NCBI GenBank assembly: GCA_010093515.1
Contig: MU001680.1
Location: forward strand, 1,036,104-1,100,103
Direction: 5' to 3'
Length of the DNA: 64,000 nucleotides
DNA from: Lineolata rhizophorae
Lineage: Eukaryota > Ascomycota > Dothideomycetes > Lineolatales > Lineolataceae
Both the position numbers and the translations under genes were made by a program. Numbering within the stretch: position 1 is the stretch's first letter; each line of letters opens with the position of its first letter. Below the pieces are notes generated by a model. The model was given only the letters and a program-made list of their open reading frames with translations. It made no database searches and was not told the origin of the DNA. Positions 1 through 64,000 of the stretch are shown one piece after another.

Positions 1-1732
1 TGTGCCGACGGGCAGCACGACGTGGGCGCTTCTGCCGCGCAGCACGGCGCGCACGACGGCCTCGGCCACCGTCTCCTTCTCGAGCGCGTACGCCAGAAAG
101 CCGTCCCCCTCGTCGAACCCGCGGAAGAGCTCGGTGCGCACGTAGCCCTGCAGCACGGCGACGGTGCGCACGCGGTCCGCCCGCGGGTGCGTCGACACGG
201 CCAGGTCCGCGTGCAGCGTCTCGTGCAGCGCCAGCGCCGCCGCCTTGCTCGCCGAGTACGGGTTCATGCCCGGCGCCGCAATGTAGGCCGCCACCGAGGC
301 CACGGTGACCACCATGCCGTGGTTGGCCGCCGCCATGGCCGGCACGAAGGCCCGGTGCAGCGCGTAGTGCGAGAGCGCGTTGACGGCGAAGACGGCGCGC
401 ACGTTGGACGGCGCGAAGGCGGTGGCGTCGCCGGGCGCGTCCGGGACGCAGGATGGCGGCGAGGAGGAAGATGACGACGAGGAGGCGGCGTCCTTGTCGC
501 CGGCAGTCGGCGGCTTCGAGGGCTGCGATAGGACGTTGCCGGCGTGTCCGCCGATGCCGGCGTTGTTGATGAAGATGGTAGGCGCGGCGCCGAAGGCGGC
601 CGCGGCCTCGGAGGTAGCGGAGGCGATCGACTCGTGGGAGCCGAGGTCGCAGTAGACGTAGCGGACGGTTGGGGGAGCTGGAGGAGAGGGTGGTTAGTCG
701 GGGCGGAGAAGATGGTTGCATGTTGACCGCTGTATTGGCGAATGAACGTGAAGGAAGGGCTGATGGTGGTACAGGTTTGACAACAGTAGAACAACGGGCT
801 GGTGATCACGCCGGATCCTAGAGGGAATACGCTCGCGAATGAGAGTCCAACGGATAGATGACATATCGTGACGACGAATGAAGCAATTGAAAAGCATAAC
901 GCGACCAAAGAGGAACGTAGAATGAGACGTCACCTACCTTCATAAGTCAGCTCCCTCACGTCCAACACCACGACCTTGATCCCCCTCTCCGCCATGAGCA
1001 ACACGACGCACTTTCCGATGCCATCACTGCCGCCCGTCACCACCACAACCTCCTTCTCCCAGTCGTACTTGTCGCTCGTCCAGTTGTTCAGCACGCCGTC
1101 GTCCAGGAAGCGCCGGAGCCGGTCCAGGACGCCGAGCGCGAACAGCGCGCGTAGGGCAACGTGCTTCTTGGGGTGCGCGAGGAGAAGCGGATGGCCGCGC
1201 GACGTGTAGCGGAAGGCGGCGAGGATGGCGAAGGTGAGGTAGGGGTTCAGGACGGTGCATTGGATGAGCCTGAGTACGGTGTCGAAGGTGAAGCCTGTGG
1301 TTGGGGTCAGTCGTGTGGGTCGGCGACGCAGCCTGTAGAATTGGGCGGGAAGTAAGAGCTCCCTAGCAAGCTGAAGATAACCATAGGAGCCTGCAGTAGT
1401 AGGCGACGAAGAGAAATCAAGGTAAATACGAAACCCGCAACGAAACAACTGAGTTTAACAATGTAAGATGGACGCTAGTAGATGGTGATCTGTGCATGAG
1501 GCATCAAAAGCTCCTGAAAAGGACAATTTCGTCGTAGAGAAGCATTCAAGAAACAACCAAGCTTTGAACCCTCGAACAGTTAAAAAGAAAACGAAGAAAG
1601 CTTTGCCATAGAATCAACCGTGTCGCAAAAATGAAGCCACCAAAATAGACGGTAATCCAATGAAAAAGCCTCAATTGAAATCGCGTCGTACTCACCCTCC
1701 CGCCCCAACTTCCACTCGCTCCTCAACGGCAT
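1..1732 (-). CDS. Short-chain dehydrogenase/reductase (RDH10/SDR16C-like), 3' end beyond window
   Basis: NAD(P)-dependent oxidoreductase of the classical SDR fold, probably acting on a lipid or retinoid-like alcohol/ketone at a membrane. Predicted exons: 1732-1696, 1294-938 and 677 to the edge, giving 357 codons so far. Both introns have good sites (GTGAGT...ACAG; GTAGGT...CCAG) and each joins phase 1 to phase 2, so the frame is kept. A hydrophobic N-terminal stretch (LNPYLTFAILAAF) precedes the cofactor motif TGGSDGIG near 1020. Exon 3 carries NNAGIGG, the catalytic Ser in ASVAAY and the YSASK catalytic Tyr/Lys pair near 250. A Ser-run insert sits between NNAG and the next helix (420-490). 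The start at 1732 was chosen because it splices to give REGFTFDTVLRL, a junction typical of the fungal family. Substrate unknown. The first intron (401 nt) is long for this lineage. Confidence 0.85.
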
Positions 1733-2944
1733 CGTATCGAACCTTCTATCTCGGTCTGTTACCGAGCGGAAACTCCAAATCTCCACCGAGCAAGAAAGAA
1801 GACAAACCGCAACGTGAACACCAACCGCGCAAATCACTACGTGTAGTTGCAGCGCCTTTGCCTGTCAGTCCGTCAGTTTACCAGCTAGCCACGCGACAGC
1901 GCGAATCCAGTCCAGCCCAGCCCGTTCGGTAGGTACTTCCCGCCAGCAGCCGCAGGTCGCGGCGCCCACCCTCCGCGCGACTATATAATCTCCTTCGCAG
2001 GCGCAACGCCGGCCCCCAAACTGACGTGCCGGCGCCGGCGCCCGCCTTTCGCGCGCGGCGTTCGCCCCGTAATAGGCCCGGCCGGATCGGGGACCTGGCG
2101 TCCGGGCGCGCGGGGTAAGCTGATGGCGGGCCTCGCGGCGCGGCGCGTCGGATGCAGGGCCAGCGTGCGGGGCGGGGGAGGCTGCCAAGGTTTGGGGAGG
2201 CGGAATGGAAGAAGAGGGACGTTGAGGATGGGAGGGGGAGAGGACGTGTTGGATGTGGTCCGTCTGGAACGGCGACTCGATGGAGTTATGCTATATAGGC
2301 GCGCCGCAGGGGCGCAGATAGCGTCGTAGCTTCCCTTAACGCGGGTAGAGCGCTGTAAAGCGCGCTACGACGTCGTGTTGTAGATTACACGGTAGGTCGA
2401 CGGAAGGAGACGGCTATCCAAGTGGATGGCCACGATGCTACCACGATTGAGATAAAACAGGGCCGTTGATTGAACGGCTGTTCCGTCTCGTCTCACCTCG
2501 TCGCGCAGCTGGTCGCCTGCTTAATGCTTGATATTTCCCTCCAATCACTCGTCACATGAAACCGATGGCAGAATACGCTCAACGTAGACCTAAATGTAGC
2601 AATTAACCGGCCGTTCCATTAGCTTACAAAAATATTTTGTCTATGCCGTAGCTAGCAGACCATGTCCAGACGAACCAAAAAGGGAAGAGCAAACAAAGAG
2701 AAAGAAACATAGCGCGAACCAGTTCACTCTCCCAAACCCCCAAATCGTCCCGTCACACCGCAACCGAACAAATTCACCAGAAAACAACCCGGTATAAAAA
2801 AAGCCATAAAAAATAAGGGAAGTTCCCTCAGCCAAAATAAACACCTCCCAAGACACAATACTTCATTCCCCACACCGAAGATCCTGAGACCCCAAAGAGA
2901 CTCGCCTGAACGATCGCTCAACCCCATCAACCCATTACCCTCCT
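1733..2944. other. Intergenic region, no gene recognised
   Basis: This region is upstream of the dehydrogenase and downstream of the giant gene. It is GC-rich around 1950-2200 and AT-leaning after 2520. Only short overlapping frames with no recognisable motif are present. It should hold the dehydrogenase promoter and the 3' UTR of the giant gene. Confidence 0.6.
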
Positions 2945-5900
2945 TCACTCCTCTTCTTCATCTACGTCCATCCCCTCAGGCGCCACGCTGGACGCGCTCC
3001 TCCGCGCGCTCCCCGCCCCGGCGTCCATGTCCATAGCCCCGCTCATGACCCTGACCACCTTCTTGCTCTGCGGCCGCGCGACCAGCACCTGCGCCGGGCA
3101 GACGACGATCTCGTCCTCGCCCTCGCCAAGGTCGTCCCCCTTCTTGACCACGAGCGGGAACAGCACCACCTTGACGACGGCGCCGCGCGCCTCGAGCTCC
3201 TCGTTGGAGCTGGTCTCGCCCGACCGCTCGTTCATCAGCGCTGCGTTGAAGTGCACTTTGCGCACCAGGTCGCCCGTGCGCGCGTCGTACTCGGGCTCCA
3301 GCGGCGGCAGCATGATGTACTCGGCCCGTTGCGCCCGCATCTCGATAGACAGGTCCACCGCCAGCCCCACCACCTTGCGTAGCGAGTCGAGCGCCTGCCC
3401 GCGCAGGTGCGCCGGCGGCGGCAGCAACGCCTCCAGCGTACCGAAGATCTCCTGCACCACGGCCTCGGTGTCCTGCGCGCGCTGGGCCAAAAAGGCTTCG
3501 CGCCGTGACAGCAGCGTCAGCGTGATGGCGCGCCACTGGGCGACAGCGCGAACGGGACCTGCACGATGCCTGTTAGCCCCTTGCCGTTTCGGCAGCGGAG
3601 GAGGGGGAGGACATGGATACGTACCGACTTCTGTCAGCGTCTTCTCGAGCGCCTTCAGCTTCTGCCGTTGCTCGCGGTCCATGCCGAACAGGTAGCGAGT
3701 GAAGACGTACTCCCAGATCATGCGCATCACCACCGACATGAAGACGTCGCGGCGCTTCTTCCTGTCCTCGAGGAGGAGATCCACGTCGGTGCCGTCGAGG
3801 ATCGCATTGTCGAGCCGCTCCTCGATCTTAGGATTCGAGATCTCCGTCGACAGCCGGCACGCTCGCGAGTCGGAGAACTTGGAGAAGCGCATCACCCACT
3901 GCTGCACGTGCTGGCACAGCTGCTGACACGCCGTGTCGAAGTAGTCCTCGTCGCGGAAGGTGAGGAAGTCGTCCCCTTGGTTCTGCGTCCGGATTTGCTC
4001 CTGCAGGGTGCGGATCTGGTCCATGGCTTCTTCAAGCTCCTGCGATAGCCGGCCAATCTCCTCGTTCTTGTCGCGCAGCGCGTTGGCGATCTCGTCGCGC
4101 ACGATCTGCTCCATGCCGCCCGAGAGCTCGTCGTGCTGTTGGCGGAGCTGCTCAAGCTCGCGGGTCGAGTCCGTCCATTGCTTCCGGGCGTGCTCGGCGT
4201 CCTGCCGGGACTCGCGCCACTGCTCCTGGGCGTGCTCCACCTCTTCCTGGAGGGTGGCATAGCGGTTGTTGGTGTCGGCGGCAAGGTTCGCGTTCTGCTG
4301 CTTGAGCGTCTCGTTGACATCCGTCAAGCGGGCCACTTCGGCCTGGAGGGACTCGAGCAAGGTCCTGACGCGCGCAATCTCCTCGTCCTTGGCGCGGACC
4401 TCCTCGTCACGTGCGGCGACCGCTTCGGCGATGGCGTGGGTCTGGTTGTCCTGGAGGAAAGCGCCCGACCGTTCGGCAGTCGCCTTGGCCTCTTGCAGGG
4501 CGTTGTTCTCGGCCGCGAGCTGGTCGAGGCGCGCCTCGAGATCCATGATGTGCATGCTCTGTCGCTTGCGCACGCTGGGCGGGCGCGTGGGCGATATCGG
4601 CGACCCTTGCGCGTCACCCCATCCCTCCTGGGCGCCGGGCGGGCGCGTGTCAGCCGAGGACTGCCCATCGAAATTCCATCGCGAGAAGCCGTGCGGCACG
4701 GGGGGCGGGCGGGGAGCACTTACGTAGACATCGCTCATGCCAGCGGCGCGCGTGCGGCCCGCGCCCTTGACGACGCGCTCGGGGTGGGAGGTGGTTGGTG
4801 TTGCGGAGCGCGACGCGGCCGGGGGCGGGTCGAGCGCGATGTGGGCGTGGTGGCTTGGCCCGAGCTTGGCGGCCGAGTTGGCCCGGGCCTCGCCGAGCCG
4901 GCTCGCCGCGCGCAGGTCACCTGACAGGCTGCGGTCGACGCGCCGCAGTGGCGGTGTCGCCGACCGGTGGCTGAGCACGCTGCCCGGCCGCAGCACGTGC
5001 TCCGGCGTCGTGAGCCGCCCGATGCTGCCGCCCGACCGCTCCACCGCCGACCGGTCGCTGTGCGCGCTGGGCGGCCGCCGCTGCTCGCTCTCGCGCCGCC
5101 TCGAGTAGTTGCTCGCCGCGCTCGGCGAGTGGAGGTCGCCGGCCGCGCGCTGCTCGCTCGGCCGCCGCTTCGCAGGGTCGTCGCGCGGCGACCTGCTCAT
5201 TGAGACCGTCTCCCGCTCCTCGTCGACCGCCGGCCAGTCCAGCCGAGACAGGATGTCGTCGGTCGACAGCGGGCTCTTGGAACGGGCTTGCCGGTCGTCC
5301 CCGGGAGACATGCTGGACGACCGCGAGGCCGCCCGCAGGTCGTCTATCGGCGTGCCCGTCCGCCTGAGCGATTTGACTCCCCTCTCCGGCGCCCCGACGT
5401 CCGTGACGGCCCGGCTTTTCTTCAGCAGAGGCGAGTCCTCCGGCGTGTACTCCCTGATGGTGTCCAGGGGGGTACCAGGCGATCTCATGTGAGATCTTGA
5501 CACGGGGCTGAAGGTGCGGTCCATGGGAGACGCCCTGTCGGAGGGATCACCGAATAGCGACGGCCTGTCCTCGTGTGTCTCCAGCGAGCGCGCATCGTAC
5601 TCTTGAGAGGGTCGCTCGATGGAAAGGCGAGGGCGTTCCGCGGACCGAGGTGGCGATTTGTCCGCTTCTAATGACTCTGCGATTGACCATTGAGTAAACT
5701 GCCTGTTGCGGGCTTCTTGGGACGAGGGAGACGAATGGAATAGATACGACGTACGGTCTTTTGACGTCGGGTCGAGGTTCGAAGGTGACTGTCTATCGTC
5801 GGGCATGATATCTGGGAGCGACGGGCTGCGCGATTGTTCCCGTTCGGGTTCGGGTTCGGGTTCGGGCGCAGGCTCAGATCTAGGTTCTGTCTCTTCAATT

Positions 5901-8900
5901 TGGCGGCTCTCGCCCGATGGTCCATCGTGATGCTCGTGTGACATCCGCCTCTCGCTGATAACTGGCAGCCCGCCATTCGACTGTTCACCCTTATTGACGA
6001 CGTTTACATCCCAATCTGAATCCACCTCAAGCGAGACTCGAAGCGGGTCGGCTGAAGAGGAGCTGGTCGTATTTCCTTTCAAAGACGGAGAGTCTCTCAC
6101 AGAATCAGGAGCAGACTTGCTCGGAGCCACGGATTCCGGCCGAGATGCCGCGGGGCTGTCATGATATCCGCTGTCCCGGACAACTCGTGACGAAGGTCCG
6201 GGTCCAGAGATGACGGGAGAATCACCAACCTGTACGGCACTGTCACGATCACGTGGGAAAGCCCACGTAGGCTCAAAAGCTCTGGCTAGTGATTTGGGCG
6301 AAGGCGCAGGCTCGGCGCGGGAGCTTTCCCCCACTTCAGGGATGTTCTCGGCCGCTCTCGTTGTCTCGGTGCCAGTTTGGGGTTGGCTGACTTGGCGAGG
6401 CTGTTGCTCGGGCGCTTGGGATATAGGCTGATGCTCCTCGGACAACGATCTTATATCTTTCGTCTCTGCCCTCTTGTCTTTATGGTGCTGACCCTCTTCT
6501 CGGGCGAAGGATGCAGGGGCTCGCCGTTTGACGCGTTCCAATCCAGGGAAAATATTGGATATCATACCAGGGCCAGCAGCCCTCTTAATACCCTCGTTTG
6601 CTCGCGGCGGGGACCTCTCCGTGGCGGCAGGCGACTCTGCTCGGGTTTTATCAAGCGGATGGTCTTGCGGGATATCATTACGGGCAAGGCCTTCTGTGCT
6701 CGTAGCCCCGACCGGGCCAACTTTTTCGACTGATGGCGCTTTAGTTACCTCTCCTTCAACCCCCTTCGCAATTTCTTCTGCGTTCGGCGCCTCCTTTTCT
6801 TGTTCAATTTCTCCAACGGTTTCTCCCTCTTTGCCCACTTCCATTTCCCCACCCTCCTTGTCCTTTGACAATCTAGAAGCGGTACCCGCAGTTGCAGCAC
6901 CAATGGCAGCCGCCCCGCCAGCAGCGCCTAAAGATTCGGATACCGAAACGTCTTCACTTGCTTCTTCCATTTCCTTTCCCTTCTTGGCTTTCTTGCCCTT
7001 CTTGCCCTTTTTCTTTTGCAAGGACTCAGGACCCGGTTTCGGCTCCTTTTCAATGTCCTGTAGCTGAGTGATGTCCCTCTCAACAGCTCCGAGCCCAGTG
7101 TTTTCTTGAGGAGGTTCCTTTGTTTCCCGAGTCTCTAATTGCTTCTGCTTTTGCTTGGCCTTTTTGCCTTTCTTCCCTTTAGGCTTGGGCTCGAAGACCC
7201 ATTCATCCTCTCCGGCCTCGACAGGTTTGGGTGGTTCCTCCAAGGGTATGGCCTCAGGCTCAGGCTGGGCAGGCTCTATAACCTCGACCTTTTCAATTGA
7301 GCGAGGAGGTTCTACGGCTTCAACTGCGGCTTCCTCGCCAGTCTGCTCTGGTTTCTCCAAACCCACCATTGGGCGTTCTTCGATCGTTGGCAATGAAGGA
7401 GCAGTGGTCTGAGGCACCTGTGGTTCCTCGATAGGAGTAGCAAAGCTCGGCGTTTCTGTGGTAGAGCTTTCCACACCTGGAGTCTCCCGCGCGGATTCAA
7501 ATGCCGGAGTTTCTGTAGTAAGAGATTCGTCGGCAAGGGCGTCAGCCACACTGGAATCGCCTTTGGTTTCCTTCTTGCCTTTCTTTGTGGATGGCATTGT
7601 GAAATAGTCTTGGGCGGGCCGATCTTCTTGCGCAGGTAGTTCGAATTGTCTGTCTCGCACGTCTAGGCTTGGAGGTGCTTCAGTTGTCGGGCTGGGTAGA
7701 TCACTCAAACCATGGAGCGGTTCGAACATAGACTTATCAATTCCCTCCTTCGCGGGCTCTGGAGTAAGATCTTGACCGCCTGGTTCGGCCGGTTCGGCCA
7801 ACTCTGGAGCGATGTCTTGAATTGGCATTTGTTTCTTTTTGCCTTTCTTCCTTTTCGACTTCGGGATAGAGACAAGATCTCCTTCCTCAGGTTCCAAAGG
7901 ATCGGAGGAACGCCGTTGCTGGGTGAACATTGGATCTTGTAGAACGACGTTAGGATCAAAGCTAGGTTCACTCGATCCTGCCATGATGGGCTCGCCAACG
8001 CCAACAATGATAGGTTCTCCGCCATGCGCGATCTCCCGTTCGATTGCCTCCGTAGGCGGAACCACATCTTCAGGAGTCTGGGACGCTTTGCTTTTCTTGC
8101 CCTTATTCTTGTTGCTCCTCCTGGACATCGAAAGAGCTTCCTCGGGAGCCGCTTCAGCGACTGATCCGGAGGATGAGGACCGCCGGTGGAATGAGGAGTC
8201 ACCCATGACAATTTCGGGATCAAACCCAGCACGTCTTAATCCCTCCGCTGCTACTGCGGTAAGCTCGATGTCGTGATGCGACGTCGGTCCAGGCGGTTTC
8301 TCTGTATGCTCCCCAGACCTGGCAAGCTCTCTTGGCTCTATAGGTTCAGTAATTTCCCGAGGCTCGGTAGGTTCCTGAAGCCGAGTGGGCTCTTCGAGTT
8401 CCCCCGGTTCTTGAAGTATACCTGGCTCCCGAGGTCCGCTCGTTTCTTGGAGTTCGGTCGGTTTCTGAGATTCAGCAGGCTCCTGAAGCTCAACAAGCCG
8501 CCGAGTTTCTGGAAGTTCCCGAGAAATGATAGGTTTGGTGAGTTCTACAGGCTCGGTAGGTCCCTGAGGTGCGATAGGTTCTGTAGGCTCTATCGACTTG
8601 ATGGTTTCCGGAGACACTATAGGTTCAGTAGGTTCTGCACTATCAACGGGTTCTTTAGACTCGGTAGGCTCTGCAAGTTCGGTAGCTTCCACAGGTGCGG
8701 TTGGTTTTTCAGGCTCAGCAAGCTCCATGGATCGGGCTGGCTCCGCGGTCTTTGTTGGCTCCGTTGGCTGAGTAGACTCCACATCCTTGGCTGGCCCGAC
8801 AACTTTGGTCGGCCCAGTTTCGATCTCCTCAGCCACCGTTCCGTCCTCTGCCGACTGAATAGGAAGAGAGATGCCGGCAGGAAGCGCCTCGGGCTCTTCG

Positions 8901-11900
8901 AGTGCCATCTTGTTCTTCTTGCCTTTCTTACCCTTCTTGTCCTTCTTCGACATGAAGAACTCCGGCTCATCCGAAGGCCTAGATTTTGGTGCCTCGATGG
9001 TGCTTTGCGTTATCTCTACGGACGCGTCATCCCGAGGCTGCGGTTGTTCAACTGAGGGTTCCCCTGTAACTGGCCGCTCCGCCAGAAGACTCTCTTCTCT
9101 TGCGAGCGGTTGTTCTTCCATAGCGGTCGTCTCTTCTGGCAATTTCTTTTCCGGGAGTTCTTCATGGAAAGGCCCTGATTCAACATCCTCAACCGGAACG
9201 ACGAGGCCATCATCTGGTGGGATATCGGTAGCTTTAGCAACGGCTTCTCTGTGCGTTACCGGGGCACCTTCGGGAACCGGTTTGGCCGCTTCTTCGGACG
9301 TAGGAGGCCCAGGAAGGCTAACATTTTCTTCCCGACGTTCCTCCTGTTCGACGGGCTCCACGAATCCACGGTCAGAAATTGACTCGGCAACGGGTCCTTC
9401 TGGGAGAGTTGGCTTGACTTCCTCCGGAGAGGTAGGTTCAACAGCTGGTGCAGACGATTCGTCCTTGAGTGTAGCTCCCTTGGCTGCAGCACCAGCTTTG
9501 GCCTTCTTTGCTTTCTTCGCCTTGCGCTTCTCCTTGCTTGACTGGAGCTTGAACCCATCCGCTGGCACGGTTTGAGCCTCACGAGAAGTAATTTCCTCTT
9601 TTGGAGCCGAAGGAGATGGAATCATAGCGGGCTCTGAGGCGCCAATGTTGTCTTGTCCGAGCGACCGAGCATTCGCTTCGACGGCCGGCCCAGCCTCACT
9701 TTCCGTTATCAAGGGTTCCAAAGGCGTTTCTTTATGCACATCGCTCTTAGATATCAGTGCGCCGGCTTCCTCTTTCGCCACCTCGGCATGTTCCTCTGCC
9801 GTATCAAAGGGAGCGGCTTCTGGAATATCCACACTTTTGCTCGGCTCCGCGGAGGGCTGCGCTAGCTGCACTGCAGGTCCCACTTCCGCTTCATCTGCGT
9901 GCTTTGTCACATGCGAAACCTCTTCGTAGCCTATAGAAGGAGTTCGAGGCTCCGCACCGGTGTTGTCAGGAGCGGCTTGTCGGGTACTATCAGCAGGGTC
10001 TTGCAGGTCGGACGTAGGAACCCTAGGCAACGCCTCAGTGTGAGGGGCAGCGTCGACCTCTGGTTCCGGCGATAACGGCGGGGCGTTCGCCCCTTCAGCC
10101 GTAATAGGTGCAACGGCTTCAACCGTTCCGTGTTCGTTCAATGGCGTTTCGAAAACTGGTTCCACTGCAGTTGCGACACGTTGTTCACTAGCCTCACTTG
10201 CCCTGTCATTGGATAAATCACCGATTGGCTGGATGACTTCGGGTTCTGACTGAGCTAGTTGGCCGAGCTGCCCGTAGCCTGGTGCCTGACCGATGGTGTC
10301 CGTTGATTCGAGAGCCTTTGATTTTCGCTTCTCCCTCCGTTTGTCCTTCTTACTCCTTTTGCCTGTTTCAGCCTCGGGTTCTCCTTGGCGCCTCTCCGCT
10401 TCCTTAAGAGCTGCTTCGGGTTCCCCGGCCACTGGAGAGGTTGAAGGCGTTAACTTGGACTTTCCGTTTTCACCCTCCTTCGCGGGCAACTCCTCCCAAA
10501 TGGTTCCCGTCGCCTGCACTTGAGGAGACTCGGAAGTTGCCGCCGCCATATCATCGAAAGATTGCGCCCTGGACATATTGTCGCTAACTGGCGTCTTGTA
10601 AACATCAGCACCCGAGGACCCAACTTCAGCTGGTTGGGCGGCTTCGGCGAACTGTGGTGTAGCGGGGGCTGAAGTATCTTTCGATTTTTTGCCTTTCTTG
10701 CCTTTCTTCCCTTTCAGCTTCGAAACCGGCCAAAGCTCATCAAACGATTGCTCCACTGCTGTGATCTCTTGAGGCTCAAACTTTTGCGAGGTCTCGAGCT
10801 CTTCGTGCACATCCTTCCGGTCATCACTAATCTCAGCTTCAGACATATTCGGCGCTCCCATCGCTGCAGGTGTCGGCTGAACAACAGACTGTTCCGCGCC
10901 CGTCGGTTCTACAGTTACGCTGTCGGAAGTTGAGGCTACATGAGGTTCTGCAACAGGTCCGGGTGTACGAGTCTCGTCGAAAGAGTGTTCCTTGGGAACA
11001 TGTTCGTCGCCACGAGCCTCCTGAAAGCTCATCTCAGGGATAGCAGGGGATTCTGGAGGAGATCCGTCCAATTGAGGCATTCCCGAATGCAAGTCTTCGT
11101 CTTGAAGCACTCTCGATTCTGCTCCAAGTACAGGAGACTTTCCGGCTTGTTGGCCCTCATTACGCGGCGTCTCAAAAGGATCAAGACGTGAATGTTCTGC
11201 CCGAAGATTCTCAACCAAAGGCTCTTCCATCGGAGGCCCTTCCACCGCATGCTCCGGAGACAAGCCTACTCGAGACAATTCTTTTGGGGCCGTTCCTTCT
11301 TGGAGCATCTCTTCCTGAGGCCCCTCCCCTCGAGGCGTTTCTTGAGGTATCTCTTGAGACGTCTCTCCTCGAGGCGTCCGTTCCGGTGGCATCTTGCGAG
11401 GCATCTCATGAAGCTCTTCAATATGAGGTTCCTCCGGGAAAGTTTTTTCGACGCCTTGGTTTAGAGCGGAGATTTCTCCTAAACGGCCCCACTTAACTTC
11501 TTCGACCTCTGTTTCAGCCTCCGGTTGCCTGATCTCCGATGAGACGTCTACCGAGTCTTCCACCGCTTGTTCTAACGGGGCAGTCTGTGGGACGGAAACC
11601 CCTCCTTTCGGCTTGCCCTCTCTGCCTTCCCGCTTTGCTGGTCTAGCCCACTCCTCTTCGCTGGTAGGTCCCATGACGGTGGTCTCCTGCATGGGAGTTT
11701 CTTGAACTGTATACGGAGTTTCGAGTTCCAGCCCTTCTGCAAAAGCTGTGGATTCAGGCATATTGACCGTAGGGTGAGTTGGTGTTTCCTCTCCTGCAGG
11801 CTCCTGTGCAACGTTCGGAACTTCTTTCGAGGAAAGTTCTGGTTCTAAAATTGGGCTCTGTGGGACCGATGTTTTGCGCCTAGCTTTTGGCCTTTCACCT

Positions 11901-14900
11901 TGCACAGGCCGGCCTTCCTCAAATGCAGGCTCCGGAACTATTGCTTCAGGCTTTGCTGCTTTAAGCGATGCTGGTGCTGAATCGATACTCCTAGAAGGCT
12001 TAGCCACTGCAATTTCGTCACTCTCGGGGGTCGGAGCGTGGCCAGTCTTGTCTCCAGTTTCAGCCAAAGGCACGGATTCCGGAGCTTCTGTTGCATTTAG
12101 CTCAGTTGCCACGGACTCCTTCGGCAGCTCTTCGGAAGATTTGAGTGCATATTCTCCAGGTCTTCCAGCGCCACTTTCTTGAGCGGTTTCCATCGTTTCC
12201 GTAGGAATTCGAGTCTCGGGATGGGGGAGAACTAGGTCGCATTCTTGGCCTTCGATGGCGACATGCTGTTCAGGAACCTCGGGACTTGGAGTTTCATGAT
12301 TCTGGCTGGGTGCCCCTTTAACCTCTGCAAATTCATCCGCTTCCCCAAGACCAGATATGCCTTGTTGGAACTCCTCCGCAGTAGGGGCAGCATCGCCTGG
12401 AGCGTCTTCTGTCTGAGCCACAGGTGCTGCAACGGAACGAGCGACGCCAGGGGCAGATCCCTTTTTGCCTTTCTTGCCTTTGCCTTTTTTCTTCTTTGGC
12501 GGAACAACAGAGAAATCCTCAGCTGGCTCCATCTCATCGTCTTTGTCAAGGACAGACCGTTCCGGTTGCTTAGACTCCAGTGGCACGTCGACACTGGTTT
12601 CTTGGGCCGTGACATTCTCCATCTGAAACGGGGCAGACTGAGACTCCTTAGCATGGGGTAATTGAGCTTCCCTTTCAGCGTCTGTGGGCAGCGGCTCTTT
12701 GTCAGTTTCTTTAGCCACTGGACCCGCTACGGTACTAGTACGTTGATAGAGATCGCGCTGCTCAGGGACAAGCATTTCGACAGACGGTAGATCGGTTGCT
12801 GGTGGTTCTTGACTAGGAGCAGGCCCCATTTGAAGAGCAGGGAGCTCTTCCGCCCGTTCAGTTTCTCTGTTCTCATTGATAGGCGGTGACTCCGGAGGCA
12901 CTTCGGCAACAGTCGGAGCAGGCTCGTCTTTCAGGGTCTCAAATGGTGGAACACTGGTTTCCGGTTCTATAGGACGCGGCTCGATTTCAACAAACTGCTT
13001 AGGCCTGGGTGTCGTGACTTGAGCCTGCGCTTCCTCGGATGCTTCCTTTGATTCTTGAATGCTGGCATCGGCATCTACCGGAGCAGGACCTACGGTCGAT
13101 GGTTGCTCAGTCGAAACAGCTTCATCTCCCTCAGGCTGAGCGTCTTCGACATTCAGATCCGCCCAGATATCTTGACGCTGTTTCCTTTTGCCTTTGGCAT
13201 TTTTCCTGGGAGCCTTGACAAATTCAAGCTCTTCGGGAGTTTCTTGCCTCGTCGACCTAGCAGGGATATCTTCCGAAACCGACGCGCTGACGGGCTCTTC
13301 TTCTGGAGTCCAGGTTGCCGCCTTCTTTCCCTTCTTGCCTTTTTTCTTTTTACTAGTGGGAGGATTGCCGTGTTTAGCTTCCTCTTCGAAAGGCACAGAA
13401 ATTGCTTCTGTTTCCAGCCCGGACTCCTTTGTTTCTCGTTCTTTGGCACTAGTAGCGACGAGACTTTCGTCCGAAGGAACCTCGGCACTGACGATGGGAG
13501 TTTCTGGCGGCACATGTTTGACGGGCTCGTCGGGTGGCCTAGCGTCGAGCTCAAAATCTGTTGGACCGATCGGTGCGGAGACCTCATCCTCGTGTGGGGT
13601 CCGAGTAGTGGCTTTCTCTGTTTTCTCGTCCTTCTTGCCCTTGAAGACCATGGGGGGTTCTATATCAGGTTCTGATTTAGGTTCTTCCTTCGAAAGGTCT
13701 TGCGACACTGGGACAACGTCCTCGGCTTCTTGCGTCGCCTGTGGAAAGCCTTGTTCCGACACTTCCAGCTCTTCTGGCTTCCTAGATTGAAAAACTGGCT
13801 CCGAGACCTGTGAGATTGCAAAGTCACCGGACGCTGGCTTACTCCGCGGCTCTTCTTCCATCGGTGTGTTAGGAGCAAACTTTTTCCCTTTTTTGCCCTT
13901 TCTCTTCTTTACTGGAAGGGTGAATGAGAACTCTGATTCTTCGGTAGGCTCGGGTTGCTGGTAAGGCCCGGGTTCTTGAGTAGACACTTCATCCTTAGCC
14001 GGTTCTGTGGAAGGAACCGGACCTCCAGCTTCGTCTTTCACCTCACGCCAAACGGTCTCTGCCGTAGATTCTGGCTCCCGTCCTTCCCCATTTGGTGGGG
14101 CCACAGATTCTTCCGTCGCGTTTTCAGGGGCAGTTGGCATAACGTCCGTAACGATGGGTTGGACCTCAGGCTGCTCTGGAATATGCTTCGGCACCGGCTC
14201 TGCCTCTTCAGGAGTCCAAGTTTTGCCCTTCTTCCCCTTCTTGCCTTTACCTTTGCCTTTCTTGCCGGTCGGCACAAAATTAAATTCGGCCTTTTGCGCT
14301 TGCTCTTCTTGTGGCTGCTCTTCACCAGAGGGGTGCACCACTTCAGTCTCTGTGCGCCGCACTGCCTCTTTAGTTACAGGCTCTAGTTCGATCTCCTTTG
14401 GTGGCTCTTCCAATTCCTCTCTAGACCAAATAGGCTTAGGCTCCCCCGAAATATCCTTGTCGTCCTCAAGATCTTGGTCAGCCTCCCGTTCGCGTTCGAA
14501 TTCAGTTGTCGGTTCAACCACTCTTTCAAGTATAGGCTCTAGGGCGGGCTCAGTTGCGGGTTCTAGCTCCCGATCGAAGACAGGCACCGCCACGGACTCC
14601 AGGGAAGGCTCAGGTGCAGGTTCGATGACTGGTTCTGGGATAACCTCAGTCGCAGCCGCCGGAATGGGCGTAATCGCGGCTTCAGGCGCAGTCTCGGACT
14701 CAGGTAGCGGTTCCACCTCAAACTCTGGCAATTTTTCCTTTGCAGGCTCTTGGGGGCTTGTTGGAGCTTGGAATTCTTCGAGACCTCCAATTTCTCGGAC
14801 GCTGCGTTTAACCTCCTCTGGTACATTTGGTTCGCCCTTTTGTGCTTGCTGTGAATGTGTTTCGGAAAGTTGTTCATGAGAAGGCACAAGTTCAGATTCG

Positions 14901-17900
14901 TTGTCAAGCTCCAGCTGTTCGGGAACGGCATGTGGCCCAAGCTCTTTCACCGCCTCTTGGCTTTCCTGGGATGGTTTTGGCTGCAGCTCTTCTGCCACGT
15001 AAGTTTCTTCTGCAACCTCAGGTCCAGGTTCGGGTGCGTGTGCGAATCCAGCGGTGACGAGCTCGACGGGAGTTTCTGGGATGGCCCCCTCCGCCTTCGA
15101 TTCAGACGGGATCTCCCGGGTCTTGGTTTCCAACTCGACACCTTCGTCAGCCCCAACTGCATCAGGCCGCTCCGCATCGGCCCAAATATCGATCTGCTGT
15201 CGTTGTGTCTTCTTCTTGCCCCTGCCTTTGGACTTTTTGCGGGAAATCGCAGGCTCGAAGACCACCTCTTCCTCTGCAGGAGCATCGCTCTTCGCCAAGG
15301 GCTCGGTGGCATCTGCAGACGTCTTAGAAGGCCCCGGGAGCTGCTCAGTTGCCTCAGCTCGCATCTCGGGCCTTTCTGCTTTTGAAAGTTTGGGAACACC
15401 TTCCTCTGGCGCCGGGTACTCCTCTGGCTGCTCCGTAAGCTCGGGTCGTTCTTTAGATTCGGTCACCGCAGCAACAGGACCAACCTCCCGCGCCTGGGTG
15501 TCGGATTCCCTGATTTCCCGATCCGCTTTCTGTGGAGCCGCAGTTTCAATTGGTCGTGTCTCCGGAGACTGCTCGGGAATATCCTGCACAGGAAGGGAAG
15601 AATCTAGCTTAGAATCTAGCTCAGGGCCGCGATCTGGTATTTGGGCAGCAGGGATATTGTCTACATGCTCTTGCACTTGAGTTGGACGCGAGAGCATTTC
15701 TGTAGGTTCAGCGACGTGCCCTTGTCCCTCCTCTTTGCGTAACAGGTGAGGAATCTCGCTAGTTCCAAGGATTTCTTTTAGAGATTCCTCTTCATCCGTA
15801 GTCGGTTCTGGAAGAGGAACTTCAACAGCATCTTCGGTACTAGGAGTAAGAGACACAGGTTCAATGGATTGTGGTTGGCCTTGCGTTTCCTCTTTCAGCA
15901 CTTGAGACGTAGGCTCATTCGGAGTTGACTCAGAAACAGATACTCCCGTAGCGGGTCCTTTAGGCATCTCAGCTAGGAGAGGAGCGGCAGATTTACTTTC
16001 CTTCTTTCCCTTCTTGTCCCTTTTCTTTTGCTTCTTCTCACGCTTGAGCAAGAAACCATGGTCATCCGCTGGTTTCGGCGATCCAAGCGGGTCCTTTTGC
16101 ATGGGTTCCTCTGCTTCACGGACAGCCTCCTCTTTTGGAAATTCCTTGGAAATCTCCAGCTCTGGTAAGGGCACGACATCATCGGTATCCTTGACCTCCC
16201 TCTTAGGACCAGCAGGCACTTCGAATACAGCCTGATCCTTCTCCAGGACAGGAGTCGCAGGTACTGAAGGCGGCGTCTCGGTGATCGAGCCTCTGCTTTT
16301 CTTCTTGCCTTTTTTGGTCGCGGACTCGGCCTGAACAGGCGTCTGCGGCTCGAACCAGCCGTCGACCGCATGTACTGCATCTGCCTCCCTAAGCTCCGCA
16401 GCCGTAGGTTCAGGTGCTTGTGCCGCCGGAGCATCTTCAATAGTAGGTGAGGCGACGCTGCCTTTCCGCTTGCCTTTCTTGCCCTTCTTGCCCTTCTTGC
16501 CCTTGGTTGAGGTTGTTCGTGAGGGTGTCTTTGGCGTTTCGGGCGGCGGAGCTTCAGACGGTTCTACTTCAGACATGCGACGGGCCATCTCCCGATCCTC
16601 TTCGTCCGGCTCACCTGCCATGAAATCATCGTCGAGTCCCCGAGCCTGGTCCTCATCATGTAGAGACAGTGCCTCATGAGCGATCGCGGCAGTCGCTCCG
16701 CCAATCGCAGCCACAGCTGCTGCGTTTTTGAGGCCGCTTGAAGCTTCGTATTCCTCCCGATTCGGCGAAGGGGACTTGGCAACTCGGCGGATCGGCATAG
16801 GCGAAGTGCTAAAATCCCTAGAAACAGGAGGCGTAGTTGGTCGTTCTTGTTGACCACGGCTAGTTCGAGATTGCTCTTCAAGATCTTCAGATGCCGGTGA
16901 TGGAACACGTTGTTGTTCTACGACATTAGGCATCTGTCCCTCTTGCTCATTGTAACCCACCTGCGGCTCTTGAGAAAGCTCAGGTTGCGTCACCAATGCC
17001 GGGAGTTCCTCGTAGGCTTGAGCTTCCCGAGGATGTTCCTCCTTGAGGCCCAGCTCCTCGGGCTCAGTAGTGATGTGGCTTGGAAAATCTAGCACCCCAC
17101 TCGAAATCGCCCTTGCCTTTGGTGTCGTCTGTCCCGACCCTAAGAATTCTCCATCATCCAGCGCATGCGCATGGCGGGACTCGTCTTCGGTCTCCTTTGC
17201 ACTTTGCGAGGGTGACTCCAGCGCGGACTGGTATTCCTCTTCCGTGCTGTGTATTGACGAGCTCCGACTCGACGGGAGCGAAGGCAGACACTCTTCTACC
17301 TCGGGCGTCTTTCGGTTGCGTTCAAGGAGCATTAGCGGTCGGAACTCGGCCGTTGAGCTCCTGAACTCCATCGAATTGGGACGGCTGCGAGTACGAAGAG
17401 AAGGAGGGGACGGGGATGGGATAACAGGCGAGCTTACATTCAAGTCGCGGGCTACAGACGGAGAGGACGGTGGGCAGCGGAAGCGTAAAGGGACAGCGGT
17501 AGTGGACTGAGCGCGAGAACGCTCCAAGGAGAAAGGCACGGGGAAGGAATCATCGAAGGGTTGTTGAGTATCAATTCCGGTAGGTCGGCGAGACGGCTCT
17601 GGAGTAGTAGGTTCGGCTGTTGTGGTTTCCGTAGCTGGATGAGGAGCATGACCTAAACCGGACATCTCTGATGAAGTCTCGGGCAGACTCGCACGACGCG
17701 GAAGAGAAGAAGGTTCCCGCTCTGCCTGCGGCATCGCAGCCTCAACCGCGCCCTCACCGGTCGACACGGCCTCGGCGGACAGAGCAGGGGATCTTTCGGA
17801 TTTAACGGGCAGAAGATCCTCCACCCGCTCGTCTAAAAAAGACTCGCGTCCGTCGTCATGTTCGTCGTACTTGCGGTCCCGCCTCGCGTCTCTCAACATC

Positions 17901-20900
17901 TCCCTAGTACTTATGAGGTTTGGGTCCTCATCAGGTTCACTCAGCCGACGTTGTCGTCCATGCTTTGCGGGGTAGGTGGAGGAACCCAGGGCAGCCTCGG
18001 ACAGCAAGGATGGGGCGGACGAGGAAAGCCCTGTGTCTACCTTCGACGAGGAGTCTGATCGCCGATGATGGGAATCCATACCTGGTTCGGAAATTATGCT
18101 GCCCTCGCCGCGCTTGTGCTTCTTCCTGTCGCTGGACTTGTGATGGGAGCGTTCGATCTCGCCGTCGGAGCCGTACTCGGTCCTGCTACGATGGTGGCGT
18201 CGCTCTGACTTGTGACGGCGGTGGTCGTCGTCATCGGAGCCGTACGTCGAGCCGCTACGGTGTTTCTTCTTCCGATGTTTGCGATCCTCGTCCAGCTCGT
18301 CGAGCGCTCGGTCGGACGGCCTGCGATCCCGTGATCTCGACCTAGTTCTCCCCGATTCGGATACGTCGTCCGTAGATCTCCTAGTAAGGAACCCCAACAG
18401 CCCGCCTTTCTTGTCTTTCTCCTTCTTCGACTTGTCGTCATCGTGCTTGGACGACCGCGAAGGAGGCTCAGACGCAGCATCGTCGCAGCTATCCCTCTTA
18501 GACCTATGCTTCTTTCTCCTACCTGAGCCTTCGTAAAGATCTCCCGGCTCAGATGCGGCCGACGACCTCTTGTAACGTTCCGGAGAACCAGCCAACGAAT
18601 CTTCATCCCTACGAGACGACCTATGCTTCGACCTCTTCAGCTCTTCTTCGTCGTATCGCTCAGGCGACGCATACATATCGCTATCTCGCCTCCGGTGCTT
18701 CTTTTTGCGGTCCTCGCGCACATCTGCAGGAGTGGAGACAACCGATCGATCATCGTCATCTCTCTCGCTCTCTCTACGACGATGCTTCTTCTTACGCCCA
18801 GACTCACCATAAACATCAGCAGGGCTAGATACGACGGAACGAGCATCATGATCAGGAGAAGGGGCCCGGTCGAGGGATTCGTAGCTCTCGCGCTCTTCGG
18901 TCTTCGGCATCGACTTTTTCGACTTGTATGTTTCAAGATCGTCTACAGTAGCTTCTTTCGAAGTTGTAGTCGAAATAGGCTCGGTGAAGTAGTCCGAAGT
19001 GGTCCTTGACTCCGGCAAGGGTACCTCCTCAGCCGAAACCGCCGGCTTGAATTCGCGACCGATGTAGTCATCGTAGGTGATTTCACGGCTTAGGGGAGAG
19101 CCGGGAGACGAGGCCGCGCTGAACTGTCCCCCGCTCCTCCGCTTGTTCTTCTTTTTGGGAGTCTTAATGTCGCCCACGTCTTCGCCCTCGAAGGCGTTGC
19201 TAGGGATGGAAACGACGTGCTCCCTCTCAACAGGCGGCTCTCGGTCGCGCGGTGCTTCGCGAGCCCATTCCTCAGGGACGTCCCTTGAGGATTCCCTCTC
19301 TGGCTCATGCTGCAGCCGGGCATTCCCTGCCCCATCTGCCATCAGCGCCGCAGCCGTCGAAAACGAAAGCGGGGCCGACGCTGCACTCTTAGCATCGGTA
19401 TCCCTCTCACGTGATGGCTCTTCTGCACGAGCAGAAGGGATACCGACATCGGTCTGGATGTCGCGCTCCCTTGCAACGTGTTCCTCATCAAACTCCCGCA
19501 GCTTGTTCCCCCGCTCGCGCTCATTACGGAGCTGTTGATACGCCTCGGGGCCGGGCATTTCCTCCGTCGGGACCTGGGGCAGTATCGGCTGCGAAGGTTC
19601 GACGTCACGGATGTCGCGCTCGAGGCTTGCGCGCTTAGCTTCCTTCTTCTGCTTCTTCCTCTCCTTCTTAGTCAAGGAAGATGGAGGCGCCGCGGCAGAC
19701 TCTTCCTCAGTTGGCCGTTCTAGGGGTGATTCCCTGGGTGGTTCGACCGCAGGCTCCGGAGCAGGGACCTCCTCACGGCTCTCCTGGCGCGCAGCCTTCC
19801 TGCGCTCCTTCTCGCGCTTGCGAAGCTCCTTCTTGCTGAGATTCTTTTCCTTCTCTTCAACTTGCGGCTTCCCATCCTCAATCTCCTCAACGAAACCGCC
19901 AGGCATGACTTCACCCTGTTCCTCCTGTGCATCAGCAAACGGCGAGGGTTCCTCGAAAAGGTCAGCCTCCACGAAGCTGCGACGAGGGTGATCGTGCGGC
20001 CCCATTCCGCTAGCAATATCGGAGACGGACTCGTAGAACGGGCTCTGGTACATGAAACCGGTGCGCTCATGCTCAGGCTCGTGTACAATGGGCTTTGTCT
20101 CTGGCGAGTGCGATTCGTAAACCTTTTCCCCTTCGTCGACAGTATGTCCAACGATCTCCTCTACAGGGGAGTCTGTGTCGCCCGTGTAGGTCCGTGACGG
20201 AGGCTCGCGATCGCGTGGCCGTTCGCGCTCTACTTCAGGCTCCTTGGCCGCCGGTTGCTCGCGACGGAAGTCATCTGCGTCGTACGTTGTCCTCCTAGTG
20301 CCATACTCGGGTGACTCCTCCTCGACGACAATCTGATCAGCCAGGTCCCTTCGGTTCCGCGCATCATCCTCATGCTTGTGGCCAATATCCTCGGACATAT
20401 ACTGGTCGCGGATCGACTCCGGCGTCCGAGCCTCATAATGGTAAGTCTGCGACTCGCCCCACGTGACCTTTGATGACCTTCGCCCGGTGTCCGACTCAGT
20501 CTGCGCTGCCGTGGTCTGAACTGGCTCATCTCTAGGCCTCTCCACAGCACCCTCTTCGGGGCCAACTTTAGTTGTAGGCGATATGTCCGGGGACTGGTCG
20601 CCCGCTACGGAAGGCGCCCTGCTGCCCGGCGGCGTCGGCTCGATGAGGTTGAGCGCCGGGACCGGGAACGGCGGCGCCATGTAGCGAGGATCTGCGCCTT
20701 CCTTAGTGGCCTTGAACCTGTACTCTGGGAAGTACGGCGGCTCCCTCGGCGGCTCGACCGTGACAATGTCGTGCAAGTGTCGAACCTGGATATCCGCGTC
20801 GGCATTGGGGTCGATGCGCGGCGACGCCACGGCCGGGTGCTCATCCTCGTCCAGGTCGGCCGGCTTCCAGAACTTCTCGAGCTCCTCGGCCGTCTGCGGC

Positions 20901-23900
20901 CCCTCCGAGCGCGACTTCTCCCAGTTTTGAAAAAACTCGTCGAGGACTTCGGACTGGGTGCGGCCGTGGCGCGACCGCCGCTCTGTCTGGGCCACGGGTT
21001 CCTGCTGCCCTTTCTTCCCCTTGCCCTTTGTCTTGTCCTTCTTGTCGAAGTACGTCGGGTCAAAGATGGCATCGTCAAACAAATCGTCATCGAGGTCAAC
21101 CTTTGGCGACGTGTACTGATGGCGGCTATCATGCCACGAAGGAGACGGGGACCGCCGCTCGATAGCCGCGGCTGCACCAGCGCCGACTAAGCCACCCACC
21201 ACCGCAGGCGCCCATAAGCTAGGTTCGATGACACCCTCTTCGCGCGTCTCGAGTTCCTTGCGCCTTGTGCTCAAGTCGCTTGATACGTCGACCGGCTGGG
21301 GCTCAATGATGCCTTGCTCGCGCTCCTCCAGCTCCTTGCGGCGCGTGCTCAGATCGCTCGAGACATCCACAGGGCTGTAGGGCGGCTCCTCGCGCTCAAA
21401 GGCTTCGCGTTCGATACGCTCCCTCTCACGCCTCCTCTCGTCCGCGATGCGCGCGTCACGCTCCGCCGCGTCACGGAGCTCCTGATCGCGCTGGCGCTGG
21501 CGCTCGGCCAAGCGCTGAGCCTCGCGCTGAGCCTCGCGCTGAGCTTCGCGCTGAGCTTCACGTTGAGCTTCGCGTTGAGCTTCGCGTTGAGCTTCGCGTT
21601 GAGCTTCACGTTGAGCCTCGCGCTGAGCCTCGCGCTGAGCATCGAGGCGGCGCCGTTCCTCTTCAGCGCGCTCTCTATCCCTCCTCTCGCGATCGAGCCT
21701 CCTGCGCTCACGCTCCCTCTCTTCGGCCTCGGCCTCGGCCCTCTGGCGCTCGCGCTCCCTCTCCTCGACCTCCGCCCTCTCGCGCTCGCGCTCGCGATCT
21801 CTCTCAATCTCCCTGTCCCGCCTCTCCTGCTCCCTCCTCTCCCGCTCCTTTCTCCCCTTCTCCCGCTTCTCCTTCCTCGCGCTCCTGTCCGGGCCCTCGT
21901 CCTCCTTCTTGCGGCGCTCGCGATCCTTGTCCTCCTGGTCCTTGGTCAGGTTCCAGCGCACCGCCGACGGCGACTGCGGCTGCGGGGCGCTGTCGCGCTT
22001 GCCGCGCTCGCGCTGCTCCTTTTCCCTCTTCCGGTCCTCCAGCGCCGCGCCCACAAGCCCGCCTGCGACGGCCCCGCCTATCCCGGCCGCGATCGCCGCC
22101 GACCCGCTACTCCCCGGCGCGGGCGAGGACGCCGAGCGCCTCGGCAACGGCGGCCTCGGGCCCTCGTGATCGCGCTCGCGCGCGAAGACGGACGGTCCCG
22201 TTGGCGGCTCGGCGAAGCCGGACGGCTGCTGATATTGGCCCGGAGTCGGGATGGGCGCCGGCGCGATGGGCTGCGGGTGCTGCATGGGTATGTCCCCGGG
22301 GCGGGAGACCATGACGGGAGGCCGCTGGGCGATGGCGCCGGAGGAAGACGAGTCGGTGCGGCGGATGGCATCGAACATGTCGGGCGCCGTCTGGTACGGG
22401 TAGACAGATTGCATGGTGGGCACGCTGCTAGAGCTACTCATGGCGCCGGTGTCCTTGTGGTGACGGTCGCGGGAGGAGCCGTCGAGGGCGCCCGCCACCA
22501 GTCCGCCCGTGGCGCCCGCAGCCGCTGGCCCAGCCATGGACGAGGAACCAGGGCCCATAAAATCAGGTGGGCCAGTGGGCTGAATGGTGCTCGGGCCAGG
22601 CCGTTGCGGCTTCTTCTTGCGCCTCTTGCCGCCCCACCACGTGCGCTCGAACGACTCGTTCGACAGGAGCGACTCCTTGCTCTTGTTGCCGTAGAAGCTG
22701 CCGAACGCTAGGCCCGTGTCGAACTTGGCCGAGGAAGGGGCGCTGCTTGAGCTCGACTCGTCGTCCTGGACGTCCAGCCACTCGGCGTCCTCATCGTCCT
22801 CGGTGACCGACGCCGTTGGCGAGATGCCTGACGTACGCCTGGACCGCACCGGCGCGCCCGGGTGCGGATGATAGGGGTAGCCGTGGCGTGTCGGGCGGCC
22901 GTGACGACCGAGCTGATGCGCGACTCCTATCGCGCTTGCCGTCTTGCCGATTCCCATGAGCGTGTCCTTGAGTTCGTCATCCGACGACTTATGCTTCAGC
23001 TTCCTTCCGCTAGCGGCGCCGCTGCTCCTCCTACGGGGCCGGTCGTACCCAAAGCCAAAGGCAAGGTCCGAGTTTGACGAGGAGGACGAAGAAGAAGAAA
23101 TCGAGGACGAGCTCGACGCATTGCCAAACGAGAAGAATCCCTTGCGCTTTTTCTTGTGCACCTTCTTTTTCTTCTTGCGCTCCTTCTCCGACTTCCCCGC
23201 GAAGAAGCCGCCTAGCAAGCCACCAGCTGCCGCGCCCGTGGCCATCCGCGAAATGTCGACGTACGATCCAGCGGCCGACTGCTTCGAGCCGCGACGTTTC
23301 CTGCTCCTATCATCTGAGGTGAGGCCGAGGATAGAGCCGAGGCCCGGGCTTCCGTCACGGCTGCTAGTCCGCCGGCGCCGCCGGCCATCGCGGTCGCGGC
23401 TGTGGTCCCGCTTCCGCACAAAGACCTTCTCCGGCGACTCGCCACGATGCCGCGAGCGGGACCGGGAACGACTGCGATGCGAAGCCGCCAAGCCGAGTGC
23501 CGCGCCGGCGGCAGCGGGACCCAGCAGTCCGGACGGCTCCCTCTCCCGGGACCGCGAGCGCGACCGGGATCGCGAACCACGCCGGCGGACCGTCACGTAC
23601 TCCTTGCTGTCACGCGTGCTACGGCGGCGGCGCGAGCTCGAAGACACGTGGCTCATGCGCGAAGGGCTCCGGTCCGCGTGGATGACACCGTAGCTCGTCC
23701 TGCTGCGGACGCTGGGGCTCTTGCTGCGACTGCGCCGACGGCCGTCCTGTCGGACGTCAAGAGAGGACCTAGACGAGCGGTACCGACCCGACTTGACGCT
23801 GTAGGTGTCGTCGAAGTCGTCCTTATTGAGCAACGCCTTGGACACTTTCGCCAGACCGTACCCGGCCACGCCGGCGGCGAGCCAGTTTCCTTTGCTGCTT

Positions 23901-25858
23901 TTCTTGTTCTCGTCGGAGCCATAGCCACCGAAGCTGCCGCCGTACCGCGATGCCTTGTCGACACGACCCGAGGCCGAACGCAACGAGTCTGTCGACCGGC
24001 GCTTCTTGCTGTGGTAATGGTGTTTGCGCGGCGCGTCGTACGGAGAGGTTCCGGGCTCGAAGCAGCCTCTGCACACCCCAATGTACTCGGTATACTCCTC
24101 CATCTTCGCCACGTCCTCGTAGTCCTTCCACCAATCGACCAGTTTGCTAACTGGGCCTCGCTGCCTGCTCCGCATGGCGAGGCCGCCGGAAGGGAGACCA
24201 CCAGACATGTAGGGCCCGGAGGAATGATCGTAGAGGTCGCCAGCGCCGTACGCACCGGCCCCGACAGTGGGCATCGATGAGGGGTGATGGTGGCCACCGT
24301 GGTGGTTGTGGAGGCCGTACGCCGCCGCGGCTCCTAATCCAGCCGCCCCGGCCGCATAGAGTCCTGCGTTAGAGTGGGAATGGGAGGTCTTACCTGGCTT
24401 GGAGGGCTTGCCAGACGAGGAGGAGCCAGAGGCATAACCGGCCACAGTCCCACCGCCAGCAAGCGTGGGCACCACAGGCGCAGAGGAGGTGTGTCCGTGA
24501 TGCGGGGTGGTGGCGGCGAGGGTTGCGGGGGAGGCGCTCCCGAGGAGGCCGTTGCCACCTTGTGCGTAGATAGAAGCACTGCCGTGATCGTGATGGGTGT
24601 GACCGTGCTGTTCATGGTCGGAGGAACTATCGCTGCTGCTTGAACTATCGTGACGGCCGTGATGGCCAGCCGCGTAGCCGAGCGCGGCGGTGCCAGCAAG
24701 CGCAGCAGCCGAGGACATTTTTCCCGGCCTGCTCAGCTTCGAGCCATTCAGCCGGCCAGGCCTGGGCGGCTTCGCGGGTGCCATCTCCGTCATCGCCGCT
24801 GAGGAACTGCTCGGCCGGGGCGGCTTCGCCGGTGCCATCTCCTCGCCAGCACCAGCGCCGTGGCCCGAAGCTCCGCCGTAGTAGTCCTGAGCGGCGCCGT
24901 TACCCGTCTCCTCGGGGGGCTTGAACTCGGCCGACGCGGCAACGAGGTGCGGCTGCGCACCCACAATGAGACTCGGCGCGTCCGGCCTGACGCCCGGCTG
25001 GAACTGCACCGACTCGCCCTGGTCGCCGTAGTAGGCGGCGGCCTCGCCGTAGTGGCTGACGTCGGGCGAATGCGGCGGTCGGTACGGCGCGCCTCCGCCC
25101 GTGGCTTGCGTGCCGGGGAACTGGTTCGCCACGTGGGACATGGCATTTGGGTCGGGGCGCGCCGTGGCGGGATGCGGCGTCGCCTCCGAACCGCCGGGAG
25201 CCGTCGCGGGCGTATCGCCTTCGCCCGCCCGCGAGGCCGAGTACGACGAGGGCGCGTCGACGATTTCCGGCGCCGGCGCTTTGCTGGTGCTTTTGCTGGT
25301 GCTGGTGCCGCTCGACTTGCGCTCCTTCTTGCGCTCCCACCTGTCCGGCTTGTCCGACCTATCAGACCTCTCCCTCTTGGATCTCTTCTCCTTCTTGCTG
25401 TCGTCGCGATCGCGCTCGCCGCTGCGCGACCGGTCCTTCCGCGACGAGCGCTTCCTCTCGCGGCTCGTCGAACGGTCCCTCCGACTGCTCCTGCTCGCCC
25501 TGCTCCTCACGTCGTCGTCTCCCACCCTGCTGCGGCTGTCCTCGTGCTCGCTCCTCGCGCGCGCCGACATGTGCTCGGGCGCGGAGTCGTACGGCTGGTA
25601 GTAGTCTGATCCCGCTCGTCGATCCGGCGCTGTCGCGTACGACGACGCGACCGACGGCGGCGCCGCCGGGAATGAATTTCGCGAGGTATGTAGGTGGCGG
25701 TCCGATTCGCTCCGGCCGTGGTGCCGCGGCGTGCGCGTCGAGGTGGACGAAACGATGGACTCGGTGCGTGGGTGCGAAGAGTGCCGGCGAGAGGCGCGAG
25801 AGTCGTCCTGCTGCTGCGAAGCAGCGTCGCTATTCTTGCCCGTAATCCGGCCCCACAT
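2945..25858 (-). CDS. Giant involucrin-repeat-type scaffold protein, candidate leashin (LAH, Woronin-body tether)
   Basis: A single open frame of 7,637 codons. Two in-frame introns near the 3' end (4723-4628, 96 nt; 3624-3559, 66 nt) probably reduce the product to about 7,583 residues. Seen in order: an Arg/Ser-rich, His-rich low-complexity N-terminus (~1-900) with a conserved-looking block DYEDVAKMEEYTEYIGVCRG near residue 580; several Gly/Ala-rich helices (e.g. near 1250); a charged R/E region with 11 AQRE repeats (~1405-1449); an acidic block DDDLFDDAIFDPTYFDKKDK near 1590; a very long acidic, Pro/Glu/Thr-rich region with about 17 basic KGKKGKK-like clusters between residues ~3118 and ~6300; a Pro/Thr/Glu-rich stretch near 5680-5860; a coiled coil (~7100-7295); and a compact C-terminal domain (FLTFRDEDYFDTACQQL onward). 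Proteins of this build are annotated as involucrin-repeat or PT-repeat proteins in ascomycetes. From memory, the Aspergillus leashin belongs to this group. The tether role is inferred, not shown here. Confidence 0.85.
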   Translation of the reverse strand: MWGRITGKNSDAASQQQDDSRASRRHSSHPRTESIVSSTSTRTPRHHGRSESDRHLHTSRNSFPAAPPSVASSYATAPDRRAGSDYYQPYDSAPEHMSARARSEHEDSRSRVGDDDVRSRASRSSRRDRSTSRERKRSSRKDRSRSGERDRDDSKKEKRSKRERSDRSDKPDRWERKKERKSSGTSTSKSTSKAPAPEIVDAPSSYSASRAGEGDTPATAPGGSEATPHPATARPDPNAMSHVANQFPGTQATGGGAPYRPPHSPDVSHYGEAAAYYGDQGESVQFQPGVRPDAPSLIVGAQPHLVAASAEFKPPEETGNGAAQDYYGGASGHGAGAGEEMAPAKPPRPSSSSAAMTEMAPAKPPRPGRLNGSKLSRPGKMSSAAALAGTAALGYAAGHHGRHDSSSSSDSSSDHEQHGHTHHDHGSASIYAQGGNGLLGSASPATLAATTPHHGHTSSAPVVPTLAGGGTVAGYASGSSSSGKPSKPGKTSHSHSNAGLYAAGAAGLGAAAAYGLHNHHGGHHHPSSMPTVGAGAYGAGDLYDHSSGPYMSGGLPSGGLAMRSRQRGPVSKLVDWWKDYEDVAKMEEYTEYIGVCRGCFEPGTSPYDAPRKHHYHSKKRRSTDSLRSASGRVDKASRYGGSFGGYGSDENKKSSKGNWLAAGVAGYGLAKVSKALLNKDDFDDTYSVKSGRYRSSRSSLDVRQDGRRRSRSKSPSVRSRTSYGVIHADRSPSRMSHVSSSSRRRRSTRDSKEYVTVRRRGSRSRSRSRSREREPSGLLGPAAAGAALGLAASHRSRSRSRSRHRGESPEKVFVRKRDHSRDRDGRRRRRTSSRDGSPGLGSILGLTSDDRSRKRRGSKQSAAGSYVDISRMATGAAAGGLLGGFFAGKSEKERKKKKKVHKKKRKGFFSFGNASSSSSISSSSSSSSNSDLAFGFGYDRPRRRSSGAASGRKLKHKSSDDELKDTLMGIGKTASAIGVAHQLGRHGRPTRHGYPYHPHPGAPVRSRRTSGISPTASVTEDDEDAEWLDVQDDESSSSSAPSSAKFDTGLAFGSFYGNKSKESLLSNESFERTWWGGKRRKKKPQRPGPSTIQPTGPPDFMGPGSSSMAGPAAAGATGGLVAGALDGSSRDRHHKDTGAMSSSSSVPTMQSVYPYQTAPDMFDAIRRTDSSSSGAIAQRPPVMVSRPGDIPMQHPQPIAPAPIPTPGQYQQPSGFAEPPTGPSVFARERDHEGPRPPLPRRSASSPAPGSSGSAAIAAGIGGAVAGGLVGAALEDRKREKEQRERGKRDSAPQPQSPSAVRWNLTKDQEDKDRERRKKEDEGPDRSARKEKREKGRKERERREQERRDREIERDRERERERAEVEERERERQRAEAEAEERERERRRLDRERRDRERAEEERRRLDAQREAQREAQREAQREAQREAQREAQREAQREAQREAQREAQRLAERQRQRDQELRDAAERDARIADERRRERERIEREAFEREEPPYSPVDVSSDLSTRRKELEEREQGIIEPQPVDVSSDLSTRRKELETREEGVIEPSLWAPAVVGGLVGAGAAAAIERRSPSPSWHDSRHQYTSPKVDLDDDLFDDAIFDPTYFDKKDKTKGKGKKGQQEPVAQTERRSRHGRTQSEVLDEFFQNWEKSRSEGPQTAEELEKFWKPADLDEDEHPAVASPRIDPNADADIQVRHLHDIVTVEPPREPPYFPEYRFKATKEGADPRYMAPPFPVPALNLIEPTPPGSRAPSVAGDQSPDISPTTKVGPEEGAVERPRDEPVQTTAAQTESDTGRRSSKVTWGESQTYHYEARTPESIRDQYMSEDIGHKHEDDARNRRDLADQIVVEEESPEYGTRRTTYDADDFRREQPAAKEPEVERERPRDREPPSRTYTGDTDSPVEEIVGHTVDEGEKVYESHSPETKPIVHEPEHERTGFMYQSPFYESVSDIASGMGPHDHPRRSFVEADLFEEPSPFADAQEEQGEVMPGGFVEEIEDGKPQVEEKEKNLSKKELRKREKERRKAARQESREEVPAPEPAVEPPRESPLERPTEEESAAAPPSSLTKKERKKQKKEAKRASLERDIRDVEPSQPILPQVPTEEMPGPEAYQQLRNERERGNKLREFDEEHVARERDIQTDVGIPSARAEEPSRERDTDAKSAASAPLSFSTAAALMADGAGNARLQHEPERESSRDVPEEWAREAPRDREPPVEREHVVSIPSNAFEGEDVGDIKTPKKKNKRRSGGQFSAASSPGSPLSREITYDDYIGREFKPAVSAEEVPLPESRTTSDYFTEPISTTTSKEATVDDLETYKSKKSMPKTEERESYESLDRAPSPDHDARSVVSSPADVYGESGRKKKHRRRESERDDDDRSVVSTPADVREDRKKKHRRRDSDMYASPERYDEEELKRSKHRSSRRDEDSLAGSPERYKRSSAASEPGDLYEGSGRRKKHRSKRDSCDDAASEPPSRSSKHDDDKSKKEKDKKGGLLGFLTRRSTDDVSESGRTRSRSRDRRPSDRALDELDEDRKHRKKKHRSGSTYGSDDDDHRRHKSERRHHRSRTEYGSDGEIERSHHKSSDRKKHKRGEGSIISEPGMDSHHRRSDSSSKVDTGLSSSAPSLLSEAALGSSTYPAKHGRQRRLSEPDEDPNLISTREMLRDARRDRKYDEHDDGRESFLDERVEDLLPVKSERSPALSAEAVSTGEGAVEAAMPQAEREPSSLPRRASLPETSSEMSGLGHAPHPATETTTAEPTTPEPSRRPTGIDTQQPFDDSFPVPFSLERSRAQSTTAVPLRFRCPPSSPSVARDLNVSSPVIPSPSPPSLRTRSRPNSMEFRSSTAEFRPLMLLERNRKTPEVEECLPSLPSSRSSSIHSTEEEYQSALESPSQSAKETEDESRHAHALDDGEFLGSGQTTPKARAISSGVLDFPSHITTEPEELGLKEEHPREAQAYEELPALVTQPELSQEPQVGYNEQEGQMPNVVEQQRVPSPASEDLEEQSRTSRGQQERPTTPPVSRDFSTSPMPIRRVAKSPSPNREEYEASSGLKNAAAVAAIGGATAAIAHEALSLHDEDQARGLDDDFMAGEPDEEDREMARRMSEVEPSEAPPPETPKTPSRTTSTKGKKGKKGKKGKRKGSVASPTIEDAPAAQAPEPTAAELREADAVHAVDGWFEPQTPVQAESATKKGKKKSRGSITETPPSVPATPVLEKDQAVFEVPAGPKREVKDTDDVVPLPELEISKEFPKEEAVREAEEPMQKDPLGSPKPADDHGFLLKREKKQKKRDKKGKKESKSAAPLLAEMPKGPATGVSVSESTPNEPTSQVLKEETQGQPQSIEPVSLTPSTEDAVEVPLPEPTTDEEESLKEILGTSEIPHLLRKEEGQGHVAEPTEMLSRPTQVQEHVDNIPAAQIPDRGPELDSKLDSSLPVQDIPEQSPETRPIETAAPQKADREIRESDTQAREVGPVAAVTESKERPELTEQPEEYPAPEEGVPKLSKAERPEMRAEATEQLPGPSKTSADATEPLAKSDAPAEEEVVFEPAISRKKSKGRGKKKTQRQQIDIWADAERPDAVGADEGVELETKTREIPSESKAEGAIPETPVELVTAGFAHAPEPGPEVAEETYVAEELQPKPSQESQEAVKELGPHAVPEQLELDNESELVPSHEQLSETHSQQAQKGEPNVPEEVKRSVREIGGLEEFQAPTSPQEPAKEKLPEFEVEPLPESETAPEAAITPIPAAATEVIPEPVIEPAPEPSLESVAVPVFDRELEPATEPALEPILERVVEPTTEFEREREADQDLEDDKDISGEPKPIWSREELEEPPKEIELEPVTKEAVRRTETEVVHPSGEEQPQEEQAQKAEFNFVPTGKKGKGKGKKGKKGKTWTPEEAEPVPKHIPEQPEVQPIVTDVMPTAPENATEESVAPPNGEGREPESTAETVWREVKDEAGGPVPSTEPAKDEVSTQEPGPYQQPEPTEESEFSFTLPVKKRKGKKGKKFAPNTPMEEEPRSKPASGDFAISQVSEPVFQSRKPEELEVSEQGFPQATQEAEDVVPVSQDLSKEEPKSEPDIEPPMVFKGKKDEKTEKATTRTPHEDEVSAPIGPTDFELDARPPDEPVKHVPPETPIVSAEVPSDESLVATSAKERETKESGLETEAISVPFEEEAKHGNPPTSKKKKGKKGKKAATWTPEEEPVSASVSEDIPARSTRQETPEELEFVKAPRKNAKGKRKQRQDIWADLNVEDAQPEGDEAVSTEQPSTVGPAPVDADASIQESKEASEEAQAQVTTPRPKQFVEIEPRPIEPETSVPPFETLKDEPAPTVAEVPPESPPINENRETERAEELPALQMGPAPSQEPPATDLPSVEMLVPEQRDLYQRTSTVAGPVAKETDKEPLPTDAEREAQLPHAKESQSAPFQMENVTAQETSVDVPLESKQPERSVLDKDDEMEPAEDFSVVPPKKKKGKGKKGKKGSAPGVARSVAAPVAQTEDAPGDAAPTAEEFQQGISGLGEADEFAEVKGAPSQNHETPSPEVPEQHVAIEGQECDLVLPHPETRIPTETMETAQESGAGRPGEYALKSSEELPKESVATELNATEAPESVPLAETGDKTGHAPTPESDEIAVAKPSRSIDSAPASLKAAKPEAIVPEPAFEEGRPVQGERPKARRKTSVPQSPILEPELSSKEVPNVAQEPAGEETPTHPTVNMPESTAFAEGLELETPYTVQETPMQETTVMGPTSEEEWARPAKREGREGKPKGGVSVPQTAPLEQAVEDSVDVSSEIRQPEAETEVEEVKWGRLGEISALNQGVEKTFPEEPHIEELHEMPRKMPPERTPRGETSQEIPQETPRGEGPQEEMLQEGTAPKELSRVGLSPEHAVEGPPMEEPLVENLRAEHSRLDPFETPRNEGQQAGKSPVLGAESRVLQDEDLHSGMPQLDGSPPESPAIPEMSFQEARGDEHVPKEHSFDETRTPGPVAEPHVASTSDSVTVEPTGAEQSVVQPTPAAMGAPNMSEAEISDDRKDVHEELETSQKFEPQEITAVEQSFDELWPVSKLKGKKGKKGKKSKDTSAPATPQFAEAAQPAEVGSSGADVYKTPVSDNMSRAQSFDDMAAATSESPQVQATGTIWEELPAKEGENGKSKLTPSTSPVAGEPEAALKEAERRQGEPEAETGKRSKKDKRREKRKSKALESTDTIGQAPGYGQLGQLAQSEPEVIQPIGDLSNDRASEASEQRVATAVEPVFETPLNEHGTVEAVAPITAEGANAPPLSPEPEVDAAPHTEALPRVPTSDLQDPADSTRQAAPDNTGAEPRTPSIGYEEVSHVTKHADEAEVGPAVQLAQPSAEPSKSVDIPEAAPFDTAEEHAEVAKEEAGALISKSDVHKETPLEPLITESEAGPAVEANARSLGQDNIGASEPAMIPSPSAPKEEITSREAQTVPADGFKLQSSKEKRKAKKAKKAKAGAAAKGATLKDESSAPAVEPTSPEEVKPTLPEGPVAESISDRGFVEPVEQEERREENVSLPGPPTSEEAAKPVPEGAPVTHREAVAKATDIPPDDGLVVPVEDVESGPFHEELPEKKLPEETTAMEEQPLAREESLLAERPVTGEPSVEQPQPRDDASVEITQSTIEAPKSRPSDEPEFFMSKKDKKGKKGKKNKMALEEPEALPAGISLPIQSAEDGTVAEEIETGPTKVVGPAKDVESTQPTEPTKTAEPARSMELAEPEKPTAPVEATELAEPTESKEPVDSAEPTEPIVSPETIKSIEPTEPIAPQGPTEPVELTKPIISRELPETRRLVELQEPAESQKPTELQETSGPREPGILQEPGELEEPTRLQEPTEPREITEPIEPRELARSGEHTEKPPGPTSHHDIELTAVAAEGLRRAGFDPEIVMGDSSFHRRSSSSGSVAEAAPEEALSMSRRSNKNKGKKSKASQTPEDVVPPTEAIEREIAHGGEPIIVGVGEPIMAGSSEPSFDPNVVLQDPMFTQQRRSSDPLEPEEGDLVSIPKSKRKKGKKKQMPIQDIAPELAEPAEPGGQDLTPEPAKEGIDKSMFEPLHGLSDLPSPTTEAPPSLDVRDRQFELPAQEDRPAQDYFTMPSTKKGKKETKGDSSVADALADESLTTETPAFESARETPGVESSTTETPSFATPIEEPQVPQTTAPSLPTIEERPMVGLEKPEQTGEEAAVEAVEPPRSIEKVEVIEPAQPEPEAIPLEEPPKPVEAGEDEWVFEPKPKGKKGKKAKQKQKQLETRETKEPPQENTGLGAVERDITQLQDIEKEPKPGPESLQKKKGKKGKKAKKGKEMEEASEDVSVSESLGAAGGAAAIGAATAGTASRLSKDKEGGEMEVGKEGETVGEIEQEKEAPNAEEIAKGVEGEVTKAPSVEKVGPVGATSTEGLARNDIPQDHPLDKTRAESPAATERSPPRANEGIKRAAGPGMISNIFPGLERVKRRAPASFAREEGQHHKDKRAETKDIRSLSEEHQPISQAPEQQPRQVSQPQTGTETTRAAENIPEVGESSRAEPAPSPKSLARAFEPTWAFPRDRDSAVQVGDSPVISGPGPSSRVVRDSGYHDSPAASRPESVAPSKSAPDSVRDSPSLKGNTTSSSSADPLRVSLEVDSDWDVNVVNKGEQSNGGLPVISERRMSHEHHDGPSGESRQIEETEPRSEPAPEPEPEPEREQSRSPSLPDIMPDDRQSPSNLDPTSKDRTSYLFHSSPSSQEARNRQFTQWSIAESLEADKSPPRSAERPRLSIERPSQEYDARSLETHEDRPSLFGDPSDRASPMDRTFSPVSRSHMRSPGTPLDTIREYTPEDSPLLKKSRAVTDVGAPERGVKSLRRTGTPIDDLRAASRSSSMSPGDDRQARSKSPLSTDDILSRLDWPAVDEERETVSMSRSPRDDPAKRRPSEQRAAGDLHSPSAASNYSRRRESEQRRPPSAHSDRSAVERSGGSIGRLTTPEHVLRPGSVLSHRSATPPLRRVDRSLSGDLRAASRLGEARANSAAKLGPSHHAHIALDPPPAASRSATPTTSHPERVVKGAGRTRAAGMSDVYVSAPRPPPVPHGFSRWNFDGQSSADTRPPGAQEGWGDAQGSPISPTRPPSVRKRQSMHIMDLEARLDQLAAENNALQEAKATAERSGAFLQDNQTHAIAEAVAARDEEVRAKDEEIARVRTLLESLQAEVARLTDVNETLKQQNANLAADTNNRYATLQEEVEHAQEQWRESRQDAEHARKQWTDSTRELEQLRQQHDELSGGMEQIVRDEIANALRDKNEEIGRLSQELEEAMDQIRTLQEQIRTQNQGDDFLTFRDEDYFDTACQQLCQHVQQWVMRFSKFSDSRACRLSTEISNPKIEERLDNAILDGTDVDLLLEDRKKRRDVFMSVVMRMIWEYVFTRYLFGMDREQRQKLKALEKTLTEVGTYPCPPPPPLPKRQGANRHRAGPVRAVAQWRAITLTLLSRREAFLAQRAQDTEAVVQEIFGTLEALLPPPAHLRGQALDSLRKVVGLAVDLSIEMRAQRAEYIMLPPLEPEYDARTGDLVRKVHFNAALMNERSGETSSNEELEARGAVVKVVLFPLVVKKGDDLGEGEDEIVVCPAQVLVARPQSKKVVRVMSGAMDMDAGAGSARRSASSVAPEGMDVDEEEE
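3559..3624 (-). other. Predicted in-frame intron (66 nt) of the giant gene
   Basis: Donor GTACGT, branch site GCTAAC about 15 nt before the acceptor TGCAG, length 66 nt (22 codons, no stop). Removal deletes a run of prolines and joins TLTEVG to PVRAVAQW, restoring a continuous C-terminal domain. Confidence 0.8.
4628..4723 (-). other. Predicted in-frame intron (96 nt) of the giant gene
   Basis: Donor GTAAGT directly after codons for SDVY, branch-like GCTGAC, acceptor CCCAG before codons for EGWGDAQG. The length is divisible by three with no stop, so the open frame runs through it. Splicing removes a proline-rich 32-residue stretch and joins segments that flank the coiled coil. Confidence 0.7.
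21512..21643 (-). repeat. 12-bp tandem repeat encoding AQRE (11 units)
   Basis: Eleven consecutive 12-bp units (consensus on the plus strand GCGCTGAGCTTC with C/T and G/A variants) encode ten AQRE and one AQRL in the giant protein. The surrounding sequence is a long charged R/E-rich helix, so the repeat extends a predicted single alpha-helix or coiled coil. Confidence 0.9.
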
Positions 25859-28226
25859 TTCGCTGCTGATGTTTGCCTGAAAGCGATGACAGGGTACACG
25901 GTGCCCGAGCTTGCGTGGTATCGAATTATATCTGTCGGTGAGGTTGCTGTGTTGTGAGGTTTTTTGCTCGCCGCGGGGCGCGTCGTCTGGCCTAGGCTGA
26001 TTGTACGCATGTAAAAACTGAAATCGTCCGGCCGTGTTTTGATTGCTTGTCGCGGCGCGCGAAGTCTTTTCCAGGGGTGGGTATCCGAGGGATGAGAATC
26101 GTTCACGTCGTGAGAGTCATGATACTGATACAATTAGATGGAAGGCTCTCCCAGACGCCGCAGACAGAAACGAAAGCAAGAAGCGCGTCGGGCGTTTGCT
26201 GCTGCTTCGCGGTCGGGATGCGGTCCGGAGGAGTGGCGGGAGCTCGTTCAGCTGGGATGGGACGGGATCAACGTAGCGCCGCGGCGCCAACTCACCCGAC
26301 AACCAGCCACCGGCCGGGGGAGCCTCGGCGATGGCGCGAAGACCCGGCCGCGGCGTATGTATTGCCGCCGCGCGACGCAACAAGGCTGCCCCGCGATCTC
26401 GAATGGAAACTGGGCCGGTCTTGCGGAATAGAGCTGCCGTAGATTCGAGCTGGATTTTCGTTCTGCGGACCTTTCGGGTTGCTGTACGGTGCGCGGTCGG
26501 ACCAAACTGGACCCCAGGAGACCCGCACTTGGAGCACGGGCCTGGCCGGCGGACTCCACAAGCTTTCAGCGCGGAGATGCCGTTCTTCTCTGCCTCGCCG
26601 GCAGAGATTCCCTATCCTCCGCTTGCGTGGCTCCTGTGTGGTGCTGTGGGACGAACCGCGTGTACGCACGCTCGAGCTGTCCATCCCTCGGACGCACGAC
26701 ATATCCGCGCCTCCTGCTCATTCGCTGCGCCGTGGCAGTAGCGTGATGCGGGCCGCGCAAAACGGTGCAGTGGCAAACATCAAGACAGCTGAACCTTTGC
26801 CATCACCCTATCACGTACACCCGAAATTCTTTCGCCGGAGAGGATTCCATCGACTTCCAGGCTTCACAGATCCCGGGAGAGTATGCGCGCTTTGGTTCCA
26901 GCCGACAAACCCTCCGGAAGAGCGTCGATTCGAGGCCTTTGGCTGAGCGTCAGGCTGTGGCCGATTGGCCAACGAGGGCAAGGCTTCTAGTTTTGAGCCT
27001 TGGCAGGCAAGAGCGGATGACATGTGACTTCCAACTAGGTGCTCGAGCACCGTGACTTCGCTCTTGTTCCCGAAGTTTGCGACAACGTTGTCCAATGCTA
27101 TAGCGAAACATGATGAAGTCGGCCACTCATTCTTTGGGGGGGAGCAGCACTTAGCCCCACGCTATACGATGGCATTTCTGAGTCTATGTCTCGCCTTCAC
27201 CTACTATTTCGAGGGCTGCGGCTGTGCCGATGAGCCAGATAGGCCGGAGTTTGCTTACCCTACGCCAGAGTCGATGCGAGAGCCATAAGCCAGCTACTTT
27301 CCCATGTTACTTCGCTCTCAATTCTCGCATACCTAACGGACTTAGTGAATCTATGGCTGTGATTCCCACTTCAAACGTGCAAGCTTCGGCGCCGTCGTCG
27401 GGATGAGTCCTCATCGTCATGAGGCCGGACTTGCTCGATCGCTACACGGATACGCGTCTGATTAGCACCGTCTTTGAGCGAACTGCCATTTCAACAACGG
27501 CTAAGACCGACTCCGAATCTATCTAGCATTTGATCACGAGAGTGGCAAAATGCGCCTAGATTATTTTCGACTACGGCAACCTAGGCGACAATCGTGAACC
27601 TCCGGAAGCAGCCTTCAATGTTGCGTCGCATGGATCTACCCTGTCAATCACCCCGATCGACCGCTCGGGATTGGTCGAGCAAGGTAGTAATTCTGTGGAG
27701 ATATCGAAGAGTCGGAGGACGAAATGCAGTTCAAAGCCCCTTACCGGTCCGACTTGCGGAAGCACAGGGACGCTCGGGAAAATGTGAAGGGTCTAACCTT
27801 ATAGATAGCTTAAGCTCCATATTAGGCAATCGACAAATATCCACTTCTACGGTTGTCCTTCCTGCACACCTAGCGAAGCCCCAGAGATCCCCAAGAACGT
27901 CATTCTTAAGCTCGTGAACCATCCAGCTCCGCGCGTGCCTGCGAGAGCAAGGGATTGAATGTTTCTGGAGCCAGCCGCTAGCGTTTACTCCGTCCTAAAC
28001 TCACGCTCTAAACGGGAACTTAGAATAGGGTTAGAAGCCCGGTCCGGGCCGTAGATATAAGTTCGAATAAGTGTAGGTCCCTAGTGCTGGTCGCTAGGTA
28101 GAAGAACGGTCGTTTTATTATAAGCCCCTCGGGCCAAATATGAACAGCGAGGGGAAACCTTCGAGTGGTATGATGCTTTTCCGCCACACACTCTCCCAGC
28201 TACCCTATCGTACAGTACCCAACTTT
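25859..28226. other. Intergenic region, no gene recognised
   Basis: Upstream region of the giant gene and 3' flank of AIM24. The part from 25.9 to 26.7 kb is GC-rich and probably contains the giant gene's promoter and 5' leader. The part from 27.0 to 28.2 kb is more AT-rich, with only short frames and no recognisable protein motif. It may be decayed accessory DNA. Confidence 0.5.
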
Positions 28227-29962
28227 TCATGAACCAACCTTGTCACCGCTCTCCTCCCATTTTACTCTCCCATCCTTCTCCACGGTTGCGTAGCTCACCT
28301 TCTCAGTCGGTTTCTTTACCTCCTTTCCCGCACCGGCGCTCCCAACCGTCCCTGAAGCGCCCGTCCCAGCATGATTCTTCAAATCCAGCTTGACAGCTTC
28401 GTGCACCTCACCAGCTGGGCTGTCCGCAATGGCGTTAATATCACTCGGCGACATGGATTCGCGCAACGCACGGGCGGCACCGCCGGGACGGCTATGTAGG
28501 AGGAGTGTGCAGGGTCCGCGGAAATGGAGGAAGAGCTTCACGTAGGCGTTAAAATTGGCGCGCAAAGGACGGGCAGCGACTTTTCATGGTCGAATGAGAA
28601 GGGGAACATGGGATAGTCAACTCACCCGATCGCCCCAGATGGTGCGCCGCAGCCACGTACGTAGCGTGTGGGTGGCGCGGACAATATTGCGCCATGTTTG
28701 GGTGCCGCTCATTGCACGAAAGAATTTCGTGTCCGGTACGAGGGCGCCGAGGGAGAAGGACGGTATCTGCAGGCGGAGGGAGCGGAAGCGGTATGGAAGG
28801 GGCAGGGAGGGAGTGACAGTGTAGGCGAGGACGTGGCTTAGAGTGTACTATAAGCTTTCTGCTGCCAAGTTGATGATAGATAGAATGAGGGTAAAACTTA
28901 CCTAGGATGCACGATGTACTCCTCGCCAGCGCGTACAACGACCTGGTAGATCTGGCCTTTGCCCTCGAGGGCAACGAGGCCACGGCCTGTGATCTGGGTA
29001 TTACCCCAGTGCGCGAGACTCTACACTGGGGTTAAAAATCTGCTCTCCTCGATTCCTCTCCAATCTTCAATTCTGTCCAGCGCCACATTCTGTATCTCGA
29101 GTACCCTTCACATGTTGGGTCCAACGTACCATTTTCATGTTTACCTTCGGCCTGACGGCCAAGGAGTGTCCCGTCCATGCAATCAGACCGTTTCGCTGCG
29201 CAACAATCCAGTCGATGCGGCCATCGAGGTGGATAACGACAAAAGTGGAATTTGGCGTGGTGGAGGAAACGAGCAAGTTGAGCGGTGTCGTCGAGGAGAT
29301 CTTTTGGTAAAGGAAAGGAACTCCTAGCGGACTGCGGCGGAGCGGAGAGAGGACGGACAGAGTGGACGTGACCTAAGTGATTCAATTGAACTATCAGTCC
29401 AAAGGGACGTGTGAAATCTCATGACATGATCGGACGGTCCAGGAGTCCGTCTCATCAAGCTGATATGGTGTTGCAGTCGACACTTGAACAACGAAGGCTC
29501 GGGCGATGCTCACTCACGTTCTCAGGCTTGCCACTCACACTAGCCAAAGTCCCCCGGCGTGTAAATAGGTTTTGGCTTGCCGACAGGGAAACTGAGAGCA
29601 ACGAGGAAGGCGACCCGACAACTTCAAAGCGGGCGTCTAGGCGTCCAGACTCATCGCTCCGCAGTTAGCTAAGTAGAGCACGTATGAAAGCATCTACGCA
29701 GCAATTGGGCCGCGAAAGACACGACCGTACCTGGCGACCCGACTGGTGGGACGCGCTCTTCCATGGCGTCCCGCTCTCCACCGCCATTGTTAAACTCCGG
29801 CTGTGACGACGCTGGTGTCGCCTGGATTTGGATGAACCTTCGCGTGACGGGAGCGCCGACAGCAATTGACAGGGATGGTCGAGAATTGCATCGATGAGGG
29901 AAAGAACGGCAGCTAACGCAGAGCTGCAGATGCGGCGCTCGCGCCGACAGAGGAGGCGGCAT
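28227..29962 (-). CDS. AIM24: Altered inheritance of mitochondria protein 24 (AIM24)
   Basis: Mitochondrial protein of the AIM24 family, linked in yeast to inner-membrane architecture and MICOS function. Six exons were resolved: 29962-29731, 29636-29518, 29372-29130, 29020-28902, 28836-28626 and 28535-28227. Together they make 411 codons including the stop, with canonical splice sites throughout. Exon 1 encodes an Arg/Ser-rich presequence ([14 protein letters not shown]...) fitting mitochondrial import. Family-typical stretches follow: [88 protein letters not shown] and [15 protein letters not shown]. The C-terminal tail is Lys/Gly-rich. The gene lies head-to-head with ATM1. Identity rests on recalled family sequence. 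The exon structure is supported by exact frame closure. Confidence 0.9.
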
Positions 29963-30370
29963 TGTTGGCGAGACCGGAGGACAGGCGGAAGAACGGGCTA
30001 CGAACAAAAGCCGGCGAGTCGCGAGGCGGGCGACGATCGACGAGGCAGCCTGCCAAGAGGCAAACGAGCCAAACAGTGCAAACAAGCGGGAGGAGCTGAT
30101 CTCCGACATCGCGAGCAGCTGCCTGGCGGCACGCGCTCGCGGTGCGGCGTTGCAGCGGAAAAACCACAAATTTTCCAGATCCATTCGGCTCCAGCCAGCT
30201 TCTCCCGTCCCGGAGCTCGCGTCGCCTCCAATGTCGCCCATGTAGTCCGCCTCGTCTCCCTCCCGCACACGGCCGCCTTCGCTCGACCGACCCTGGAGGC
30301 GCCTCCCGGGCGATGCGCTGCCGGAAGACATCGTAGTTTTTACCGGTACGAGCTCCTCTCCGACGGCGCC
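29963..30370. promoter_or_regulatory. Shared divergent promoter of AIM24 and ATM1
   Basis: 408 bp between the two start codons, GC-rich, with both genes transcribed outward. No specific operator could be identified. The arrangement suggests coordinated expression of two mitochondrial membrane genes, but this is inference. Confidence 0.6.
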
Positions 30371-33185
30371 ATGCTCTTTCAACGCCTTCTCGTGCGCGGC
30401 ACGATCCGCGCGAGCAAACCTTTGGGCGTGTCGTCCTCCGTTTACGCGGCCGCACGCGTATCGCCGTACCCCGCGAGCGCCTCTCACGCACCTTTGCTCT
30501 CTGGCAATGCTACCGTTTGGTTCCCCGACAAAGCGTGGACAGCTGCGCAACCTGCGCGTATTTTCGTCGCGACACCGCGCTACCTTAAGGATCAACCGCG
30601 TGGGCAGGTGGCGACGCAGACGGAAACATCCCCGCCAAAGGAGGGAGGCGACAATGGACAACAGAAGACTGGAAAGGAAGCGAGTGGAATGAAGCAGGAG
30701 AATCTGTTGTCTGAAAAGACCGTGTCGAACAAGGAGCAGCGCAAGGCCGATTGGGCCATTATGAAAGAAATGAGCCGATACCTATGGCCAAAGGTGGGCA
30801 GCTGCTGGGCTCTATTGACGGACGACGTTGGCTAACCTGTACGGCTATAACAAACAGGACAGCCTCGGAACCAAGGCGCGCGTGGCACTGTCGGTTGGAT
30901 TGCTAGTCGGCGCGAAGGTATGCGGTCCTATTTGAGCACGACAATATCTTTTTGGCGTATCCGTGGCGCGAGTCTAGCCAACAGCCCGTTGCTAACTTCC
31001 AACCAGGTCCTCAATGTCCAAGTGCCATTCTATTTCAAGTCGATTGTCGACTCTATGAATGTCGACTTCATGGCTCTCGGTGGCACCGCGTGGACCGTCG
31101 CCGGCTCCATCATCGTGGCTTGTAAGCATTGCCCATTTGCCTGCCTAGTTGAGCTGTGTGTTGACTCTACTCGTAGACGGTGTGACCCGCGTTAGCGCTA
31201 CTCTGTTCCAGGAACTCCGTAATGCCGTCTTCGCAAGTGTGGCGCAGAAGGCCATTCGCCGTGTTGCCTGTAGCGTGTACGAACACTTGCTGCGGCTGGA
31301 CCTTAATTTCCATTTGAGCCGACAAACCGGCGGGTTAACGCGCGCTATCGATCGCGGTACCAAGGGCATCAGCTTTTTGTTGACGAGCATGGTGTTTCAC
31401 ATCCTCCCGACGGCGTTGGAAATTAGTCTCGTTTGCGGGATCTTGGTAGGTATTGCGATGGATGCCTAGTTTTGCTGTCGAAAACTAGAGTGCGACTATA
31501 GAGACCTATACTTACTAAACCCAACAGACTTATCAATACGGTGCAAAGTTTGCGGCAATCACGGCGGCCACAATGGTGGCTTACACGGCTTTCACCATCA
31601 CGACAACCTCGTGGAGGACCAAGTTCCGCAAGCAGGCCAATGCCGCCGACAATAAGGCTGCCACAGTTGCGGTGGACTCGCTGATCAACTATGAGGCAGT
31701 CAAAGTAAGTATATCTCCTTCCTATCTCATCTAGCTGGTAATTGCGCTTTATTTAGTGTCTCCTAACCCCACAACCCTACAGTATTTCAACAACGAGCGC
31801 CACGAAGTGGTGCGGTATGACCATGCTCTCAAAGACTACGAGAAAGCCTCCATCAAGGTTGCGACATCGCTGGCTTTCCTCAACTCAGGCCAAAATATCA
31901 TTTTCAGCACCGCGCTCACGGCCATGATGATGTTGGCCGCCGACGGCGTCGCGGCGGGAACACTCTCTGTCGGCGACCTCGTCATGGTCAACCAGCTCGT
32001 GTTTCAGCTGTCGGTCCCGCTTAACTTCTTGGGTTCCGTCTACCGCGAGCTCCGCCAGAGTCTGTTGGACATGGAAACGTTGTTCAACCTACAGAAGGTT
32101 GCCGTGACGGTTAAGGACAAGGAAGGCGCGCCACCGCTCCGCATCGGCGGTGTGTCGATCCCGGCAGATGTCTCCAGTCCGATCGCAAAAAAACCACTAC
32201 ATAGCCCTGAGATCCGCTTTGAGAATGTCACCTTTGGATACCATCCGGATCGGCCGATCCTCAAGGACTTGACCTTCACCATCCCGGCTGGCAAGAAAAC
32301 GGCCATTGTTGGCCCGTCTGGCGGCGGCAAGTCGACCGTGCTCCGCCTACTCTTCCGTTTCTACGACGTCCAGGGTGGGCGCATCCTCATCGATGGCCAG
32401 GACGTGCGCGACGTCCAGATGGATAGCTTGCGTCGTGCCGTTGGTGTGGTGCCGCAGGACGCGCCACTCTTCAACTCGTCCGTCATGGAGAACCTGCGCT
32501 ACGGACGCCTAGATGCTGACGACGGTGAGGTGAAGCGTGCGGCGAATAAGGCTAGGATCAGCAGCATCGTCGAGTCGTGGCCGGCCGGTTATGACACGGT
32601 GGTCGGCGAGAGGGGCCTGATGATTAGCGGTAAGTTAGACCTTAAGGAGGCACAGCTATCGCTGCAGAGCATCGTGGATGACTAACTTTCTCGTGCTCGA
32701 ATTCGTAGGTGGCGAAAAGCAGCGTCTGGCAGTGACACGACTGCTACTCAAGGATCCGCCGATTCTCTTCTTCGACGAAGCTGTACGTCTTCTATGACTA
32801 GCAGTGTCTTTTCTCCTATTCGATTAGTAGCTGACCCATTTCACCAGACCTCTGCGCTTGATACCCATACCGAGTCTGCGCTATTACAAAACATCAATGC
32901 CATCCTCCGTGAAAAGCAGCGCACTTCCATCTTCATCGCCCATCGTCTGCGCACCGTCTACGACGCGGATCTGATCGTCGTCCTAGAGGACGGCGGTGTC
33001 GCGGAACAGGGCACCCACGACCAGTTGGTCGATCGTGGTGGAGTCTACGCAGACTTGTGGAGCGGTAAGTCGAGCCCAACCTCACGATCCTCGTTAGATC
33101 ACGTTTGTTGACTGTTAATCTGGCTCCAGCCCAGGAGATGCGCTTCATCGAGGAGGAGAACTTGTCCGGCGAGAGTTCACGTTAG
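30371..33185 (+). CDS. ATM1: Mitochondrial iron-sulfur cluster ABC transporter (ATM1/ABCB7 type)
   Basis: Half-size ABC exporter of the mitochondrial inner membrane. It exports a glutathione-linked sulfur or Fe-S species needed for cytosolic Fe-S protein assembly. Nine exons were resolved: 30371-30793, 30858-30917, 31007-31121, 31177-31445, 31528-31704, 31783-32629, 32709-32782, 32848-33064 and 33130-33185, totalling 746 codons including the stop. The Arg/Ser/Ala-rich start fits a presequence. The transmembrane domain includes the family blocks [38 protein letters not shown] and [14 protein letters not shown] (the last two joined across an intron). The nucleotide-binding domain shows Walker [10 protein letters not shown] (32311), Q-loop VVPQDAP, signature [11 protein letters not shown] (split by intron 6), Walker B ILFFDEA and switch His in IAHRLR (32941). 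All catalytic motifs are intact, so it should be functional. Confidence 0.95.
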
Positions 33186-33586
33186 GTGGCATTCGAGGCT
33201 ATTGCCGGATGTGCGATTGTATCGTGCTGGGTAGAACGGGGATCGGAGTTTCTGGGAACTCTGGCATGGCCTTCGAAATGAAGATAGAGAAATCAAAGAC
33301 TTGAAGCCATTGGCATCTTGAAGTGCACTGTTTCTAGGTCACGCGGCCCAACACGTGCTCAATAGCAGAATCCAAACAATTGTGTAATTCTCCATCCATA
33401 CTAATCAACAACAGAACGTGCCTCAAAATAAGAGAAGTATACTCGGTGGCAGAACTCTGCACCTGCAGAGGCTAATTATTCGGAGCGGGGAAAAACAATG
33501 CACCGAATATAAATCACGTGAGCCTCGGGTTTCCTTGGACACCTTTAGTCAACTACCTGCAGACTTCCTATGTCATCACCCTCATC
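33186..33586. other. Intergenic region between ATM1 and the CwfJ-family gene
   Basis: About 400 bp containing the ATM1 3' UTR and the promoter of the next gene. No RNA gene or repeat was seen. Confidence 0.6.
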
Positions 33587-35474
33587 ATGAGTTCAAAAAT
33601 GTGAGTGTATGCTGCCATTTCCACCAAATTGACTTTGACCCATATACTCTTATCCGTTGGAATATTTAGCCCTAGACTCTAGTTTCGTCCATCTGGGTTT
33701 GAGCTAAGTTTTGAACTTATGCAGTGTGGTTGTCGGCGACGTTAAGGGGCAGTTTTCGACCGTATTCGAGAAAATCTCCGCTCTTCATGCCAAGAACAAC
33801 TTTACGCTTGCCCTCATCGGTGGGGATCTTTTCGCCGATCCTAGTAGCCCCACTGCAGACGACACGTCGAATGTCTCGGCGCTCATAGAAGGGCACATTT
33901 CTGTCCCACTGCCCACGTATTTTGCGCTTGGGAGGCATCCATTCCCGGCTGCCGCAGTTGACCGGCTCAACAAGTCTGATGACGGAGAGCTCTGTGAGAA
34001 CCTGTATTTTCTAGGCAAATGCACGACGATCAAAACTGCCGAGGGAGTTCGCATTGTGGCGCTTGGAGGTGTTCTAGATCAGGATGGAGACTCTGGGGGG
34101 AAGTATTCCCCGTTCTACACGGAGGATGACTGCCGTACACTGGGACGCGGAGGTGCTGGTCCAGTTACTGCTGGCGCAAACGGCGCAGAAATCTTAATCA
34201 CGTGCGACTGGCCAGCCGGAATCCGGTCCGGCTCGCGTGCCACGTATTCTTCGGATTCATCACCATTAGAGCAAACCTGCGTCGCGAATGTCTGCGCGGC
34301 CGTGAAGCCGCGGTATCACTTCTCCACCTCGGCGGCGTTCTGGGAACGAGAGCCGTACTTTCACATCCCCTCAGCAGAGGACGACGATGCATCGAAATTG
34401 TATCCGATTACCCGGTTCATCAGCTTGGCCCCCTTCGGCAATGCCAATAAACAGAAGTGGATCTATGCCTTCACGGTCGATCCATCCGCGCCGGCACCTC
34501 TCGTGGTGCCACAAGGGGTCACGATTTCGCCGCTGTCCATCTCGACCAAGAAGCGAGCTGCGCTCCCCACTCAGAACGAGCAGTACCGCTTCACGGCAGG
34601 CGCGGAGAGCCATCACCTGGGCCATCGCCACAACAAGCGGCAAAAAAAACGCCACGACAAGCAGCCGCCGCCAGGTCCGTCCGAATGCTTTTTCTGCCTT
34701 TCCAATCCCAATCTTGCGACGCATTTGCTCGCCTCGATCGGCTCGGAAGCCTATCTTGCCGCTGCCAAAGGCCCGCTTCCGATGAATACCACGTACACGT
34801 CTCTTGCTCCGTCCTTTGATTTTCCGGCGCACGTTCTGATCATTCCTCTCTCACACGTCCCGACTCTCTCGGCACTTCCTAACGCGGAATCGCGGAACGC
34901 GGTCCAAGAGGAGATGCTGCACTACCGATGGGCTCTGCAGCAGATGCTAGTTGAAAAGGGGTGTGGTAAGTTGGGGGCGGTAGCGTGGGAGGTAAGCAGG
35001 GAGAGGGGCATCCATGCACATTGGCAGTGGATGCCCGTAGAGGCAGGCATGGTGACCAAGGGGCTCGTCGAGGCAGCATTCAAGGTCGAGGCGGAGAACG
35101 AGGGGTGGAACTCATCGTGGGAAAGGCACGCCGGTCCTGGGAAAACGGCGGACGAGAAATCACAGGGCGATTTCTTCCGCCTGTGGATATGGAGCCCTCC
35201 CCAAACGCCCGGGAACATGGCGGGAGGGGGGACACCCAATAACGACGCAGAATATGGAGAAAACCTGGACGAAGACATCACTTCCCTTACTCTCCCTTTA
35301 AATAGCTCATTCCGATTCGACCTTCAGTTTGGCCGCAGGGTGATGGCAAAGCTTCTAGGGCTGGAGACGCGCTTGGATTGGCGTGCTTGTGCGCAGAGCC
35401 AAGACGAGGAAGCGACGGATGTGGAGGCGTTCAAGAAAGCTTTCGAGGCTTTCGATTTCACGTTGCGAGAATAA
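33587..35474 (+). CDS. CwfJ-family protein (CWF19L1/Drn1/Mug161-like)
   Basis: Nuclear protein related to yeast Drn1 and human CWF19L1, which act with the lariat debranching enzyme and late spliceosomes. Exon 1 is only 14 nt (33587-33600: ATG, Ser, Ser, Lys, plus two bases). A 124-nt intron (GTGAGT...TGCAG) joins it to exon 2 at 33725, giving a start MSSKIVVVGDVKGQ and 587 residues. The N-terminal third is a calcineurin-like phosphoesterase fold with GDVKGQ and GGDLF. The GNHE-type motif is degenerate (GRHP), so catalysis is doubtful. A basic stretch (HNKRQKKRHDK) precedes CwfJ domain 1 (CFFCLSNPN near residue 326, HVLIIPLSHVP, GIHAHWQ near 430). CwfJ domain 2 follows (FFRLWIW near 487, FRFDLQFGRR near 534). 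Confidence 0.9.
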
Positions 35475-37334
35475 GTGTGGGGCAGTAGGAAAAGAAAGAA
35501 GGTAGACCCTCAATTAGTTCTCTGTATTATTAGTGTAGTAAACGGCTTGTTCTGATGGGTTGTTAAGTCTAGACAGATCAGTGGCGAGCGTCGACGTTTG
35601 ACAATATCGTGTTGTCGAAAGCAAGTAGACTGTACTGGAAGGTTACGAAGCAAGCGTGATCGTACGGAAGCCACTGAGCCGCCACGAGCCAATCAGTCTC
35701 TCGCTCCGTAGCTTCTTCTAATAACAACGCGCTTTAAAAATCTCGCAATGTACGTCGACCGGTCCCCGTTACCTTACCCGAATCCCACCCGCCTGATACT
35801 CCGACCCTATCGAGAGATCGTGGCCAGCCAAGGCAGGCTCAGTCCCGTGGAAGGGGTCCTTTAGCTTTTAGTCGTGGTGAAACTAACGTCGTAGCACTGC
35901 ACATAGGGGTTGATTTGAGACCGGGCAACACCACAATTCGATGTGGAACATCTTAGCATGGACTGGGACGGTTTTGCGGAGGAGGAATCCCAAAGCTTGT
36001 TTTGTTAGCTAGCTGAAATTACGGTCGATGTCGAGCATAGACCCCAGTTAAGCGAGGTCAATGAGCGAACGGGATCGCCCGAAGAGGGGGGCGCAGAGTC
36101 GGCGACTGTGTCCTCTAGGCTGCTGCCTGGCGCAGCTCGTCGCTCCTTTCCCTTCACCCTCACCGTCATCATTTGTAGAATGGATCCCGCCAGTGACGTG
36201 CTATGTGAAGGCCTTGATCCCGCGGAGCCTAGAACATATACTGCCCTATCAAAATCCAGTAAAGTTCCTCGCACTACCCTGTAGTACCGCACACACGGAC
36301 GACCAAAAGAAGGCGAAACGCCAACAGTACCCTGACCGCTTCGACACAACAGCGCAGGTCTTTGACATCCGAGCTCAGCCGTGCGCATGGGTTTGAAACA
36401 TGCTACCCAGGAACAATCGTTTGTGATCGCGAAGCTCTTGGAGCTCTACTGTACAACCAGCTTGGCGATCATCGGTCGCTGCAGCAAATGTATGCACGTC
36501 AGCTACGCGCTGCATGATGAGCCGTGGTACCAAAATTAACTGCGATATGATGGTTTGTAGGGGCTCCACCTACCCCCCTCGACAACTCCTCCTCGACAAC
36601 TCCTCCTCGACAACTCCTCCTCGACAACTCCTCCTCGACAACTCCTCCTCGACAACTCCTCCTTCTCGACAGTCCTCAGCATTTTGCATTGCTAAAAGTA
36701 TCTTCTGCATCTCCAGGGTTCCCTCAACTTCATGAATATCTCGCTTCGCTCTGAGATTGGAGTGAACTACGTCGTACAAAGTTAACAGAAGCTCTGTTTT
36801 AAGGAACATGTACTCCCTCTACTTCTCCCAGCATAGCACGAAAGTCATCCACCGCCAAGGAGTACCGAGAGACTCGAGAACAGCAACGAGCCACCGCTTC
36901 GAAATGGCCTCGTGCTGGCAAAGCGGCACCTGATCGTGGAGCGTGGCGCTGAGATTGCTCATCGCCGAGATTGCGAGTTGATCGAGTTAATCGTATGCTC
37001 ACCCCTTGCCATGCATCGACACACTCGCCTCCAACCCGACACATAGTAGGCCTTGGAAGGCTAATCGTATAGGTTCGCTCATTCTTCGGATTTCGAGGCG
37101 GAAGGCAGCGCTGGATCTTTGCAGGTGCAGTTGCGGTCGAGTTGGCAGCAATATGGTTGCTCAAACTTCGGCCCGATCGGATATAACGCGGTTAGAGCAT
37201 TTCTGGCGTTTGCTATCGCGTTATGGTCTTGTGCCCCGTCCATTTCGACTGCCCGATCATCCAGATATACTCGATATATGTCACGAAAGCGGTAGAAGCG
37301 GTCGTAAGTCGCTGATGAAGAGCGCTCAGCCGCG
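35475..37334. other. Intergenic region with a minisatellite, no gene recognised
   Basis: Contains a short tandem repeat (see the 36.58-kb entry) and only short frames without recognisable motifs. The 3' UTR of the CwfJ-family gene lies at the left end and that of the phosphatase at the right end. Confidence 0.5.
36581..36664. repeat. 14-bp minisatellite, six units
   Basis: Six head-to-tail copies of a 14-bp unit, GACAACTCCTCCTC. A further imperfect unit with a 3-bp insertion follows, and the tract then degrades into TCGACAGTCCTC. It lies in non-coding DNA. Confidence 0.9.
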
Positions 37335-38249
37335 CTAACTAGACTGATTCGCGATGAAAGGGTGCTCAATTAACAAGACGTTGCGTGAAGAACTATCTAC
37401 AAGTCGGCGTGCGTGCGAAGAAAAGGTGGGCGACAGTCGCCTAGGCGGCTGTCGCCATGTCAACCAGTTACGCACAACAGTATGGTGGGTGCGCAGTGTC
37501 ACTCCGTGACAATATAGCGCTTTCGGGATCGTTCTCTCGTCATATTCCCATACGTTATATTCAACCTCCTCCCAAATACGAAGTTGCCGTACAAGGTTAG
37601 CACTTGGCTTAACCCTTCTCTTCGTTCGAACAAACTTTAGAGCATCTTCGTAAGTAATGCGGTACTTTCGCATGAGATACGCAATAATGACAGCTGGCGA
37701 ACGCGACCGCCCAGCTTGGCAGTGGACTAATATCGAATTTGTAGTGATTGGAGCAGAGGAGAACTGTAGAGACGATGACAGCCGTAAGACTGGAGAGGCC
37801 ATCTGGTCGATGAAATCGCAAATATCGCTCATGTAGACCAGCGTGTCCAGAGTTGGAGAGTCCTCACTTCTGATGAATATATGGCGGTCGTCTGGCTTCC
37901 CTGCTAGTAACATCGCTCGTCTCCATCCCGTTAAACAGTCGTAGAGTGAAACCATAGCATTAATATGGTTCTTTTGGAGCATTTCTGGGCATACTGAGGC
38001 CGGGACGTCTCCGAGAAAAAGGCCGGGGACAATTTCTGTCATCCATGGATCAGGGTACTTCTTCCTCTCCTCCTCTTTCTTCCCAACAGTTTGTTCTGTC
38101 TCCTGACGGGGCCTGGCGTTGTGAAGATCAGGACTCATCCTGAGTGTGCTTTTGCGGTACAGATAGTTGCGCAACAATGGTGTGGGTGAAGTGAATAACA
38201 ATGCCAAGCCCGCCAAGCCTGTCCTAAGCGCCCATAGCTTGCTCGGCAT
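37335..38249 (-). CDS. Dual-specificity protein phosphatase
   Basis: Cysteine-based phosphatase of the DSP family that removes phosphate from Ser/Thr and Tyr. The frame is 304 residues in one exon. The domain starts at about residue 69 (PWMTEIVPGLFLGDVPAS). A candidate general acid is Asp130 in RSEDSPTLD. The signature loop HCQAGRSRSPAV has its nucleophile at Cys177, and the usual helix YLMRKYRITYEDALKFVR follows. The first 65 residues are poorly conserved in character and begin with a hydrophobic stretch (GLAGLALLFTSPTPL). An internal Met at residue 38 is an alternative start. The C-terminal ~60 residues look unlike a domain, so a missed 3' intron or a decayed tail is possible. Substrate unknown. 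Confidence 0.75.
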   Translation of the reverse strand: MPSKLWALRTGLAGLALLFTSPTPLLRNYLYRKSTLRMSPDLHNARPRQETEQTVGKKEEERKKYPDPWMTEIVPGLFLGDVPASVCPEMLQKNHINAMVSLYDCLTGWRRAMLLAGKPDDRHIFIRSEDSPTLDTLVYMSDICDFIDQMASPVLRLSSSLQFSSAPITTNSILVHCQAGRSRSPAVIIAYLMRKYRITYEDALKFVRTKRRVKPSANLVRQLRIWEEVEYNVWEYDERTIPKALYCHGVTLRTHHTVVRNWLTWRQPPRRLSPTFSSHARRLVDSSSRNVLLIEHPFIANQSS

Positions 38250-38559
38250 CTTCCGTCACGAGGATTTAGCCGATGGAGAACAACATTCTACCTCGATTCG
38301 CATTGTAAAACACGCGCACTCGAATAGAAAACGGTTAGCTAGTGTCAAAAATAGACTGCTTGATGAGTCTCGCTAGTTTTATTAGATACCATCGTGAGTT
38401 TTCGACCCGCCGGCCACATTTCACACTCATAAGGACTGGAACATAAGTCAATTCCAACTAACCGCCGTGATTTCAACTCATCCGGCAAGCTTCAACCGGA
38501 CTCTTCTCTTCCTGAGCACGTTCGTTAGTAACAGACAGCAGCATCGACTAGCACCTACC
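38250..38559. other. Intergenic region
   Basis: Promoter side of both the phosphatase (minus) and the small ORF (plus). Nothing else was seen. Confidence 0.5.
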
Positions 38560-38838
38560 ATGGCTACAGATCAAGGCAAATGCAAAAACCTCGTCGACGT
38601 ATTAGCCTACGTTGAAGAACAAGACGTTTACGCATACAAAACTACTATCTACGACAATCGAACCGCAAGACTTGTCGCCAAAACCACCGACAACACAACT
38701 AAAAAAGTTAACCTAAGACTTCCTGGGCTCATAGTAGCGCTGAGATCACATGCACAATACGGTTTCGGTCATCCGTTAGGCGGCAAAGCTCTGTACGAAA
38801 GGATCAAGATATACCTTTCGCGGATTCCCCTTAGCTAA
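38560..38838 (+). CDS. Small hypothetical protein (92 aa)
   Basis: Unrecognised. The start at 38560 sits in a good fungal context (ACC ATG GCT), although the frame is open to an upstream Met at 38467. The product is basic, with repeated short patterns (KTTIYDNRTARLVAKTTDNT) and no signal peptide, membrane segment or known motif. Base composition differs from the GC-rich housekeeping genes. It could be a lineage-specific gene or a chance frame. Confidence 0.3.
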   Translation: MATDQGKCKNLVDVLAYVEEQDVYAYKTTIYDNRTARLVAKTTDNTTKKVNLRLPGLIVALRSHAQYGFGHPLGGKALYERIKIYLSRIPLS

Positions 38839-39392
38839 ATGCCCGCCGCTGACTTGTCAATAGGGAAATGTCCTGGCGTCAGCAAAGCCAAAGCATAGAG
38901 ACCTCTTCGTAGGAGCGCACGTCTGAGCCTAGGGCGCAGCGAACGTACTTACTGAGCACCAACACTCTTTCTAGCGAAAAAGACCCTGCGCCGAGAAGTA
39001 TGTCAACTTTATTCCGCTCTGCTATAAAGCTTCGAAAATCCAGTCGGCGACGCCCCAACTCCCCCCCTTCGCAGCCAAGGGTATCTCCTGCAGGCTTCGC
39101 CGTTAAGAGAGAGACGGACCAAGAAGTGTCAATTTACTCAGGAGCGCCCAAATTAGCCCCATCGATCATTGGAGGAAGTGTACGTTTGCAAAAGACCGCG
39201 CATATTGCTGTCAGAGGTGGAGTCAGATGAAGGTACAGCGAAGAACATTCGCTCCTTCTCGCTTTTCCTTGATGTTCTTGCCGTGCCGTGCTTCTTCTTG
39301 TGTATTCTAGCTTCATTTCCGTAGTCGCACTTTGCCTGCATCCCCAATGCCATGATTGCTTACTGCCGCCTGCATAGCGTTATTCTCCGCAT

Positions 39393-39923
39393 TTGGCTTT
39401 CCCGCATACGCCATCACCACCTCCTCATCGCCTCGCCACCGTGATCGTAGCTGTACCAGGGCTACTACCCCATCTAGAACACGTCCATCATCCCAGCAAT
39501 GTCTATCCTCAGCCGGCCCTCGACTGCGGGTCTGCTGCCGACCAGTTCGCACAGCCTGACGCAGACTACTACCACAAGATCCGATTACTCGATTCCACGA
39601 ACCCTGCCGATGCGGAGGCCTCTGTTGCCTCGTCGGATGAGGATGAGCTCGCCGAGATCGCCCGCCAGTCAATGGTTGGGTCTGTATCCAAGTTGAACCG
39701 AGAGACGTTGAGGCGAGAGCTAACAAGAAGGAAATACAGGAAGTGGCAGGAAGAAGTAAATGCTCTGGATAATGGAGAGCCTAGCTCAGGGAAGCAGAAG
39801 GATGTACAGATCAATGGAAATAACTCGGAGGAACAAGGAGACGAGTTTGAATCCGCCCGCTCCAGTCAATCAGGCCGGACTGTAATTAGTATCTCCATAT
39901 CAGACATCCTTACAACCACATGA
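39393..39923 (+). CDS. Hypothetical ORF upstream of the Ras-like fragment
   Basis: 176-codon open frame. The second half is charged and hydrophilic (SSDEDELAEIARQSM, RETLRRELTRRKYRKWQEE), which looks more protein-like than the Pro/His-rich first half. No P-loop or other GTPase motif is visible, so I cannot show that it is a 5' exon of the GTPase that follows 25 nt later. Real coding status is uncertain. Confidence 0.25.
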   Translation: MAFPHTPSPPPHRLATVIVAVPGLLPHLEHVHHPSNVYPQPALDCGSAADQFAQPDADYYHKIRLLDSTNPADAEASVASSDEDELAEIARQSMVGSVSKLNRETLRRELTRRKYRKWQEEVNALDNGEPSSGKQKDVQINGNNSEEQGDEFESARSSQSGRTVISISISDILTTT

Positions 39924-39948
39924 CACTTCTCGATAGTGACGCTGCTAG

Positions 39949-40626
39949 AAGTTCAGAATTGCCAGACTAATCGACATTGGTGGTGCACAGGAGCTCGGCC
40001 AAATCTGTGGGCAGGCGATAGGAACTGGAGATTCTTTTATTTTGGTCTACAGCATGTCCTCGCGGCCGTCGTTCAACAGAGTGGAGGAAATCTTCAAGGC
40101 AATACAGTGCAATTCCCAACAGATTGGAGCATCAACAATTCGGAGCGCCCCATTTATCTTAGTTGGGAATAAAAGCGATAGGATTATCGAGCGAGAAGTA
40201 TTGGCGGAAGAGGGGGAAGCATTAGCCAAGGAGTTTAAGTGCGAATTTGCTGAGGTTTCAGCAAGTAATCATCTCAAAGTTGAAGAACTCTATTCCAACC
40301 TAGTCCGGAAAGTTAGGCAGAATCGATCTCGCGCCACTAGGCAGGAAGGGCACTACTATATACGTTTTCAGGTCGAAAGGCCCAGCACTATTGCGAACTC
40401 GGAGGAACATGGGCATGGGCTTACACCAGCCAACGAGGCACATTGTGAATGGCAACAACTTGGTCTGGATGATGCGTTACGTCGTTGGCTGGGGTTGCCA
40501 GAAGTGCCAGAAGAGGAGCGGGACTCTTTGACAACACGGAATGGCCATGGATTTTCCAAGAAGGTGGATATAAAGGCGTGGTCTCTAGGTAACTGGTTTA
40601 CCTGCTGTTTCCATTCCCATCATTGA
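39949..40626 (+). CDS. Ras-like small GTPase, C-terminal part (5' exons not found)
   Basis: From an acceptor-like CTGCTAG the frame reads LIDIGGAQELG (switch II/G3 region), TGDSFILVYSMSSRPSF, FILVGNKSD (G4, guanine specificity), EFAEVSASN (G5), then a long divergent tail ending CCFHSHH. These motifs in this order identify a Ras-superfamily G domain. Two oddities stand out. The DTAGQE motif is DIGGAQ, so the position of Ras Gln61 is Ala. No CaaX box is present at the C-terminus. The P-loop (GxxxxGKS/T) and switch I are not visible in the ~1.1 kb upstream in any forward frame I checked. The gene is therefore either truncated or has a diverged 5' exon I missed. Confidence 0.6.
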   Translation, partial: KFRIARLIDIGGAQELGQICGQAIGTGDSFILVYSMSSRPSFNRVEEIFKAIQCNSQQIGASTIRSAPFILVGNKSDRIIEREVLAEEGEALAKEFKCEFAEVSASNHLKVEELYSNLVRKVRQNRSRATRQEGHYYIRFQVERPSTIANSEEHGHGLTPANEAHCEWQQLGLDDALRRWLGLPEVPEEERDSLTTRNGHGFSKKVDIKAWSLGNWFTCCFHSHH

Positions 40627-41216
40627 TTTTCTTTCTTATGTGTTTATTTCACGCATAGCCTCTCCTGCTATTCTATCTCTAATACGTCACTCCTTATATT
40701 TTAAAAATAGAATCCCTTAGGCGAGAAAGATGGTGAGAAACTCAGGGCTAGTTAGATTTTTACAGGCACGTCATTGGCGGTGTAGTAGCAAGGTAAACCT
40801 TTTAATATTATTAAGTGCTCGAATTACATCTCTTTGCAGCTCTTGAACTTCATAAGGGAGGCGTTTTTAGCCTTTGCCAATGCGGACGTCCATCGGGCCT
40901 GAAAGCGCCAAGCGCTCACACGGCCGTGCATTAGTTTCGCGATGCTTGGCGTGGTGTTGAGTTCTACCTCGTAGTTCACGTGAGGTCCGATTACAGCCTC
41001 AGGCCATTAACATCTAGATACCGGGTCATGCTCAACGATAGTAATTGCCGACCCAACCATCAAGTCTTCCATCCCGCCGCTCTTTGACGGGGATGACTAA
41101 CGGGGCACTGACTTGAGCAGGTCCGGTCAGTGCGGGTCAGCCGCCTCCCCTGCTAGCGTTGGCGGCATGTAATGACTTTAAATGGGATTCAATATAAGCT
41201 CAAATATCATCATATG
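40627..41216. other. Intergenic region, no gene recognised
   Basis: Non-coding sequence between the GTPase fragment and the decayed repeat array. No motif was recognised. Confidence 0.5.
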
Positions 41217-42760
41217 ACCCTCTTCGGTCGAGCAGAAGCGCCATCACTTCTTGCCCACTCCTTCGATTCCCTGCCGCTGCCTCGACCACTCCGTCCCACC
41301 TTTGATCCAGCAGAAGCGTCATTACTCCTTTTCCATACCACTCATTCCCTGCCGCCGCCTTAACCACCTCTTCTGTGACTGGGACGTCGCCTCCTCTTCG
41401 ATTAAGCAGAAGTCTTATTACTTCTTCCCTACGTCCGCTATTCCCTGCTGCTGCCTTGACTACCTCTTCTATGATTGGGACGTCCTCCCCTCTTCGATCT
41501 AGCAGAAGCCTTATTACTTCTTCCCCATGTTTCCTATTCTATGCTGCCGCCTTAACTACCTTTTCTGTAATCGAGATATCCTCCCCCCTTCGATCCAATA
41601 GAAGCCTTATGACTTCTTCTCCATGCTACTTATCCCCTGCAGCTGCCTTGCCACCTCTTTAGTTATTGGGACGTCGCCCCCCCCTTTGATCAAGCAGAAG
41701 TCTCATAACTTCTTCTCCACGCAACCTATTTCCTGCTGCTGCCTTGACCACCTCTTCTGTGATTAAGACATCCTCCCCTCTTTGAACGAGCAGAAGCCTC
41801 ATTATTTCTCCACCCCCCTCATTTCCTGCTGCTGCCATGACTACCTCTTCCGTGATTGGGACATCGTCCCTTCTTCGATCAAGCAGAAGCCTTATTACCT
41901 CTTCTCCACGGCTATAATTCGCTGCTGCTACCTTGGCTACCTCTTCTGTGATCGGGACGTCGTCCACTCTTCGATCAAGCAGAAGCCTTACTACTTCTTC
42001 TCCGTGCCCGGTATTCCCTGCCGCTGCTTTGACTACCTCCTCTGTAATCGGGACGTCGTTCCCTCCTCAGTCTAATAAAAGCGTTATTACTTCTTCTCCA
42101 CGCTCCTAATTCCCTGCAGCTGCCTTGATCACCTCCCCTGTAATTAGGACGTCGTTCCCTCTACGATCTAGTAGAAGCCTCATTAGTTCTTCTCCATGCC
42201 TAATATTCCCTGCTGCTGCCTTGACCACTTCTTCTGTGACCGGGACGTCGTTCCCATTTCGATCTAGCAGAAGCCTCTTTACGTCTTTATCAATTGATTT
42301 TGCAATCTGGACTACCGCTCCTTCTGTGATAGGAACGTCGTCCCCTCTTTGATCCAATAGAAGACTCATTAATTTATCAAATGCTTTGGCAATCTAGACC
42401 ACCGCTCCTTCTGAGGTCGAGGCGTCGTCCCCCTTCGATCTAGCAAAAGCCCCATTACTTCTTCTCCACGCCACCCATTCCCTGCCGCTGCCTTAACCAC
42501 CTCTTCTGTGATTGGGACGACGTCCTCTCCGATCGAGTAGAAGCCTCATTATTTCTTTTCCCTGTCTATAATTTCCTACTACTGCCTTGACTACCTCTTC
42601 TGTGATTGAGACATCGCCCCCTCCTCGATCTAGGAGAAGCCTCATTACTTCTTCTCCATACCACTCATTCCCTGCTACCTCCTTGACCACCTATTCCGTG
42701 ATCGGAGTATCATCCCCTTTTCGATTGAGTAGAAATGTCATTTTGCGCCCAGTAAATGGA
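41217..42760 (-). pseudogene. Decayed array of ~33-residue repeats, C-terminus of a fungal NLR/ankyrin-like protein
   Basis: Read on the minus strand, about 16 tandem units of 90-99 bp encode variants of GEEVMRLLLDRRGDDVPIT followed by EEVVKAAAGN. Each unit looks like two amphipathic helices, as in ankyrin or other alpha-solenoids. Similar high-identity repeats occur at the C-terminus of fungal STAND/NLR-type proteins. Longer open pieces are 42690-42493, 42369-42106 and 41967-41659. Between them are stops and single-base shifts, several in C-runs (e.g. near 41668, where the frame shifts to GGRRPNN). Two units near 42300-42400 are diverged (IAKSIDKDVK). No NACHT, HET or kinase module could be found upstream (42760-43390). 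Confidence 0.75.
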
Positions 42761-43389
42761 ATCCGCGCGTGTCGGATGGCCGTTACAGGAATTACGACGA
42801 GCCTGGGTTATCTTGCTGTCCGGCACAGCCGCCCCCACTTAAGTCACATGAGTGGATTTTAAACTCGCATTAGGCGGCGCATAACGTGACTTCCCACCGA
42901 ACGATCTTCCCCACCGGATGACCACGCCACCAAAATTCTCCAACCCTCGGGGACTGAAGCCGCCCAAGACAAAAGGCAGCACAGGCGATTCAATTTCCTG
43001 GGCGTGGACCAAGACTCCAGGGTCTCTGCCAATGCCTCATTGGCCGCTTAACTGCCCAAAACCGGGGACATGACGAGGCTCTTGCCGCCGAACCGCAAGT
43101 CGATAAAATGCTTAGTAGTTTTCTCATATATCTGTTTCCGCTCGCCGTGTATCCTGCATGTCCGTATCAATTCCCCGTATCTCCCTAGATACGTCCCTTG
43201 ATATCTCCTTCCCTAGATCTATCTAAGATATGCCTGATAATTCTAGTTTACATTTTTCGTAGCGCTTTCCTTAGAAGTCTGCCGGTGTCTTTATAACTAG
43301 ATATAGATAATATTTTCCCTAAATTAGGTTAGAATACTAATAAAGATATAATAAGTTACTGTTGCAAAATTTGTCTCGCCGGTCAGCAC
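42761..43389. other. Non-coding region between two pseudogenes
   Basis: Contains the degraded 5' edge of the repeat array and AT-rich sequence from 43100 to 43380. No gene was recognised. Confidence 0.5.
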
Positions 43390-44530
43390 TACCCCGGTAT
43401 ACGCGTAACTGAGGCCTCTAGCCTTATCACCGGCTCTTGTAACGTGTGCTACACCGTCACTTTTGAAGATGGTTTCCGCGTGCTTATACAGTTCCCCATT
43501 CTGGGCCTTAGCCGTTTTCGCCCGAAAAGACTAGAGACGAACTCTTGGTAATGGGCTTTCTCGCTCTCGGCGCCGGCCAATGGGGATGCGGTCCTTACAT
43601 CGCTACGACCGTCGTCGAGGGGACATTGCTGTCCAAATCCTTTGGAAATCCCGTCTAATCACCCGGTTTAAATCCAGCCGTCTCCGACTCTAGCCTGGAG
43701 GGAGTACATTATGGGGTGGCCCAGGTCATGCTAGAGCTCTCTAAGCCGACGTTCCGAAGTATCGGGGTCTTATGATAGGACTCCGATAGATAGAAGATGA
43801 CCAAGCGGCCGTTAACCCTTAACATGGACGAACTAGTGCGAGTCGGAAGCTGTCCTCCTAGAGCATTTACCTAGTAAACCAGCACAACAACACCGTAAGG
43901 GACGAACACGACCGCTAGAAAAATTATGTAGCCCGCTGTCTCTCCCTCAGATTAACGCGGCAGATCCCGACGGAAACGGGTCTTTTCCGCCTCTTCCGCA
44001 ATAATCTTCGCCCTTCGAATGCTCTAGTTTCCGGTTCGGATTTAACGGTTACTGGAGTTATTGACTGGGGGTTTACCTATATCGCGCCGGCTGAGTTCAC
44101 CCATACTGCGCCGTGGTGGCTCCTATTCGAAAGTCCAGAGGCCTGCGAGTCAGATCTCAACAGGATTTTTGTCCGGTGCACATCGTATCTCCAACTTTTC
44201 CTATAGGTACTTCGAACCTGCGAGGACGAGCAGATTTAGACGGCACCCTCGTAGAGTTACAGCGCCTGTTAGATCGGATAGCGCTCTCTGTGGAAAATGG
44301 ACTGTTTTGGTTCTGCCTCGCAGCAAGAAAAAGTTTTATGTTTGACGATATCTACTGGACAATTCTTGTGGAGAAGTACTTTAGTCATCTGAGCTCCCTT
44401 GACGATCGGCTGCCTCTTAATTCAGGATAAGCGGAATAAACTAAAACGAAGATGCGGCAAGCTAAGGAAAACACATTGGGTAAACACCCGACGTGTGACG
44501 AAATTGTTGAACTTTGACGGCGTCGCATTA
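43390..44530 (+). pseudogene. APH-family (aminoglycoside/choline-kinase-like) phosphotransferase, degraded
   Basis: Fragments in order match the fungal APH-like family. GSCNVCYTVTFEDGFRVLIQ and FPILGLSRFR (from 43432) form the N-lobe. AGQWGCGPYIATTVVEGT (from ~43567) and VAQVMLELSKPTF (~43720) follow. LFRNNLRPSNALVSGSDL and TVTGVIDWGFTYIAPAEF (~44000-44100) are the catalytic-loop and metal-site region. ENGLFWFCLAARKSFMFDDI (~44290) is the C-terminal signature. The usual catalytic-loop acidic residues (CDDFRPSN type) appear as RNNLRPSN. The pieces are separated by stop codons and frame changes (e.g. TAA after SFGNPV at ~43657), so no product is expected. In fungi such proteins are of mostly unknown function. 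Confidence 0.75.
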
Positions 44531-45280
44531 GTAGCTGACATAGGGGGGCAAGAATAACGTGTTTGATTTTGTCGGACTTCTTCGCCCGTCTATCCTAGCC
44601 CCTTATACCCCTTGTTAAGGTAACACCCGCCCAACTCCCGCCTCAATCTATCTAGCGAAGTTTGTTCGATGGGTTGTTATCATCCAGATGGTCGTTAGCC
44701 TCTATATCCTCATCCCAACACCGCACTCAGTGGTTGAGCTTCCTGGACGTCGGCTTCGAACCATTCAGAGTGCTCAATCGGGCCCCGAATCAGCATCTAG
44801 GCGTGGGCTATATGGGTCAGGCCGGAACCTGAGGCCCATTTCTGAAGGGGGTCAAGTGCCAACACCGCAAGTACTTACGAGTTTGACGATTACTACGAGT
44901 GGTGAGAGCTTCCTCGTCCGCTAGTCCAAGTACTCGGTCGCCATGTGGGCCCATGTACCGCTCTTGGCCAGCTTCAGCGATGCCTACCCTTTCACTTTCA
45001 CTAGGTTAGTACGGCACAAGGGTACTGATGAGTGGGAAAGGCGAGAGAAGTGAGCGAGGACGACGTTACGGCATTCCCCGCCTGGAAGGTGCTGCAGTTG
45101 GAACTGTACAACCGTGACCCGGAGAGGACCTAGGCGAATAAAGCCCTTTGTAAACGAGGGGAAGGAAAAAAATTATTGCCAGGTACCAATATTTTTATTT
45201 ACTAAGACGCTCGCTCTACGAATTTACGTGGGTGGGGCATAGGAATGAGAGACAAAGTCCACGCTATCTGTCTAACACCT
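44531..45280. other. Non-coding region, no gene recognised
   Basis: Short frames only. Lies between the APH pseudogene and the first 110-bp element. Confidence 0.5.
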
Positions 45281-45390
45281 TGTTAGGACTAGCGTACCCT
45301 AGCCTGTAGCTAACCAACTTGGCCAAAAGACTGGCACAGTATCGCACTTCAGTGCGATGCTGCTGGCTAGGAACAATATACATGCTAACA
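45281..45390 (-). mobile_element. 110-bp TG...CA element, copy 1
   Basis: Runs from TGTTAG to CTAACA, exactly 110 bp, inverted relative to copies 2 and 3. It differs from copy 2 at 5 positions. Flanks are CACCT (left) and CACCG (right), a 4-of-5 match that could be an eroded target duplication. Internal palindrome ATCGCACT/AGTGCGAT. It sits at the 3' end of the FunK1 reading frame, and its terminal TGTTAG supplies the stop codon. Confidence 0.85.
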
Positions 45391-47026
45391 CACCGGGTCG
45401 TTCCTGGCATTGTGAAGGATCTTCTTCGAGGAATAGAGCTTTAAATCAGCTTTTTTCCACCGCCTATCGTTCGGGAATACCGTCCTCCGCAACCTATTGA
45501 CCCATGGCACCAATGTCTTAAAGTACGGCGTGAAGTAATCCTCTGCGATCCGGAGAAAATCGCCCTCCTCGTAAGTCATGCCCTTTTTGATCTCCGCTAG
45601 CGTTTCTGTGGGGAGATAGTTCCACTCCTCAAAGTTTGGAACGACTCTGCTTTTGTCCGGCCTTTCGCAGTGAATGCATATCCAGAACAGGACCCAGAAG
45701 AAGGATTCTAGGTCGCTCATAAACGAATGCTCCTCGCCATAGAGTGCTCCGATGGCCATGAAAGCCCTCGTGCCAATCTTCGCCTGTGCTCCCCAGATGC
45801 CGTCTCTTTGCTCCTTGATGGCGAGATCCAAGTCAATCAAGAACCCTTGATTGTCCTCGCTGATCATGAGGTTGCTGACGGAGATGTCGCTGTGAAGGAG
45901 GCCGGCCTTGCACCACAAGGACTCATTGTTAGCATATATATAGTTCCGAGCCAGCAGCATCGCACTGAAGTGCGATACTGTGCTAGTCTTTTGGCTAAGT
46001 TGGTTAGCTACAGGCTAGGGTACGCTAGTCCTAACACTCATGTCCTTCAATGCAGTCCTCCAGCGCCGCAAGAAAGGATGCTTGATTTCTGGCCATGTAG
46101 ATAGGTTTTCCGTAGTCGCGAAGAATGATACGCCGATGCACTCGATTTGATATTACATTGCTGGCTGACTTCGACGAGGATGTTAAACGGGATCGCTTTC
46201 CGGGCGGCAGAGGAGCGTCAGTATTGCTGACTGGCCGTTTTACGCCAACGGCACTGCCGCGAGGACCGCCAGCTCCTCGCACAAGTCCGAAAACCAACTC
46301 AGGACATCGTCCTGGTTTGCATCCTCTGGCCAACCGGTCCACCCATTAGTAAAGAGTGGTTCGCTGCCTTCTCTACACTTCTTGAAGACAGCTTCGGACG
46401 CTGTCTGGAGGTCCGCCACGCGTCCGAAGTATGTCTCCCGGAGTCGAGGGACCCCGACATGAAAAGGACCGAGCTCCTCCTTGAGAACCTGATCCACGTC
46501 CCGGCGGTATTCGGAAGAGTTCACGAGGCTGCTAGTCTTGTGCTTCCATGGGGTTTGTTTGAGGAAAGAGGCTATCGGCCGGGGAGGCGGGGTGGACTCG
46601 GCGACGGCACCGTAGACTTGATCCAAGATAAGGGCCTCGTCGGGAACATTGGCGATGACTACCTTAAGGAGAGGTTTGACGTGGTCGGGTCGACGTCGCC
46701 GGAGTTGACGGCGAGTATGAGTCTGCCCGTACCGTTGAAGAGATTCCTGTGATTACTGCTCGAATAAAGTAGTTTTTGTAGGTCCATAAGAAGGGCAATG
46801 GCGAGCCTCCGGAGGTCTGCACGATGGTCAGAGGGCCACACTAGGACGAAGCTGTGCTGCCTTTCTTACCTTCCCTGCCAAGCTGTTCTAACGCGTCTGG
46901 AGTACAGGAGATGCCCGCGTCTTCGCAAGTTGAACGGAACGAAGTGCGGAAGGCCCTTCCCGATAGGATTGTTCTCGACGATCTTTGACCCCGATGAGTC
47001 TGCCATTGCAGATGGGGCGGTCTCAA
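45385..47026 (-). pseudogene. FunK1-type protein kinase, frameshifted, internally deleted and element-interrupted
   Basis: Fungal FunK1 kinase family. C-lobe (45960-45391): GLLHSDISVSNLMISED (catalytic loop, HSD in place of HRD), GFLIDLDLAIKEQ (DLD as the metal site), GTRAFMAIGAL, DLESFFWVLFWICIHC, then PWVNRLRRTVFPNDRRWKKA. Upstream (46342-46037) lies VHRRIILRDYGKPIYMARNQ, reached across a 110-bp insertion. The N-terminal family region occupies 46626-46240 (TPPPRPIASFLKQTPWKHK, GWTGWPEDANQDDVLSWF). Further 5' pieces (46841-46659 and 47026-46841) are in other frames. The N-lobe ATP-binding section normally between QDDVLSWF and the Pro/Lys/Arg linker is missing: the two are adjacent near 46250, in different frames. 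The true 5' end is uncertain. Confidence 0.8.
45927..46036 (+). mobile_element. 110-bp TG...CA element, copy 2, with perfect 5-bp target duplication
   Basis: TGTTAG...CTAACA, 110 bp, flanked on both sides by CTCAT (45922-45926 and 46037-46041). Contains the perfect palindrome ATCGCACT-GA-AGTGCGAT at 45959-45976. It splits the FunK1 frame. Deleting the element plus one CTCAT joins codons for EGHE directly to SLWCKAGLLHSD in frame. The TG/CA ends and 5-bp duplication fit a solo LTR of a very small LTR element. A MITE is the alternative. No coding capacity. Confidence 0.9.
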
Positions 47027-47664
47027 GACAAGAGTGATGCATACGATGAAGCTATGATGTACGGGTGAGTTTGTTGAGCCGATGTGTTGGAACTGTGAAG
47101 TTGAAGTGTGTCAGATTTTGGCTAGCGTGCCTAGACTCGTTTATATAGTCAGGGGTGGGTATAGTTTTCTCCGTGCTCCGCCACCTTTCTTTCCGAATAC
47201 AACAGGTCCCTGGCCGAGCCGCCGCCGGAGAAACTTTACTCCAGTTTATTGTTGCAAGTCGCCAGTACGGAGTACCGAAACTGCACTCAGTCCGATAACA
47301 TGTCAAACAGGCATACCCCCGGAATAAGTGCCTGGGAGGTCCTTGCCATGTCCGCAGGAAGTTAACCAATGTCTGTCACAAGCAAGTAGGGTGAAATTAT
47401 GCAGGCCAAGCTCCACGCCGCTTCTACGCTAAGAGACCGAGCTTCACGGCCCCCGCCACGTCAAGTTTCCAGAGCTTCTACGACACGCGGCGCATAGGTA
47501 GATCTTTACTTCTGAACTAGGAAAAGTATAGACTTTCAGCCATGGGAGCGATGTCCATGAGGAGGCCCCCTGGTGATATTATGCTCCTTTGCTACGCTCC
47601 TCGGCTACGTGCTCCTATGCTGCTATTGTACTGTGCTGCGTGCTCCTCCCGTGTAACGATGCTG
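47027..47664. other. Intergenic region, no gene recognised
   Basis: Lies between the FunK1 5' pieces and the squalene synthase 3' end. Short frames only. Confidence 0.5.
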
Positions 47665-49119
47665 TTACAATTCGCCGTGGCCTACGTACGCGTTCGCTAT
47701 GCTTCCGACCGCGCCTGAGAGCTTGGGTGGGGAGAGGTTGCCTCGCTTCAACTCTGCAAAGGCGACGCCGAAGTGGACACCGGAGAACCAAGCCAGGCGG
47801 CGCCAATCTATCGTGTCCGTTAGCCTTGCGCTCCAAACGGGAAGGGCGCCTCTTACCATCACAGCCGTGATAACACCAAGCGTTGCAACCGCCAGGTACA
47901 TCACGCCCTTCTTTCGTCTCCGCTTCCTGCGCCTTTCTCTTCGCCTCTTCTTCTGGGAAATGACTCTCAATGAAACGCTCAATCTTGCCGCAGGCAATGT
48001 TAATTTCGAGGAAATGGGGGTCGCCGGATTTGTTCTTCCTACAGATCTTCCTCGCATATTGCCTGAACACCTCGCAGACAAGTTGAAAGTCCTGAGTTGA
48101 TTCGATCATGATTTGGCATGCTGAGCCTTTCGAGATCTTGACGTTCCGGTCGAAGAGTGCCGGGTTCTGGAAGCAGAGCTCGAGCGTCGCAATGGCCATG
48201 GATTGTGGAATAGCGACGAAGTTGAAGATTGACTGCTCCTTGACGCCTGCCATGTAAGACAGGCATTCGTCTGCTCTGTTCAGCGCCATGAGCACCATCT
48301 CGCTGCTGCATTGCAGTGCCTTCTCCCGGTTTTGCGGCAGGAAGAGATCGCTGAACTTTTCCACGTACTTGGACCACACCTCCTTGGGCCAGAAGTATCG
48401 CTTGGCGTCGTAATCTTCCCGAATGTCGCGGATAATGTTCGTTTGCTGCAGGAGCTGACCCATTGACTCCATCAGCTCAGGTCTCTGCAGGAGGAGCGCC
48501 GGGTTCGCGAAGTTAGCCTCGACGAACAGCCGTGTTAACCCTTCGCCAACGACTCCCGCAACATAGTGGCAGTACAGCTCGTAGTCCTTGATGGTCCTGA
48601 CACTGATACCGTTGGCATTGTCATCCGCCATTTTTGCGTAGTCCGCCATGCCATTGCCCATTTCTTTGGCAATGTCCTTAATGATGACCCTGTACTCGTC
48701 CTTGAGCTTGTTAAACTCTCTGGCTACGCAGTCAAACTTGACGAGCACCTCCCTGTCCTTCTCTTCGGGGCCGTTGCCGTCGAAAGTCCACTTCTCGTCG
48801 TCGATGTGGGTGTAGAAATTGCGTAACAAGGGCTCCTTCTCCTCGATGCTGATGGTCATGTCATCCTCGACGGTGTCGAGACCGCGGAGAACGAGATAGA
48901 AGACGACTACCGGCAGACGCAGCTCGGGTGAAGCTCTTGAGTGACAGCTACAAACGAGCGCGACGTCAATTCGAGGAAGCGGTAGCATTCCTTCACGTTG
49001 CGCGATTCCTTGCTCTCATCGCACGGGTGGACGGGTTTGCGCCATATCATCCACCGGATGATGGCGCGCAGCTCTTGGACGTGGAAAAGGTAGTAGACAA
49101 CACCTCTGGCGGACGGCAT
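47665..49119 (-). pseudogene. ERG9: Squalene synthase (ERG9-like) with apparent frameshifts
   Basis: Joins two farnesyl diphosphates to squalene at the ER, the first committed sterol step. The start MPSARGVVYYLFHVQELRAI (49119) and [11 protein letters not shown] are in one frame. From [17 protein letters not shown] the next frame takes over, because CACCCGAGCTGCG (near 48928) lacks one base. Conserved sites are intact: LDTVEDDM (first Asp motif), [29 protein letters not shown] (second Asp motif), YFWPKEVW. The C-terminal membrane helix ([16 protein letters not shown]) is in yet another frame from ~47912, and [18 protein letters not shown] follows. A possible 49-nt intron (GTAAGA, GCTAAC, GATAG) lies between them. 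Through that intron the main frame would rejoin the C-terminus but lose the helix. It is either a decaying copy or a gene with sequence errors. Confidence 0.75.
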
Positions 49120-49504
49120 CTTCGCGGCGAATGGGCCGAAAGTGATTCGACCGTCGCCGAAGTCGTCGCGTCGCGGCTCCAAAACGCTCCTAAGTGTTTG
49201 CAGTGGTGGCCGGTTGTTTCGAGGGACCCTTTGCAAAGGCGAAAGGCATAATTCAGGCGGTGTGGCATTTGATCCTTGTATGTAAGACGGCGACGGATGC
49301 CAGAATGCGGGCTGTTTACTTGTGCGCTCCGTATCTAGCGTATGTAGTGTGTTTTGTTTTCTGCACGCGATCGTACGTTGCAGGGGTTGAGCCGACTCAC
49401 CACTCGCCCCCGCTTTCCACGTCCAAGAACCTCCCCGCCAACGCCCCTACTACATGTAGCCCCGAACACCTCACTGACACTCCTAACTCCCACCACGCAG
49501 CCTG
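49120..49504. promoter_or_regulatory. Divergent intergenic region between the ERG9-like gene and the ISG12-like gene
   Basis: 385 bp between start codons of two outward-facing genes, presumed to carry both promoters. I did not identify a convincing sterol-regulatory element. Confidence 0.5.
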
Positions 49505-50032
49505 ATGGATTCTATCCGCAACGCCCTCGGCGGCGCTCAGCAGTTCCTCCACAACGCCGCTATTGACACGTGCGGCAGAATCGCCGCCGTCGAGTGGGAG
49601 CAACTCCCTAGGCAGACCCAGGACTACGTAACCCAACACCCCTATCAAACGGCCTTTTACGTGAGCAATGGCCTTGTCTTCGCCGCGCCCTTCGTGCTCG
49701 CGGGGCCGCTGCTAGGAGCGGCCGGGTTTACGGCTGCTGGGCCGGCCGCTGGTGGGTCGTGCTTAGATGTTCCCGCTTTCCATTGCTAGCACTTTGTTTG
49801 TTAACGCGAGTAATGGTTGTTATGGGCAGGTTCGCTGGCCGCGGGGGTACAAGGGCCTTCCGTTGCGGCAGGAAGCTTCTTCGCGGCGCTGCAGAGCGCA
49901 GCAATGGGAGGATACGGCGCGGCGGTTGTGGGCGGCGTTGTGCAGGGTAGCGCGGCGGCTGGGACGGGGGCGGTGGCGGCTTGGAACTTCTTTCGTGGTG
50001 GAGGGGTTGGCGACGGCGGGAATAACAGTTGA
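49505..50032 (+). CDS. ISG12/IFI6-27-like small membrane protein
   Basis: Two exons (49505-49751 and 49830-50032) with a 78-nt intron (GTGGGT...GGCAG, phase 1) give 149 residues and a stop. The N-terminal half is soluble (MDSIRNALGGAQQFLHNAAI...). Two Gly/Ala-rich hydrophobic segments follow: YVSNGLVFAAPFVLAGPLLG running into AAGPAAG, and SFFAALQSAAMGGYGAAVVG with VVQGSAAAGTGAVAAWNFF. This small-residue helix pattern is that of the ISG12 family, known in animals as interferon-inducible mitochondrial or ER proteins and present without known function in many fungi. Identity is by pattern and recalled family sequence. Confidence 0.75.
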
Positions 50033-52404
50033 CGGTGACGGTGATGGCGGCGACAATGACGACAGTGATGACTAGGACGATCCGGATCAGACCGTCTACA
50101 TGATGCGGTGTGAAGTCTCGGTAAGGGTGTTCTTCGGCGTTAGGGACGACACTGCGTTTACATATCTGATGGAACGACTATATAGCTAATTCATGAGGGC
50201 ATTGTGAGGGCCTAGTTGGCTTATACGATATGTAAACTCATTGGCTCAAAGCAAAGTACTATCTAGTTCCAATAACGAAAACGCTGGCAACTATGAATAA
50301 GCTGCAAAAGCCTCCTTCGCCAACTGTAGAAGCTCAAAGCGTTTCTGCGAAGTTCTCACGTGCCGAATTTTGGCCAGCAACCAACGCCGAACATTCCTCT
50401 CCTATACCATCTCATAGGTCTCCTCGAAGGAATCATCCGAGAACAGTGAACCTTGAAGAATGTCTTACTCTATCATCCGACAGAGATCGATGCTCTTGTT
50501 GATAGGGCCGCTTTCCTTCTCACCCACGCGCTTTCCCATAAAACTACCCTGTCCCTCCAAGAGCATTGTGTGCTCGTAAGGAACGCTTTTTAGCTCTCGG
50601 CTTTTGGCCGGACGGCGTGGGGTCGTGGGATGTAGTAGACGTTGCGAACGACTTCCGGCGGAGTTTCGAAATGGACTTCTGTGCAAGCGAAGAACTCATA
50701 ATAGCGGCATTGCTGGCATGGGGTGCATTTCCGACGTCACACGTTGACTTCGCAGGTCGGTGACGGGCGACCGCCTCAATCTTCTAGGATTATGAACAAT
50801 GTGGAAATCCTGCAGAGGATGGCGGTACGTCACGCTGCGTCCCGCCGACGAAGGATTTGGCGCATCGACCTACGCAATTAGCGTGCGCCCGCACCGCATC
50901 ACGAGCACCCGCACTGCATCACGAGCATGACTTTGGCGATTCAAGAGCGGATCTAAACCTCGCCGTTCCCATTTTCCCGTACGACTAGCTAACGGTAGTC
51001 GCGCTACGCTACGCTACCTGACGGGGCCTGGCACCCCCGATCCCGAGCTCATTATCCGCAGCCGCGGCCCCGCAAGACGCAAAGTAGAACAGCAACGCAA
51101 GGAAGGCAAACCCCTGGTTCGACGAAGGGCTTCATTATTCCGCCCGTCCGCGACGACCCCGCAGCGCTCGCGCCAGGCTGCCGCGGCGAGCTGCGCGCTG
51201 GCGCCTTTGCAGTCGGGGGCGGAGGGGAGAGAGCGGCAGACGGTTGTCCGATCGAGGACGCAGGGCCGTGAGGGGAGAAAGAGAAAGGGGAGAAAGGGAA
51301 ATTGAATAAGGAAATCATTTCATGCAAGTTCCGTTCATTTGTGGCGTTTCGTCATCATGAGGTGGTACTTTAGTAGACAGAGGAGACACATGCCGGGCAC
51401 GAAAGAGAAAGCAACCGCAAGCACACGAGAAGAGTGAGGCGGAAAGTGGAAGGGAGAAATGGGTAACAAAGAGAATGAGAGGAAAGGTCATTCGGGTAAG
51501 AGAAAGCGCATGGGAAGGCCCGGGGCGGGGGAACAATTACGCCCGGCAGGCCGATGCAGCAGGAAATCGAAAACTCGAAAAGCAATGGGAGACTTGTCAT
51601 CGTAGCGTAAGAACAAGGAAACCCAGAGGACAGCGGTGCACGAGACGCTTCTTGCTCTCACAGAACAGCCCAGACAAAAGCCGGGCAATGTCTAAGTGAT
51701 ATTCCAGAGAATGAGAAAAGCGGGCTAGCCCGAACCGCATGCCCTTCTTGCCGCCGACCTTCTCCGACTCCGTTGAGCCGGACCCTAGGCCAGCGGCACC
51801 CCCAAGACCTCCACGAGTATTAAAGTAGTTACTTGAATTCCGGGGTTTTCGTCGGCATGTTTTTCGTAAAAGCCTGGGGAGCGCTCGTGGTGTAGTCATC
51901 CCGTCTCTAACAGAACTCGTGTCGGTTGCAAAACTCCGAAAAAAAAAGGGGGGGGGAAGGGGGGAAGACTGCGTCCTACAAAGGGGCACAAAAGAGAAAA
52001 CGTAGCACGCGTCGGCTGGAGAACCGCGGTATGACCATGCAGCAGCCGATGCGAATAAGTGCAATGGGAAACAACACAGAAATGAAAGAGGAAAGTTGTG
52101 AATCGGAATGGCGGGAACGCCGCACCGAGGCGGAAACATCCTCCTGCCCCGGGTCTTAGAAGTAATCAATAGTACCGGCCGGATGCCCGATGGTGAATGC
52201 AATGGCGACGGTGTCCGTCGATTATAGGGACGCCCGATCGGAGTACGCCGGCGCAGGAACGGACCTGGCGCACAAAAACGCTGTCGATGCTCATCAAGAC
52301 TTTTTGGCACCCCTCGGCGGGGTGCGTGGTTTCAAACGCGGGATAGACCGGTCCCCAACTCCGACAATATGCAACTGACACGCTGGGCGTTCCCAGCAGG
52401 GTTT
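50033..52404. other. Intergenic region, no gene supported
   Basis: Holds the 3' flank of the ISG12-like gene and the probable 3' UTR of the 655-residue gene. Includes a short direct repeat (GCATCACGAGCA twice near 50900), a TACGC run near 51006-51018 and an A-run/G-run at ~51940-51960. A 237-codon minus-strand frame (52310-51597) is compositionally biased and overlaps these runs, so I do not call it. Confidence 0.5.
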
Positions 52405-54372
52405 TTAGTACTTGTGCCCGAATGCGCCGAGGCGCTCTTCGAACGAAACGGGAGGCTCGAGGTTATGATGGCCCGAAAAGCTGCGCGGAAAGGTGTTGCT
52501 GAAGCCCTTGGGCGAGAATGGCGAGCCGAGGCGACGGATCTGCTCTCCGGGCTGGGTCTGCGGCGGCATCAGATAGTCTGCGCTCATGTCGTTGGCGACG
52601 ATCTGCGGAAGGGGCTGGTCGGTCGGAGCATCCGTCCCGTTGGCGTCGTCGTCCTCCGCCTCGGCAGACGGCGGCGTGAAGATGGACGAAAGAGACCGGT
52701 TGCGCGCGCCCTCACCCATGTCTCCGAGACTGAACCCACGGCTACGCACACGGCGATGGCTGCTCTCCGCGGGGGCGCCGAAGAGCTCGTGCAAGAGGTC
52801 CTGCCGAAGGCCCGGGGGGGCGTCGTCGAGGTGAAACTGAGCGCGGCGCTTGAAAGAGCGGGGCAAAGGAGCCGGGGCGTGCAGTTCGAGAGGAGGGCCG
52901 AGCACGACGGGGCCGCCGGCGTCCGGGCCTTGGACCCCGAACGACGGCGGGTGATTCACGGCGTTCTGAGCCTGGCCGACAAACTCCGGGAAGAACGAAG
53001 AACCGAGCTGGCGCGCCTGAGGGTGCGACTCCAAGCCGCCCAGCCCAAGCCCGAACTGGAGAGACTGCGACTTCTGGTGAGCCGGCGAGCGGCCGGTCAT
53101 CGGCTGGGCAAACTGCGCTTGCCGCTGGGGACGCGGCGTTTCTTCCTCCGCGGCCAACTGCGAGAGGGGATTTCCGTATTGCATGGTGGCCGAAGTGCTC
53201 GTAGCCAACGACAGGCCCAGGTCGCGAGAGAAGTTGTCGTGCCCCTCCGAGGGACCGAACGAGGCGTGGTCGGAATGCTGCGCGCCAAGGTGGTGGTTGG
53301 GGCTCGACTGGAACGGCGAAGGGCTCCTCGACTGGAGCAGGCGGCTGTAGTGGGCGCTCAGATGAGGCTTGCGCTTGCACAGCTCGCGCAGCCTGCGGCG
53401 AACGCTCGACTCCGAACGGGGCCAAGGGGGGTACGATTTGCGAGGGTCCGATCCCGTGGGCGTGCAGCTGCCGCTCCCGGAGGCCTTGATAGTGTCGGGC
53501 GAGCCGGACTTGACCGAGGACTGAGCGCGGCCGGGGACCAGAGGCTTCCCGCCCTTCCAAGTCCGCTTGGCCTCGCGAACGACCCGATGGCAAACACCCA
53601 AAGGCGGCGCGGTTCCCGGGAGCATCTTGAAAGGGGTGACGGTGGGGTCCTGGACGTATTTGATGTAAGTCACCCAGAGATGCTCGTCCATCTCGGGCGT
53701 CAAACTCGACGCGTTGCGGATTTTGAATCGCTTGTTCGGGTTGGGAGCACGCTCCCGGAGCGGCGACGCGAGCTCCGGCATCTTCTGCGAAGCGTTGAGG
53801 AAGGTGAAGGGGTCCGAAACGTCGCTCTCCGGACTGGTGCAACTTCCTCCGTAGGAGCGGAGCGAATCCAGAGTCCCGCGCGAGGAGACGGACGAGTCGG
53901 AAAAGCCGGAGCACGAAGACGAAGGTCTAGAGATGCTCTCGCCGGCGGACGCAAACCGGTCGTCCTCCCAGTTGTTGCGGTACGCGATGGCGGTCTCCAT
54001 GGGCGTTCCGATCTGGCCCAGAGGAGTCTTGGGAGGGGAGAACACGCGCCGGGCGTGAGTCGGTGCGAGGAGACCTCGGGAAGGCTCGCCCTCGGACATG
54101 AAGGCCTGCGGCGCGGACGGCTGCGAGCAAACTTCGGTCGCTTCGATCGTCGGGATCGGGACGTCGGCACCGGCCATGGCCGGCTCGGGGAAGACGATGT
54201 CGGAACGGTGCGGGCGGCGGCGGCGCACGCGCAGCATCTGCTTGGGCAGCTGGGGCGGTTCCGGCCGCGGGCGATTCTCAGGTTCGGGCGTCTTCGGCAG
54301 CTGGCCGTCCGTGTAGTGGAACGTGAAGTTCCGCGGGAGCGTGATCGACAGCTGCGGCTTGCCGGACGGCAT
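52405..54372 (-). CDS. Conserved-type fungal protein of unknown function (655 aa), putative nuclear regulator
   Basis: I do not recognise a named family. The start at 54372 was chosen because it begins a coherent protein (MPSGKPQLSITLPRNFTFHY); the frame is open far upstream only because of GC-rich sequence. Seen: a Pro/Arg-rich N-terminus with a basic patch (MLRVRRRRPHR), Ser-rich segments, a compact block near residues 228-275 (MDEHLWVTYIKYVQDPTVTP, then PPLGVCHRVVREAKRTWKG) that looks like a small helical domain, a second basic block (SSVRRRLRELCKRKPHLSAH YSRL near 325-345), and a long disordered C-terminus with SxSP and RSFKRRAQFHLDDAPPG motifs. No signal peptide or membrane span. The basic patches and disordered tails suggest a nuclear regulatory protein, but this is inference. 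The long upstream non-coding region is consistent with a heavily regulated gene. Confidence 0.7.
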   Translation of the reverse strand: MPSGKPQLSITLPRNFTFHYTDGQLPKTPEPENRPRPEPPQLPKQMLRVRRRRPHRSDIVFPEPAMAGADVPIPTIEATEVCSQPSAPQAFMSEGEPSRGLLAPTHARRVFSPPKTPLGQIGTPMETAIAYRNNWEDDRFASAGESISRPSSSCSGFSDSSVSSRGTLDSLRSYGGSCTSPESDVSDPFTFLNASQKMPELASPLRERAPNPNKRFKIRNASSLTPEMDEHLWVTYIKYVQDPTVTPFKMLPGTAPPLGVCHRVVREAKRTWKGGKPLVPGRAQSSVKSGSPDTIKASGSGSCTPTGSDPRKSYPPWPRSESSVRRRLRELCKRKPHLSAHYSRLLQSRSPSPFQSSPNHHLGAQHSDHASFGPSEGHDNFSRDLGLSLATSTSATMQYGNPLSQLAAEEETPRPQRQAQFAQPMTGRSPAHQKSQSLQFGLGLGGLESHPQARQLGSSFFPEFVGQAQNAVNHPPSFGVQGPDAGGPVVLGPPLELHAPAPLPRSFKRRAQFHLDDAPPGLRQDLLHELFGAPAESSHRRVRSRGFSLGDMGEGARNRSLSSIFTPPSAEAEDDDANGTDAPTDQPLPQIVANDMSADYLMPPQTQPGEQIRRLGSPFSPKGFSNTFPRSFSGHHNLEPPVSFEERLGAFGHKY

Positions 54373-57300
54373 TTTGACCGCGCGGGAACGGAGGGATGCG
54401 TGCGTCGATTCGTCGATCAGCGCGAAATGGCCGGGCTTCGTTTCGTTTCCTTCCTTGTTTTCCTTTCTTTTTTTTTTTGTTCTTTTCGGGCTTTGCGCGC
54501 CCTCGGTTCCCAAGGCGCGACTTAGGGATGGAGGGCGCTCCGGAGGGACGTGCGGGGGGCTGCAAGGAGAGTCGGCCGAAACAGCCAAAAACGTCGTGCG
54601 GCCGCGGCGCAAAGAGTATCGGCCAACCGTGAGGCGCGAATTCCGATTTTCCGGGGATTTCGGGGTTTTCGAGTTCCCGCGGGACGGGCCCAAGCTTAGG
54701 AAGGCGCGCACGCGGTGGCAACTACCCAATCCGGCGCGGGAAGAGGGGGACTCCAAGCAAGCGGTCGAGGACGGTCGGAGGCGCGGGCGGGAAGTCGCAC
54801 GCCGGTTCGCGAAAAGAGCTCGAGGCAAAATTAAGGAGCAGCGGGCGCCGCGACGTTGACGGGCGCGCGCGACGGTTTTTCTCTTCTTCTCCTTCTTCTT
54901 TTTTTTTTTTTTTTTTTGAGGGTCGACAAATGGGATGAGGCGAGCGTCTGGCGGAGGCGGTCGGGCGGTGTCGTCGGGCGGGGAAGAAAAACGAGCGGAC
55001 CGCGCGGGAGGGGGCGACGGCTCCAAGACGGGCCCGGGGCGCCCAAAAAAAGCGTCCTGAGGCGCGGGAGACGGAGGCGCAAGTCGCACGCGGTCACACC
55101 ATAGCGCGAAGGACGGCGGGCCGGCGGCGGCGACGAGGAGCTGGCGACGAAGGGAGAGCGAGGGTGTGCGGCGCCGGTCGGCGGTGGCTGGGCGTCGCCG
55201 GTGACGGAGGATGCGACGGGGCGCGCGGGCGCGACGGCGGCGAGCGGAGGCGACGGGGCGCGAACGGAGAGGCGGACGGACCGAGGCCTCCTCGCGAGAG
55301 AGCGGGCGCGCGACGGGCTCGAGGCAAGGGCCGGAGGGGAGCGCGAGAGGGCGGTGGTGATGGTCGGGCGGTCGAGGCGCCGGGCGTGGAGGATGGGGGA
55401 GGTCGTGGGCGCGGAGGAGCGTCGAAGGGCGGGCGGGCGGGCGGGCAAAGCAGGTCCCGGGGCCGGGTCGGAGGCCCGCGCTCGCCGCGCTAAGGCAGGT
55501 GCGCGGCCAAGCGAGCGGCGGGTCACCTGCGGGCGGCCGCGGTCGGGGCCGGGCGCGGCGACGCTTCACCGCAACACGGCGGCCTCGGGCGGCGGCCGGG
55601 GCGGGAGACGACGAGCGATCGGGAGGCCGGCAAGGAAGGCGAGGGCCGGGCGAGGGGAGCGGCCGCAAACGAGGGATGGGGAGGGAGGGCGGGAGGAGCG
55701 AGAGCGCGAGCGACGAGCGTGCGGCGGGTTTAAGGGTTGCCGGGAGCGGCAGCTCCTGGCGCGGGCGTGAGACCGGCGGGCGGGCCAAGCTGGGGCGGCA
55801 GTAGCGCGGGCGAGCGAGGGCCGGGGCCGGCGTGACGCAGCGCCAGCTCCGCATCCGCCTGCCTGCGCGCATGTACGTACGGACGTGCCTGCAGTCTGCG
55901 GTGCACGCCAGCTCTGCTCCTCGGTGGCCCTGCGCGCCGCCGTCCGCCGCCGGCCGCCGCAGGGGCTCATGCTCGCGCGCGCGCTCGAGTCCTTCCCCCT
56001 CGTCCTCTCAGAAGGCGCGCTCCGCCCGTGGGACCGCCCGCAGCAGGCCGGCCCGCGGGTCGCGGGTCGCGGGTCGCGGCGCGCCGTCGCCCCGGCTCGT
56101 CCCCGTCCGATTGGCGTCGCTGCGTGCTACGTACCTACGTACTACATACGTGCTAACCCACGTAGCGGACGGCCGCAGCCCGGCCCCGGCGCCGCCGCCG
56201 GATCGCGATGGCTCGAGCGGAGCCGGCAAGCCACAGGGCAGGAGAGGCAGAACGAGATGCGGCGAAAATGCCCGAACGGCCAACCGGGGGGGAGGGGGGA
56301 GAGGGCGACGAGCGACCAGCGGCGCCGATCGGCAGACGCATGGCGCACCCGGGGGGCCACCGCGGACGCGTCGCTGGCCCGCGGTCCAAGGGCCCGCTGC
56401 CCCCCCGGACAGAGAGAGAGAGAGACGCGGCGCGCGCCCGAGGACCATCGTCGCCGCTCCCTCCTGCGCAGCTCCGCCGCCGAGACTCGCTCGCGCAATC
56501 GCTTCGATCCCTTCGAAGGACGTCCCGCCGGCTCGCGGGAAGCACCCCGGACCGGCGCGCGCGCGCGTGCGCCCTCGGCGGGGCGCGGCTCCCGCCGGTT
56601 GCGCGTCCGCCGCGCGCCGACGCCGCCTAGCGCCCGACTTTCGCGTCGCGCGCTAGCCCCGTCCGGCAAGGCGCGGGCCCGGCCGGGGGGGGGGGGCGAG
56701 ACGCGTTCCCGCCCGGCCCACGCGCCCCGCGGCTGCGCTGCGACAGCCCCCCTCTCCCCCCGGCTAAGCGTCGTGTTTCGCCCGCCGCCGCCGCCGCGAC
56801 CGCCTCGAAGCGGCGCGGTGCAGGGTTTCGGGACCGATGGGACTCGCATGCGCGGACGGGCGCCGCGTCCCTCTCCGCCTCGTTCCCCTGAGCGAGGCAG
56901 GCGTCGCGCATGCCTACGTAGGTAGTACGTACGGCCGCTCGAGCTGCGAGCTCGCCGCGCCCCGCCGCCGCGGAGCGTGAGGTGGCATGAGGAGGAGCCG
57001 CCGCGTAGCCGGCCCGCCAAGGTACGCAGCACGCAACTTGCTGCGCGGGCAGCTAAGCCGCGCCGTTGTTCCCTTTTGCTTCCGTGAGCGTTGGGGGCGG
57101 CCGCGTGGTCGCCAATCTTTCGCGCGGCGCTGCGGAAGGGGCGAAGGACGTCGAAGTTCGAACGACGCCCTCCCTCCTCCTGGTCCGAGGCTTCGAGATC
57201 CCGAAATGAGAGGGAAAAGGAGATGAAAGAGGGAGCCGGCGAAAACTCGCGATTGGCCGACCGCGAGCGCCGGCAGCAGCCCGGCCGTTTTCAGGCCTTC

Positions 57301-59900
57301 CCGCGCCGTCTCTCCCCCCGCCGCCACCGCCGGGCGGCTCTGGCCCGAGCCGTGCGAGAGGCTATCGCAGGCAAGCTCCGCTCCGCGCCCGTGGCACGTT
57401 CGTGTGTTCGCCGCTCGACCTACTGTACCAGACTCCTGGCCGGACGAAGCCGCGACGCCGGCGCCGGGTCCGGCCGCGACCGTGGAGAAGCCCGGCGCCG
57501 AAGTTCAGGTACATAGGTGTACGGCGCGCCCTCCCCGCAGATGCTCAGGGACCAAGGCGACGGCAAAGGGCACGGACTGGCGCCCTTTTCCCCTGCCTCG
57601 ACCATATCGATAGATACACGCTGTGTGCAGCGCACACACGTACTTTCCCAAGCCTCCTCGGCCGCACCCCGAGTCTCTTCCCGAGACTTCTCGAGCCCGG
57701 TTGCGCCACCTCGGGGCCCTGACTGCCACCGGCCCGCGAGGTATGCACCTACCTACCTACCTATGTGGTACGGCGCCGTCCCCCCGGTCCTGAGGGCTCG
57801 CGGCCGGGCACGATCGTCGCGATACGCACGGATGGCTGCACGGCCCATTATCGCGGGCGGCGTCCGTCGTCTGGGTCGGTCGACACGTCGCTGCTCGTGC
57901 GTCCTCCGTTGCTCGTGCGTCCTCACAGGCGTATGTGCTCCTACGTACGTGCATCGGCTTCAGGTAGCTGGCCGCTGGGAGGTCCGCCGCGTCCGTCGTA
58001 CGCCGGACGATCGCACCCGAAACAGCCCGGCCGGCGTCAGTTCTGGGGCCCGCAGCAAGTCTCCCGTCCCGGATAGGTGCCCGGACCGTCTGGCGCGGGA
58101 GGGAGTTGCGCCATCCCCAGAGAACCGTTCCGGCCTTCCCTCACCCGCACTGCGTATGTACCTATGCATTGGTGCCGCAGCTTTTTATTTTCGATCGCCC
58201 TCTTTTCCCCCGGCCGGGGCCAATCACCGCGTCCGTCGCGCGTTTCGATTTTGCGCGCGGTCCACTAGGATGCGCCGGTCGTCCGATAAAAAATGAAATT
58301 CCGGTGGCTGGGCGACGGGCGGGGCCCAGGCCCCGGTCTCGATCCATCCGCGCCCATCCCACGCGTGCGTTCGCCCCCGAACGGGCCTGGCGTAGGGCAC
58401 CGGACGGGGACACGGGAGAGGCGCCGCTACGGAGCAGCAATCGACAGGCTGCGAAGCCCACTCCCTTTTCTTTCCCCGTCTCGCTCTGCGGCCGCCTGCA
58501 CGCGGGCGCGGGAGCGGCCCCGGACGGCCGCTATGCACGTAGCGGTAGCGGCCTCATCAGCGCGGCGCAACATGCTCCGTTTTGGGGCGCGCCGGGCGGC
58601 GGAGGGAGCCAGACGGTCGCCACGGCGCCGGGGACGGAAGCGGACCGCGATGAGGCGAGGCGAGGCCGGACGCAGCGAGCGTGGGGGCCGTCGGCGAGGA
58701 TGAGACTCCCGCCGCTACGCTCGCGTCCTCGCGGGGTTGACGACGGACTGACCGTAAGCCATCGAGATCGGACCATTCGCCCGTCCCCGCCGTCCAGCAC
58801 GACCCGTCGCGTCTTCTGCAGATGCGGCGGCCGGCTGCCGCTGCGGCAGGAAATCCGGACAGATGATGCGGGTTGGGGTGCGGAGGAGGCGGTGGGGACT
58901 CTGACAGGCGGGGCCGAGTGCATACTGCGGGCAGCTGGCCACGTCTCGCGGGAGCCCAATCGCGGCCGTCAATTGAGGCCGTCAATCAGGCATGCCGTCC
59001 TGCTTGCGCCGGCGGGCGACGCTTCTTCGATTCCAGTCGTCGGCGGCCGCGCTGCTTTGCTGCTTGTGCCGTGCCGCTTGCTGCATGTACCCCGCGCTGC
59101 GGCACGCGAGTGAATGTCCCACCCCACCGATTGCTTGCTAAGCCGAGATCTTGCCTTCCCTTGTCCGGATACATACCAGCGCGAGCCGTTTCTTTCGGCG
59201 TCATTTTCCTTTTTTTCAATTCCCCTCGGAATCTAGACCGATTTCCTTTTGTTTGTTCGTTTCTCGTTCCGCCGTCGTTCGGGCTCCGATTCCTATGTAG
59301 CTCGTCACGGCCAAGAACTGCGCTCAGCGGAACTGCCCACATCTTGCGCCTTTGCCTCTCGCTCCACACCAGCCCGGTCTTTTTCAATCTCACACAGACT
59401 GTTGGTGCGCGGAGCGGAGCTTGACGGCACTTTAGTGCCTTGGCAAACCTCTAGCGTGACAGTCCTACAACGACGCACACCCCCTGACTCGTAGCTAAGC
59501 TTCGCCCTCTCGCGCGGTCTCAGTCGTACAGCAGTCGGTGACCACCCTTAGGAAAGTGTCTCTGTGTGCTCACGCCCTAGCAATCCCTGTGCCTTTCTGG
59601 AGTCCCGGACGTGGAACAGCTGTCGGATCTTTTTCTCTTCGCGGAAGGAACCCTCAACGATTCTCGCGGTGCGTCTATCGCCTCATGGACCGACCCCTGT
59701 TTGTTCGTTCACTCGTCTGTCAAGCGGCATCATCGCCAAGAGGTCTACGTTACCGCCAACACGCGGCCTACCACCTCAACTAAGGGACCGGCCTGCCACT
59801 ACTCTGGATAGGTCACCCCGGTCACCTTCATCTGACGTCTCCGAGCCACTGACGGCCGAGCCCATAAACGACAGTTCCGATCAACCCGACTTGGCAACGC
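54373..59900. promoter_or_regulatory. Very GC-rich 5.5-kb non-coding region upstream of the 655-aa gene
   Basis: Many long overlapping frames exist on both strands, but all are Arg/Pro/Ala/Gly-rich products of GC bias, and I see no motif. Notable non-coding features: a ~20-bp T-run near 54898-54918 within a pyrimidine tract; a G-run near 56687; and recurrent TACGTA/CCTACCTA-type motifs near 55873, 56128-56151, 56912-56936, 57507, 57746-57765, 57942 and 58153. Composition returns to normal after ~59100. It probably includes the promoter and 5' leader of the 655-residue gene. Confidence 0.55.
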
Positions 59901-59934
59901 CGCCGACAGGCGCGAACTCGATCCCAATGTCTAC

Positions 59935-60960
59935 TTGTTAAACCGTACGATGGCTCCGGCAATGTTCAGGGTTGGATCTGTCAATTTGAACGCTGGTTCT
60001 TCTAACGCTTCCACGCCGATCACCCTGCTGAGTATGTACGATACTTGGACCAGTCCCTCGAAGCAATTGCTGCTGAGCGGGCCGACACCGATTACATCGT
60101 GAAAGATATTCTCAACAAGGGCCCTAGCTCGATTACGGAGGCCGATCAAAAACAGTCCAAGACTCCTCGTTAAATGCATTGATTCTAAGCCCGAGGACAT
60201 CTCCGTCATCGAGCGAAAACTCTGCGCTACCACGCAACGGCCCCCTGAATCGCTCAATGAATACTATCGTCGTGTTGTCTCTCTCCTGCGGCAGGTCGAC
60301 CAATCGGCAACCGCCGCTCTCACGGACATGACCCCCGGATCACGCTTCGGTTTCCGCATGATCATGTACAAGTTTGTCGAAGGCATCCGCGACACAAGAT
60401 TGGCCTTGGAAGCTCGCGAGGAACTTCGTCATGAGGACATATCCTTCGAATCTGCTTTCCGGCGCATCGAAGCAATCAAAGATAATATAGACGTGGAGCA
60501 GCGGATCAAGGAAGAGCTCGATAGGCGCACGAGCCCTCAGTTGGCAGGGCAATTGACGAAGAGCGCTCAAGGACAGAACCCTCGCAACCTTCAGGACACT
60601 TCTTGGTACGATGCGTTCGACATGACGAGTCAGCCAATTTTGGACGGCCTCGAACGATTCACGCCGTACGATGATAACAATGAGCTGTCCATCGCACCGG
60701 GCAGCTCCCTCTTATCGGCAGGGCATAGACGAAACTCCCGGAAATCTTTTGCTAACTCGAGCTTCCCTTTTAAGCTTCGGCAGTGTCTCTATTGTTTTTA
60801 CATATCTATTTGCTACCATGGTACGTGGAGCCTTTGGGCCCTGGTAGCGGTTATAAGAATGCACCGGCAGTACTATGTTTGGACATGCCCACCATCGGCC
60901 GCCATCTTCGCGGTTCAAACCCCACAAGCCCATGTAGCATTTTTCCGGAGCCTAGCTTAG
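59935..60960 (+). pseudogene. Retrotransposon gag-like fragment
   Basis: Reading through two frame changes, the sequence gives DGSGNVQGWICQFERWF, then a stop, then HADHPAEYVRYLDQSLEAIA, then (other frame) ISVIERKLCATTQRPPESLN and EYYRRVVSLLRQVDQSATAA, then MTPGSRFGFRMIMYKFVEGI and RRIEAIKDNIDVEQRIKEEL. The order (wrap-around helix, ESLxEYYRRVxSLL, then FVxGIxDxRL) resembles the capsid part of fungal gag-like proteins. A lone CLYC near 60782 could be the start of a lost zinc knuckle. No protease, reverse transcriptase or integrase follows. Confidence 0.5.
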
Positions 60961-61599
60961 GCCAAGGCCCGCTAGACTTGTCCTTCAGGACGGCGCCAAA
61001 ACCGCAGAGTAACTAGGTTAAAGAGTACGAATAAACAACGAATCTGATCCTTCGGTTTTGGCTTGCAGTATTCACATCCAGAAACTCTTAGCCGGTGTGT
61101 GTCTAACTTTCATCATTCAGTTAGGTCCCTCGGACGCCCACCATCACCTCTTGTGAGAGTCGCTCTGGCCGAACGTAGCACGAAAGGGGCTTCTCTTCTA
61201 TTGTCGTGATCCCCGGGCAGCCCCACTGAAGGTTCTAACCAGTAGAATATTCTCGATTGGCCAGGTGCATGTTACTCTAGCAGTGCAGGTAAAATGTATA
61301 CTTCAAATCTAACCGTGCTAACTTATCCTGCTCTACTACTAAGTTTTCCACTTTCCACTACTGTAGGTAAAAGTGAAATAGTTACCCACTGTACGAAGAG
61401 CACACCACTCAGACCTTAGTATCTACGTCAGTTGAACGATAGAGCGAGAGGTTACAGTATAACTGCTTGAGTAGTGGCCTCTGAGAGGGCAGAGTCAAAG
61501 CTTAAAATCGTACTGAAGCAAAGTTTGACGCATAATCCACAAGTCTGATCCACACAGGTCAATGACCCACTCCACCACCATCTCTCACCCCCGACAGCC
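60961..61599. other. Non-coding region between two transposon remnants
   Basis: AT-leaning; no frame with a recognisable motif. Confidence 0.5.
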
Positions 61600-62650
61600 A
61601 ATTTCTCAGCCAATTCTTGTCTGATTTTAATGATTCGAGCCACATTCTACTCTGTAGTTCTTTGACTATTGGCCTGATAGGTTCTAGAGCTGTGTCCTGT
61701 CTGTTTGCAGATGCTACAGTTTCTGATTGGCTTGGTGACCCCGACCATGATAGGAGTATCCTGAGCCATTTCATGCTTTATGTGAGCTCCAATAGCCAAG
61801 AAATTAGCTCTCTCTTGTCCCTCAAGCACAGTAAGTGGTCTATTACCCTCTAGAAACTTTCTCTTGCGATGTTGGCGCTTGGAGAGTCTCTTATTGGCTT
61901 CTCGGAGGTGTCGGAGCTCCTCCGCCATCAATACTATCTTAGCTTGCGCCTCAACCCCCTTTCGAAGGGAATCCAACGCATCTAACATAGGAGTTGGGGA
62001 GATATCCCGGTGCCTTTAAATGCTCGTTCTGATGAGCTGCGTCCGACAGTCGAATTCCTAATGGTTTTGAGGTGTCTAAGACTCCTAGGTGAAAGGGTGA
62101 GCTGCCGGGGATGTCAGAGTCCTGAGCTTGACATCCAGCTTTGAAATGACTACCTCTGGATCAAATGGTACTAGTCTAGAGCCTCTGAAAGCTCCCTGGA
62201 TATTCTTCTCAGAGAGAATGCGGCTTGAAAAGTATCTTTGAATGCTGGCAGAAACTCTTCCTTGGAGATATAGATGATGTAGCATCTTATGAGCTTCTTA
62301 ATCTGCTGTTCAGAGTATACTTTCAATGGGCTAAAACAGCTAATATCCAGAGGCTGAGTGAGATACGATGAATATGCAGGCAAGGAGAGGTATATAATCT
62401 TATAATCTTTGTAGAATTTATCGAATTTAGCAGAGTTGTAGCTCTTACAATTGTCCAGGCTAAGCATTCTCCACGACCTAACTGTCCTATAGCTTATATA
62501 CTTGTCAAAGTGTTTCAATTACTCAAAACCAAGCATATCGTTGGTCCAGCCAGTCTTACTAATGACTATAACCCAGTCCTCAGGCAAATTGTACTCCTTA
62601 TACGAGGAGAGGAGCTGTTTCTTGAAGGGTAGGATGACCCAGCGGAAAAG
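61600..62650 (-). pseudogene. Pogo/Fot1-type DDE transposase, degraded
   Basis: Read on the minus strand from about 62650: PEDWVIVISKTGWTNDMLGF, a TAA where Trp is expected, then LKHFDKY (62518 onward). RMLSLDNCKSYNSAKF follows (LDNCKSY in place of the usual LDGHxSH catalytic region). LPAYSSYLTQPLDISCFSPL is a strong family signature, then EEFLPAFKDTFQAAFS. In shifted frames come NIQGAFRGSRLVPFDPEVVI (~62205) and, toward 61650, a charged coiled segment LREANKRLSKRQHRKRKF. The series ends at CSICKQTGHS, like the C-terminal zinc-knuckle tail of these transposases. Stops and frameshifts throughout; no inverted repeats located. Confidence 0.8.
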
Positions 62651-62964
62651 AGGACAGGATGGGTAAACTAATAGCAGGGCCAACTAGGGGAGGTACAGGG
62701 CATACAAATCCGCTAAACAGCTCTACAAGAATGGCGAGAGGTATGGCACAAACGCCTATCAAAGGCCTATTAGGACACGATCGAAGAAACCCTACACCGT
62801 AAACACCTCCGACGATATAAACAGTTTAGAAAGGCGGAGAGCTCTATCTCATTATCCAAGGACGAACAAGGTATATAGGGCTCGCCGTCTTCCTAGCTAA
62901 AGCAAGGGTCCTATAGTTCCTAACTAGACACTGCTAATGTGGTAGGGGCTACCAGACACCCCCG
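62651..62964. other. Transposon-derived non-coding remnant
   Basis: Between the transposase pseudogene and copy 3 of the 110-bp element. Charged short frames but no identifiable family. Confidence 0.4.
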
Positions 62965-63074
62965 TGTTAGCGTACACATAGTTCCTAGCCAGCAGCATCG
63001 CACTGAAGCGCGATACTCTACCAGTCTTTTGGTCAAGTTAGCTAGTTGCAGGCTAGGGTACGCTAGTTCTAACA
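62965..63074 (+). mobile_element. 110-bp TG...CA element, copy 3
   Basis: TGTTAG...CTAACA, 110 bp, same orientation as copy 2, with 15 mismatches to it, mostly transitions. The internal palindrome has one mismatch. Flanks (CCCCG and CAGAG) do not match, so this is an older copy or one that lost its duplication. Confidence 0.85.
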
Positions 63075-64000
63075 CAGAGTATAAGAGTAGGCGGACCTGT
63101 ACTCTGCGATCTATATACGCTGTGCGCTAGACCGGGGCTAGTATTACCGAGCCCCGAGCGTTGCGTGACTACTACTGCTATACACAACACCTACGACACA
63201 AGATATAGCTCTTGGATCTAAAATAGGCCACAAGGATTACAAGGTAGCTAATCTAGAATACCGGACTCTAGTAGTACCAGCTAGTAGAGTTACTTCTCTA
63301 TAGGAGAGAGGGAGCTCGAGCCAGCTAAGGAGCAAGGTAGAGCACTTTACCTAGAACCAACACCAAAGAACGAGGAGTTACGTCTTTACTGCTTCACGGA
63401 ATCGTATCTTCTGGTTCGTAGGAACAACTGCTGCTTGCTAACTAACTTTTAGATAAAGGGGAAATGAAAGCCAAAGAAAAGTAAAGAAAGCTTTTGAGAG
63501 TGTGTGTAGGCAAAGGCAACTTGAGTGAAAAGTGATGTGTGCGTGTGTTGTATATGAGTGTTGTGTGGAGGGAGAAAACCTAACATACATAAAAAAAGGA
63601 AAGAAATCACATGCAGTTGGGAAAAGAAAAAGGGCGTGTTGGGGACGGCGCCGCTTTACTCCACTACACTAATCACGGTCTCAACAGTACATTTCTAGGG
63701 TATACACAGGCTGCGAGTTGCAAAAGAAACAAGGAGGACAAAGTGAAACAAGTTTTCTTTCCCAGAGGGTTTCGCCTGTAGATAGAATAAATAGAAACTG
63801 TTAGAATGGGTTGTGTATCATGTTGCTCTGATTTTAGTGTGTGTAATGTGGTTTACGCATACAATCTTGCGTATAGTGTTGAAAACCAACTTCGGCTCGC
63901 TTTGTAGCATTAACGTAATCACCCACCGAGTGTCTCAACCCATCGAGTGTCTCAGGGACGCGTCTTGACGCGTCCCCCAACTTTCTTCCTCAATTTCTCC
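63075..64000. other. Non-coding right end of window
   Basis: AT-leaning, with purine-rich stretches and TG-rich runs near 63500-63560 and 63830. No open frame of note. It could be the flank of a transposon or of a gene beyond the edge. Confidence 0.5.

Follow-up and report, generated by a model that had tools for sequence, protein, structure and literature searches.

TG...CA ends together with a 4-6-bp target duplication are features of LTR ends. The Ginger2/Tdd DNA transposons, as described in PMC2836005, have TGTNR ends, terminal inverted repeats (TIRs) of ~50-180 bp, 4-5-bp target duplications (5 bp in TDD-4 and TDD-5) and an RTATAY target preference, with one fungal vestige on record. In Mycosphaerella graminicola, PMC4522978 gives 5-6-bp target duplications for two of thirteen MITE families.

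Here we analyse a 110-bp repeat family of Lineolata rhizophorae, three copies of which lie in a stretch of 64,000 nucleotides (the window). The family resembles Ginger2/Tdd in its TGTTA ends and 5-bp duplication, and has TIRs, of 70 and 132 bp, in its long forms only. It differs in that TATA occurs in one of 30 perfect duplications (TATAC), as against RTATAY, and in that an rve search with three matches yielded no Ginger transposase; because no such transposase was found and the target preference differs, we do not claim membership. The M. graminicola MITEs are likewise short and noncoding, with a 5-6-bp duplication and an ascomycete host, a likeness that covers features other than the end sequences; by comparison with them, the inverted repeat of the 110-bp unit itself is only 6 bp long (TGTTAG). 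TRIM elements (PMC6934838) and solo LTRs are matched in TG...CA ends and 5-bp duplication; the family differs from them in that no pair of direct repeats flanking an internal domain was found and in that its larger forms are inverted.

The 110-bp unit, its boundaries and its target duplications

Read directly from the sequence, the three window copies are each 110 bp long, start with TGTTAG and end with CTAACA: copy 1 at 45281..45390 (minus strand, inverted relative to the others), copy 2 at 45927..46036 and copy 3 at 62965..63074 (both plus strand). These are the positions given by the first-pass annotation, whose counts of differences are also reproduced once the copies are oriented (five between copies 1 and 2, 15 between copies 2 and 3); copies 1 and 3 differ at 14 sites. 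The central palindrome it described is present as ATCGCACT..AGTGCGAT in the window copies, the second arm of copy 3 being AGCGCGAT, and the one perfect 5-bp duplication it reported is that of copy 2, CTCAT at 45922..45926 and 46037..46041. The duplication of copy 1 is imperfect (CACCT/CACCG, four of five positions), and the more diverged copy 3, with three mismatches in its 5-bp flanks, has no recognisable duplication. Copy 2 sits inside a fungal protein kinase gene, a fragment of which spans 45388..46342 on the minus strand. When each side was searched separately, Pkinase_fungal profile positions 251-300 and 301-387 were found on opposite sides of the copy, the break point falling between positions 300 and 301. 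Copy 2 has split this gene by insertion.

Across the L. rhizophorae DNA examined the family occupies 103 scattered places, ~100 copies. Whole-genome searches allowing up to three mismatches matched the 3' end pattern 62 times and the 5' pattern 85 times, against none for the reversed patterns, and the repeat is therefore far beyond chance. Both ends could be aligned in 71 copies, 62 of them 110 or 111 bp long; 60 of the 71 start with TG and end with CA, and 53 have the full TGTTAG and CTAACA. Identity among these 71 copies is ~0.9 just inside the ends and 0.25-0.26, the chance level, outside them. Copies extending past 110 bp on both sides, which the first-pass annotation had named as evidence against its reading, were not seen among these 71, and it had called the boundaries of the unit correctly. 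An exact 20-base core gave no match in genome_contigs or viral_contigs, which says little because their contents are prokaryotic and viral.

Target duplications were counted in the 70 of these copies with readable flanks. Five-bp duplications are perfect in 30 (0.1% for swapped flanks), have one mismatch in 14 (1.5% for swapped flanks) and two or more in 26, while 4-bp duplications occur in two copies and 6-bp duplications in none; the duplication length proposed from the window thus holds for the family. Perfect duplications become more frequent with closeness to the majority sequence (8, 10, 6, 4 and 2 of 14 in successive bins, the last copy left over having none), and the exact 5-bp duplications have no obvious target motif. 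The family is in these respects a short noncoding element of many copies, uniform length and fixed-length (5-bp) target duplication, as expected of a MITE, and its activity was probably recent.

The unit's own inverted repeat spans its terminal 6 bp, and it holds an internal 8-bp palindrome. A second shared block, CCTAGCC, was picked after the fact, and past the first 6 bp the two ends align weakly, the score being reached in 123, 278 and 37 of 2000 shuffles for copies 1, 2 and 3 (186, 1852 and 95 when the hairpin is also omitted). Over 69 copies, each of the eight arm pairs of the hairpin keeps Watson-Crick pairing in 60 to 67. Two-sided changes are limited to the innermost pair (C-G in seven copies) and, outside the palindrome, to one pair (T-A in three copies), and selection on the hairpin is accordingly not strongly supported. 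When copy 2 is folded as single-stranded DNA the result is unremarkable (z -1.2). A tRNA or small-RNA origin was rejected, as ARAGORN (bacterial code) found no tRNA and none of four loci (L031, L004, L045 and L057) matched Rfam at E 0.1 or below; a sigma-70 promoter scan is not meaningful for a eukaryote.

Larger relatives with inverted arms

Two longer forms establish how the unit is arranged in its relatives. One, at C25:425570-425971, is 402 bp long with inverted arms identical over 132 bp and an outer duplication TGGAA; the other, at C12:918997-919792, is 796 bp including a nested insertion, with arms identical over 70 bp and an outer duplication ATAGA. In both, unit-type ends form inverted repeats around a noncoding interior, and a single perfect 5-bp duplication lies outside the whole, as in a DNA transposon with terminal inverted repeats. 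The two interiors are related to each other and to those of two further places (C3 and C38). In the long forms the unit is preceded, at a distance of 4 bp, by purine-rich AAGGGAGAGGA, which takes this position at three places and, with two mismatches, at a fourth; it could be a polypurine tract. A candidate third inverted composite, C6:209873-210266, is better read as two separate insertions.

In the 402-bp form two complete units flank the interior and the arm identity runs 22 bp past the unit. Both units are identical to each other and to an unlinked copy, C13:945480, so copying within the element is not required for their identity. Identity between copies is common: in seven pairs of complete copies both members have exactly the same unit, and six of these pairs span different contigs. 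Taking the 20 copies that match copy 2 at 94% or more, 7 of their 190 pairs are identical throughout and 46 are identical across the last 70 bp. Arm identity is for this reason weakened as proof of copying.

Direct-orientation pairs within 25 kb number 13 in the DNA examined, and 12 share no outer 5-bp duplication. The sole pair that does, C10:1046569-1046980, consists of the two parts of one copy that a nested insertion has divided. Among the 13, then, no direct pair surrounds an interior with one outer duplication, whereas two inverted pairs share theirs. The power of this comparison is limited, because complete members are present on both sides in just three of the 13 pairs and at least three further direct pairs, known from their positions, lie outside the count: C13:997954 with C13:1011046, C19:220446 with C19:235985, and C5:781651 with C5:782070. 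As regards a primer-binding site, the flanks of the 71 copies are mutually unrelated and no 5' LTR was identified to look beside.

Mobilising enzyme and competing origins

Of the two readings offered by the first-pass annotation, its named alternative, a MITE, gives the best fit, by copy number, 5-bp duplications and inverted long forms. We consider it probable that the unit is a 110-bp noncoding MITE whose movement depends on a DDE integrase-type transposase acting in trans with a 5-bp staggered cut. The element in this reading is noncoding DNA bounded by TGTTAG...CTAACA, with an 8-bp palindrome inside it; the staggered cut of the putative enzyme would generate the 5-bp duplication, and the 402- and 796-bp relatives, with the same ends as long TIRs, each moved as one unit.

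Among the matches listed there is no transposase or autonomous element with TGTTAG-type ends. Stretches of N occur in 17 of 99 loci, and an autonomous partner could be hidden in assembly gaps or in stretches beyond those searched. The rve profile has three matches, two of which (C33 and C18) sit with RT, RNase H and a chromodomain, while the DNA around the third (C41) is 87% identical to C33 over 2.6 kb; none of the three is a Gypsy-integrase-like transposase without reverse transcriptase, in a search that was not exhaustive, since no integrase was listed for the Copia element. LTR-type retrotransposons are represented by Gypsy copies of chromovirus type and by one Copia RT. In the C33 chromovirus the presumed 3' LTR (TGTCACGG...CCGTGACA, ~328 bp) is unrelated to the unit beyond TGT..ACA. 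Copia is disfavoured as source: its one RVT_2 match, on C3 near 307 kb, has a unit ~4 kb away with its own duplication. Two near-identical hAT copies are not the source because they have CAGGGTGG ends and an 8-bp duplication (at one of the two), and MULE gave no match. The genome also holds a second short family, ending in TGTCAC...GTGACA and showing 5-bp duplications (checked at three places only), which has terminal bases in common with the presumed chromovirus LTR.

The reading first preferred, that the units are solo LTRs of a very short TRIM-like LTR retrotransposon whose interiors were lost by LTR-LTR recombination, accommodates much of what is seen: ends of TG...CA type that form a short inverted repeat, exact 5-bp duplications without obvious motif, a purine tract located 4 bp ahead of the unit in long forms, resident Gypsy and Copia elements, and lone units with their own duplication, the expected look of solo LTRs. 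It is nevertheless unlikely, and disfavoured because direct pairs are lacking and the long forms are inverted: the one shared outer duplication among 13 direct pairs belongs to a split copy, and both multi-unit forms that share one are inverted. The chromovirus LTR is unrelated, and the unit near the only Copia match was inserted with a duplication of its own. This amounts to an absence of support rather than disproof. Alternatively, a resident chromovirus or Copia integrase, not a dedicated transposase, might move a DNA element whose ends imitate those of an LTR. We regard this as quite improbable: it would explain TGTNR ends and 5-bp duplications in a genome whose rve matches lie in chromoviruses, and the TGTCAC...GTGACA family does share terminal bases with the presumed chromovirus LTR, but only TGT..ACA is common to that LTR and the ends of the 110-bp unit, and the second family's duplications were checked at just three places.

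That independent units flanking a segment by chance mobilise it, in the style of insertion sequences in composite transposons, seems very doubtful. In the C25 form an interior is indeed enclosed by two complete units and bounded by a single outer duplication, and these units also equal an unlinked copy; against this, the additional 22 bp of arm identity and the related interiors at C25, C12, C3 and C38 indicate one lineage rather than chance pairs. Equally speculative is a transposon lineage, its ends LTR-like, that an integrase-type enzyme spreads in two shapes, the 110-bp unit and inverted-arm forms, one arm perhaps copied through a palindrome-seeded hairpin or foldback; in an ascomycete-like fungus it would form a bridge from LTR retrotransposons to DNA transposons of Ginger type.

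TG/CA ends with a 5-bp duplication are easily mistaken for LTR integration, and it is the layout of larger relatives that separates LTR and MITE readings. On the preferred reading this family is a clean, probably recently active MITE of a fungus that combines TGTNR ends with 5-bp duplications; its enzyme was not found in this genome, which makes the family a starting point for finding one.

The unit in the window and across the genome

In the window, which is the terminal 64 kb of contig C11 (C-numbers denote contigs), copies 1, 2 and 3 of the 110-bp unit lie at 45281-45390 (-), 45927-46036 (+) and 62965-63074 (+). Direct reading of the sequence bears out the positions, ends, lengths and difference counts given by the first-pass annotation, from which the inverted orientation of copy 1 relative to copies 2 and 3 was absent. 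The gene content, with Pkinase_fungal, squalene/phytoene synthase and CwfJ domains, points to a filamentous fungus. Copy 2 lies within the kinase gene, where it separates matches to Pkinase_fungal profile positions 251-300 and 301-387, and the frame continues once copy 2 and one CTCAT are taken out. The window also holds a single open frame of 7637 aa (2945-25858, -), neither half of which matched Pfam up to E 0.01; it may encode a giant, probably disordered fungal protein.

Copy 2 as a DNA query gave at least 41 matches in the genome (31 Mb, 48 contigs), a lower bound because only 40 of 93 candidates were scored. Patterns for the two ends, allowing up to three mismatches, matched 62 and 85 times and their reversed forms never; the 3' end of a second subfamily matched 78 times, many at places already matched by the first patterns. 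Within extracted stretches blastn located 103 places, some of them pieces of a single copy, a count that omits at least 10 further pattern matches outside those stretches. Both ends aligned in 71 of the 103, with lengths of 110 bp (49 copies), 111 bp (13) or, in the nine others, 89-115 bp; 53 of the 71 begin TGTTAG and end CTAACA, and 60 begin TG and end CA. Copies differ from the per-column majority by a median of 6.4%, and 478 of the 544 changes are transitions. Seven pairs of complete copies are fully identical, six of them spanning different contigs, which is taken to indicate recent movement; the family was probably active recently.

Target duplication and termini

An exact 5-bp duplication flanks 30 of the 70 copies with readable flanks (the flank of the 71st runs into N), and a further 14 have one mismatch; swapping flanks as a control gave 0.1% and 1.5%, respectively. 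The length is set at 5 bp by the corresponding tests at 4 bp (2/70) and 6 bp (0/70). The remaining 26 copies, which include the complete members of the long forms described below, have two or more mismatches, and perfect duplications are rarer among more diverged copies. Outside the unit, identity between copies falls to 25-26%, the chance level.

The termini themselves argue against an inverted-repeat transposon, as the inverted repeat of the unit alone is only 6 bp. Similarity of the ends beyond TGTTAG is weak, its score being reached by 123, 278 and 37 of 2000 shuffles for copies 1-3, or 186, 1852 and 95 with the hairpin also omitted. Many copies among the matches listed have a CCTAGCC block next to TGTTAG at each end (at least 121 matches, versus 6 for the reversed pattern), although this block was chosen post hoc. 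Several truncated copies (C11:580802-580887, C19:408834-408977, C19:235985-236165, C12:919723 and C8:419478) have their breakpoint in or close to the palindrome, around unit positions 40-41 and 53-54, perhaps reflecting a fragile hairpin.

Paired units and the LTR alternative

Were the unit an LTR, some pairs in direct orientation would be expected to share one duplication outside the pair. Extracted places form 35 pairs within 25 kb, of which 13 have direct orientation, and 12 of these lack any such duplication, although the test is limited in that only three of the 13 hold two complete members, at least two of the 12 (C38:72038/72153 and C10:395791/395848) each appear to be fragments of a single copy, and no fewer than three other direct pairs from position lists are excluded. 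The thirteenth, C10:1046569-1046980, shares an outer duplication; its two members are parts of one copy, interrupted by a nested insertion from another family. The 13 minus-plus pairs include two with a perfect outer duplication, the long forms C25:425570-425971 (402 bp, TGGAA, arms identical over 132 bp) and C12:918997-919792 (796 bp, ATAGA, arms identical over 70 bp). Both are bounded on the outside by inverted CTAACA ends, and their interiors are related. This arrangement is one that a TIR transposon gives and that an LTR element, by its normal route, does not. More diverged relatives of the interior occur in C3 and C38, and the C38 locus L057 (C38:49500-56200) carries, at about 1700-2540, tandem diverged copies of it (about 70% identical), interspersed with fragments of the unit's 3' end.

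The perfect identity of the arms could mean that one served as template for the other, but this argument is weakened by how other copies compare. Of the 190 pairs among the 20 copies that match copy 2 at 94% or more, 7 are identical across the full unit and 46 across its final 70 bp, and an unlinked copy is identical to both C25 units; the C25 arm identity still runs 22 bp past the unit. This lowers the odds of the MITE reading, which is still the best one, and of a lineage with LTR-like ends and inverted-arm forms, and raises those of an LTR or a composite of independent units. A purine-rich tract 4 bp upstream of the unit in the long forms could be the polypurine tract of an LTR element, and the N stretches in 17 of 99 loci could conceal a full-length element.

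Coding elements and affinities

The rve (PF00665) profile had three matches. Those in C33 and C18 accompany RT, RNase H and a chromodomain, of the Gypsy chromovirus type, and that in C41 sits in a 2.6-kb region with 87% identity to C33. RVT_2 identified one Copia element, near which a 110-bp unit carries its own duplication; as this element is missing from the rve matches, the rve search was not exhaustive. The best two of four Dimer_Tnp_hAT matches are hAT transposons with CAGGGTGG ends (C38:82847-83053 and C42:67745-67951; open frames 713 and 712 aa long), one with an 8-bp duplication; near-identical where compared, they were perhaps recently active. The MULE profile had no match, and the matches to these four profiles, the non-exhaustive rve search included, revealed no coding element bearing TGTTAG ends.

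A second short family of about 235 bp with TGTCAC...GTGACA ends has 32 genome matches, several at contig ends, and a 5-bp duplication flanks it at each of the three places checked (window 37279-37511, ATATA; C12:919474-919708, GCATG; C10:1046723-1046943, TTGGT). Its terminal bases resemble those of the presumed LTR of the C33 chromovirus.

Ginger2/Tdd transposons have TGTNR ends and TIRs of about 50-180 bp, with 5-bp duplications in TDD-4 and TDD-5 (PMC2836005). The long forms share all three features, and by this analogy the unit family appears to work like Ginger2/Tdd; we claim likeness and not membership, because no such transposase was found among the profile matches and the RTATAY target was not seen. 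The length of the duplication has fungal precedent, since 2 of 13 MITE families in Mycosphaerella graminicola have 5-6-bp duplications (PMC4522978). The unit is probably a MITE, an ordinary kind of element assigned to no superfamily, with two instructive larger relatives.
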